NCBI GenBank assembly: GCA_007121535.1
Contig: SKKK01000267.1
Span: 1 to 42,501, forward strand
Reading direction: 5' to 3'
DNA: 42,501 nt
DNA from: Planctomycetaceae bacterium
Lineage (GTDB): Bacteria; Planctomycetota; Planctomycetia; Pirellulales; Pirellulaceae
Part shown: piece by piece, positions 1 through 42,501 of the stretch
How positions within the stretch are numbered: the stretch's first letter is position 1
Layout: every line of letters starts with the position of its first letter
Made by a program: the position numbers and the translations under genes
The notes under the pieces: generated by a model
The model's database searches: none
Told to the model about the DNA's origin: nothing
The model's input: only the letters and a program-made list of their open reading frames with translations

Positions 1-2
1 CC

Positions 3-2753
3 CTGGAGAAAGCGCTCGACCACGGGAGCGATTGGGTGATCGACCAGGTCAAACGTTCCGGGCTGCGGGGACGCGGCGGCGGCGGGTTCCCGACCGGGCG
101 AAAATGGGAACTGCTGGCCCGTCAACCGGGCGTCCGCGGAAAAGTGCTGGTCTGCAACGCCGACGAGGGCGATCCCGGCGCCTACATGGACCGCAGCATC
201 CTAGAAGGTAACCCGCACAGCATCCTGGAAGGGATGCTGCTGGGCGCCTACGCCACCGGCGCCACCGAGGGGATCGTCTACGTGCGCAGCGAGTACCCGC
301 TGGCCATCCAGCACCTGAACATCGCCCTGCGCCAGGCCCGCGAACTGGGCCTGCTGGGCCAAAACCTGCTGGGAACGGATTTCTCGTTCGACGTCCATTT
401 GGTCCGCGGCGCCGGGGCATTCGTCTGTGGCGAAGAAACGGCCCTGATCCATTCGATCGAGGGCCGGATGGGCGAGCCGCGCCAACGACCGCCGTTTCCC
501 ATCGAAAAAGGCATCGACGGAAAACCTACCGCCATCAACAACGTGGAAACCTGGGCCAACATCCCGGTGATCATCCGGCAGGGCGCCGAGGCGTTCGCGG
601 CAACCGGCACTGAAAACAACGCGGGCACCAAGATCTTCAGCCTGGTCGGCAAGATCAAGAATACGGGGCTGGTCGAGGTGCCGATGGGAATCACGATCGG
701 CCAGATCGTCCACGACATCGGCGGAGGGCCCGTGGGCAAAGCCAAGATCAAAGCCGTGCAGACCGGCGGTCCATCCGGCGGCTGTATCCCCGCCAGCCAG
801 TTCGATCTGCCGATCGATTACGATACGCTCGCCCGAGCCGGCTCGATCATGGGCTCCGGCGGCATGATCGTGATGGACGAGAGCACCTGCATGGTCGATG
901 TCGCTAAGTACTTCATGAGTTTCCTCCGCGACGAGTCCTGCGGCAAGTGCTTCACCTGCCGCAAGGGCACGCAACGGATGTACGAGATCCTGGACGAGAT
1001 CACGCGCGGCCAGGGGACCCTCGAACACCTGGACCTGCTGGAAGAACTGGCCTTGGCCGTCAAGGACACCACGATGTGCGGCCTGGGCCAGACGGCGGCC
1101 AATCCGGTGCTGAGCACGCTGCGCCATTTCCGCCGGGAATACGAGCGGCACGTCGTCGACAAACGCTGCGATGCCTTCGTCTGCAGCGATCTGGTCGGCG
1201 CGCCCTGCCAGACGGCGTGCCCGTTGGAGACCGAGGCCTGGCGGTACGTGGCGTTGGTCGAGGCAGGTCACTGCGAGGAAGCCTACCAGGTGATCCGTGC
1301 GGCGAATCCGCTGCCGTCGATCTGTGCCCGAGTCTGCGACCGGCCTTGCGAGCAGCACTGCCAGTTGGGTGCGATGGGGGCAGAACCCGTGGCGATCCGG
1401 ACGATCAAGCGGTTTGTCACCGACCGCGTGGACCCGTCGGCCTATCGCCCCGCCGCGCCGCTGCGGATCCAGGCTCGGGACGTGGCCATCGTCGGCGCGG
1501 GACCGGCGGGGCTGAGCGCCGCTCACGAACTGCTGCAGCAGGGTTACCGGGTGACCATCTTCGAGGCCGAAACGGAGCCGGGCGGGATGCTGTTGAGCTG
1601 CATCCCCGCCTACCGATTGCCCCGCGACGTGTTGCGCCGGGAGATCCAATCGTTGCTGGAAAGCGACCGGGTCACGTTGCGGTGTGGGACCGCGCTCGGT
1701 CGCGACGTGACGCTCGACGGTCTGTTCGCGGATGGCTTCCAGGCCGTGTTCCTGGGCATCGGCGCCGCCAAGAGCTGGACACTGGATCTGCCCGGCGAGA
1801 ATCTGGCCGGCGTCCACTCGTCGATGGAGTTCCTCAAGGCGTTCAATCTGCGCGGGGAAGAATGGGCTGGCGGTAACGTCGGGATCGTCGGCGGAGGCAA
1901 CTCGGCCATCGACGCGGCGCGGGTCGCCATGCGGCAACGGCACGTGCAGAGCGTCCGTCTGCTATACCGCCGGACCTCGCGCGAGATGCCGGCGTTTGCC
2001 GAGGAGATCGAAGCCGCCTTGGAGGAAGGCATCCAACTGGAAACGCTCGTCTCGCCGGTCAAAATCCGTTACATCAAGGCGGCGCTTCGCGAGGGTGTCA
2101 AGGTGGAAACCATGGTCTCGCCGGTCCGGCTGCACGCCCAGGACGGCCGGTTGGTGGGCATCGAGTGCGTCCGCAACCGCCTGGGCGAGATGGACGCCAG
2201 TGGACGCCGCCGCCCCATGCCCGTGCCCGGCAGCGAATTCACGCTGTCGCTGAATACCCTGATCGTCGCCATCGGCGAACGGCCGGACAGCGAGCCGCTG
2301 GCGGCGATGGGCCTGGAACTGGACCGCGACGGGCGGCTGGTGGTCGATCCGAAGACGTTGGCGGCCAGCCGCGAGGGCGTCTTTGCCGGCGGCGACCTGG
2401 TGACCGGCCCGAACACGGTGATCGAAGCGTTGGCGGCCGGACGCCGCGCGGCGCGCTCGATCGACCGCTATCTGCACGGCCAGTCGCTGCTGCAACCGCC
2501 GCAGATCCGTCTGCCCCAAGTCTTCGTCGAACCGGCCGCCAGCGACCCGGAACAAGACCAGACGCAGCATCGGATCGAACCGGCCACGATCCCACCCGCG
2601 TCGCGGCAGAAGAGTTTCGCCGAAGTCGAACTGCCGCTGTCGGTCCAGCAAGCGGTGGCCGAGACGCGCCGCTGTCTGCGCTGCGACCTGCGATTCACCC
2701 GCCCGCCGCGCGAACCATCCTTTGCACCGTCCGCTGAGAGTCGAACAACATGA
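3..2753 (+). CDS. NuoF-like / GltD-like fusion flavoprotein (5' partial)
   Basis: The reading frame is open from the left edge, so the start lies outside the window; the internal GTG at 36 is not the true start. The first ~370 residues (numbered from 36) are NuoF/HydB-like: glycine-rich FMN/NAD loop GRGGGGFPTG at 12-21, NADEGDPGAY at 41-50, and the cluster ligands C302, C305, C308 and C348. From ~378 a glutamate synthase small-subunit (GltD) module follows: Fe-S cysteines near 383-395 and 430-442, FAD loop GAGPAG at 487-492, a second Rossmann site (GIVGGGNSAIDAA) near 613, and a terminal CLRCDL motif. By family knowledge such proteins move electrons between NADH, NADPH and Fe-S carriers. The domain order recalls the large subunit of Sporomusa-type Nfn (Stn) transhydrogenases; that assignment is inference. 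The stop overlaps the next start (ATGA), so the genes are probably cotranslated. A ~20-residue internal duplication lies near 2010-2125. Confidence 0.9.
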   Translation: MEKALDHGSDWVIDQVKRSGLRGRGGGGFPTGRKWELLARQPGVRGKVLVCNADEGDPGAYMDRSILEGNPHSILEGMLLGAYATGATEGIVYVRSEYPLAIQHLNIALRQARELGLLGQNLLGTDFSFDVHLVRGAGAFVCGEETALIHSIEGRMGEPRQRPPFPIEKGIDGKPTAINNVETWANIPVIIRQGAEAFAATGTENNAGTKIFSLVGKIKNTGLVEVPMGITIGQIVHDIGGGPVGKAKIKAVQTGGPSGGCIPASQFDLPIDYDTLARAGSIMGSGGMIVMDESTCMVDVAKYFMSFLRDESCGKCFTCRKGTQRMYEILDEITRGQGTLEHLDLLEELALAVKDTTMCGLGQTAANPVLSTLRHFRREYERHVVDKRCDAFVCSDLVGAPCQTACPLETEAWRYVALVEAGHCEEAYQVIRAANPLPSICARVCDRPCEQHCQLGAMGAEPVAIRTIKRFVTDRVDPSAYRPAAPLRIQARDVAIVGAGPAGLSAAHELLQQGYRVTIFEAETEPGGMLLSCIPAYRLPRDVLRREIQSLLESDRVTLRCGTALGRDVTLDGLFADGFQAVFLGIGAAKSWTLDLPGENLAGVHSSMEFLKAFNLRGEEWAGGNVGIVGGGNSAIDAARVAMRQRHVQSVRLLYRRTSREMPAFAEEIEAALEEGIQLETLVSPVKIRYIKAALREGVKVETMVSPVRLHAQDGRLVGIECVRNRLGEMDASGRRRPMPVPGSEFTLSLNTLIVAIGERPDSEPLAAMGLELDRDGRLVVDPKTLAASREGVFAGGDLVTGPNTVIEALAAGRRAARSIDRYLHGQSLLQPPQIRLPQVFVEPAASDPEQDQTQHRIEPATIPPASRQKSFAEVELPLSVQQAVAETRRCLRCDLRFTRPPREPSFAPSAESRTT

Positions 2754-3451
2754 TCGAACTGCACATCAACGGCTTGGCGGTTTCCGTCGAACAGGGCAGC
2801 ACGCTGTTGGAAGCTGCCACCTATCTCGGATTCCCCATCCCTACGCTCTGCCATCTGGAGGGACTTTCCCCGTACGGAGCCTGCCGGTTGTGCGTCGTCC
2901 AGATCGGCCAGGACGAACACGCTCGGCTGGTCTCGTCGTGCACCTCGCTGGCCCAGCCGGGCATGAAAGTCTGGACCGGCTCGACGCGCGTGCTGCGGGC
3001 TAGGCGGATGGTCCTGGAACTGCTGCTGGCCTCGTGCCCCCAGTCCAAAACCATCCAGGATCTGGCCTCGGCCCACAACGTGCGGCAACAGCGGTTCCGG
3101 CAGGAGCACGAGGACTGTATCCTGTGCGGCCGCTGTGTGCGGATGTGCCGCGAGCAGATGATGGCCGGTGCGATCGGCTTCCGCGGACGCGGCGCAACGC
3201 GCAGCATCGGCACGCCCTTCGACGTCAGCTCGAACGAATGCCGCGTCTGCGGCGGGTGCTTGTACGTGTGCCCGGCCTGCGAGCTGCGTTGTACCTACAA
3301 CCAGCCCGACAAGGCCATCTGCGGCGGCTGCGCTAATCTGACTCCGCCCTGCGCGGAGCAAGAATCCTTCGATCACCTGATGTGCTACATGAACCCCTGT
3401 GTCGCCTGTGAAATCACAACGCCAGAACCTCAGTCAGGAGCCCTACGCTGA
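2750..3451 (+). CDS. NuoG/HydA-N-terminus-like 2Fe-2S and 4Fe-4S protein
   Basis: 233-residue cytoplasmic electron carrier. Residues 1-75 form a plant-type 2Fe-2S ferredoxin fold with ligands C34, C45, C48 and C64, as at the N-terminus of NuoG and Fe-only hydrogenases. The His/Cys cluster stretch normal in NuoG seems lost (only SCPQSK at 95-100). A double 4Fe-4S ferredoxin follows: C123/C126/C129/C133 and C164/C167/C170/C174. The last 55 residues carry eight more cysteines (177, 181, 191, 194, 201, 212, 217, 220), which could bind further clusters. There is no molybdopterin or H-cluster domain, so it is neither a true NuoG nor a hydrogenase. It overlaps its upstream neighbour by four bases and its downstream neighbour by one, so it is probably the wiring subunit of the same complex. 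Confidence 0.85.
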   Translation: MIELHINGLAVSVEQGSTLLEAATYLGFPIPTLCHLEGLSPYGACRLCVVQIGQDEHARLVSSCTSLAQPGMKVWTGSTRVLRARRMVLELLLASCPQSKTIQDLASAHNVRQQRFRQEHEDCILCGRCVRMCREQMMAGAIGFRGRGATRSIGTPFDVSSNECRVCGGCLYVCPACELRCTYNQPDKAICGGCANLTPPCAEQESFDHLMCYMNPCVACEITTPEPQSGALR

Positions 3452-5049
3452 TGATCTCCACCTTATCCAAAATCAATGCCTCGGCAGCCACCCTGACCAA
3501 GAACCGCACGGAAGGGTCGGTCGTGCCCTCCTCGGGCATGTGCGTCACCTGCGTGGACGGCTGCATGGGGATGTGCGAAATCGGCAAGTCCGCCTACCGT
3601 GGGCACGAAGTCATTTACCCGCAACCGTTCGGCGTCATCACCACCGCAGGCGAAAAGACCTATCCGATCGACCACTCGCACTTCACCATCCTGGGCGGTG
3701 TGACCGGCGCGGAAGGGATCGCGGCCGACAGCGATCTGGCCGTGTTCCCCGCGGTCAACTTGGAAGTCACTTTCGGCCACGACGGGGGTCTCAAGTTCCG
3801 TCGCCCCTGGATCATCCCCGGCATCGGTTCGACGAACATCGCCAAGAACAACTGGGAAGGCTTGGCCATCGGCTCGGCCCTGGCCGGAACCGGGCTAACC
3901 ATCGGCGAGAACGTCGCGGGGATGGACCCGGAGGCCGTGATCCAAGACGGCCGCGTGGTGGATACCGTCGATTTGAAGCACCGCGTCACCCTGTACCAGC
4001 GGTACCAGCGAGACGGCTACGGGGCGATCGTCGTCCAGGCCAACATCGAAGACACCCGCTTGGGCGTTCAGGAATACGCCATCAAAGAACTCGGTGTCCA
4101 GTGCGTCGAACTCAAGTGGGGGCAGGGCGCCAAGAACATCGGCGGCGAGGTGAAAATCCGCAGCCTGAACCAGGCTCAATGGCTGCACGAGCGCGGCTAC
4201 CTTGTGGTGCCCGACCCGACGCATCCCGACGTGATCCGGGATTTCCAACGGGGCGCGTTTCAGGAATTCGAGCGTCATTCCCGCGTGGGGATGGTCACCG
4301 AGGAATCCTTTGGCCGCCGCGTGGAACAGCTCCGCCAAGCCGGCGCCAAGTACATCTTTTTGAAAACCGGAGCCTACCGGCCCGCCGACCTGGCTCGAGC
4401 CCTGGTCTTCGCCTCGCGTTACAAACTGGATCTGCTGACCATCGACAGCGCGGGCGGCGGGACCGGGATGAGTCCCTGGCGGATGATGAACGAATGGGGC
4501 ATCCCGCCCGTGTACCTGCACTCGCTGGCCTACCAATACGCCCAGCGATTGGCGGACGCCGGCCAATATCTTCCCGCCCTGGCCGTGGCCGGCGGATTCA
4601 CCTTCGAGGACCAGATCTTCAAAGGTTTGGCACTCGGGGCCCCCTGGGTCAAACTGGTCGGCATGGCCCGGGCGCCCATCGCCGCGGCCATGGTCGGCAA
4701 GACCATCGGGCGCAGCATCGACGAGAATATGATCCCGGTGTACGTCGAGCGGTTCGGGCACAGCAAGGACGACATCTTCGTCACCGCCGGCGCGCTGCGC
4801 CGCGAACTGGGCGACGCCGAATTCGAGCGGCTTCCGGCCGGCGCCTTGGGCCTGTACACCTACTACGAACGGCTCGACCAGGGCCTCCGCCAACTGATGG
4901 CCGGCAGCCGCAAGTTCGCGCTGAAACACATCTCGAGAAACGACTTGGCCGCCCTGACCCGCGAAGCCGCCGACGTCAGCGGCATCCCCTACGTAGCCGA
5001 AGTCGACCAAGACGAAGTCGAAAAACTGCTCGCCTCCTGCGTCCCGTAG
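3451..5049 (+). CDS. FMN-binding glutamate synthase family protein
   Basis: 532 residues matching the FMN/synthase (alpha-beta barrel) domain of glutamate synthase large subunits, as in stand-alone archaeal-type GltB. Visible signatures are DSAGGGTGMSPWRM near 332-345 and AVAGGFTFEDQIFKGLALGAP near 375-395. There is no glutaminase domain and no C-terminal beta-helix. The N-terminus has CVTCVDGCMGMC (C31, C34, C38, C42), a likely Fe-S site; the usual 3Fe-4S cysteines of GltB are not apparent. The start ATG overlaps the preceding TGA (TGATG) and has a CAGGAG ribosome site at 3435-3440. Its coupling to a GltD-containing fusion suggests it receives electrons from that protein. Whether it makes glutamate, and where ammonia would come from, cannot be read here; the window shows no glutaminase partner. 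Confidence 0.85.
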   Translation: MISTLSKINASAATLTKNRTEGSVVPSSGMCVTCVDGCMGMCEIGKSAYRGHEVIYPQPFGVITTAGEKTYPIDHSHFTILGGVTGAEGIAADSDLAVFPAVNLEVTFGHDGGLKFRRPWIIPGIGSTNIAKNNWEGLAIGSALAGTGLTIGENVAGMDPEAVIQDGRVVDTVDLKHRVTLYQRYQRDGYGAIVVQANIEDTRLGVQEYAIKELGVQCVELKWGQGAKNIGGEVKIRSLNQAQWLHERGYLVVPDPTHPDVIRDFQRGAFQEFERHSRVGMVTEESFGRRVEQLRQAGAKYIFLKTGAYRPADLARALVFASRYKLDLLTIDSAGGGTGMSPWRMMNEWGIPPVYLHSLAYQYAQRLADAGQYLPALAVAGGFTFEDQIFKGLALGAPWVKLVGMARAPIAAAMVGKTIGRSIDENMIPVYVERFGHSKDDIFVTAGALRRELGDAEFERLPAGALGLYTYYERLDQGLRQLMAGSRKFALKHISRNDLAALTREAADVSGIPYVAEVDQDEVEKLLASCVP

Positions 5050-5079
5050 AGAATTATCCTTGAAGCAATGCCATTGATC

Positions 5080-5117
5080 CTCTGTGCTCTCTGTGGACTC
5101 TGTGGACTCTGTGGTTC
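5080..5117. repeat. Short direct repeats (CTCTGTGGA type)
   Basis: About three and a half tandem copies of a CTCTGTGGA/CTCTGTGGT unit lie directly downstream of the glutamate-synthase-like gene. There is no hairpin and no coding sense. Confidence 0.6.
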
Positions 5118-5170
5118 ACCCGATTCCTGTGGTTAGTTGATATCTTCTGATTTACCAATCGTTGGATGCC

Positions 5171-5197
5171 TGAGGTGGACCCCAGAAACTGGACCAC
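5171..5197. mobile_element. Possible relic of an IS3-family terminal repeat
   Basis: The stretch begins TGAGGTGGACCCCAGAAACT and continues GGACCAC. It follows the TGA...CCCC.-AAA.-TGGAC pattern familiar from ends of IS3/IS150-type insertion sequences. No transposase and no matching opposite end were seen nearby, so at most this is a solo end. Confidence 0.35.
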
Positions 5198-5287
5198 GGA
5201 GCGTCAAGGGAACGCGGTCACGAATGAAGGCTGCATCGCCAGTGACCTCGTTTCGGTCCGTTGTCGCCATGGATTCGATCGGCGCAC

Positions 5288-5392
5288 GTCGCGTAGCGTA
5301 GCGACGACGTGACTTCAGCCGGGGCTTCAACCCACGGGTTGGGTGTTGCATGTAAATACAAGTCGCGTAGCGACGACCGAATTCTCACAACA
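5288..5392. repeat. GTCGCGTAGCGACGAC intergenic repeat pair
   Basis: Two copies of a GTCGCGTAGC(GTA)GCGACGAC motif, near 5289-5309 and 5366-5381, flank a stretch reading CTTCAGCCGGGGCTTCAACC. Each can form a small GTCGC/GCGAC hairpin. It looks like a dispersed intergenic repeat. The whole gap 5050-5629 holds no convincing gene. Confidence 0.5.
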
Positions 5393-5629
5393 AAACCGCT
5401 TCCGACCTGCAACCGCCAGCGTTTGAACCGCCAAAACTAACGCAAGAACCAACCAATATGGGCACCACCATGATCACGAATAGCCAAGAAGCCATACAAG
5501 GGCTACCGACACAGAAATCGCACTTAGCTACTGTTCTTCCATTGGATGAATTAGATGGCTGGTACCTTTCATCCCGGTCATGTTCGCCGGATCGAAATGG
5601 TGATGGGGCATGGCAAACGTCGGACAGCC

Positions 5630-6061
5630 TCACAAGGGAATCTGCATGAATGCTTTGTAGGACGCCTCGAATCCCTTCAGAACCGTAACGCTTTCGTCGA
5701 TTATGCTTAGGAAGTCATCGACTTTGCCTTTGATCTTCTTCAGATCCCTTATCAGCAAAGGTCGCATTTTGTGCTTTTTTGCGTTCATGTCGCAGTAGTC
5801 CTTCACGGACTTGGCCTCGGCTCTTAGCTTCGTCTCGTATTTTGGCCATTCGCCCCATTTCTTTTTCATCTCGTCCCTGCACTTTTGGAACTCTTTGGCC
5901 TTCTGATTCCATTTTTCCTGGGCCAAGCTTTTGTCTTGAAGCGATTCCATAATTTTGTCCAATTGTTCCTTGCTCGAACGCACGGCTCCGACAGCGTGAG
6001 ACAAACAGATGAGCTTGGCTTTGAAGTCATCGAGCATCTTCTTTGCTTTCTTGCTGCCCAT
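5630..6061 (-). CDS. Lysine-rich helical hypothetical protein (143 aa)
   Basis: Not a recognised family. The 143 residues are rich in Lys, Glu and Asp with heptad-like spacing and almost no Pro or Gly, so a mostly helical, possibly coiled-coil cytoplasmic protein is expected. No signal peptide or membrane segment is seen. The start at 6061 (MGSKKAKK) is preferred over an in-frame ATG at 6076, because GGAGGA sits about 7 bases before it and the upstream gene's TGA ends two bases before. Base composition is visibly lower in GC (roughly 45-48%) than the flanking genes, which hints at a horizontally acquired segment. It is coupled to the 53-residue gene just upstream, so the two probably act together. 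Function unknown. Confidence 0.65.
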   Translation of the reverse strand: MGSKKAKKMLDDFKAKLICLSHAVGAVRSSKEQLDKIMESLQDKSLAQEKWNQKAKEFQKCRDEMKKKWGEWPKYETKLRAEAKSVKDYCDMNAKKHKMRPLLIRDLKKIKGKVDDFLSIIDESVTVLKGFEASYKAFMQIPL

Positions 6062-6063
6062 GC

Positions 6064-6225
6064 TCAATCCTCCCATTCCGACTTGTCGTTGAGTTTGATC
6101 GCCTCGTTCAGGTGTTTCTCAGCCTCCTTCAATCGCTTGACAGCCTTGGATAGATCGCTCTTCTTCGACTGCTTCACAAGCTTCGCAAACACCGCCCTTA
6201 GTTTCTCTTGATTGGGATCTGCCAT
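6064..6225 (-). CDS. Small charged helical protein (53 aa)
   Basis: The 53 residues begin MADPNQEKLR. The start is set by an AGAAAGGA ribosome site about 7 bases upstream; a longer in-frame reading to 6315 lacks such support. The sequence is highly charged and helical (KAVKRLKEAEKHLNEAIKL), without Cys, signal or membrane segment. Its stop lies two bases before the next start, so the pair forms a tight two-gene unit. It could be a small partner or antitoxin-like protein for the 143-residue product, but nothing in the sequence proves this and no family is recognised. Confidence 0.55.
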   Translation of the reverse strand: MADPNQEKLRAVFAKLVKQSKKSDLSKAVKRLKEAEKHLNEAIKLNDKSEWED

Positions 6226-6681
6226 TAGCGTGTCCTTTCTCTGGATGGTGCACATTTGACACTGGGCTGGAACGTTGACGCTCTCCCACGCCTTTCGACG
6301 TAGGCACAGCAACAATGGGACTGTCGAGGGAACTAGCCATAGAAGGGTGCGACAACGCAGAACCGCCGATTAGCGTTCCAGCCTGATAGCTTGTGAATTC
6401 TATTGCGCACTCCATGATAATAGCAAGGGAAAAACGTCCCTTTTTCGGTTTTCTGCCAGATTTCTTGAGGAAGTCGGACGATCCGACTTGCGGGTATCAC
6501 TCCCTCCATCGTTGCCGGTATGTTTCTCTCAAAATCGGCTCGGAAGGCCCGGTTGAGACGATCCAAGGTCAGATGTCTTCTGCGTGGACCGCGCCTCGAA
6601 CTAAGGCCTGTAGCGTTGGGAAGAAACGTTCGATCAAAAAGATGGGTGGCAACTTCCATCGTTTTTCGCATTTTTTCCGGC
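6226..6681. other. Gap without a recognised gene
   Basis: Open frames here give no recognisable protein. It contains AGATGGGTGGCA at 6640-6651, the half-site of the hairpin found at 20535-20572, about 30-40 bases beyond the DUF4058 stop. The 5' leader of the small helical gene lies at its left end. Confidence 0.5.
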
Positions 6682-7350
6682 TCAGGGCAGAAATGCGAGT
6701 TCGTCGGGGTGCAATGGGGGCTGCAAGTCGAAAGCGTAGTCGATGTCCACTTCGTAGCGCGAACGGGCGTAAATCGCGGCGACCAGGGGTTGCAGCGACA
6801 ACCGTAAGTCTTCGTCTGGCGGTGCCAGCGGAACCGCGATTTCGGGAAGCGGGTGGGCTGCATGCGCGGGCCAGACCGCGCATGTCGGCGCGGCGCTCTT
6901 GCGCATCGCCAACACGTAGTACGGGCTGTCCGGCCAAGGCTCCTCCATGGCCCGGCGACGTCCGCCCCGCAACAAGTCGATCTCGACCAGATTGGCGTGG
7001 CCTTCGAGGAACACCTGACGCTTGCGGTCGTACTCCAGCCAGCCCGCCGAACCAACCCGCTTGTTGGACGGCGACAGCACCTCGATGCAGGTCACCAGAC
7101 GGCGCTGTGGATCGAGTTCCCGGATCTCCAGAAAAATCTCGTGGTGCTCGATTTCGATCAACCCATGCATGATGACGGCGTGCGGATCGACCCACTCGAC
7201 GTACGTCCGTTGACGTACCCGCGCAACATATCGCGGCGGCAATCGGCGCGACGCGTCCCGTTCGATTTCTCCGATCAACTTGTCGTGGAAATCGCCCCAC
7301 AGGTCACATGCTTCGATAAACGGGTCCATGCCGGGAAAAGGTGAAGGCAT
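6682..7350 (-). CDS. DUF4058 family protein
   Basis: 222 residues beginning MPSPFPGMDPFIE, the hallmark N-terminus of DUF4058. Other family blocks are visible: W..FH..L, LPPRYVARV near 37-45, VTCIEVLSPSNKR near 85-97, and LVEIDLLRGG near 121-130. Function is unknown; family members are common in Planctomycetota and Cyanobacteria, and the ExxSPxNK and EIDLL blocks resemble the core of a restriction-endonuclease-like fold, which is inference. The C-terminus stops at AFLP, a little shorter than many relatives. An AGGAAC ribosome site lies about 11 bases before the ATG. It is monocistronic, back to back with the exported propeller gene at 7708. Confidence 0.88.
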   Translation of the reverse strand: MPSPFPGMDPFIEACDLWGDFHDKLIGEIERDASRRLPPRYVARVRQRTYVEWVDPHAVIMHGLIEIEHHEIFLEIRELDPQRRLVTCIEVLSPSNKRVGSAGWLEYDRKRQVFLEGHANLVEIDLLRGGRRRAMEEPWPDSPYYVLAMRKSAAPTCAVWPAHAAHPLPEIAVPLAPPDEDLRLSLQPLVAAIYARSRYEVDIDYAFDLQPPLHPDELAFLP

Positions 7351-7707
7351 AACCGGGTGTTCCTAGCGAAAACGGTCTTTCAAAACAACGAGGATCCACG
7401 TTCGATCCGTCACGTGCTATTATAAACGATGCGCGATCTTCGACGGCCAACCACATCAAAAACGGCTTGAACGAAAACGACTCTCTCCCCCACCCGGCTA
7501 TCCCTTAACCGTTGTGACCGTGGACAGATCCACGTTCAGCAGCGTCACTGTTTGCGTCGCAGGCCCGTCGAACCAGGCAGGTCAGATTGCCGATCCGACC
7601 TGCCCTTTTCCGAAAAGATCGGTTATACTCAGGCGAATTAGACGAACGCCAGCATGGGCCGATCGGATCGGCAGCGGATTCTTTTTGGATGGTGAAAGGG
7701 GAATATC
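7351..7707. other. Divergent intergenic region
   Basis: It lies between the DUF4058 gene (-) and the propeller gene (+) and must carry promoters for both. An A/T-rich patch (TATTATAAAC, near 7418-7428) could be a -10-like element. No gene or strong palindrome was seen. Confidence 0.4.
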
Positions 7708-10700
7708 GTGGCGAGAACCAGTTTGGTACCCGCATGGTTATTGGGAGTGGTGGCGGCCGGTCTGGCGGCGACGTGGGGACATGGCGCCGAGCCCTCGAAC
7801 GACGCAAATGTTGTGCCGCTTGAAGCTACAGAAACCGACGGCGCCACGCAAGCGACCAGTCGCGATTGGCCGATGTGGGGCTACGATGCTCAACGCCGCT
7901 GGGCCACGGCGATGGACTTGGCCGGCGAATTGCACGTGCAGTGGACTCGACAATTGCCGACGCCGATACGAGCTTGGCCCGCGCAGATCGATGACCGAGA
8001 CAAACTCGAATTCGATCGTTCGTACAGCCCGATCGTGTCGGGGCGAATGCTGTTGGTCGCTTCGATGGTGACCGACAGCTTGACCGCCTACGATACCCGC
8101 TCGGGCCGGATGCAGTGGCGATTCCATGCCGATGGTCCGATGCGACTGGCGCCCGCAGCCCATGACGGCAACGTCTACGCCGTTTCGGATGATGGGTACC
8201 TGTACTGTGTGGATGTGGAGACCGGCGAATTGAAGTGGAAGTTCCTGGGCGGGCCGGAAGATCGTCGCCTGTTGGGCAACGCTCGATTGATCGGCCGCTG
8301 GCCCGCTCGCGGTGGCCCCGTCGTGCGCGACGGCCGAGTCTATTTTGCGGCCAGCGTCTGGCCGCTGATGGGAACGTTCGTCCATGCCCTGGATGCCCGG
8401 ACGGGCCAACCGGTGTGGTGCAACAGTGGCTCGGGAGCAATCTACAATCTTCACCAGCACAGCGGGGCCGACGCGTTCGGCGGCGTCGCCCCTCAGGGGT
8501 ACCTGGCGGTGGACGAGGATGTGTTGCTGGTCGCCGGCGGTCGGACGCCACCGGCTGCGTTCGATCTGGAATCGGGAAGACTCAAGTATTTTCACCAAGC
8601 CACGGGGATCGTCGGTAAGGCCGCCGGAGGCTATCGCGTGGCCGTTCAGCAGGGATGGTTCTACAACCACGGCTGGATGTACAGTCTGGAAGATGGTGCG
8701 CTGTTCGATGCCCTGAATGCCAGCGTGTTGACCGACGACGCGGTTTACGTCCTGTCGGACAACGGCAAACGACTGGAAGCGTACTCGCCGCGCCCCGACC
8801 AGCAGGAGGTCCAGGTGATCGATCGGCTGGGCCGAGGTCAATTGCGAAAACAGTATTCTCATCGACGGCTTTGGCGGGAAGATCTGGAACCTGGCATCGA
8901 TCGCCTGTACCTGCTCGCGGGCCAGCGTCTGTACGGCGGGTCAGCAGATGGACGAGTCGTGGCGATCGATTTGCCGACAGACGACCAGTCGGCATCGGTA
9001 ACCTGGCAGGGGCAAGTGGACGGCGCCGTTTGGGAAATGATCGCTGCCGACGACCGTCTGTTCGTCGTGACCGATGATGGCACCTTGGTTTGTTTCGGGG
9101 CCGAACCGGTGGCGGAAGCTCCGAGCTATTCGTCCTCGGGGGTTGCTGAATCTGGGCGGACCGCCGTTGAACCGTCCGGCGGTCCGAATTCCGAGTTAAT
9201 CGAACAGGCGGCAGATGGCGGCGGCTACGCCTTGGTGCTTGGCGCCGGAGACGACCATCTGGTAGACGGATTGCTGGAACACGGCGACCGGCACGTGATC
9301 GTGGTCGACCCGGATCCGGCACGCGTGGCGACGCTCCGCGAACGATTCATCGGCCGAGGCTGGTATGGGCGACGCGTCGCTTGTCACGCAGCTTGTCCTC
9401 GGACGTTCCCGTTCCCACCGTACATGGCGGAAGTCCTGGTCGTCGGCGACCGATCCGCGTTGGGCGATATCGCGCGGGACGGCGTGATCGAGCACCTGTT
9501 TCAAGCGCTGCGTCCTTATGGTGGCACCGCATTTCTACCATTGGATGCCGCCGAGCATGATTGGTTGGACGAGTGGATCGAGGCGGCGGACATGACCGGA
9601 GCCGTGCTCGAACGTCACGGCGACATGACGGTGCTCCGCCGGCACGGACCCTTGCCGGGCGCCGGCCAGTGGAGCCATCAATACGCGGACGCTGGCAACA
9701 CCGTCTACTCGACCGACGAACTCACTCGAGCACCGTTGGGCGTGCTCTGGTTCGGCGGTCCGTGCAACCAGCACCTGCTGCCGCGGCACGGCAACGGGCC
9801 GATCCCTCAGGTCGTCGGCGGACGGCTGGTCATCCTGGGCGTCGAAACGTTGAGCGCTCGTGACGTGTACACGGGCCGCGAGTTGTGGGTGAAGGAGTTG
9901 CCGGGCATCGGCCATCCCTTTACCGATCTGGACTTCGAAGAACGATGGCGTACGGGGGCTTACGTCCACATGAGCCGTGCGACGGGAATCGGCGCCAACT
10001 ATATCGGCAGCCCCTACGTGTCGTTGACCGATGGCATCTACGTGCGGCACCAGCAACGCATCTTGCGCTTGGATCCCACGACCGGTCGGAAGCAAAGCGA
10101 GTTTGCCTTGCCGATCGAAGCGCAGGCCAACTCGTTTGACGACTGGGGTCATCTCAGCGTCTTCGGAGACCACTTGATCACTACGGTGCATCCCCAGATT
10201 TTCGACGATCAACCGCTGGGTCGCCAGAATTGGAACGCGCTGTCCAGCAGCCGTCTGGTCGTGATGGATCGGCATGATGGCCGAGTGCTGTGGACCCGTC
10301 AGGCCGAGCTGGGTTTTCGGCACAACGCCATCGTCGCGGGCAACGGGACGGTGTTCGTCATCGACAGCCTGACTCCGGAAGCTCTCCAACGATCGGCGCG
10401 ACGCGGCGAGAACGCCGAAGGTGCTGCGGTGCTGGCACTGGATGCGGATACCGGTCAGCCGCGTTGGACGGTGAACGAGGATGTCTTCGGAACCTGGTTG
10501 GGCTACTCCGAAGAACACGATGTATTGATCCAAGCCGGCCGTCGAGGGATTTCGGGTGATCGTCGCGAGCTGACTGACGAACCCAACGATCGGATCGTCG
10601 CGTTGCGGGGCAGCGATGGCCGAATCTTATGGGATCGGCAAACCAGCTATGCCGGGCCGTTGGTGCTGCGCGACGACACGATCATCCCCGGCCCCTTGGC

Positions 10701-11622
10701 TCGCAACCGAGGCCCCTCAGCGTTCCTGGACCTGCTGACCGGTCAGGATCTATACCAGGATCATCCGCTGACCGATCAGAAGATCCCCTGGTCCTACGGC
10801 CGGACCTACGGCTGCAGTACGCACAACGCCAGCAAGTACCTGCTGACCTTTCGATCGGGCGCGGCCGGGTTCGCCGATATGACGGCCGCCGGCGGCACGG
10901 CCAACCTGAGCGGGTTTCGCGCCGGATGCACTAACAACCTGATCCCGGCCGACGGAGTGCTGAGCGCTCCGGATTACACGCGTACGTGTACCTGTTCCTA
11001 CCAGCAACAGACGTCTTTAGCACTGATCCACATGCCCGAAGTCGAAAATTGGATGTTCCATGCAATCGAGCGAGGCGACGGCATCCTCCGACGTTTGGGC
11101 CTGAATCTGGCCGCACCGGGAAATCGCATGTCGCCGACCGAAACGCTGTGGTTGAACTATCCCAGTGACGGTGGCGCGTCCCCCGATCTGGCCGTCGAGA
11201 TGACCGCAACGGACGAGCAGCCGTTTCGAATCCATTCGTCGTTGATCGATTCCGACTCGGACAGCCTGCCATGGGTTGCCGGTTCCGGGATCATCGGCCT
11301 CAACCGACTGGACCTGCCGTTGACTTCCGGTGAACCGACGCAGCAGGATGATCGTCCGCCGCGCCGCTACACAGTACGTCTGCACTTTCTCGAGCCCCGT
11401 GCCATCGATGTCGGGCAACGCGTCTTCGATGTGGTGCTGCAAGACCAAACCGTGTTGACCGACTTTGACATCGTGGCTCGGACCGGCGCCCCCAATCGCG
11501 CTTTGGTGACCGAACATCGTGATGTGCTGGCGAGCGACACCTTGCGTATCCAATTGCGAGCTGCCGAATCTTCCGAGCATCGACCCCTGCTATGTGGCAT
11601 GGAGATCGTCGAGGACCCTTGA
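7708..11622 (+). CDS. Exported PQQ-type double beta-propeller protein with methyltransferase-like insert and malectin-like C-terminus
   Basis: 1304 residues from a GTG start with AAAGGGG just upstream. Residues 1-27 are a Sec signal peptide (AATWGHGAEP cleavage region), so the protein acts outside the cytoplasm. Residues ~45-465 form a first PQQ-like propeller (DWPMWGYDAQRR, repeated LYCVDVETGELKW-type blades). Residues ~505-645 look like a class I methyltransferase Rossmann fold (LVLGAGDDHLVDGLLE, IVVDPDPARV, then a LFQALRPYGGTAF block). A second propeller runs ~650-1080, starting again with a SHQYADAGNTVYS blade. The end (~1165-1303) resembles a malectin-type carbohydrate-binding domain (YTVRLHFLEP, VFDVVLQ). 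The insert seems degenerate and faces a compartment without known SAM, so catalysis is doubtful. A 42-base gap leads to the phosphatase gene; the two are likely co-transcribed. Substrate unknown. Confidence 0.85.
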   Translation: MARTSLVPAWLLGVVAAGLAATWGHGAEPSNDANVVPLEATETDGATQATSRDWPMWGYDAQRRWATAMDLAGELHVQWTRQLPTPIRAWPAQIDDRDKLEFDRSYSPIVSGRMLLVASMVTDSLTAYDTRSGRMQWRFHADGPMRLAPAAHDGNVYAVSDDGYLYCVDVETGELKWKFLGGPEDRRLLGNARLIGRWPARGGPVVRDGRVYFAASVWPLMGTFVHALDARTGQPVWCNSGSGAIYNLHQHSGADAFGGVAPQGYLAVDEDVLLVAGGRTPPAAFDLESGRLKYFHQATGIVGKAAGGYRVAVQQGWFYNHGWMYSLEDGALFDALNASVLTDDAVYVLSDNGKRLEAYSPRPDQQEVQVIDRLGRGQLRKQYSHRRLWREDLEPGIDRLYLLAGQRLYGGSADGRVVAIDLPTDDQSASVTWQGQVDGAVWEMIAADDRLFVVTDDGTLVCFGAEPVAEAPSYSSSGVAESGRTAVEPSGGPNSELIEQAADGGGYALVLGAGDDHLVDGLLEHGDRHVIVVDPDPARVATLRERFIGRGWYGRRVACHAACPRTFPFPPYMAEVLVVGDRSALGDIARDGVIEHLFQALRPYGGTAFLPLDAAEHDWLDEWIEAADMTGAVLERHGDMTVLRRHGPLPGAGQWSHQYADAGNTVYSTDELTRAPLGVLWFGGPCNQHLLPRHGNGPIPQVVGGRLVILGVETLSARDVYTGRELWVKELPGIGHPFTDLDFEERWRTGAYVHMSRATGIGANYIGSPYVSLTDGIYVRHQQRILRLDPTTGRKQSEFALPIEAQANSFDDWGHLSVFGDHLITTVHPQIFDDQPLGRQNWNALSSSRLVVMDRHDGRVLWTRQAELGFRHNAIVAGNGTVFVIDSLTPEALQRSARRGENAEGAAVLALDADTGQPRWTVNEDVFGTWLGYSEEHDVLIQAGRRGISGDRRELTDEPNDRIVALRGSDGRILWDRQTSYAGPLVLRDDTIIPGPLARNRGPSAFLDLLTGQDLYQDHPLTDQKIPWSYGRTYGCSTHNASKYLLTFRSGAAGFADMTAAGGTANLSGFRAGCTNNLIPADGVLSAPDYTRTCTCSYQQQTSLALIHMPEVENWMFHAIERGDGILRRLGLNLAAPGNRMSPTETLWLNYPSDGGASPDLAVEMTATDEQPFRIHSSLIDSDSDSLPWVAGSGIIGLNRLDLPLTSGEPTQQDDRPPRRYTVRLHFLEPRAIDVGQRVFDVVLQDQTVLTDFDIVARTGAPNRALVTEHRDVLASDTLRIQLRAAESSEHRPLLCGMEIVEDP

Positions 11623-11664
11623 CGGGCTTTCCCTTCTCACCTGAAGAACCAAGGAGTTTCCAAC

Positions 11665-14163
11665 GTGAAGATTCGCATGATCCCCCTGTGCTTCATCGTA
11701 TTGTTGATTGCCCGCTTCGGCGTGGCAGCGGAATTCGTCAGCGATTTTTCGACTACCCCGGATCGGGTTTGGATCGGGGCGGCTTACTGGGCCAACCCGA
11801 TGGAGGATTGGCAGGTACGCGATGGCCGCCTGGAATGCATCAGCGATGGAGGCAACCGGAACGTCCACGTGCTGACCCATCAGTTGGCCGATCGGTCCGG
11901 CGATTTTGAAATGTCGGTGCGAGCCGGATTGCTGGAACGCGGTTCCAGCGGCTCGGTCGGTTTTCGCATTGGCATTGCCGACAGTATCGTCGATTATCGA
12001 GGTAATTGTTTCTGGGGCCGGGGCGTTCACGCCGTGTTGACCGTTGATGGAGTGCTGATTCTGGCCGATCAGCGCAGCAAGCTGGGCGTTGGAATCGATC
12101 TGAACGACGTGACACTGCATCTGCGGGGTGTTCCCGAAGACTCGCAGTATCGTTTGACCCTGTCGGTGGCCGACGCCGATGGTGATCCGATCGGTGAACT
12201 GTCGGCCCAAGTGGCGGCGAACGAGCTGGTCGGCAACATCGCGCTGGTCAACAACCACCTGGCACGTGGCGACCATTCGCGTTTCTGGTTCCGCGACTGG
12301 ACCATCCGCGGCGCGAAGATCCAGTCGAATCCCGATCAGACGTTCGGCCCGATCCTCTGGGCCATGCATACGTTGAGCGACAATCGGGATGCGGACGGTC
12401 ACGTGTTGAAGATGACCGCTCAGATGCCTCCGATGAGTCGCGCTGATTCGCAGGTGGTGAATCTGGAAGTCCGGCGAGATGGACGGTGGCAGCAGATCGG
12501 CAGCGAAACGATCGAACCGGAAGCTCGGACGGCTACCTTCCGCATCGCCCGTTGGCCGGCGACGCAGGACGTGCCGTACCGCTTGGTTTACGAAACTGTG
12601 ACCACCGCTGGCCGCACATTGCGGCACGATTGGGCGGGCACGGTGCGGCGAGACCCGGTGGATCGACCGGTCAGCGTGGCGGGTCTAACGTGCCAGATGC
12701 ATTATGGATTTCCCTACGAACCGCTGGTCCGCAATCTGGAGGCACTCGATCCCGACGTGCTCTATTTCTCCGGCGACCAGTTGTACGAACAAAACGGCCA
12801 TTTCGGAGTGATTCGCGAGCCGGCCGACCGCGCCATCTTGAACTACTTGCGCAAGTGGTACATGTTCGGATGGGCTTTCGGCGATCTGATGCGCGACCGG
12901 CCCACCATCGTGCTGCCCGACGACCATGATGTGTATCACGGCAATCTGTGGGGCGAAGGCGGGAAGGAGATGCCGACCGAGGGCGAACAATACCGGACGC
13001 TGACCGGTGACCGGCCCGGCTATATCATGCCCGTGCCTTTCGTAAATGTGGTGCATCGTACGCAGACGGCCCACCATCCGGATCTGTTCGATCCTGCCCC
13101 GGCCAAACGAGACATCAGCGTGTTTTACGGAGACATGGTCTACGGCCGGTTGAGCTTCGCCATGGTCAGCGATCGTCAGTTCAAATCGGGGCCGCAGCGA
13201 GTCGATACCGGCAGCGGACGCCTCGATCATCTGGAGGATCCTGCGATCGACCCGCTGACGCTGGACAAACCCGGCCTGACGATGCTGGGCGAACGGCAGA
13301 AGAAGTTCCTGGAGCACTGGGCGACCGATTGGCGTGGGGCCGACATGAAGGTTCTGTTGAGCGGTACGACCTTTGCCAATTCGGCAACCCATCATGGATC
13401 CTATGACGGCCGTCTGCTGGCCGACATCGACTCGGGTGGCTGGCCCCAAACGGCTCGTCGTCGCGTATTGCAAATCGCTCGCAGCGCGCTGGCCTTTCAC
13501 ATCAGCGGCGACCAGCACTTGGCCTCGTTGATCCAACACGGCATCGATCAACAGCGCGACGCCATCTGGGGCTTTTGTACACCGGCCATCGCTGTGGGCT
13601 ACCAACGCTGGTGGCGACCGGACGAGGTCGATATGCCGCACGCGAATCGGCCGGAACACAATCTGCCGAACACCGGGGAATACATCGATGGTCTGGGCAA
13701 CAAGATCTTCGTCCATGCGGTGGCCAATCCCGAGGGAATCCGAGACGACCATCGCTATCGACAGGCTCAGATCAAGGCATCGGGTTTTGGACTGTGTCGC
13801 TTCGATCCGGTCCAGCGTACGATCGAGGTACACTGTTACCAGTTTCTGGTCGACGTCAGCGCTCCGAATCAGGACCATCAATTTCCCGGCTGGCCCGTCA
13901 CGTTGACACAGCGGGATCAAGACGGCCGGACCGTCGTCGGCTATCTACCGGAACTGCAAGTCGGTGACGTGCAGCGAGCCGTTGCCTTGGTGTACGACCA
14001 GACGAATGACGAGCTGCTGTACGGGTGGCCGGTGCAGGGTGACGTTTTTCGCCCGTGGGTCTTTGACAGCCAATCCACGTACACCGTTCGGCTGGGCGAT
14101 CCCGATACCGAGGATTGGAAAACGTATTCGGACTTGCAAGTTGAATCGTCCGAGGATCGCTAA
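11665..14163 (+). CDS. Exported PhoD-like metallophosphoesterase with N-terminal lectin-like domain
   Basis: 832 residues; GTG start chosen from AAGGAG at 11651-11656. Residues 1-21 are a signal peptide. Residues ~22-225 resemble a concanavalin-type (LamG/DUF1080-like) sandwich that may bind glycans. The catalytic part follows: metal-binding blocks YFSGDQLYEQNG (~366), LPDDHDVYHGN (~416) and FHISGDQHLASL (~611), matching the alkaline phosphatase D/purple-acid-like fold. By family knowledge it hydrolyses phosphomono- or diesters in the periplasm using divalent metals; the substrate cannot be told. Two inserts between the metal motifs make it longer than typical PhoD (~450-550). It is second in a likely operon with the exported propeller protein and converges on the ABC-transporter operon ending at 14239. 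Confidence 0.87.
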   Translation: MKIRMIPLCFIVLLIARFGVAAEFVSDFSTTPDRVWIGAAYWANPMEDWQVRDGRLECISDGGNRNVHVLTHQLADRSGDFEMSVRAGLLERGSSGSVGFRIGIADSIVDYRGNCFWGRGVHAVLTVDGVLILADQRSKLGVGIDLNDVTLHLRGVPEDSQYRLTLSVADADGDPIGELSAQVAANELVGNIALVNNHLARGDHSRFWFRDWTIRGAKIQSNPDQTFGPILWAMHTLSDNRDADGHVLKMTAQMPPMSRADSQVVNLEVRRDGRWQQIGSETIEPEARTATFRIARWPATQDVPYRLVYETVTTAGRTLRHDWAGTVRRDPVDRPVSVAGLTCQMHYGFPYEPLVRNLEALDPDVLYFSGDQLYEQNGHFGVIREPADRAILNYLRKWYMFGWAFGDLMRDRPTIVLPDDHDVYHGNLWGEGGKEMPTEGEQYRTLTGDRPGYIMPVPFVNVVHRTQTAHHPDLFDPAPAKRDISVFYGDMVYGRLSFAMVSDRQFKSGPQRVDTGSGRLDHLEDPAIDPLTLDKPGLTMLGERQKKFLEHWATDWRGADMKVLLSGTTFANSATHHGSYDGRLLADIDSGGWPQTARRRVLQIARSALAFHISGDQHLASLIQHGIDQQRDAIWGFCTPAIAVGYQRWWRPDEVDMPHANRPEHNLPNTGEYIDGLGNKIFVHAVANPEGIRDDHRYRQAQIKASGFGLCRFDPVQRTIEVHCYQFLVDVSAPNQDHQFPGWPVTLTQRDQDGRTVVGYLPELQVGDVQRAVALVYDQTNDELLYGWPVQGDVFRPWVFDSQSTYTVRLGDPDTEDWKTYSDLQVESSEDR

Positions 14164-14238
14164 TCCCCGTCCCGAAAGCCGGACCGTACGATCGCCGAGA
14201 TGCCATGAGCCTGCCCGCGTCTCAGTTCGTTTTGGAAT

Positions 14239-15381
14239 TCAAGCATTGCGGAGAGCGCTGACGATTTGCGTCCGGGCGGCTTGAAAGGCCGGCACGATAG
14301 CTGCCAGGACGCCGACGGCTAGTGAGACGGCGATGCCCATGGCACCGAGTTGCCAGGACGGGCGGAAGGCGATCGTCACCCCTTCCGCTCCGATGGCCAT
14401 GCCACCCGACGCGATCAACGCCAAGGCCGCGATCGTCCCCAGGACGCCGCCAAAAACGCACATCAGCAGGCTCTCGGCGATCACAAGGCGAAAGATCCGC
14501 GCGGGACGCAGTCCCAACGTTTGCAGGACGGCATGCTCGCGGATGCGGTCCTGGACCGACATCACCGTCGTCGTGGCGACCAAGGACAGGACCAGCGCGA
14601 CACAGGCGTAGCCCAGCCAGTGCGCAAAACCGATCAGATCGACCAGATCGGACAGCACGCTCGCTTGGAACGCCCCCTTGCGTCGAGTGGTGGTCGCCAC
14701 CGGCCCGGCTTTCAGTGCCTGGTCGATGGCGCGGGCCACCGCCTCCGGTTCGGCATCGTCCGTCAGATGGACCTCGTGCTGGGTCACCAGTCCGGCGGCG
14801 TTCATGCCCGGCGTGTACTGAAGGAACGGCAAGTCCGTGTAGATCAGGTTTTCTTCGGCAGGCACGGCTGACTCGAAGACTCCGGCTACCCTCACCGAAA
14901 TTTCGCCGATCGAAAACTGTTCCCCCATGGCCAGATTGTGCCGTCGGGCCACGGTGCGGCCCACCAGAGCGGCGTCATGACGCCCGGCGAACTCGGTCCA
15001 GTCTCCCGATGTGAGCTGCAGATCGCGCGCGGATCGGAGTTTCCCGACCGGAAGGCCGTTGAAGACAATCGCATCCAGGATGGCTCGGCAGTTGTTCGTC
15101 CAGACCAGCACCGGGACCACGTCTGCGACGCCGGGTACGGTGCGGATGCGGTCGGCGTAGTCGTGCGGGAGACGGCTGCTGGTCGGGCAGAAACGGTTCT
15201 CCTGAAATACGATCAGGGTCCGCTGAGCGTGTTCGTCCTCCGTCAGCCGCCTGAGTCCTTCCTGAACCGAGCCGACGAAGCAGAACACCAGTAACGCCAC
15301 CGCGGCACCACTGACGGTCAGCAGCGTGCGCGCTCGGCGGCGCCAAAGGCTCTTGATCACATAGGGAGTAAAGCGGAACAT
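14239..15381 (-). CDS. ABC transporter permease, FtsX/MacB type (second permease)
   Basis: 380 residues from [12 protein letters not shown]; the start at 15381 is preferred over an upstream ATG at 15411 because AGAAAGG precedes it and it falls 13 bases after the ATPase stop. One N-terminal membrane helix ([18 protein letters not shown]) is followed by a large periplasmic domain (~45-250) and three C-terminal helices ([57 protein letters not shown]), the MacB/LolE topology. Such permeases do not usually move a substrate across the inner membrane but transmit ATP-driven motion to periplasmic partners. It is the last gene of a six-gene minus-strand operon. Confidence 0.88.
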
Positions 15382-15394
15382 GATGGACCTTTCT

Positions 15395-16117
15395 CTATCT
15401 GGCCATGGCATGAGGCTGTTCTTGCCGACCGTGACGCTTCGGGGTGGCTTCGATAATCCGTCCGCGGTCCAGCCGCAGACAACGGGTGCCGATGGAGGCC
15501 ACCTGCTGGTCGTGGGTGACCATCAGCATGGTCATGCCCAGTTCCCGGTTCAGCCGTCCCAGCAGCACTTGAATCTGCTCGCTGGTCGTCGCGTCCAGGC
15601 TGCCGGTCGGTTCGTCGGCCACGATGATCGCCGGATGGGCGACGATGGCGCGGGCGATGCCCACCCGCTGTTCCTGCCCCCCGGAAAGTTGTCGGGGATA
15701 GTGGTCGACCCGATCCGTGAGTCCGACGGCCTCCAACGCCACCTCGACTCGCTTCCGGCGTTCGGCACCGGACAGGGGCAACAGCAGCAGGGGCAGTTCG
15801 ACGTTCTCGTAAGCGGTGAGAACGGGGATCAGGTTTTGCGTCTGAAAGATGTAACCCAGATTTGCAGCCCGCCAGTCGGCCAGCCGACTGCGCGACAGCC
15901 GCGTGATTTCGGTCCCGGCGACGTTGATCGACCCCTGATCGGCGCGGTCGATTCCGGCGAGCAGATTGAGCAGTGTACTCTTGCCGGTGCCGCTGGCTCC
16001 CATCAGCGCGACAAACTGGCCCGACTCGATGTCCAAGTCCACGTTGTCCAGGGGAGTGATGGTCTCGTCACCTTTGCGAAAACATTTCGTCAGATTGCGG
16101 ATTTCAACCAGTGCCAT
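15395..16117 (-). CDS. ABC transporter ATP-binding protein (LolD/MacB type)
   Basis: 240 residues. Walker [10 protein letters not shown] at 40-48, Q-loop FQTQN at 91-95, signature LSGGQEQR at 144-151 and Walker B IIVADEP at 164-170 are all intact. It belongs to the LolD/MacB/FtsE-like class that pairs with FtsX-type permeases. It is the only ATPase of the operon while there are two permeases, so a heteromeric 2:1:1 complex is the simple reading. Gaps of 49 bases to the adaptor upstream and 13 to the permease downstream support co-transcription. Confidence 0.93.
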
Positions 16118-16166
16118 GCCTACCTCTCATTGGGTTGTCCTTCGTTCGTGGAATACCACTTGCGTG

Positions 16167-17735
16167 CTACGGACCGCGTGCGGATGCTGTCATGCCGAGG
16201 CGATCGTCCTCGCCGGAAATCGTTACGCGGTCTCCGTCTTCCAGTCGCTCGCGGCCCCCGGCGATCAACCGATCGGTCGGCGTCAACCCTTCGACCACTT
16301 CCACCAAGGTGTCGGTGCCGGCCTGTCCCAGCCGCACGCGTGTTCGGCGGGCCGTGCCGCGTGGATCGACGACCCACACGGCATGGCCGTCGTCGGCCGA
16401 TTCGACCAGTTCCCGAGGCGCCAGCAAACGCTCCGGCTGCTGGGACTCTTCGGATTCGGAGTCCGGCTTGTCCGGCGCGAGGAAAGTGGCTGTCACCAGC
16501 ATTTCGGGACGCACCGTCTCCGGGGGCGACGTAATCGCGACCTTGACCTCCAACGTGTTTTTCTGAATGTCCGCTTGCGAGGTGCTGTGCAAAACGTAAC
16601 CCTGCATCGGCTCGTTCGCCGATGCCGTCTCGATTCGGACCGGCTGTCCCGGCTGGACCAGAGGTACGTCTTCGAGCCGCACATCCGCCCGGACCTGAAG
16701 CATCTGGGGATCGTACAGCGTGACGATGATGTTGGCCTTGTATTCTCCACCGGGGTCGATCCCCATCACGCGCGACCCGGGCCGGGCGACCAGCGACAGG
16801 ACGCGTCCGGCAGTGGGCGATTCGACGACCATGCGATCCAGGCGAAGCTGGGCGGCCTGTACCGCCAATATCGCTTGACGCTCGTTCCCCTCGGCGACCG
16901 ACACCAGCGCCTCGGTGCTGGCGGCCTGCCGCGTCTCGTCGATCAGCAATTCAAGCTGTCGGGCCAAGGCATCCCGCCTCTGGCGCAGGGCGTCCGCTTC
17001 GCGTTCGAGTCGCGGCGCGCGGGCTTCCAATTCCTTCGCTTCGGCCAGGGCGATATCGTACTCGCGCTGTGCCTGCTGAACGGCCCGCCCCGCCAGCGCC
17101 TCGCCCGCCTCTTGCTTCCCGGCCAGGTCCTTTCGAGCGAACTCCACGCGCGCCTCGGCGGCCTGGGTCAGGAACGGCAAACGAGCCAATTCCGTTTCGG
17201 TCGTGGCGAGCAGCGATTCTGCTTCGGCCAGCGCGGCTTGGAGATGCACCGGATGTTCCAGCCGCAGCCGGGCGGCGCGCAGCTCCGCCCTTGCAGCCGC
17301 CAATTCGGCAGAGCGCAAGGCGAGCGTCGCCTGAGCCTGCTCAAGCGCCAGCCTTGCATCGGTGTCGATCAGCCGCGCCACCGGCTGGCCGGCCGCGATC
17401 TGCTGACCTTCCACAACCAGCAACTCGTGCACGACGCCTTCCGCCAGCGCCGAGACCACCACCGGCGTCGGACGCGGCTCGACCCAGCCCGCGGCTTGAA
17501 ACAGCGGTGCTCCGACCTGTTGGACTTCGGCTCGCGCGACGACCACCGGGACGACCGTGACCGGCTTGGCCGACACAAGCCGGTCACGCGCCGCCCAACC
17601 GAGCATCGTCAGAAACCCGAGAATCACGATGCCGGGCAGGACGTAGCGCGAAAATACCGCTCGACGGCGGGCTCGCTGCGGAGGTATCGCCTTGCGGCGG
17701 TCGAGCGCCAGGGCCCCGAGATCGACTTCGGTCAT
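16167..17735 (-). CDS. Membrane-fusion (HlyD/RND-type periplasmic) adaptor
   Basis: 522 residues. A basic cytoplasmic start is followed by one membrane helix (~28-49, VLPGIVILGFLTMLGWAA). A biotinyl-lipoyl half (VVSALAEGVVHELLVVEG, ~92-110) precedes a long alpha-helical hairpin rich in Ala, Glu, Gln and Arg (~128-320), then the second lipoyl half (VVESPTAGRVLSLVARPG), a beta-barrel and a C-terminal domain ending GLTPTDRLIAGGRERLEDGD. The adaptor links the inner-membrane ABC complex to an outer-membrane channel; none is encoded in the window. The hairpin is longer than in many MacA homologues. A GGGAG ribosome site lies about 10 bases before ATG 17735, and the gap to the lipoprotein gene is only 13 bases. 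Confidence 0.9.
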   Translation of the reverse strand: MTEVDLGALALDRRKAIPPQRARRRAVFSRYVLPGIVILGFLTMLGWAARDRLVSAKPVTVVPVVVARAEVQQVGAPLFQAAGWVEPRPTPVVVSALAEGVVHELLVVEGQQIAAGQPVARLIDTDARLALEQAQATLALRSAELAAARAELRAARLRLEHPVHLQAALAEAESLLATTETELARLPFLTQAAEARVEFARKDLAGKQEAGEALAGRAVQQAQREYDIALAEAKELEARAPRLEREADALRQRRDALARQLELLIDETRQAASTEALVSVAEGNERQAILAVQAAQLRLDRMVVESPTAGRVLSLVARPGSRVMGIDPGGEYKANIIVTLYDPQMLQVRADVRLEDVPLVQPGQPVRIETASANEPMQGYVLHSTSQADIQKNTLEVKVAITSPPETVRPEMLVTATFLAPDKPDSESEESQQPERLLAPRELVESADDGHAVWVVDPRGTARRTRVRLGQAGTDTLVEVVEGLTPTDRLIAGGRERLEDGDRVTISGEDDRLGMTASARGP

Positions 17736-17748
17736 GGCGGCAGACTCC

Positions 17749-18267
17749 CTAATCCTTTACCACGTGCACTTTATCGGCCAACACGGTCAAATTCCCTTGG
17801 TCGTCCCGCTGTGCCCTGCCGCGCACCACGACTTTCGAGAGTTCTGCCACGCCGAGCAGTTCACGGGCGTCTTTCGAGACGGGTTGGGCATCCGGCCCGA
17901 CGATCTGGACCAATGCCAATTGACCGGCCGTGTCCGAACAGCAGTAATCCCACGGCGTCGCAGAGCCCTGCTGGTCGGGACACCCCAGGAGCTTCGCGTC
18001 GACGAGCGTAAATGCGGCGAGTCCCTCGACGAACGGCCTCGCCGTGCCGCCGATGCGCCCTTCGACGGCGATCGCGTCGCCGTTTCGACTATCGTTGTGC
18101 GCCTGTGCCACGCCGAGGACATCCGCAGGCTTGTCCTGCAGCAGATAGGCCGGATCCGGCGCGCTGCGCGCATTGGTCGACGCGCTTGGGGCCTTCGATT
18201 CGGAGCAACCCGCCACAAGCGAAGCAGCGACGGCCAACAGCCCCGCGATCTTGGTCGTATTCAACAT
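17749..18267 (-). CDS. Lipoprotein of unknown function (172 aa)
   Basis: A signal peptide ending in lipobox LVAGC (C21) makes this a predicted lipoprotein. The mature part has a compact beta-rich look: GDAIAVEGRIGG near 63-74, AAFTLVDAKLLGC, a TPWDYCCSD motif near 107-115, and VVVRGRAQRDDQGNLTVLADKVHV at the end. This resembles an OB-fold-like domain seen in planctomycete lipoproteins beside metal or drug exporters, but I cannot name a family with certainty. The four clustered cysteines (after LLG, in DYCCSD) could bind metal or form disulfides. It sits between the first permease and the adaptor in the same operon, so a periplasmic accessory role is likely. Confidence 0.75.
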   Translation of the reverse strand: MLNTTKIAGLLAVAASLVAGCSESKAPSASTNARSAPDPAYLLQDKPADVLGVAQAHNDSRNGDAIAVEGRIGGTARPFVEGLAAFTLVDAKLLGCPDQQGSATPWDYCCSDTAGQLALVQIVGPDAQPVSKDARELLGVAELSKVVVRGRAQRDDQGNLTVLADKVHVVKD

Positions 18268-18318
18268 CTGGCTTTCCTTCCGATTTTGAAAAAAATGAAA
18301 CCAACCGTCCGATGCAAC

Positions 18319-19485
18319 TCACACCGCCTTCAAACTTTCGGCGACCGGCAGGCAAAGTGCCTTGATCGCCGGTGGGATGGCTCCCACGATTCCCAAAAGC
18401 AATCCGGTTCCGCAGCCCACCAGCAGAGCCACACTATCGACGTGCAGCGCAAAGGCGCCCATCGTCACCCGCACCGCCATGCCATGAATCCACAGCAGGG
18501 CGACCAGCCCGGCCAGCAAGGATGCCGCGGCTGCCAGCAGCGCTCCTTCTTGGACAAGGCTGATCAGAATCGCGCTCCGCCGGTATCCGAGCGCCTGTAA
18601 CGTCGCGATCTCCCGAACCCGCCCGGCCACCGCACCATACATCATGTTCAGTCCCGCAAACACGCCTGCGGCCGCGACCAGCGAGACCACCAGCCAACCC
18701 AGCATTCGCACCGGCTTGTAGAGCGTTTGCAGCGAGGCATAGTAGTCGGTCTCGCCGACCGCTTGCAGTTCGAGATCGACGCGTTGCCTGCAAAACAAGT
18801 CCACCCCCGCCGGATTGGCGCCGGGTTGCAACAGCAACGCGACGACGCTCAAGTCCTGCCGCTTCAGCGTCTGCTGCAAATCGGGCAGCCGGCACCACAG
18901 CTCCGACTCGAACGCCGAACCGCTTGCCGTGAACTGTCCACTGACTCGCCAGGTACGACCTTCGAACTCGACCTGCTGACCGATCGCCAACTGTCCCGGA
19001 TCGACGCCCAGCTTGGCCGCAGCCAACCGGCCCGCCAGGAGCTCGCCCGGCCCCGGCCACGTCCCGTCAACGATCCTCACCTGCCGCCGCACCAGAGGCG
19101 CCGCGGTCGTAACGCCGCGCACCAGCCCCAACGCGCCTTCCTGCTGGTCCGTGGCGACCCGCGTCCCCAGATAGAGTTCGGGAGAGACATGGGGCAGGCC
19201 GAAACGCGTTTGTACGCCTTGCACGCTGGCCGTCAGCAAACCCGGTGTCCGGGCAGCGACCGCCGAGTTTTCGACGCTCATCTCCGCCCCCAACGAATAC
19301 ACCAGCACCACGTCGGGATCGCCGCTGACAGCCAGCGACCTCTCCAGACCTCGTAGGAATCCGACCACGACGAAGACCAACAAAATGACTACCGCCAAAG
19401 CACCGAGCGTCAGCACGCTGCGAGACGGTCGCCGCAGCAGGTTGCGGACCCCGTATTCCCACGGCAATAGTTGCAAACGGAACAT
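18319..19485 (-). CDS. ABC transporter permease, FtsX/MacB type (first permease)
   Basis: 388 residues from [15 protein letters not shown]; a 23-codon upstream extension to 19554 lacks family resemblance and is rejected. One N-terminal helix ([20 protein letters not shown]) is followed by a periplasmic domain of ~220 residues and three C-terminal helices ([52 protein letters not shown]). It is related to but clearly different from the second permease at 14239, so the transporter is probably heteromeric. It leads the core transport genes. Confidence 0.88.
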
Positions 19486-19687
19486 GGCTATTCCTGTCCG
19501 GTACACTTGGGAATGCTCGCCGTGTGGAAGGCGAGTAACGCTGTGAGAAACCACTGGAGAACCGGCGTTGCCGCCCGTTGCGAGCCGCTAGACAGACCCG
19601 TATGTCCGTCCGGCGGACCAGACGATCGTCCGAACTGGAAGACGCCCGAAGCAAGGCGGCACCGGCGCGCGGCGACTGCCGTAGAGA

Positions 19688-20113
19688 TTAGAGTTGCAGG
19701 GATTCGATCACGAGCCGGAGCGATCGCCCTGCGGCACAGCCGGCCCACGGCGGACCATCTCCGGGCCACGCCAAAAACCCCACGCAGGCGGCAGATGGCC
19801 GAACGAAATCCACGAGCCACGAACCGGCGAAACATACGTCTAGAACGGGATCATCATCGTTGATCCGCACCGCCCCTTCGCAGACGCAACCGTTGCAATG
19901 ACATCGCCCCTCCGGGGCACATGGCGTCTGCTCCTGCTCCATCGGTCTGGAGTCGGACGGCCGGTGGGACGATCCGTCGCAATGGTTCGAACAGCACGAA
20001 TAAGGCACTGGCAGCTCAGTCGAATCACGATGCAACCCCATCCCACCCAAACACTTGAACGGGCAGGCCAAAAGACAGCCAATCAGGAGTAATACGTGAA
20101 CGGTGCGCGACAT
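19688..20113 (-). CDS. Cys-rich exported small protein (141 aa)
   Basis: The start MSRTVHVLLL at 20113 gives a clean signal peptide (ending near LGG, 22-24); an ATG at 20149 would bury it. The mature chain has many cysteines in pairs and triplets: CCSNHC at 40-45, C65, and CHCNGCVC at 71-78. Such spacing suits metal binding (Cu, Zn) or multiple disulfides. Similar short Cys-rich exported proteins occur next to efflux adaptors in planctomycetes, from memory, without a named function. It lies 200 bases upstream of the permease on the same strand, so it may be the first gene of the export operon or a separate small transcript. Confidence 0.6.
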   Translation of the reverse strand: MSRTVHVLLLIGCLLACPFKCLGGMGLHRDSTELPVPYSCCSNHCDGSSHRPSDSRPMEQEQTPCAPEGRCHCNGCVCEGAVRINDDDPVLDVCFAGSWLVDFVRPSAACVGFLAWPGDGPPWAGCAAGRSLRLVIESLQL

Positions 20114-20198
20114 TTGGGTAATTTTACAAGCTTCGGACCAGCGCGTCAAGGAACTTCCAAGTCAAGACAGCGTTGCCGCTTCTGGCGACCCATACGAG

Positions 20199-20261
20199 AA
20201 ACTCGCCTGGTGGGATCAATACCAGCTTCATCCCGATCGAATTCTCGATCTCGACTTCCAC
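20199..20261 (-). pseudogene. Fragment of a formylglycine-generating-enzyme (SUMF1) domain
   Basis: Twenty-one codons read EVEIENSIGMKLVLIPPGEF, the typical opening block of FGE/SUMF1 domains in planctomycetes (NSIGMKLVLIPPGEFxMGS). The resemblance ends there and the rest of the domain is missing, so this is a relic. Confidence 0.6.
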
Positions 20262-20278
20262 GCCTTCGTCAGGGGATG

Positions 20279-20434
20279 CGTGCCAGCGACAAGGGCTTCT
20301 TGGACCTGGACTGGCGTCAGTATCTGGCTCTGTTGCGATGGGCGGCCGGGCAACCTGCGAAAGGTCTGCTTGCCAAGACGCCGGAAGAGCTGCGAGGCAT
20401 TCTGGGGACATTGGGCATCGAGGCCTCCCGGGTA
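20279..20434 (+). pseudogene. C-terminal fragment of a Y1/IS200-like (REP-associated type) transposase
   Basis: The frame reads RASDKGFLDLDWRQYLALLR then AAGQPAKGL...TPEELRGILGTLGIEAS. This matches the C-terminal block (RASxKGFLPM..-YL.LLDWTGRQ..-PILERLGI) that I know from planctomycete IS200-like/REP-associated transposases. The catalytic HUH part is absent upstream and the overlying 153-codon frame is otherwise non-homologous. It is a dead fragment, next to a hairpin at 20535-20572. Confidence 0.5.
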
Positions 20435-20534
20435 GATAGCGAACAAGGCCCTGAATCACGTTCCATCCTGGCCTTTGCTCGTTCTTCGCGGTCTGCAAGA
20501 TTATTCTTTCACGCCTCCTCTGTTCGGGAAAATG

Positions 20535-20572
20535 GGTGCCACCCATCTAATAAATGATAGATGGGTGGCACC
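20535..20572. repeat. Perfect 14-bp inverted repeat (REP-like hairpin)
   Basis: GGTGCCACCCATCT at 20535-20548 and its exact complement at 20559-20572 flank a 10-base A/T-rich loop. Half-sites recur at 6640 and 26273. It could terminate transcripts of the peroxidase gene that ends at 20683, or be a REP element. A second inverted pair, CCCATCC/GGATGGG (20616-20647), lies between it and that stop. Confidence 0.75.
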
Positions 20573-20682
20573 TTTAACACCATCACCCATAGATCGCACC
20601 AATCTCATCCCACGGCCCATCCGCCGGGCGGTGTGCCGGGGGATGGGCGTGGATTGGATTTTCCCGGGACGGGCTGTGCGAA

Positions 20683-22314
20683 TTATGGAAGCTCGGGCGG
20701 TTCGACGATCGGGAACTCGCCGGACAACGCTTTCAGGAACTCGACCAGATCCGCTTTGTTCTCTTCGGTCAAGTTGGCTTCACCGACGCCCTGTAGCACC
20801 ACCGATAGGTTCGGGTTGTCGAGTCCCCCGCCCGCCATCAAGGCCACGGCCTCTTCCAATGTGGCCACACTGCCGTCGTGGAAGTAAGGCGCGGTATTGG
20901 CTACCTCGCGCAGCGGAGGTACACGGAAGGCGCCCAAGTCGGCTTCATTGCCCGTCACGGCTTTCCGGCCTTGTGGCGGTGGGTCCTGGTCCATGCCGAT
21001 CCCGGCATTGTAGAAGTCGTAGCTACTGAACAAGGGCGGCGTGTGACAGGCGGCGCAACCTACGCTGTTAAACAGTTTCATGCCACGTTTTTGGGCGTCG
21101 GTCAGCGCGTCCTCGTCGCCCGCCATGTACTGGTCGTAGGGCGAATTGCCGCTCAACACCGTGCGTTCAAAGGCAGCAATGGCCTTGGCAATGCCTTCTC
21201 GGGTAACATCGGTGCCGAACACCTTCTGGAAAAGCTCGCGGTAGCCATCCAGTTCGTTCAACTGACCAATCATCGTGTCCAAGTCATGCCCCATTTCGAT
21301 CGGGTTTTCGATCGGTCCCAAGGCCTGCTCTTCCAACGTCTCCGCGCGTCCATCCCAAAACAGCGAGGTCGCATAGGCGGTATTGATCACGGTAGGCGAA
21401 TTCATGTCGCCCAGTTGGCCTTCGATGCCGGAACTGGTCGGCGTATCTTCGGCCCAAGCCATATGCGGATCGTGGCAAGTCGCGCACGAGAGGGTTCCAT
21501 CCTTGCTCAATCGCTTGTCGAAGTACAGCATCTTACCCAATTCGACCTTCTCCGCCGTCATCGGGTTGTCTTCCGGGATCGGCAACGGCGGCAGCCCCAA
21601 CGGCACTTCCACCTCAAATGCCACGGGTTCCTCGGCTGCCTCGTCCGCCGCTTCGTCCGTCGCCGGTTCGTCCGCTGATACTTCCATTGCTTCTTCTGCC
21701 GGTTCCTCCGTTGGTTCCTCCGCCGGTTCTTCGGCTGGTTCTTCGGCCGGTTCTTCGGTCGGTTCTTCGGTCGGTTCTTCGGTCGGTTCTTCGGTCGGTT
21801 CTTCGGTCGGTTCTTCGGTCGGTTCTTCGGTCGGTTCTTCGGTCGGTTCTTCGGCCGGTTCTTCGGCCGGTTCTTCGGTCGGTTCTTCGGTCGGTTCTTC
21901 GGCCGGTTCTTCGGTCGGTTCTTCGGTCGGTTCTTCGGTCGGCTCTTCGGTCGGCTCTTCGGTCGGCTCTTCCATTGGTTCGTCCACCGGCTCTTCGGTC
22001 GGCTCTTCCACCGGTTCTTCCACCGGTTCTTCGGTCGGCTCGTCCACCGGTTCTTCTACCGGTTCGTCCACCGGTTCTTCTACCGGTTCGTCCACCGGTT
22101 CTTCTACCGGTTCGTCCACCGGTTCTTCTACCGGCTCTTCAGTTGGTTCCTCGACGGGGATCTCGTCGAGCGGATCGGCCGGGGTCTCGTCGGGGGCCGG
22201 AGTGATCGGAGTTGGCGGCGCAGGCGTTTCTGGCTGACAGCCAGTCGACAGGACTGTCCAAGCAAGCGCGATCGCTAGGGTCCGGATCCACGCCCATCGT
22301 CGTTTCGAGTTCAT
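20683..22314 (-). CDS. Di-heme cytochrome c peroxidase family lipoprotein with Glu-Pro repeat spacer
   Basis: 543 residues from MNSKRRWAWIRT; the start is fixed by AAAGGAG 7-8 bases upstream, and the longer open frame further upstream is an out-of-frame shadow. A signal peptide ends in lipobox STGC (C26), so it is a lipoprotein. Residues ~55-207 are about 38 units of E-E/D-P-T/V/A, an acidic extended spacer. The peroxidase/MauG module follows (~225-540): heme sites CATCH (~275) and CAACH (~420), AYATSLFWDGR, and EVANTAPYFHDGS. By family knowledge it reduces peroxide or oxidises a partner with electrons from c-type cytochromes. The spacer could hold the enzyme away from the membrane; that is inference. 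It follows the MFS gene by 206 bases on the same strand. Confidence 0.92.
   Translation of the reverse strand: MNSKRRWAWIRTLAIALAWTVLSTGCQPETPAPPTPITPAPDETPADPLDEIPVEEPTEEPVEEPVDEPVEEPVDEPVEEPVDEPVEEPVDEPTEEPVEEPVEEPTEEPVDEPMEEPTEEPTEEPTEEPTEEPTEEPAEEPTEEPTEEPAEEPAEEPTEEPTEEPTEEPTEEPTEEPTEEPTEEPTEEPAEEPAEEPAEEPTEEPAEEAMEVSADEPATDEAADEAAEEPVAFEVEVPLGLPPLPIPEDNPMTAEKVELGKMLYFDKRLSKDGTLSCATCHDPHMAWAEDTPTSSGIEGQLGDMNSPTVINTAYATSLFWDGRAETLEEQALGPIENPIEMGHDLDTMIGQLNELDGYRELFQKVFGTDVTREGIAKAIAAFERTVLSGNSPYDQYMAGDEDALTDAQKRGMKLFNSVGCAACHTPPLFSSYDFYNAGIGMDQDPPPQGRKAVTGNEADLGAFRVPPLREVANTAPYFHDGSVATLEEAVALMAGGGLDNPNLSVVLQGVGEANLTEENKADLVEFLKALSGEFPIVEPPELP
21693..22152. repeat. 12-bp tandem repeat encoding EEPT/EEPV/EEPA units
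   Basis: Imperfect tandem copies of GGTTCTTCGGTC (plus-strand view) run ~460 bp inside the peroxidase gene. Unit length 12 keeps the frame. Near-identical EEPT runs in the middle and more diverged DEPV/EEPV units near the N-terminal side suggest recent expansion by slippage. Confidence 0.95.
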
Positions 22315-22520
22315 CTGGTTGCTCCTTTCGTAACACACGTTCACAAGTATTGCGCCCCTACGGCACAAGGGGGGGAAACCATCGGAAACGGCCGCGTCTT
22401 CAGACATCAGTCGAGTGAACGGGGCTGATTCGTGGTCGGTAACACGCAAGAAATTCTCTAATGAACCTGCGGGCTTGTCAACCTGCCAGCGAAATCGTGG
22501 GCGTTTCTTTGCGAAATCGG

Positions 22521-23837
22521 CTAACTCGGTGCTGTCTCGTTGGAACAGCGGTTGGGCAGCGTCGAGGGGAAAAACATCATCAAAGCGGCCACACAGCCAG
22601 CGCACAGCGTGGAACCCGTCAGCCAGATGCTGGTCCAGTCGCGCTCGCGCACTCCGTTCACCTCGGTGGTGAACCAGTCGCCGACGGCTCCGCCCACCAG
22701 TCCACCGACCAGGAAGCCGATGCTGACAAAGAACACCCCGTAGATGTTCTGCATGCTGCCGCGAACGTCTGGCGGAGCGATCCGGTCGACATACATGTAA
22801 CCGACCGCCAGGAAGCAGCCGAAGCAAAAACCATGCAGGGCCTGACCGACGCCTGCCAGAACCAGCTTGCCGATAAACGGCGGATCGATGCTGAAGACCA
22901 GTGAAAACAGCACGAATCGCAGAAAGTACGCGGTCGCGCCCAAAATCAACGTTCGCTTGTATCCCAGGCTCTTCAACAAATATCCAAGAAAGGCCATCAC
23001 CAGGATCTCGCACCATTGGCCCAGCGAGCTGATCATCTGCTCGCCCGCTTCCTTCCATCCCCCACTGTCCAAAATGTCGCGCAAAAAGACACTGTTGAAC
23101 ACGAAGAAGTACTGGTGAGCGATACAGATGAAAAAGGTGACCAGAACGATCACCAGAAAATGACGCTCGCGCAACATGGCCATCACGATGCCCGGGGCAT
23201 AGGAATGCCGATCGCGAGTGGCAGGCGGTGTGTGCGGAAGCGTCAAGCAGTAGACGCTCATCACGATTCCGACGGCCCCGGACATCGCGAACGCGATTCC
23301 TCGCGCCGCCGCCAACGATTCGCCTTCCAGGCCGCGCAACCATCCCAGTTCGATCAGAAACGCGGGGACGATGAAGCCGATCGTGCCGAACAATCGTATC
23401 CACGGAAATTCCAGCTCGCCGTTCTGCAAGTGCCGAAAAGCCAGCGAATTGGACAGCATCATCGTCGGGACGTACAAGACCGAATACAGCGTTCCCAGCA
23501 GGATTACCGGCCAGACGGCCTGTTGCGTAAATAAGGCCAACATCAAGAGACCGCCCGCTAAATGACATACGGCCATGACCCGCTCGGTGGAAAACGCGCG
23601 GTCGACGATCTGCCCGATCACAAACGGCGCCAAAATCGGACCCACGGCCAACGCCGCGACGAAATAGCCGACTTGTTGAGCCGTGAAGCCCAACGTCTGG
23701 TCGACGTACAGGGCGGCGATCGGCAGATAGCATCCCTGGACGAAGTACTGCAGGAACATCATCAACGCCAATCGAACCAGCAGGGAAATCGAGGACCGTG
23801 GGGCAGGGATTTCGCTTAGAAGGCCGTCGGAATTCAT
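22521..23837 (-). CDS. MFS transporter, nucleoside permease-like
   Basis: 438 residues with about 12 hydrophobic segments spread over the whole length. LALMMFLQYFVQGCYLPIAALY at the start, the GYFVAALAVGPILAPFVIGQIVDR segment (helix 2 and the loop 2-3 motif) and LGTLYSVLYVPTMMLSNSLAFRHL resemble the NupG/XapB nucleoside:H+ symporter group of the major facilitator superfamily. An inner-membrane uptake carrier is likely, perhaps for nucleosides, but the substrate is not proven by these motifs. No strong ribosome site is seen before ATG 23837. It stands upstream of the peroxidase gene and may be co-transcribed with it. Confidence 0.85.
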   Translation of the reverse strand: MNSDGLLSEIPAPRSSISLLVRLALMMFLQYFVQGCYLPIAALYVDQTLGFTAQQVGYFVAALAVGPILAPFVIGQIVDRAFSTERVMAVCHLAGGLLMLALFTQQAVWPVILLGTLYSVLYVPTMMLSNSLAFRHLQNGELEFPWIRLFGTIGFIVPAFLIELGWLRGLEGESLAAARGIAFAMSGAVGIVMSVYCLTLPHTPPATRDRHSYAPGIVMAMLRERHFLVIVLVTFFICIAHQYFFVFNSVFLRDILDSGGWKEAGEQMISSLGQWCEILVMAFLGYLLKSLGYKRTLILGATAYFLRFVLFSLVFSIDPPFIGKLVLAGVGQALHGFCFGCFLAVGYMYVDRIAPPDVRGSMQNIYGVFFVSIGFLVGGLVGGAVGDWFTTEVNGVRERDWTSIWLTGSTLCAGCVAALMMFFPSTLPNRCSNETAPS

Positions 23838-24015
23838 GGTCGCTTCGCTTCTGGAAAGGAACCTGAAACATCTCGCCCGGTCATCCGCCTTAGCCGAGCG
23901 GCTCTGGTTGTATCACAACACCCATTGAACGGCCAGTCCCTGCCCACGCTAAGCTCCGTGGGCGAAGGCAAACGTCGAAAGCCAATGTGGCGACCGCCGT
24001 TTCCCCCTGCGATGG

Positions 24016-25329
24016 TCAACGCAATACGGTGGGGGATGCGTTCCATGACGGCATGTCAGACGGCAGACGCGCGACGGGCCCCACGCCGCCTTCGTAAACG
24101 CTGAATTCCGCCCAAATTGGCTGCTGCTGGGACACGAACAGCGCTTGCTCGCGGCTCAGACCGTAAAGACTGATCAGGTCCAACACGCCGCTGCGGCCAG
24201 TGTACTCGACGGTCGTCCCCGAATCGAACAGCAGGTTGAACGCCAAGTCTTCCTTACGATGATCGGCCGATGAGCCTTGGATCGCCGCCGTGACGTTTGG
24301 AAGTTGCTTGATCCGTCCCAGAGTTCCCGGGGGTCCCATGTTGCCAAGCAACAGCACGTCGTCCTCGCCGCTTCCGTTTCTTTGAACGCTCAAGAAGACA
24401 TCGGCCAACGTATCCGATTCGACGGCCAGGCGATCGGCTTGGACTTGAACATTGACCAACGTGAACGTGAAAGCGTGTTCGGCGGGAACCGAGCGGACTC
24501 GAAACCGAGCCACCATCGGTTGGCGATCCAACAACTCGGTGGGAACCGGCACGGTATATACGCTGCCCATATCGACTTCCAGCCGATCCGAATCGAACAG
24601 AAACGCATACCGAGCCGGACTTGAGAAACGACCTACCGGCGGCCCCGGCAGATAAGCGTACCGATCTCCTTGGGCGTTGACCATGGAAACGAACGTAGGC
24701 AGTGTCGAATCGTCGATTGCGCGGATGTCCTGCACGGCGATAACGTCGAAGCGTCGCATAAGGTCGGCCAGGATCTCCATCATCTGAGGAATCGTCAACG
24801 TCGATGGACTCAAGGTGGACAATGGCAACGCCGCAATGCGAACCACGTCGGCATTCGCCGGCATCTGCGGTTGCGTCGGCAGCCCGGCCGTTGCCGCTCC
24901 GGGCGAGAGGGCAGGGCTGGTTGGAACTGGCGAATTCAGCGGATCTGGGCTCTCCGGTGTTCGTGCCGACTCGTTCCCTGCGACAAAGTTTTGGGCTTCC
25001 GCCGTGACTCGTTGCCCGATCGTTTGGTTCCATCCCGCAAACCCGGCCAGCAAAGAGTTCAAGCGGGGGCCATCATGCGATTCTTCCATTGTGCTTCGCA
25101 CCGATTGCACGCGGTCGACGACCCGGCGTTTAACCTGCTCGGCCCGTTCACGATCGATCGCCACCCGGGGTCGAGGTCCGGCCCAACGGATCGAGAAAAC
25201 GCCCGAACCGACCAGAACCATGATGAACAGAAGCGAAACGGGGGCGCTCATACGCCCCGTGACCATGCGGCGAATCGGACGTGGCAGCGCGAAAGCGATG
25301 AGGCTCATCACTAGCTGCGCCGTGGTCAT
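24016..25329 (-). CDS. Membrane-anchored endonuclease/exonuclease/phosphatase (EEP) family protein
   Basis: 437 residues from MTTAQLVMSL; chosen because GGAGGAG lies immediately upstream, though an ATG at 25350 is possible. A helix (~29-46, LLFIMVLVGSGVF) anchors it, followed by a ~120-residue charged and Pro/Ala-rich linker. Residues ~190-420 carry DNase I-fold features: FDVIAVQDIRA (the usual Q-E position reads QD), YAYLPGPPVG, YAFLFDSDRLEV, FTLVNVQVQAD, and a late D near LLLGNMGP (where many have GDFN). The canonical H-D dyad near the end (SDHxP) is weak: SSADHRKED at ~367. It may be active or degenerate; it likely faces the periplasm. It stands alone between the MFS gene and csrA. Confidence 0.75.
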   Translation of the reverse strand: MTTAQLVMSLIAFALPRPIRRMVTGRMSAPVSLLFIMVLVGSGVFSIRWAGPRPRVAIDRERAEQVKRRVVDRVQSVRSTMEESHDGPRLNSLLAGFAGWNQTIGQRVTAEAQNFVAGNESARTPESPDPLNSPVPTSPALSPGAATAGLPTQPQMPANADVVRIAALPLSTLSPSTLTIPQMMEILADLMRRFDVIAVQDIRAIDDSTLPTFVSMVNAQGDRYAYLPGPPVGRFSSPARYAFLFDSDRLEVDMGSVYTVPVPTELLDRQPMVARFRVRSVPAEHAFTFTLVNVQVQADRLAVESDTLADVFLSVQRNGSGEDDVLLLGNMGPPGTLGRIKQLPNVTAAIQGSSADHRKEDLAFNLLFDSGTTVEYTGRSGVLDLISLYGLSREQALFVSQQQPIWAEFSVYEGGVGPVARLPSDMPSWNASPTVLR

Positions 25330-25822
25330 TCTCCTCCTGGAACGGGCCATCCGTGGCTATCCTTCGAGGCTATTTTTTGGACAGGCGACGTTGGGTCGCA
25401 CGATGGGAACCTTCGTCCCTCAACCTTACGAGACTGCGCTTGGGAGACGCTTATAATGCAATCGTCGGAAAACCACAACCGTTGAATGATCATTTTCCGC
25501 CGTTCGGACGTAACAAGACAGCAGATTTCCGAACTCGGGCGATTTCGATTACCTGGATTCTCAACCTGGACGAGGCACAAAGTTTTTCGTGAATGGCCAA
25601 AACTTCCCTCAAAATGCAGTTTCTCACCTTGCGTAGCTGTGCTATCACTGCTAGCATGCACACGACGGGAACTATAGATTGTCGTTTTTCGTCTCCCGAT
25701 CGATCGCTGTCTCAAAGTCGCGGCGATTGCAATCGGGCTGGACTGGGAGTTTGCTCAAGGAGGATTCGGCTATTCGTCCGGGGCGCCAAACCCGGACGGG
25801 GCACCGAACGTTAGGCAAAGAA
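25330..25822. other. Intergenic region upstream of csrA
   Basis: About 490 bases without a convincing gene. It must hold the divergent promoters of the EEP gene (-) and csrA (+). The A/T-rich stretch 25560-25640 is the best place for a promoter, but I see no clean -35/-10 pair. Confidence 0.4.
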
Positions 25823-26020
25823 ATGCTTGTACTCAGCCGTAAAATTGGTGAACGGATTTTGATCGGTCCCGATATCTCGGTGACTGTCGTTCGCATCGCG
25901 GGAGGAGCGGTGCGGATCGGCGTGGAAGCGCCTTCCGATATGCCCGTGATCCGAGAGGAATTGAAAGGGCAGTTGGATCAGGCGGACGACCGGAAGATGC
26001 GATCGGTCAATTCCGGGTAG
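25823..26020 (+). CDS. csrA: Carbon storage regulator CsrA
   Basis: 65 residues beginning MLVLSRKIGERILIG with RIGVEAP at 31-37 and VIREEL at 42-47; the two RNA-contact residues L4 and R44 are present. CsrA dimers bind GGA motifs near ribosome sites and repress or stabilise mRNAs. The start is fixed by the invariant N-terminus; a longer frame from 25679 is not coding. The ribosome site is weak (TTAGGCAAAGAA). In many bacteria csrA lies next to flagellar genes (fliW), but no such neighbours are present. A small hairpin (CGTGGA/TCCACG, 26021-26038) follows the stop directly, without a clear T-run. Confidence 0.96.
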   Translation: MLVLSRKIGERILIGPDISVTVVRIAGGAVRIGVEAPSDMPVIREELKGQLDQADDRKMRSVNSG

Positions 26021-26451
26021 CGTGGAGCAGATTCCACGTAAAAGTGCGGCTCAGAATCCGCAATAATCTGTAGGCCAAGCGGCCACGGGTCGACGGTGAT
26101 TCTGCAGTGGCCCGGGGCGACGCTTTGATCGTGCTGGTCCAACGCAATCCGGGCTTGGTAGATGATCGCCGTAGGCTGCACGTTCCCATCCGTCCCCTGC
26201 CGCATTACCAACCTGCCGGCGGCAAGCAACGGGGCCGGCACGGCTTGCAAATCGGTTTTGGAGCTACCGTTAGGTGCCACCCATTTACCTAACTATTTCT
26301 CCCATTTGTTCATCTATCCTTAAAGTTCCACCCTTATTGTATACTGACAGTAACAAAATAGGATGGTTTCACGACTTGCCTCACACGGATACACCATCAT
26401 GGTGCAGATACAACCACCCCGCTTTGGCCGCCCCGGAGGTATCGACCAGCC
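26021..26451. other. Intergenic region between csrA and alcohol dehydrogenase, with hairpin
   Basis: A perfect 7-bp inverted repeat GTTAGGT/ACCTAAC (26269-26293) encloses GCCACCCATTT, sharing GGTGCCACCCAT with the hairpin at 20535. A minus-strand open frame (25978-26280) reads protein-like near its end (LGLQIIADSEPHFYVESAPRY) but overlaps csrA and has no recognised family. TATACT at 26340 could be a -10 for the dehydrogenase. Confidence 0.5.
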
Positions 26452-27480
26452 ATGAAAGCGATGCTCTTACGACAGATGGGTATGTTGACGGAATCGTGGC
26501 AACCGCTGGAAGCGGCGGATCTGCCAGTTCCGAAGCCTGGGCCGGAGGAAATCCTGGTGCGGGTTGCCGTGTGCGGGGTCTGCCATACGGAACTCGATGA
26601 AATCGAAGGCCGTACTTCACCGCCGAGATTGCCGGTTGTGCTCGGCCATCAAGTGGTCGGGTACGTCGAGCGGTTCGGCAAGCATGCAGCCGGATTCGCC
26701 TCGGGTGATCGTGTTGGGGTTGCCTGGATTCACCACGCCTGCGGCCGATGTGTCCAGTGCGCAGCCGGCGACGAAAATCTGTGCCCGAAGTTTCAAGCGA
26801 CCGGACGAGATGTGAATGGCGGCTACGCCGAGTACATGACGGTGCCGGCCGCATTTGCGCATCCAATGCCTTCTGGACTGCCGGACGCGGAGGCAGCCCC
26901 ACTGTTGTGCGCCGGCGCAATCGGCTATCGATCCTTGCGTCTGGCCCAAATGGGCCAAAGCGGTCGACTTGGTTTGACGGGCTTTGGCGCCTCGGGGCAC
27001 CTCGTTCTCCAACTGGTACGCCACTTGTGGCCTGCTGCCCGAGTGTTCGTGTTCTGCCGCAGCGAAGCACAACGTGACTTTGCGCGCCAACTGGGCGCGG
27101 CCTGGGCAGGCCGGACAGAAGAAACGGCTCCCGAACTGCTGGATGCAGTGATCGACACCACCCCGGCCTGGAAGCCAGTGGTCGAGGCTTTGCGGCAACT
27201 GCGCCCGGGAGGCAGATTGATTATCAACGCCATCCGCAAAGAGGATACGGATCAAGGTGAATTGCTCCGTTTGCGTTACACGGAGCATCTGTGGATGGAG
27301 AGGGAGATCAAGACCGTCGCCAATGTGACACGTCGCGACGTCCGAGAATTCTTGGACTTGGCGGCTCAAGCGGGGTTGCGGCCCGAGGTCCGGCAATACC
27401 CGCTCGAGGAGGCCAATGATGCCCTGCTGGCCTTGAAACGTAGCGGCCAGCCGGGTGCCAAAGTGCTTCGCATCCATTGA
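26452..27480 (+). CDS. Zinc-dependent alcohol dehydrogenase (MDR family)
   Basis: 342 residues. Catalytic zinc ligands C44 (CGVCHTELD), H66 with E-like neighbour (GHQVVG) and C153 (LLCAGAIGYR), and the structural zinc loop C97, C100, C103, C111 are all present. The Rossmann glycine motif GFGASGH lies near 177-183. The pattern fits the AdhA-like single-chain alcohol dehydrogenases of Bacillus and actinobacteria that oxidise short primary alcohols or reduce aldehydes with NAD(P). A GGAGGT site lies 11 bases before the ATG. It is monocistronic on this strand; 384 bases separate it from the ThuA gene. Confidence 0.93.
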   Translation: MKAMLLRQMGMLTESWQPLEAADLPVPKPGPEEILVRVAVCGVCHTELDEIEGRTSPPRLPVVLGHQVVGYVERFGKHAAGFASGDRVGVAWIHHACGRCVQCAAGDENLCPKFQATGRDVNGGYAEYMTVPAAFAHPMPSGLPDAEAAPLLCAGAIGYRSLRLAQMGQSGRLGLTGFGASGHLVLQLVRHLWPAARVFVFCRSEAQRDFARQLGAAWAGRTEETAPELLDAVIDTTPAWKPVVEALRQLRPGGRLIINAIRKEDTDQGELLRLRYTEHLWMEREIKTVANVTRRDVREFLDLAAQAGLRPEVRQYPLEEANDALLALKRSGQPGAKVLRIH

Positions 27481-27864
27481 AAAGTTGAAGAATTTTCGTG
27501 GCGGAACCTGCGGGAAAACGCATGTGGCGGAACCGCCTGAGGAGATGGGCTCGGACAGGACGATCCGCAACGCACCGTTCTTGATGGAATCGGGTGTTGC
27601 TGACACAATTCGTGTTGCTGGGAAACATCGCCATCGGGATTCCGGAACCAGCCGCGGGGTGCCCGCCCAGCCGCACAACAGGGTACCCATCCGCCAGGTC
27701 TGCAACGCTCGTCGAGCCTGACCGGTCCGTTCTTTTCTTGCGCACTTGCAACCCGAGTCACGGTGTTCTATGCTGATCTTTGACCGCGGTGGGCGCCTTC
27801 CGCCGCGCCGGTGCTGTAGTTCCGGCATTCCGCTCCATATCCCCCCACATAAGGAACCCCATGT
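27481..27864. other. Gap without a recognised gene
   Basis: Open frames on both strands are short and give no family resemblance. It probably contains the promoter of the ThuA gene. Confidence 0.45.
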
Positions 27865-28668
27865 ATGTTGACGCTTGCCAAACGTTTTTGCGCCTTGCTT
27901 CTGGTCCTGTCGATCGGCGGCCAGGCTATTGCAGAGGATGCCCCCCAACCCATTCGAGCCTTGCTCGTCACGGGCGGTGGATGGCACGACTTTGAAACGC
28001 AGAAGAAGCTCATCACCGAAGGGCTCAGCGAGCGGATTCACATCGAGTGGACCGTCGACTACGAAGCCGGCCGCCGGGCCGACTTTTCGCCCACCCGGTT
28101 CGAGGACGAGAACTGGATCGACGGATTTGATATCGTGATCCACAACCACGGTCTTACCAACCTTCGCGAGCACGAACCGCTGGCCGCCCGCATTGCCGAC
28201 GCTCATTACGAATCGGGCGTGCCCGCCGTGGTCATCCACAACACGCTGCACAGCCTGCGCGACTCGGAGAAGTGGCACGAGTTCATGGGCGTGAAGTCAC
28301 GGGTCCACGAGTCGAACCGGCCGCGCGAGATCAAGAACCTTGCGCCGGAGCACCCCATCATGCGCGATTTCGGCGAAACTTGGACACCAGCCACCGTGGA
28401 ACTTTATACCATCGAGCGAGTCGACGAAGGTACGACGGTGCTGGCCGACTGCTACGGCGAGCGCCACGACCGGCGCCACGCAACGTACTGGACGCACCAA
28501 TACGGCAAGGCGCCGGTGTTCGGCACCACCATCGGGCACGACAACCGCGCCGTGGCCGACCCGGTGTACCTGGACACCCTGGCCCGCGGCGTGCTCTGGG
28601 CGACCGGCAAGCTGGACGACGACGGCAATCCCTTGCCAGCCTGGAACCGGACCCTCAGCACACGCTGA
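27865..28668 (+). CDS. Exported ThuA domain protein
   Basis: 267 residues; start chosen by AAGGAA at 27851 and by the signal peptide (MLTLAKRFCALLLVLSIGGQAIA). The ThuA fold is visible throughout: RALLVTGGGWHDF at ~31-43, DIVIHNHGL near 89-97, PAVVIHNTLHSLR near 117-129, the ...PREIKNLAPEHPIMRDF block, and the terminal PVFGTTIGHDNRAVADPVYLDTLARGVLWA. ThuA is a class I glutamine-amidotransferase-like fold linked to sugar (trehalose-type) metabolism, lacking the catalytic Cys in this family. In planctomycetes such proteins commonly occur with sulfatases and oxidoreductases of glycan breakdown, as here. It converges on the sulfatase at 28750. Confidence 0.9.
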   Translation: MLTLAKRFCALLLVLSIGGQAIAEDAPQPIRALLVTGGGWHDFETQKKLITEGLSERIHIEWTVDYEAGRRADFSPTRFEDENWIDGFDIVIHNHGLTNLREHEPLAARIADAHYESGVPAVVIHNTLHSLRDSEKWHEFMGVKSRVHESNRPREIKNLAPEHPIMRDFGETWTPATVELYTIERVDEGTTVLADCYGERHDRRHATYWTHQYGKAPVFGTTIGHDNRAVADPVYLDTLARGVLWATGKLDDDGNPLPAWNRTLSTR

Positions 28669-28749
28669 CCCGGTGCGGGAACGGGGTTGCGGTTGGAGAC
28701 ATTGGACCCGATCCCCCGAAAACGAACGGACCGTAGGCTCCAAACACAG

Positions 28750-30276
28750 TCAGCGAGTCTCACTGTAAAACGCTTCCATGAGTTTGGCTTCCCGGCCGGA
28801 ATTGTATTGGGGGTTCGGTTCCGTTGGGACAGGAGCGCCGGTTTCCTCGCGCCATGCCTTCATTTTTGCATGGAGTTCCGCAGTTTTTTCCGGAAGGAGA
28901 TCCGCGAGATTCAGGCGTTCGCCGAGGTCGCGATCCAGGTCATACAACTCGAGCCCTCCGTCCTCAAAATATTCGTGCAACTTCCATTTCCCCAAACGCA
29001 TGACCGCTCCCGGACGGGTCCGGAAAAACGGGTCCCGAGTTTCGAAGTTACCCCTTCCGTAGGCCTGCAGATAGACCGGAAAATGCCAGAAAAGCGCCCG
29101 CTCCGGGATCTCCTCTCCTTCAGTTAGATGCGGCATCAAGCTCAGGCCATCAAGCAGCTTTTGTTCGGGAACCTCGATCCCGGCCGCCTCCGTGAAAGTA
29201 GGAAAGAAATCGACTCCCTGGACCGGTGTCGACGAACGGGTTCCGGCAGGGACTTGGCCTGGCCAGCGAACGATCATCGGCACCCGGATTCCGCCCTCGT
29301 AGTAACTACCCTTTTCACCGCGCAGCGGCCACACCCGCGAGATGTTATGAATACCGCCATTATCCGACGTGAACAGAACCAGGGTGTTTTCCCTGACCCC
29401 GAGTTCGTCCAGCGTCTCAAGCAGGCGGCCGATGTTGTAGTCCATGTGGTCGATCATCGCAGCGTAGGTCGGGTTGAAGTGAGTCGCTGTCGGGCTCTTC
29501 GCCTCATACCTGGCAATTACCTCCTTCTTGGCTTGGATCGGGGTGTGAGGAATGTAGTATTGCATCGACAGGAAGAAAGGACGCCCTTCGTCGCGATTCG
29601 TCAGGTAATGGATGGCTTCGTCGGTCAACCGGAAGGTCAGGTGCTCACCCTCGGGACCGTCTGAAAGAGCCGGATTTCCGTAGGGACTGAAATACCCTTG
29701 CCTAGGATGCCCCCATTGCCCGCCGCCGATATTGACCTCAAACCCATGTTTGAGCGGGTCGGTGCTGATATGCCATTTGCCGATGTGACAGGTGGCGTAA
29801 CCGTTTTCGTTCAGGAGAGTGACAAAGGTCGTATTCTCCTCCGAAATGTATTCGGTGTTGGGTATCGGAATCAGTTTGCGAAGCTGATTTTGTCCGCGAT
29901 CCGAATTCCCGACGGTAAACACACCATGTCGAGGACCATATTGTCCGGTAAACACGACCGCTCGGCTTGGCGAACAATTTGCGGCGGGCGCGTAGGCGTC
30001 CGTGAAAACCATACCCTCTGCCGCTAACCGATCGAGATTGGGGGTCTCGTAGAAAGTGGTTCCCATAAACCCGGTATCACCCCAGCCGAGATCATCAACG
30101 TTGATGAAAACGATATTGGGACGATTTGCTACTTCCTGGCCGACTGCGGTTGGGGGAGCCAGTGCCGCGGTCAGACCGATGAAGGCTGTGGCGGCGACCT
30201 TCAGCAACGTCCTTGCATCCCCTTTTTTCACCACGTCCGGCCGTGTCAACCCGTTCTCTTTATCCGCTGGAAGCAT
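28750..30276 (-). CDS. Exported type I sulfatase
   Basis: 508 residues. The N-terminal region (~22-48, LLKVAATAFIGLTAALAPPTAVGQ) is a signal-type helix. Metal ligands DD at 61-62 and the sulfatase signature C-S-P-S-R at 101-105 (C101 is the formylglycine precursor) are intact, followed by TGQYGPRHG. HIGKWHIS, PHTPIQAKK, LFTSDNGG and KGSYYEGGIRVPMIVRWPG blocks and a KWKLHEYFEDGGLELYDL C-terminus are typical of arylsulfatase A-like S1 enzymes. It removes sulfate esters from glycans outside the cytoplasm; the exact sulfate position is unknown. AAGGAG lies 11 bases before the ATG. It is followed upstream (30331) by a second sulfatase on the same strand at 54 bases, so both are likely one transcript. 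No maturase (FGE) gene is intact in the window. Confidence 0.95.
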   Translation of the reverse strand: MLPADKENGLTRPDVVKKGDARTLLKVAATAFIGLTAALAPPTAVGQEVANRPNIVFINVDDLGWGDTGFMGTTFYETPNLDRLAAEGMVFTDAYAPAANCSPSRAVVFTGQYGPRHGVFTVGNSDRGQNQLRKLIPIPNTEYISEENTTFVTLLNENGYATCHIGKWHISTDPLKHGFEVNIGGGQWGHPRQGYFSPYGNPALSDGPEGEHLTFRLTDEAIHYLTNRDEGRPFFLSMQYYIPHTPIQAKKEVIARYEAKSPTATHFNPTYAAMIDHMDYNIGRLLETLDELGVRENTLVLFTSDNGGIHNISRVWPLRGEKGSYYEGGIRVPMIVRWPGQVPAGTRSSTPVQGVDFFPTFTEAAGIEVPEQKLLDGLSLMPHLTEGEEIPERALFWHFPVYLQAYGRGNFETRDPFFRTRPGAVMRLGKWKLHEYFEDGGLELYDLDRDLGERLNLADLLPEKTAELHAKMKAWREETGAPVPTEPNPQYNSGREAKLMEAFYSETR

Positions 30277-30330
30277 AATAAGAAAGACTCCTTAATTCCG
30301 TAGGAAAGACTGCACCTCAGGCGAGCTTCG

Positions 30331-31866
30331 TCACCTTTTCTGCCTCCATTCGAATTCCCGCCAGTCCAGTGCTTCATCCATGATTTCGCGGTGCAGTTGC
30401 TGCATCGTCCGCTTCATTGCTTCGAAACGCTCCGGATGCTGTTCCGCCAAGTCATGCTGTTGGCCAGGGTCCTTGCGGAGATGGTACAGGCGAAAATCGG
30501 TCAATTCGGTGGCCTTGATATCACCGATAAACGCCTCTTCGAACATGTTCTGGCGTGGCAGGTCGATGACGGGGTTCGCGACCAGCGACCAGTCGCCTTG
30601 CCGAATCACGCAAACCGGCCGCGAGGGACTATAGAACCAATACAGGGGTGTCTCGCGTATCAGGCGTTCGCCGCGTAGGGCTGGCAAGAGGCTGACGCCG
30701 TCGATCGTCCGGTCGTCGGGAACGTCGACTCCGGCGACTGCGGCCAGCGTGGGCAGGATGTCGACAACTCCGGCGGGTTCGGTGACGATGGTTCCCGGTT
30801 CGATCACGCCGGGCCAATAGAAGACGGCGGGCACGCGAATACCACCCTCCCAGAGGGTCGTTTTTCTCCCGCGGAAAGGATCGTTACTGCCGTCCATGTA
30901 GCTGCCATTGTCCGACGTGAAGACGACCAAGGTGTTGTTCGTTTCGTTCAATTCCTCCAGCTTGTTCATCAGCCGTCCCACGGCCAGATCCATGTATTCG
31001 ATTGCGGCGTAATAGCCGGGTCGAGGTCGATCGGCGTGCCGCTGGGTGAATTCGGGTGGGGCGGTGGGCCCACCGGACCCGTGAGGCTCATTGAACCAGA
31101 CATTCAGGAGGAAGGGACGTTCCGGATCCCGGTGTTCGTCCAACCAGTTGATGGCTTCGTCAACCATCAAATGGCTCGAGTACCCTTCGGTCGGCCCGAC
31201 TGCCTGGCCGTTACGGACGAAGTTCTCGGGATTGCGGTGGGAAGGCACGGCGTTATTGCCGGTGGCGACCCAGTAATCAAAACCGTGGTCGAACAGATCG
31301 GGACCTGGTCGTGCGGGATCCAATCGTGTGGGCCCGCCTCCCGAGGCAGGCCCTTCGCCCGTACCGCGGTAAAACGAGTAGCCCAAATGCCACTTGCCCA
31401 TGTGCGCGGTCGCATAGCCGGCTTGCTGCAGCATCCGAGCATAGCTGATTTCATCCTGGAGCAGATGCATGGTCTGGCTGGGGTGAATCCAACTGTACAC
31501 ACTGGCGCGGAGAGCAAAGCGGCCGGTGAGCATGCTGGCGCGGGAGGGCGAACAAACGGCCGATCCGGCGTAGAAATCGGTGAAACGGGCACCGCCCTTG
31601 GCCAAGGCGTCGATCACCGGCGTCCGGACGATTTCGCTGCCAAAGCAGCCGAGATCGGCGTAGCCCTGATCATCGGCGAAAAAGATCACGACATTCGGCC
31701 GCCGGGCTTCCGCTTGGCCCGCGCCAGCCGCCGGCGCCAGGCCGGTGCCGGCGATCAGGCTCACAGCAAGGAGCATGCTGGCGGCGAGTCGCCAGCGCCG
31801 TCGCGGTTCCCACTGCTGGAACCGGCTGATAACGGCTTGCCACGGTGCGTGTCGTTTGGTCATCAT
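30331..31866 (-). CDS. Exported type I sulfatase (second)
   Basis: 511 residues. A basic region and signal helix (MLLAVSLIAGTGLAPAAGAG, ~31-50) precede RPNVVIFFADDQGYADLGCFGS. DD at 65-66 and C-S-P-S-R at 105-109 form the active site; HMGKWHLGYSF, FTSDNGSYMDG, WEGGIRVPAVFYWPG follow. The order and C-terminal GDIKATELTDFRLYHLRKDPGQQHDL are those of S1 arylsulfatases. It differs from the first sulfatase throughout, so the two are not a recent duplicate and probably act on different sulfate positions. GGGAG precedes the ATG. It lies downstream of the propeller protein gene (144-base gap) and upstream of the first sulfatase on the same strand. Confidence 0.95.
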   Translation of the reverse strand: MMTKRHAPWQAVISRFQQWEPRRRWRLAASMLLAVSLIAGTGLAPAAGAGQAEARRPNVVIFFADDQGYADLGCFGSEIVRTPVIDALAKGGARFTDFYAGSAVCSPSRASMLTGRFALRASVYSWIHPSQTMHLLQDEISYARMLQQAGYATAHMGKWHLGYSFYRGTGEGPASGGGPTRLDPARPGPDLFDHGFDYWVATGNNAVPSHRNPENFVRNGQAVGPTEGYSSHLMVDEAINWLDEHRDPERPFLLNVWFNEPHGSGGPTAPPEFTQRHADRPRPGYYAAIEYMDLAVGRLMNKLEELNETNNTLVVFTSDNGSYMDGSNDPFRGRKTTLWEGGIRVPAVFYWPGVIEPGTIVTEPAGVVDILPTLAAVAGVDVPDDRTIDGVSLLPALRGERLIRETPLYWFYSPSRPVCVIRQGDWSLVANPVIDLPRQNMFEEAFIGDIKATELTDFRLYHLRKDPGQQHDLAEQHPERFEAMKRTMQQLHREIMDEALDWREFEWRQKR

Positions 31867-32010
31867 GCTTCTCCCTTTCCCATTGCGCTTAGGCTGCCTC
31901 GGTTCCGCTCACCCGATCCGTCAGCGTGAGAGGAACCGTTGGCCCCAACCATCGATGATATCTGTGCCGGCGTATTCGGAGTCGGAGCTTTCAACATCCT
32001 TCTGTTCTTA

Positions 32011-35000
32011 TCATTCCTTGCTGGCCGATGCAAGGCAAAGGACGCGGCCATCACGTGTTGTCAGGAACAGAGAACGGTTGGCGGCGGCCATGCCGTCCCA
32101 GACGGGAGGACTGGGCAGGGGCGTGCGGGTCAAAACGCTGCCGTCAATGGTCGAGACTGCCAAAAGAATCGCCTCCGACTGACCGGCCAACGCGGCTTGC
32201 GATCCCAAGGCATCCGGCTCCGGCCCGGCCACGAACAGCACGTCGGCGGCTTGCAGCATGGCCCAGGCTTGCGTGGGAATCGGCCGCCACCAGCGGAAAC
32301 CGACCGACGCCTCACCCCGCAGGCTGAGCTGCCGGTATTCGACCACGGTGTGGCCCTCAGGCACATCGGTTTCCTTCGGTGCGGCGAACAGGGCGAATTG
32401 CCCGCCCGGCTCGGGCCGAGGCCGCTCGTAGTGATTCTGTCCATAGCCGTAGATCACCTGGTCGTCTTCCACCAGGATGCGGCCCGACGGGTACAGCGTT
32501 CGGCTGAGGCGCAGGTCGTAGAACGCGCCCTGATGGAGCGAGGTAAACCGGGGAGCGTAACTCCACTGGAGGCGGTTGGTCGTATCGCCGCTCAAGTAGC
32601 CGTCGGCGCCGTGCAGGTGGGCGATCGCCTCGTCCTGCCGATTACCGTTCAGATCGAATACCTGATGCCGCAGGAAGATCGCCTCGCCGTTGCTGGACAG
32701 CACGTCGTTCAAGTACCCGTCGACGCCCTCTGCGTCGAACACCTGTGAGCCATCGGGCGCGCGGGAATCGAGCAGCTTGTGGAATCGCATTTCGCCCGCG
32801 TGCGGTTCGATCGCAACCAAGTGCAGCCCGCCGTCAAGGTACGAGGAGCGGCCGGCCGCGGCGTACACCAAGCCATTGACCACCAGGACGCTGCCGTGGA
32901 CCGGCCAGGTGGATTCCAGTTGTCCTTGAGCGACAATCCACTGCTCGTGCGGGGCAACGCGAAATCGCCAGGCCAGGACGCCGTCGCTGGCGCGCAGAGC
33001 GTAAATCCAACCGTCGCGGCAGCCGACCAGGGCGAGCCCTTCATAGATGGTCGGCGGCGAATCAACTCGCCCGCCAACGGTCTGCTCCCAGAGCACCCGA
33101 CCGTCGGCCGCATCGAGCGCCACTACCCGGTGCGCGTCGCTTTGGGCCAGGAACACGCGGCCACCGGCAATCACCGGTGCGGTGAGCGTATCGCCCAGGC
33201 TGGTTTCCCAGGCGTGTTGCAGTTTCGGGGCCAGCGCCGTGCCGGCTCGACCCGACCGCGCGGGGTCGCAACGATAGGTGGGCCAATCGCCGGGCTGAAC
33301 CCGAACCTTTTCTGCCGTGGTTTGGCCGAAGGCCGGGCCGCGATCCAGCCGACGATCGTCCGAGTCGGCCGCCGGCAGCTTCGAACGGGCGGCTTTCAGC
33401 GCGAAGAAGCCCGGCAGCTTGCCACGCACGTAACACGCACAGTCGTGTGGCGGCACGTACAGCATGCCGTTGGCGGGCATGACGCCGTAGTGGCAGCTTC
33501 CGCGGATCCAGTGGTGCGACTGGACTTCGCCGCTGCTGGTATCGACGAACTCGATGCCCGCCCGGGCGGTGATGATCGTGCGGTCAGCGGCCTTCATCTG
33601 ATGGCAGCGGTGGTGCTGGAAGATGTAGCCATAGCCCTCGCGGATCGTGTCCTGAACGTCGCCCGTGTGAGGGTCGTAGCTGTTGAAGTAGAGACTGTCA
33701 GATCGCGGCCTGCCGGGCGACCACAGGTTCATATCTTGGTCGGGGCTCCAAAGCAACCCGCCGAAGCCGAACAGGTCGACCGGCACAGAGTAATTGGACG
33801 CCGGATAATCCCCTCGCCACAACTCCTGGCCATCGCTGGCCGAGACCACGTTCAACTGCTTCCCGCCGGCGAAGGCCACGACGTCGCGGTAGATCATCAG
33901 CGTGGGGGCAAACTGCGGCGTGATCCAGATGGTCGAAGCCTCGGCCCCGGGACGGTCCGGATTTTCCACGTCTTGCCACGACACTTCCTGGCCCGTGGGC
34001 GCCGAGGTCCATCGCGGCTGGCCCGTCGTCAGGTCGCGGCTCTCCAGGCGCGTGCCGTCGTGGTACACCACCTGGCGGTCATCGGCCGCCAAACACAGCG
34101 GCAGGATCACGTCGACGGCTTGCCGCCAGAGCACCTGTCCTGAGTCGGCCTTCAAAGCCACAATGACCTTTGGCTGCCGCAGGCCGCGCCGCACGTCGGC
34201 GGGCTTGTTCGGGTTGACCAGCACCACCAGCACGCCATCGGAAAGGATCATCTCCTCGGCGTTTTCGGTTTCCGCCAGCGTGCGAAGCACCTCGCCGGTG
34301 CCCGCGTCCAGCACGCTGACCGGAGCGAACTCTTCGAGCGTGGTGTACACGCGGTCGTCGTGGGCGATCAACTTCCGATGCATCTGGACGGGGCCGACCT
34401 TCTTCCCGCCGAAAGCGCCACCCCACGTGGGCAACGGATGCCGCCAGAGCTGGATGCCGTTAAAAGCGTCGCGAGCAATCAGAGCCCAATTGCGCTCGCG
34501 GGCGGCGAAGTGCGAATCGTCCAGGATGTAGAAGATCCGCCCGCCGGCCGACACCATGCTGCTGGTCTTCACGCTCCGGTTCCACCGAGGCTCGGCGTAC
34601 CACTGCATGTAGCGAGGCGGGCCCACCCGCGTATCGCGACTGGTGGGATTGCCCGTAGCGTCGTAACGGGCATGAGTCCAGTGGTCGATGTCGTCGGGCC
34701 AAGGTTGGCGATAGGTCGCCATTTCGCTGTCCCGCTTGATAAAGGCCATCCCGCCGGGCGCCAACACGCGGTCACGCTCCTCGGCGGGCATCTCGAGCTG
34801 TGCGTCCGAGATAAGCAGCAGGTTGACCGAATGATCGGCGTAAGGCAGGCGACGGCCATCCCACACCACGGCCGTAGCCCGGCCGCACAGCCCGCGATTG
34901 CGCAAGTCCGCGCGCACGGCGTCCAGTCGCGCGGGGTCGCGCACCAGCCCTTGGACAAGGAAGCTGCCGCTGTCCGCCACAGAAGCAGCCAGCAACCCGT

Positions 35001-35166
35001 CGTCACACCCGGCATGGACGATCAGGCCGCCGCTCAGCCCGCTCTCGCTCACAAGCCGCTCGATCCGGTTGTCCGCCAGCCCGCCCGTATCCGCCACCGC
35101 AGGCACAGCGGCCAGCAGAATCACCACGCCCAACAGGACTTTGCACAGTTTTTCGTAAAGTCTCAT
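32011..35166 (-). CDS. Exported methyltransferase-like / PQQ-type beta-propeller protein
   Basis: 1051 residues from MRLYEKLCKVLL at 35166; the in-frame ATG at 35205 is rejected because homology with the 41355 copy begins at MRLY. Signal peptide 1-26 (VPAVADT). Residues ~31-146 form a class I methyltransferase fold: motif-I-like IVHAGCDDGLLAAS (49-62), LPYADHSVNLLLISD (107-121) and VLAPGGMAFIKR (134-145). A DDIDHWTHARYDATGNPTSRD linker leads to PQQ-like blades from ~170 to the end (repeats such as ALKADSGQVLW, ALDAADGRVLW, ALRASDGVLAW). The protein should be periplasmic or exported, so the methyltransferase part may not use SAM. No clear ribosome site precedes the ATG. Likely first gene of the sulfatase transcript. 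Confidence 0.88.
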   Translation of the reverse strand: MRLYEKLCKVLLGVVILLAAVPAVADTGGLADNRIERLVSESGLSGGLIVHAGCDDGLLAASVADSGSFLVQGLVRDPARLDAVRADLRNRGLCGRATAVVWDGRRLPYADHSVNLLLISDAQLEMPAEERDRVLAPGGMAFIKRDSEMATYRQPWPDDIDHWTHARYDATGNPTSRDTRVGPPRYMQWYAEPRWNRSVKTSSMVSAGGRIFYILDDSHFAARERNWALIARDAFNGIQLWRHPLPTWGGAFGGKKVGPVQMHRKLIAHDDRVYTTLEEFAPVSVLDAGTGEVLRTLAETENAEEMILSDGVLVVLVNPNKPADVRRGLRQPKVIVALKADSGQVLWRQAVDVILPLCLAADDRQVVYHDGTRLESRDLTTGQPRWTSAPTGQEVSWQDVENPDRPGAEASTIWITPQFAPTLMIYRDVVAFAGGKQLNVVSASDGQELWRGDYPASNYSVPVDLFGFGGLLWSPDQDMNLWSPGRPRSDSLYFNSYDPHTGDVQDTIREGYGYIFQHHRCHQMKAADRTIITARAGIEFVDTSSGEVQSHHWIRGSCHYGVMPANGMLYVPPHDCACYVRGKLPGFFALKAARSKLPAADSDDRRLDRGPAFGQTTAEKVRVQPGDWPTYRCDPARSGRAGTALAPKLQHAWETSLGDTLTAPVIAGGRVFLAQSDAHRVVALDAADGRVLWEQTVGGRVDSPPTIYEGLALVGCRDGWIYALRASDGVLAWRFRVAPHEQWIVAQGQLESTWPVHGSVLVVNGLVYAAAGRSSYLDGGLHLVAIEPHAGEMRFHKLLDSRAPDGSQVFDAEGVDGYLNDVLSSNGEAIFLRHQVFDLNGNRQDEAIAHLHGADGYLSGDTTNRLQWSYAPRFTSLHQGAFYDLRLSRTLYPSGRILVEDDQVIYGYGQNHYERPRPEPGGQFALFAAPKETDVPEGHTVVEYRQLSLRGEASVGFRWWRPIPTQAWAMLQAADVLFVAGPEPDALGSQAALAGQSEAILLAVSTIDGSVLTRTPLPSPPVWDGMAAANRSLFLTTRDGRVLCLASASKE

Positions 35167-35189
35167 GGGTAACAAGCCCGTCTTGCAAA
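34020..35189 (-). repeat. Arm A of a large inverted duplication
   Basis: The first ~1.15 kb of the 32011-35166 gene plus 23 upstream bases match 41332-42501 on the other strand without indels. Over the 382 shared residues I count about 28 differences (~93% identity). Homology may continue beyond the right edge of the window. Confidence 0.9.
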
Positions 35190-35239
35190 TGAATGAACTA
35201 AGCACCCCGCCAGATATTTCTTGGTGGAATTGGGCGAAA

Positions 35240-35312
35240 GGGGTCGGAAGTCGTTTTCGGGTCAGCCGCTTTCCATGTGGACAATCGTTGGCCGAAAACG
35301 ATTCCCGATCCC
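35240..35312. repeat. 73-bp inverted-repeat element, copy 1
   Basis: Arms 35240-35260 (GGGGTCGGAAGTCGTTTTCG...) and 35292-35312 (CCGAAAACGATTCCCGATCC...) are complementary at 18 of 21 positions and enclose 31 bases. It lies 74 bases before the 1051-residue gene's start and shares its arm sequence with 35826-35897. Confidence 0.8.
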
Positions 35313-35354
35313 GTTGCTTCCCCCATACAAGGCTACCTTAATTGGCAAAAAACT

Positions 35355-35702
35355 TCTAGCCGGGTGCTTATCACCCACTGGCCCGCGGGCATCGGCCGCC
35401 GCGGTGAACTCGAACACCAGGTGGGCCACGTGGTCGATCTCATGCCCACCTGCCTGGAACTCGCTGGCGCCGATCATCCCTCCCAGCGGAACGGCCAGCC
35501 GACGCTGCCGCTCGAGGGCATCAACCTCGTCGGGGCTTTCCGCGGCGAATCGCTCGGCCGCCGGGAACCGCTGTACCAGCAGCACCTGGGCAACCGGGCC
35601 ATCCGCGACGCGAATTGGAAGCTGATCGCCGCGCGGAACGGGCCCTGGTCGATCAGCGACGCCAGAATCGCCGTGGACAGACCGCGCTGTTGGCCGAGGT
35701 AG
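35355..35702 (+). pseudogene. C-terminal fragment of a sulfatase
   Basis: The frame reads SSRVLITHWPAGIGRRGELE, HQVGHVVDLMPTCLELAGAD, LEGINLVGAFRGESLGRREP, then HLGNRAIRDANWKLIAARNGPW. This is the conserved tail of arylsulfatases (HWPAGI, VDLMPTCLELAG, REPLYWEHEGNRAIRDGNWKL). The N-terminal active-site half is missing and the last residues drift (RIAVDRPRCWPR). It lies between two inverted-repeat elements. Confidence 0.8.
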
Positions 35703-35825
35703 GAATCTGCTGGAAATACTCGAATTTTGATTTCCCTGAATCACTAACCGCCAGGAATCGGATATAGTAGGGACCGGCAAAAGCAATAACGGTCGGATTG
35801 TGGTTGGGTGGTACGCAACGCGAAC

Positions 35826-35897
35826 GGGGTCGGGAGTCGCTTTCGGGTGACGTCAAACGATGGGGAAGACGCTCGTTCCGAAAACGACTCCCGACCC
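35826..35897. repeat. 72-bp inverted-repeat element, copy 2
   Basis: Arms GGGTCGGGAGTCGCTTTCGG (35827-35846) and CCGAAAACGACTCCCGACCC (35878-35897) match at 19 of 20 positions around a 31-base interior. Same arms as copy 1, 586 bases away. Confidence 0.85.
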
Positions 35898-35966
35898 TTT
35901 CCCACGACGCGACACTAATTCATTTGCCGGTCCTAAGCGCGAGGAACCGAGGGGTAACTAACCGGG

Positions 35967-36104
35967 ATGCTGATACAGACGATCTTCGAGAACTACCTGG
36001 CCGCGCTGGACGCGCCGGGCGAGTGGTTTCTGGACCGGGATGGCTGGCTGTATTACTACCCCCGCGCGGTCACCATCAAGCGGTACAAGTACCCGATGAC
36101 GTGA
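35967..36104 (+). pseudogene. Fragment of a right-handed beta-helix (glycan-active) protein
   Basis: Forty-five codons starting at ATG 35967 include FENYLAALDAPGEWFLDRDG and LYYYPRA. This is the block (ENxLxxLDAPGEWFLDRxxGxLYYxP) that in planctomycete and Bacteroidetes beta-helix proteins of the pectate-lyase fold leads into the catalytic helix. Both ends of the parent are absent, so it is a relic. Confidence 0.55.
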
Positions 36105-36199
36105 AACCGGAAGGAGGGCGACTGGCGAAGCGCCCTTCGCGATCCATGTTCCGATGTTGATGTTCTCCGGCGACCGCCGGGCCTCGCGAACCAGCGCCA

Positions 36200-37345
36200 T
36201 TACCGAGGCGGAGGGATCGGGATGAACTCCTTCCCACGCCACTCGGCGAGGATGCGCAGATCATGATAGGGATCATCCCAGTCCGCCGCCGGTTCGATCA
36301 CAGTGCTCTCCGGCCATTCGTTCCAACTGGTGACCATGATGTAGTCCGCCCCCGCGTCGCTGGCGGCGCGAAGATAGTCGCGGAGCGTCTGGCCGTCGCG
36401 CCGAGGCATGACGTAGAAATCCCCGTCATCGCGAAAATGGGAGTTGTCGTGTCCGGGATGCACTGGCAGCATCATGCGTTTTCCCGCGCGGTGGGCCAAA
36501 TTCGTCAGGTAGCGATAGCGGCCGACCAGTTGCTCGTAGCGATCGGCGCGGAAGTTGGAAAAGGTGCTGTAGAATGCGAAGGCGTCGATCTCCTCGACCC
36601 GCAGCCACCGGTCAGGAATCCGTTTCTCGCGAGCCACATTCCCCGCCCGCGCCTCGACGTGGTTGTGCTCGATCTTGTCGACGATCCAATAGACCTGCCC
36701 CACCTCGCGCTCGACTCGTTGGCGAAGCAAGCTGAATTCATCCGGCGTCAGGCCCGGATTCTGAGCCACCTGGTACAAATACCAGACGGGACGCCCGTCG
36801 ATCTTCAGATAGTGCGGCATCGCCACATAGCGTTTCATCGCCTCGACGACCCAGTCCGCGTAGGCATCCAGGTCGTGGTGAAACTGAGCGCGCTCGTCCA
36901 GGATGGCCCAGGACAGTCCGCCCGCTTCACATGCGGCGATGACCCCCTCTTCAGCGTTCTTGTCCCTCTCCATGTGCGTGCCCCACCAATCGACCAGCAA
37001 GGCGTCGATCCCGGCGGCCTTGGCCAGCGCGACATGCCAGTCGGCGACGGCCCGGTCCCGGCTGTCGTACAGGCCCACCAGCGGCCGGATCGCGGAGGAG
37101 GGCGGCGGTTCGCCTTCGCGCTGTTTCGCCAGGGCACGCGGGTTCGTTTCCGACTCCTTCCGCGTCCAGCCGAACCAAGCGTGCTTCGGATGCGAGCCAT
37201 CGTGATACCAGGTGTAATAGTTGGCCAACAGCATCGGCCGCTCCCGGCTCGGTTCTGCATCCGCGGCACGAAGCAAGCCGCCGGAGACAAGAACGCCGAC
37301 AGACAGCAGCAGCCGACCAAGGAAGAACGTGTCGTTGAATCTCAT
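36200..37345 (-). CDS. GH99-like / WbsX-type glycoside hydrolase domain protein
   Basis: 381 residues from MRFNDTFFLGRLLL (37345), whose signal peptide ends near LLRAADA; an ATG 8 codons earlier is possible. Features of the GH99/WbsX barrel are present: MLLANYYTWYHDG (~38-50), GIDALLVDWWGTHMERD, VAMPHYLKIDGRPVWYLYQ, FAFYSTFSNFRADRY, GKRMMLPVHPGHDNS, and DYIMVTSWNEWPESTVIEPAADWDDPY with the E-W-x-E pair near the C-terminus. GH99 enzymes are endo-alpha-mannosidases; the looser family here is common in glycan-rich loci and the bond cleaved is unknown. It is predicted to be exported. No partner genes are cotranscribed: flanking sequence is relic DNA on both sides. Confidence 0.85.
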   Translation of the reverse strand: MRFNDTFFLGRLLLSVGVLVSGGLLRAADAEPSRERPMLLANYYTWYHDGSHPKHAWFGWTRKESETNPRALAKQREGEPPPSSAIRPLVGLYDSRDRAVADWHVALAKAAGIDALLVDWWGTHMERDKNAEEGVIAACEAGGLSWAILDERAQFHHDLDAYADWVVEAMKRYVAMPHYLKIDGRPVWYLYQVAQNPGLTPDEFSLLRQRVEREVGQVYWIVDKIEHNHVEARAGNVAREKRIPDRWLRVEEIDAFAFYSTFSNFRADRYEQLVGRYRYLTNLAHRAGKRMMLPVHPGHDNSHFRDDGDFYVMPRRDGQTLRDYLRAASDAGADYIMVTSWNEWPESTVIEPAADWDDPYHDLRILAEWRGKEFIPIPPPR

Positions 37346-37585
37346 GATCTTTAAGGGGGTCAGGAGCATAGACTGGGTAATCTACAAGACTTTACCGCCC
37401 CGTTTCCGAATCGCAAGCGGGCTATGCTGCGGCGATCAAGCACTGGTATACTTCCCGGCATGGCTGGCTGCCAGGCCGGATGGCCTTGTGGTGGGGACGA
37501 ACGACATGGAAGAGCCGTTGATCCGAGAATTCATCGAGCGTTGGCCCTTTCGGCTGATTCCACCCGGAAATGCCTGGGGTGGTGC

Positions 37586-38320
37586 TTAGTTTGCGGGCAG
37601 TTGGCAGCGGTAGCGGTCGATGGCGGTGTAGAGCTCGCTGGCGACTTGGCGCACTTCGGCCGGGATGTTTTGCAAGTACCGCTGGTCGCCCAGCACGTGC
37701 GCCTCGACCGCCGCGAACCAGGGCATCAGCCGCACATCAGCCCCCTGCTCGATCAGCAACTCGACCAAGCGCGGCCCGAACCCCAAATGCACCAGCACCG
37801 CCGACGCACGGCACCAGTCATCGCGCGTCAAGGGCGGCAGACGATCGGTGATCTCGGCCAGCGCGGACAGCAGCGCCCGCCGAACCGAATTCCAATCGGC
37901 CTCGTACGCTGCGAACAACGCTTGGTGCAACGCCTGGGTGTCTCGTAACTCTTGCGACGCGTTTCGTTCCGTCAGTACCCGCCGGGCGCGGGTCTCCAGC
38001 TCGGGCGGCGTATAGAAGCCTTCGAGGAATCGCGTCAAGCAGACCAGGGCTGTCCGCTGGCGGCGGCTGGCGAACCGCATCAGGTACCAGATGTTGAAGA
38101 ACCGTTCGGCGATCTGATACCCCGTCTTCTTCCCCGGAAAGATGGGCGTCTTTTCCACCAAACCGATGCTCTCCAGGCGGCCCAACTGCGGCGAGACGCT
38201 GCCGCGCGGCATGATCCAGCAGCGACTCCAGATCCTCGTACGGATCGTCGGAGAACCCCTGCGCCAGCAGCTCGAACAGCAACACGGTCGTGCGCGGGTT
38301 GCCGCCGGTCAGTAGGTTAC
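37586..38320 (-). pseudogene. Decayed AAA-type ATPase (frameshift and internal deletion)
   Basis: Frame one (38320-38217) reads NLLTGGNPRTTVLLFELLAQ then DLESLLDHA, the sensor/lid part of planctomycete AAA ATPases. Frame two (38212-37586) reads GSVSPQLGRLESIGLVEKTP and TGYQIAERFFNIWYLMRFAS, then a helical C-terminal domain ending RCQLPAN. In relatives about 45 residues separate these blocks and a Walker A half precedes them; here both are missing. A short unrecognised frame on the other strand (to 37589, LVYFPAWLAARPDGLVVGTN) abuts its end. Confidence 0.7.
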
Positions 38321-38584
38321 GATGTCCGGAATGGGATCGCATGGAGGCCCGACGCGTGAGCGAGGGTGGTACGGCGACTACGACCGCAGCAGGTCCGCCT
38401 GTTCCTCTTTCAGGAAACTGGACCCCGCTAAGAAACACCTCCCAACACGGATTGCGTGGCGTCATCCGACCGACCGATCCACGTGCCTCATCAGCCGAAC
38501 TGTTGCGTCTAGCAGTCATCGCGGCGAACGAGGCTATTGCAAGATCGGGCGCCCCTGGCTACGATTGACAGTACAAGGATACCC

Positions 38585-39172
38585 ATGATGTCGGAAATGT
38601 TGATTGTCGGTTGGGAAAGGGCGTTGATGGCGGCGGAAAAGGTCAAGCGGCGGCTGCGCAGAGCTATCCGGGCACTTGATGGCGCCGGTGTGCCGCACGT
38701 CGTTGTCGGCGGCAACGCGGTGGCCGAGTGGGTGGCCCGCATTGATGACGAGGCCGTTCGCAACACGCGCGACGTCGATCTGCTGGTGCGCCGCGCCGAT
38801 TTCGCGGCGGCGCGAGCGGCGTTGGAAGCGGCGGGCTTCGTCTATTACCACTTGCTGGACGTGGACGTGTTCATCGACGGTCCGCAAGGCAAACCAAGCG
38901 CCGGCGTGCATCTGTTGTTCGCGGGCGAAAAAGTTCGGGCGGCCGATGAGTACCCGTGTCCTGACCTCGACGAGTCAGAACGGGCAGCCGAGTTCCAGGT
39001 GGCGACGCTTCCGGCCTTGGTGCGAATGAAGCTAACCTCTTGGCGTTTGAAGGACCGCGTGCATCTGCTCGACATGATCCAAGTGGGGCTCGTTGACGCG
39101 ACTTGGCCGCCGCGTCTGCCGCCGCCGCTGGCCGAACGGTTGCAGAGTCTGCTCGACAACCCCAACGGCTAA
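38585..39172 (+). CDS. Nucleotidyltransferase-fold protein
   Basis: 195 residues; start MMSEMLIVGW chosen by AAGGA five bases upstream. The nucleotidyltransferase core is visible: GVPHVVVGGNAVAEW (~36-49) and NTRDVDLLVRRADF (~60-73) with the D63-x-D65 metal pair, then FVYYHLLDVDVFIDGP and VHLLFAGEKVRA. The C-terminal region (LKDRVHLLDMIQVGLVD) is a helical MNT/HEPN-like tail. It resembles stand-alone members of the AbiEii/MNT group; an adenylyl- or nucleotidyl-transfer role, perhaps in a toxin-antitoxin or tRNA context, is only inferred. No antitoxin gene is seen beside it. Confidence 0.8.
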   Translation: MMSEMLIVGWERALMAAEKVKRRLRRAIRALDGAGVPHVVVGGNAVAEWVARIDDEAVRNTRDVDLLVRRADFAAARAALEAAGFVYYHLLDVDVFIDGPQGKPSAGVHLLFAGEKVRAADEYPCPDLDESERAAEFQVATLPALVRMKLTSWRLKDRVHLLDMIQVGLVDATWPPRLPPPLAERLQSLLDNPNG

Positions 39173-39965
39173 TTGGCCTCTGCGATACGCTCCGCGAATG
39201 TATCACGGCGCGGCCCGTAGCGGGATTCGGCGGCCGCCGGCGCTGTCGGGGGTCTGGCCGCGAAGGAGTTCGAACGCGGTTGGGCCGGCCTTCTTGACTT
39301 GGACGAGCAAGCAAATAGGTGCCGCCTGTCAGCAACAGATCGATTGCACGGGGGGGGCTGACATCGTCGGACTGGCCGGGTTTTCGCGAATGCTTGAAAA
39401 GACCAAGCAACCAGGGACCCTGATCTTTCGGCTGGCCGGGTACAACGTCGACGACCTGGATGCCGACGAACATCGCCGGTCGCCGTTCGGTGCTGCGGCT
39501 GATTCGCTTCATCCGCAGTTTGCCGGGCTGCGAGCGTGCCCAGGTCCAGCGCGGTGGAGATGTCTGCGAAGCGTTATGCCCGCAACATGCTGACCGATAC
39601 GCTATCCTTCCGGCGACCAGCCCTCGCGATACTCGTCGTGCAGCAGTTGATTCGCTGCATCGTCGTTGGTGAATCGCCCTCCCACCGAGGGAGACGGAAC
39701 ATCGGAGTGTGTTACGCCGCACCTGGACCGACTGGCGAAGCATAAAATAGGTGCCATCGGGCCCGGCAGGATTCCTTTCACGGCGCTTGACGGGATACCG
39801 TCGCCCAAATAGAATTCGGAGATTGCCATCCGCAATAAACGTGACATGCGAATCCAAAGGTCGATCGTGTTTGCGGGGACCGCTGCTGCGACCGAGCATC
39901 TTCGCGAGCCGATTTTTTGGGGGTGTTCGAAGATTGACCCCCTGTGCGATAGAAGAGAAGAACAG
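39173..39965. other. Gap with undefined remnants
   Basis: About 790 bases with no family-supported gene. The motif AAATAGGTGCC occurs twice (near 39313 and 39746). A minus-strand frame has a protein-like stretch (VGGRFTNDDAANQLLHDEYR) near 39603-39680 that I cannot place. Confidence 0.45.
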
Positions 39966-40232
39966 ATGAATCGCAGAACGTTCCTTAGAGTGATCGGAGG
40001 CGTCGCTTTCACATCGGTCGTCGCACCGCGTTACGTTTTTGGCGATCTGGGATCGGGCTCGTCCGGCGTGCTGGTCGAGGCATGCGGTTTCGATGATCTC
40101 GGCGGCTGGAAACTGGACACCCAGTTCTACCAGCAGATGGGCGGCAACATCTACACCATGCAGGACGCCACCGAGCACCGCGAGTTACCCGACACTGTGG
40201 TCGAGGAAACCCGTGCGCTGGAAGGCCACTAG
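39966..40232 (+). pseudogene. Truncated Tat-exported protein (N-terminal fragment)
   Basis: 88 residues: MNRRTFLRVIGGVAFTSVVA is a twin-arginine signal, followed by VLVEACGFDDLGGWKLDTQF and YQQMGG. That block opens planctomycete FAD-dependent oxidoreductases (LVEAExFxxLGGWxxDxQFxxQMGS), normally hundreds of residues long. Here it runs into unrelated sequence (ITYTMQD region, then PDTVVEETRALEGH) and stops. It could be a short real protein but is more likely a broken gene. Confidence 0.55.
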
Positions 40233-40386
40233 CAAGATGAAACGATGAACGATTTCCGGATTACGACCGCAACGATGGTTTCGCTAGCCATCGGTTTGTT
40301 CATCGCACGGGAACCGGTGACTAGCGCCATTCCGCTCAATTATTTCTTTGACGACCCAAAGGATCATGAACAAGGAAACAACAATC

Positions 40387-41285
40387 ATGAAATCCTCACT
40401 CCGTCGCCTTCAGGCCCTGAATACTTTTTTCACCGCTGTTATCGGTGTCGCATTGGCACTGTCTGCTTCCGCTCAAACGCCTGCTGTCTTGACCGCTTCT
40501 AGTGCGGCGAGTCAGAAGCCCAACATCGTCATCATCCTTGCTGATGATTTCGGATGGGGCAGCTTGGGTTGCTACGGTGCGCCGGAGCAGTTGAGGACGC
40601 CTCATCTTGACCGGCTCGCCCGTGAGGGGAGGCGCTTCACCGACGTCTACAATGCCGGTTCGGTCTGTTCGCCGTCGCGGTACGCGCTGATGACAGGACG
40701 CTACTACTGGCGCACGGACCGCAAAGATGGCAGAGTCCTAGACTACCCAGCGCCGCTGCACATCGAAACCAACCGCCTCACGCTCGCGTCGCTTTGCAAA
40801 GCACAGGGTTACCGCACCGGCGCGTTCGGCAAGTGGCATCTCGGCTTGCAGGCGGGGCCGGGTAATGCAGATTGGAACAAGCCGCTGACGCCTGGCCCGC
40901 GAGAAGTTGGCTTCGATTATTTCTTCGGCCTCGCGGCCAACCCCTGGAACGGTCCGCACACATTCATCGAGAACGACAGCCTGCTTGGTCGCATCCCCGG
41001 CCAGGAAGTCAGGGTAACCGGAGGACATAACCCGAATTCGACAACGTCGGGCATCCGCAAGCAGTACGAGACGCAATATTCGAAGCGACCTACGCGATCC
41101 GGATGGGCGACTGGAAGCTGATCAAGCGGCCCGCACCGAAGCAGAATGAGCTGTACAACCTGAAGGACGATATGGCGGAGACCAAAGACGTCTTCGCTGC
41201 CAATGCCGACCGTGCTGCACAGATGCAGAAGGTGCTCTCCGAAGCCCGCGACCGCGGCTACACACGTCCCGGTGCTGGCCAATGA
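40387..41285 (+). pseudogene. Sulfatase with internal deletion and frameshift
   Basis: The start at 40387 has AAGGAA nine bases upstream and a signal peptide (TAVIGVALALSASAQ). DD at 53-54 and C-S-P-S-R at 94-98 are intact, and HLGLQAGPGNADWNKPLTPG follows. After HNPNSTTSGIRKQYETQYSK the frame loses homology and stops at 41121. From about 41082 the +2-shifted frame reads EATYAIRMGDWKLIKRPAPK and ELYNLKDDMAETKDVFAANA up to 41285, the normal C-terminus. About 150 family residues between the two parts are missing, including the DNGG block. Confidence 0.85.
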
Positions 41286-41331
41286 CGGCGATCGTTCGTT
41301 CATTGGAAGTATTTTTCTTCTTCACTCCAGA

Positions 41332-42501
41332 TATGCAAAACAGGCTTGTTACCCATGAGACTTTACGAAAGACAGTGCAAAGTCCTGTCGGGCGTGGTGA
41401 TTCTGCTGGCCGCTCTGCCCGCGATGGCGGATACGGCCGGGCTTGCGGACGACCGGATCGAGCGGCTTCTGAGCGAGAGCGGTCTGAGCGGCGGTCTGAT
41501 CGTCCATGCCGGCTGTGACGACGGGTTGCTGGCTGCTTCGATGGCGGACAGCGGCAGCTTCCTTGTCCATGGGCTGGTGCGCGACCCCGCCCGACTGGAC
41601 GCCGTGCGCACGGACTTGCGCAATCGCGGGCTGTGCGGTCGGGCTACGGCCGTGATGTGGGATGGCGGCCGTCTGCCTTACGCCGATCATTCGGTCAACC
41701 TGCTGCTTGTCTCGGACGCACAGATCGAGATGCCCGCCGAGGAGCTTGACCGCGTGTTGGCGCCCGGCGGGATGGTCTTTGTCAAGCGGGACGGCGAAAT
41801 GGCGACCTATCGCCAGCCTTGGCCCGACGACATCGACCACTGGACTCATGCCCGGTACGACGCCACGGGCAATCCCACCAGTCGCGACACGCGAGTGGGC
41901 CCGCCGCGCTACATGCAGTGGTACGCCGAGCCGCGGTGGAATCGGAGCGTGAAGACCAGCAGCATGGTGTCGGCCGGCGGGCGGATCTTCTACATCCTGG
42001 ATGATTCGCACTTCGCCGCCCGCGAGCGAAGCTGGGCGTTGATTGCTCGCGACGCGTTCAACGGCATCCAGCTTTGGCGGCATCCGTTGCCCACGTGGGG
42101 TGGCTCTTTCGGCGGGAAGAAGGTCGGCCCCGTCCAGATGCATCGGAAGTTGATCGCCCACGACGACCGAGTGTACACCACGCTCGAAGAGTTCGCTCCG
42201 GTCAGCGTGCTGGACGCAGGAACCGGCGAGGTGCTCCGTACGCTGGCGGAAACCGCACACGCCGAGGAGCTGATCCTCTCCGATGGCGTGCTGGTGGTGC
42301 TGGTCAACCCGAACAAGCCCGCCGACGTGCGGCGCGGCCTGCGGCAGCCGAAGGCCGTTGTGGCCTTGAGGGCCGATTCCGGACAGGTGCTTTGGCGGCA
42401 AGCCGTCGACGTGATCCTGCCGCTGTGTTTGGCGGCCGATGCCCGCCAGGTGGTGTACCACGACGGCACGCGTCTGGAAAGCCGCGACCTGACGACGGGC
42501 C
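41332..42501 (+). repeat. Arm B of the large inverted duplication
   Basis: Near-identical to 34020-35189 reversed, including the 23 bases before the ATG (20 of 23 matches). It is cut by the window edge. Confidence 0.9.
41355..42501 (+). CDS. Exported methyltransferase-like / PQQ-propeller protein, second copy (3' partial)
   Basis: Starts MRLYERQCKVLSGVV at 41355 and stays open for 382 codons to the right edge. Signal peptide ending PAMADT; motif IVHAGCDDGLLAAS, LPYADHSVNLLLVSD and VLAPGGMVFVKR of the methyltransferase-like domain; then the blade region as in the 32011-35166 gene. Differences are concentrated in the first 150 residues (about 19 of 163, against 9 of 219 after it), mostly conservative. 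That pattern fits a functional paralogue rather than a dying copy. The opposite-strand open frame is its shadow. Confidence 0.9.
   Translation, partial: MRLYERQCKVLSGVVILLAALPAMADTAGLADDRIERLLSESGLSGGLIVHAGCDDGLLAASMADSGSFLVHGLVRDPARLDAVRTDLRNRGLCGRATAVMWDGGRLPYADHSVNLLLVSDAQIEMPAEELDRVLAPGGMVFVKRDGEMATYRQPWPDDIDHWTHARYDATGNPTSRDTRVGPPRYMQWYAEPRWNRSVKTSSMVSAGGRIFYILDDSHFAARERSWALIARDAFNGIQLWRHPLPTWGGSFGGKKVGPVQMHRKLIAHDDRVYTTLEEFAPVSVLDAGTGEVLRTLAETAHAEELILSDGVLVVLVNPNKPADVRRGLRQPKAVVALRADSGQVLWRQAVDVILPLCLAADARQVVYHDGTRLESRDLTTG

Follow-up and report, generated by a model that had tools for sequence, protein, structure and literature searches.

The gene at positions 32011-35166 raises the question of what a methyltransferase fold would do in a protein that appears to be exported. 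It lies on contig SKKK01000267.1 from a Planctomycetaceae bacterium, within the 42,501-nucleotide stretch of DNA that was analysed as a whole (the window). The GTG-started open reading frame spans 32011-35205 on the minus strand, and the ATG at 35166 gives a protein of 1051 residues with the module order signal peptide, methyltransferase-like (MT) core, propeller A and propeller B. The product is apparently a large exported two-propeller protein with a trimmed, disabled methyltransferase-like domain. The features referred to below are as follows.

32011..35166 (-), gene under study, 1051 aa; ATG at 35166, in-frame GTG at 35205
35089..35166 (-), putative signal peptide, approximately residues 1-26, hydrophobic core 10-19; cleavage site predicted from sequence
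34708..35082 (-), methyltransferase-like Rossmann core, residues 29-153, β1-β5 and one following strand (Pfam, models, profile and fold searches)
34618..34707 (-), linker, residues 154-183, motif W-T-H...D-A-x-x-N...D, common to the 7708 type
33337..34617 (-), propeller A, residues 184-610 (models, alignments)
33433..33606 (-), conserved cluster C521, W553, R555, C558, N566, Y570, C576, C578, with H518 and R520 just before it (conservation)
32020..33312 (-), propeller B, BamB/Rv3035-like, residues 619-1049 (Pfam, model, structure alignment)
30331..31866 (-), sulfatase lying 144 bp downstream of the gene on the same strand
28750..30276 (-), second sulfatase, same strand
41355..42501 (+), second copy, cut by the contig end; DNA identity 94.0% over 1171 bp, beginning 24 bp before the ATG
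7708..11622 (+), permuted relative with a malectin-like end; propeller B ~7840-9147, MT-like ~9193-9672, propeller A ~9679-11322

Module order, copies and family spread

The N-terminus contains a strongly hydrophobic stretch, VLLGVVILLA, at residues 10-19. A hydrophobic 10-mer was found upstream of the MT domain in 111 of 113 relatives, compared with 87 of 575 random internal stretches.

The window was originally described as holding three fusions of this kind, with the present gene as a second architecture. Three are present, but the copy at 41355 is a recent duplicate of the 32011-35166 gene, truncated by the contig end; as a 94% DNA duplicate it leaves two independent architectures in the window. 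The MT domain does precede the propeller here, but the arrangement is more aptly seen as a reordering of the three modules that the 7708 gene also has (MT-A-B compared with B-MT-A).

The recurrence of the pairing was borne out well beyond the window. At least 566 related stretches were found in genome contigs, and among the matches listed they occur in Planctomycetota, Verrucomicrobiota, Kiritimatiellota, Lentisphaerota, Armatimonadota and Poribacteria. The 80 loci analysed are the best 80 of these, and full-length members are therefore favoured; matching frames starting after residue 60 (3 of 108) were dropped, and A2 comprises 54 of the 56 listed references. With at most nine candidates scored per genome, the MT profile matched at E ≤ 1e-10 in 58 of 392 genomes of the phylum, the source genome included. 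This genome alone gave 30 MT-profile matches at E ≤ 0.001, and 23 of the 28 listed lie in frames of 631-1666 aa. It also gave 17 propeller A matches, 12 of which reach the N-terminal end of the profile; when the two listings were paired by eye, all 12 had an MT match just upstream and in frame. As judged from these sequence matches, the MT-propeller pairing is common genome-wide. We recognized no description of this architecture in the literature searched, mostly titles and abstracts. An Rfam scan of the whole window gave no matches at gathering scores.

The methyltransferase-like domain

Residues 49-139 match Pfam Methyltransf_25 with an E value of 2.1e-4 and a score of 22.4 bits, below the curated cut-off of 27. 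Matches at E ≤ 0.01 were obtained for 87 of the 94 family domains, and a profile of these 94 domains searched against solved structures found the putative SAM methyltransferase 3dlc (E 4e-10). The relationship of the family to Methyltransf_25 is thus far above chance. The AlphaFold2 model of the whole protein (pLDDT 86.6, pTM 0.90) contains a Rossmann core and two β-rich units, with block-mean pLDDT values of 85-96 over residues 41-160. No methyltransferases were among the 50 rows of the whole-model structure alignment, because propeller B filled the list, and for this reason a separate model and fold search were run for the MT domain. The 50 solved structures ranking highest are all proteins that we take, in part by title, to have the methyltransferase fold; two are chains of the cyclase SpnF. 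The best match is TleD (E 1.3e-7; 2.2 Å over 118 columns; chain length 264 residues).

These results agree with the predicted placement of a methyltransferase fold directly behind a signal-peptide-like N-terminus and ahead of the propeller. Folding as an extra propeller blade, named at the outset as one outcome that would speak against this assignment, is ruled out by both models and the fold search, the region being modelled as a Rossmann core instead. The other such outcome, a signal peptide without function, was not borne out in these tests either, given the hydrophobic N-terminal stretch of 111 of 113 relatives.

The original prediction also called the segments HAGCDDGLLAAS (residues 51-62) and VLAPGGMAFIKR (residues 134-145) near-canonical methyltransferase motifs, a description that the data bear out in part at most. 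The core strands β1-β5 and their helices are present in the models and the fold search. The GxGxG loop after β1, complete in 74 of the 94 domains compared, reads GxDxG in the window copy, and the acid at the end of β2 (D/E in 82 of 94) is Val75. This acid is missing in two of the three solved hits displayed in the profile alignment, so genuine methyltransferase folds do not always have it. The motif-I acid before the loop is found in none of the 94 domains, 83 of which have histidine there; the position is aspartate in all three solved hits displayed. An acid ends β4 in 70 of 94 domains, and the adenine-side aspartate is present in 33 of 94. The full seven-strand sheet with β6 and β7 is not seen in the model, where β5 is followed by one short strand and then the linker. 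Since GxGxG and the β2 acid are both kept in 71 of the 94 domains, a ligand may still be accommodated in the majority of the domains compared.

The SAM signature seems to have been lost repeatedly while the MT domain was nevertheless retained. Over 115 rows it is kept in 77 and lost in 38. In the starred seven-member clade of the window all seven lack the middle glycine of GxGxG and have valine at the β2 acid, and three of the seven keep the motif-I histidine. The starred branches of the tree, a FastTree tree with long-branch warnings, force at least 15 changes. In total 25 changes were seen, compared with 32 for shuffled labels; the trait is therefore mildly clustered, and some of the apparent losses may be scatter.

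The MT domain changes faster than the propellers. For the window gene and its second copy, dN/dS is 0.54 in the MT domain and 0.09 over residues 154-382 (Fisher p 0.006). For the window gene and its orthologue in G001, the values are 0.42 for the MT domain, 0.14 for propeller A and 0.21 for propeller B (p 0.03). The MT domain and propeller region give 0.29 and 0.14, respectively, for the second copy and G001. The MT value is 0.39 for the window gene and L030 (propeller regions, 0.22 and 0.18) and 0.48 for G001 and L030 (0.27 and 0.20). All five MT values are below 1, the five pairs not being independent of one another. The median ratio of MT to propeller A change is 1.37 in 27 signature-keeping pairs, 1.37 in eight mixed pairs and 1.72 in eight signature-lost pairs (one-sided p 0.056). 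As the MT domain outpaces propeller A even where the signature is kept, faster change is no proof of decay. Of the 94 other MT-domain positions, 15-40% are more conserved than pocket positions 51, 53-57 and 75, 60% more than pocket position 120 and 90% more than adenine-side position 103. One MT domain of odd length was omitted from A4.

The two propellers

Conservation in the family is highest within the first propeller (A), not in the MT domain. All four cysteines of the cluster are present in 114 of 116 rows, as are R555 in 115, N566 in 114 and H518 in 112. The same four cysteines occur in all 27 of the 7708-type rows that have letters there. A5 comprises 42 of the 94 relatives and the window protein.

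Propeller B resembles BamB-like (PQQ_2, PF13360) proteins, a group expanded in Planctomycetes, in fold, with alignment Z values of ~26 for BamB and 31.4 for mycobacterial Rv3035. Its alignment with the PQQ-ADH 9m2c has a Z value of 24.1 (4.2 Å over 353). The window protein differs from BamB in having two propellers and an MT domain. It misses the BamB equivalog cut-offs (TIGR03300, 69 compared with 285.2 bits; PRK11138, 58.2 compared with 423), and a lipobox-like motif was found in only one of 113 relatives. The two propeller units and the rarity of the lipobox do not fit a single-propeller lipoprotein of the BamB type. Tuwongella immobilis is reported to have 28 paralogous BamB genes encoding proteins of 43-193 kDa, and the passages on these paralogues name no such MT domain (PMC8567305).

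The propeller fold is also shared with PQQ-dependent alcohol dehydrogenases and with tetrathionate hydrolase, which has the best E value in a Foldseek search with the whole model. We consider a PQQ enzyme improbable: the window protein has no vicinal Cys-Cys pair (CC occurs anywhere in six of 116 rows) and misses the curated cut-offs of the PQQ dehydrogenase families. In some planctomycetes there are dozens of large 'BamB/PQQ-like' genes, and the present data place a considerable number of such proteins in a single family built on three defined modules. The labels 'methyltransferase' and 'PQQ enzyme' are probably wrong for this family, and its conserved cysteine core is a testable feature.

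Possible roles of the protein

In our view the data are probably best explained by an exported double-propeller protein whose MT domain has been kept as a pseudo-methyltransferase cap and in which propeller A is the most constrained, presumably working, part. The Sec route would export the protein. The class I methyltransferase-fold domain would form a constant N-terminal cap that has lost methyl transfer, kept folded beside propeller A to serve in docking or as a lid. The work would fall to propeller A, where a His, an Arg, an Asn, a Tyr and four Cys are conserved, and propeller B would be a BamB-like partner. The cap is presumably non-catalytic and presumably docks on propeller A, the cluster of which may be a substrate site, a metal site or two disulfide bonds. 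The MT domain shares its Rossmann core with TleD, RebM, MMP1179 and class I SAM methyltransferases of that type, and with the methyltransferase-fold cyclase SpnF; the window protein differs from these in its signal-peptide-like N-terminus, trimming after β5, damaged G-loop and family-wide lack of the motif-I acid. A parallel, in description, is the pseudo-methyltransferase domain of animal fatty acid synthase, where the fold persists within a large multidomain protein although its function is lost; that host protein is cytoplasmic and unrelated. A SAM-type fold retained outside the cell would, if true, be a clean case of enzyme-fold recycling.

A less probable reading, which we nevertheless take seriously, makes the MT domain a non-catalytic, extracytoplasmic sensor that binds a ligand. 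Members whose pocket is intact would bind an adenosyl compound or other small molecule and gate the propellers, and the window clade would have lost or changed its ligand. The frequent retention of GxGxG with the β2 acid and of the β4-end acid supports this, as does the motif-I histidine, a specific replacement and not random decay. Against it, the pocket positions are only somewhat more conserved than the remainder of the domain, signature loss is frequent and even the histidine is kept by under half of the window clade. A broader proposal, which we offer tentatively, is that of an unnamed exported superfamily in several phyla, in which a methyltransferase fold moved outside the cell came to serve a four-cysteine propeller site as its ligand-binding lid, the pocket of the fold being altered (motif-I Asp to His) before the signature was lost many times. 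The occurrence of the three modules in two orders, MT-A-B and B-MT-A, suggests that the modules pack into a single, fixed three-domain body irrespective of chain order.

A working exported SAM-dependent methyltransferase acting on an extracellular glycan or protein would account for the class I fold and for the sequence relationship to solved methyltransferases. We consider it improbable: we know of no SAM supply outside the cytoplasm, the motif-I acid is lacking throughout, the adenine-side aspartate is in the minority, the G-loop of the window copy is damaged, and the sheet has one short strand after β5, the best match covering under half of the TleD chain. If instead the N-terminus were no export signal, the protein could work with SAM in the cytoplasm, and the choice of start and the cleavage site do rest on sequence; the hydrophobic stretch found in nearly all relatives, and the similar start seen by eye in the adjoining sulfatase, make this very improbable. 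Chance fusion restricted to this genome gains from the single recent duplication that accounts for two of the three window fusions, but is rejected with near certainty by the spread of the family across genomes and by the second module order.

Turning from these alternatives to the substrate of the exported double-propeller protein, the sulfatases downstream of the gene hint at an action on extracellular, perhaps sulfated, glycans. The neighbour signals, including this glycan link, are thin. Among 58 neighbours surveyed (of 68 on the same strand and 121 in total, ten having been excluded by hand), there were four sulfatases and four Gfo/Idh/MocA proteins, a count made without a control set. 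No sulfatase was among the seven neighbours scanned in G002 and G003, where DUF1573, cytochrome c554, pyruvyl transferase, restriction-modification and MMPL genes, or nothing, were found. In G001 a 94% DNA counterpart of the 28750-30276 sulfatase immediately follows the orthologous gene. The sulfatase at 30331-31866 was noted by eye to start with a hydrophobic stretch as well.

Modelled folds and the order of modules

The gene under study was taken as the following feature.

32011–35166, minus strand: open reading frame with its ATG at 35166 and its stop codon ending at 32011, encoding 1051 residues.

An AlphaFold2 model of the protein, calculated with 55 rows (pLDDT 86.6, pTM 0.90), contains a Rossmann core at residues 29–153, arranged as helix, β1, helix, β2, helix, β3, β4, helix, β5 plus one strand. 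Two β-rich units follow at residues 184–610 and 619–1049, which we read as propellers A and B. When the methyltransferase-fold (MT) region was folded alone, its 50 best solved matches were all methyltransferase-fold proteins, to judge by their titles or known folds. The top match was TleD, a chain of 264 residues aligned over 118 columns (E = 1.3e-7, 2.2 Å), and SpnF, a cyclase with this fold, accounts for two chains among the 50. The original prediction of a methyltransferase-like fold is right. Because the lone MT model matches such structures, the reading of this region as an extra propeller blade, which would have refuted that prediction, is ruled out as far as the models allow.

Structure alignment of the whole model, which is a good test of propeller B only, gave Rv3035 (Z = 31.4), YxaL (Z = 28.5) and BamB (Z = 26–27) as matches for that propeller. 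Propeller A has the support of Pfam PQQ_2, found in 43 of 43 members, and of profile matches to BamB and quinoprotein dehydrogenases that fall mostly in its middle part.

The gene has the order MT–A–B, while its relative at 7708–11622 has the order B–MT–A with a malectin-like end. Profile comparison of the two types gave E values of 1.7e-21 for MT with MT, 1.8e-34 for A with A (356 columns) and 4.2e-54 for B with B (363 columns). The cross matches were 6.5e-19 for A of the present type with B of the 7708 type (131 columns) and 1.2e-7 for B with A (130 columns), and the within-type controls of A with B were 1.1e-12 (139 columns) and 5.8e-12 (300 columns). Like modules clearly match best, although A and B are themselves related. 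In both types a W-(T/S)-H linker and then propeller A follow the MT domain. To judge from the sequence, the 7708 type may retain a helix and a β6/β7 hairpin in its longer stretch after β5.

The SAM signature and constraint on the modules

Among 94 aligned MT domains, 74 have the full GxGxG loop, 82 have the acid that ends β2 and 71 have the two together. The adenine-side aspartate is present in 33, and the motif I acid in none of the 94, with histidine at that position in 83. The window copy reads GCDDG where GCGDG is usual and has valine in place of the β2 acid, so that the description of its motifs as near-canonical in the original prediction is incorrect. The β2 acid alone proves little, since it is also absent from two of the three solved structures shown aligned with the MT profile. 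The starred clade of the window gene comprises seven members from Planctomycetota, Armatimonadota and Lentisphaerota; all seven lack the middle glycine and have valine at the β2 position, four lack a second glycine and three retain the motif I histidine. On the FastTree tree of propeller A, where 77 of the 115 rows keep the SAM signature and 38 have lost it, a minimum of 25 changes is needed, 15 of them forced by starred branches, compared with about 32 for shuffled labels. Loss of the signature is therefore recurrent and only mildly clustered.

The dN/dS values of the MT domain in five pairs were 0.54, 0.42, 0.29, 0.39 and 0.48, in each pair above the values for the propeller regions set against it (0.09 to 0.27). 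These pairs were drawn from the window gene, its truncated copy 2, the ortholog in genome G001 and the relative at L030, and share sequences, so they are not independent; Fisher tests of MT versus propeller gave p values of 0.006 and 0.03 for two of the five. Across 43 close pairs without overlap, the ratio of change in MT to that in propeller A had a median of 1.37 where the signature was kept (27 pairs), 1.37 in mixed pairs (eight) and 1.72 where it was lost (eight; one-sided p = 0.056). In most pairs, then, constraint is weakest on the MT domain, and perhaps weaker still after loss of the pocket. The domain is nonetheless under purifying selection; dN/dS was below 1 throughout for MT and propellers in all five pairs.

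In propeller A, His518, Arg520, Cys521, Arg555, Cys558, Asn566, Tyr570, Cys576 and Cys578 are each found in 112 to 115 of 116 rows. The four cysteines occur together in 114 of these, the exceptions being one long-branch paralog and one truncated row, and in all 27 rows of the 7708 type with letters there (29 rows in total, counting the window's own member of that type). In an exported protein they would probably form two disulfides or a metal site. In our view, the gene product is most likely an exported double-propeller protein that has its working site in propeller A and bears the MT domain as a pseudo-methyltransferase cap.

The N-terminus and the upstream repeat

The N-terminus of the protein carries the hydrophobic core VLLGVVILLA. 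The small residues that follow this core would suit signal peptidase I. By a crude measure, as distinct from a signal-peptide predictor, a hydrophobic 10-mer lies upstream of the MT domain in 111 of 113 relatives, compared with 87 of 575 stretches chosen at random from the interior of these proteins. The same survey of N-terminal motifs found a lipobox-like motif in one of the 113 and a Tat-like motif in none.

An interspersed, palindromic repeat of about 173 bp occupies 35199–35371, some 30 bp before the ATG; it is sharply bounded, carries terminal inverted repeats and looks like a MITE. Among 40 scored of 541 first-look candidates there are at least 39 further copies at 84–91%, and a diverged inverted copy lies at 35818–35907. 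The consensus of 12 rows gives a strong hairpin (about −85 kcal/mol); the repeat has no match in Rfam and shows no target-site duplication evident by eye.

Distribution, copies and neighbours

A scan of genome contigs with a paralog alignment found relatives encoded in at least 566 of 576 candidate stretches. By record title (some only 'bacterium'), the best 80 of the 566 come from Planctomycetota, Verrucomicrobiota, Kiritimatiellota, Lentisphaerota, Armatimonadota and Poribacteria; single MAGs filed under Desulfobacteraceae and Nealsonbacteria may have been misbinned. The MT profile matches at E ≤ 1e-10 in 58 of 392 genomes of the phylum, the window's own included, and in 40 of 253 among the good ones. 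In the own genome propeller A is matched 17 times at E ≤ 1e-20, and each of the 12 matches that take in the N-terminal end of the profile has an MT match just upstream and in frame. Among the remaining five, one starts further in and the rest are second pieces or come from split genes or genes at contig edges. A few short frames (228–280 residues) weakly matched by the MT profile in this genome are probably ordinary methyltransferases. The pairing of a methyltransferase-like fold with a propeller, as originally proposed, is real and the family is broad. No description of this pairing was recognised in the literature searched, and as far as that search extends the family is undescribed as such. 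For Tuwongella immobilis 28 paralogous BamB genes of 43–193 kDa have been reported (PMC8567305), and in Planctopirus limnophila bamA was reportedly the only essential bam gene, the others being non-essential, not found or present as several paralogs (PMC10632474).

Two to four family members adjoin on one strand, several nearly touching, at L035, L036, L045, L051, L053, L064, L070, L088 and L097; at L055 and L076 one frame lies between two members. At L007 (G000:C381) a paralog is divided between two frames, one of 261 residues with the MT domain and the following one of 784 residues with the propellers; either the gene is broken or the assembly is wrong there.

The truncated copy at 41355 shares 94.0% identity across 1171 bp, starting 24 bp before the ATG and running to the contig end. 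On contig C692 lies the 3' part of a copy at 85%, which may be the end of the 41355 copy or belong to another. Two sulfatases lie downstream of the gene on the same strand, and behind the G001 ortholog comes a counterpart of the second. No sulfatase was found among the seven neighbours scanned beside the 58–60% relatives in G002 and G003, which slightly lowers our confidence in the overall reading given above. Pfam matches of 58 same-strand neighbours at other loci, counted without a control set, include four sulfatase and four Gfo/Idh/MocA matches, and five of phosphodiesterase type that probably overlap the sulfatase set. Given these neighbours and counts, a glycan role is a lead only.

At 39327–39552 an FAD-dependent oxidoreductase (PF12831) survives as a frameshifted remnant; an intact relative follows the C692 copy (L110:1234–2583), and a further PF12831 gene lies upstream of the ortholog in G001, in the opposite orientation. 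Also near that ortholog (L141:8714–9559, minus strand) is a frame which, by eye and at its N-terminus only, starts like a group II intron-type reverse transcriptase. Elsewhere in the window, 20683–23871 (minus strand) encodes a MauG/MbnH-like di-heme protein with a PT-rich repeat and internal DNA repeats at 21601–22158.
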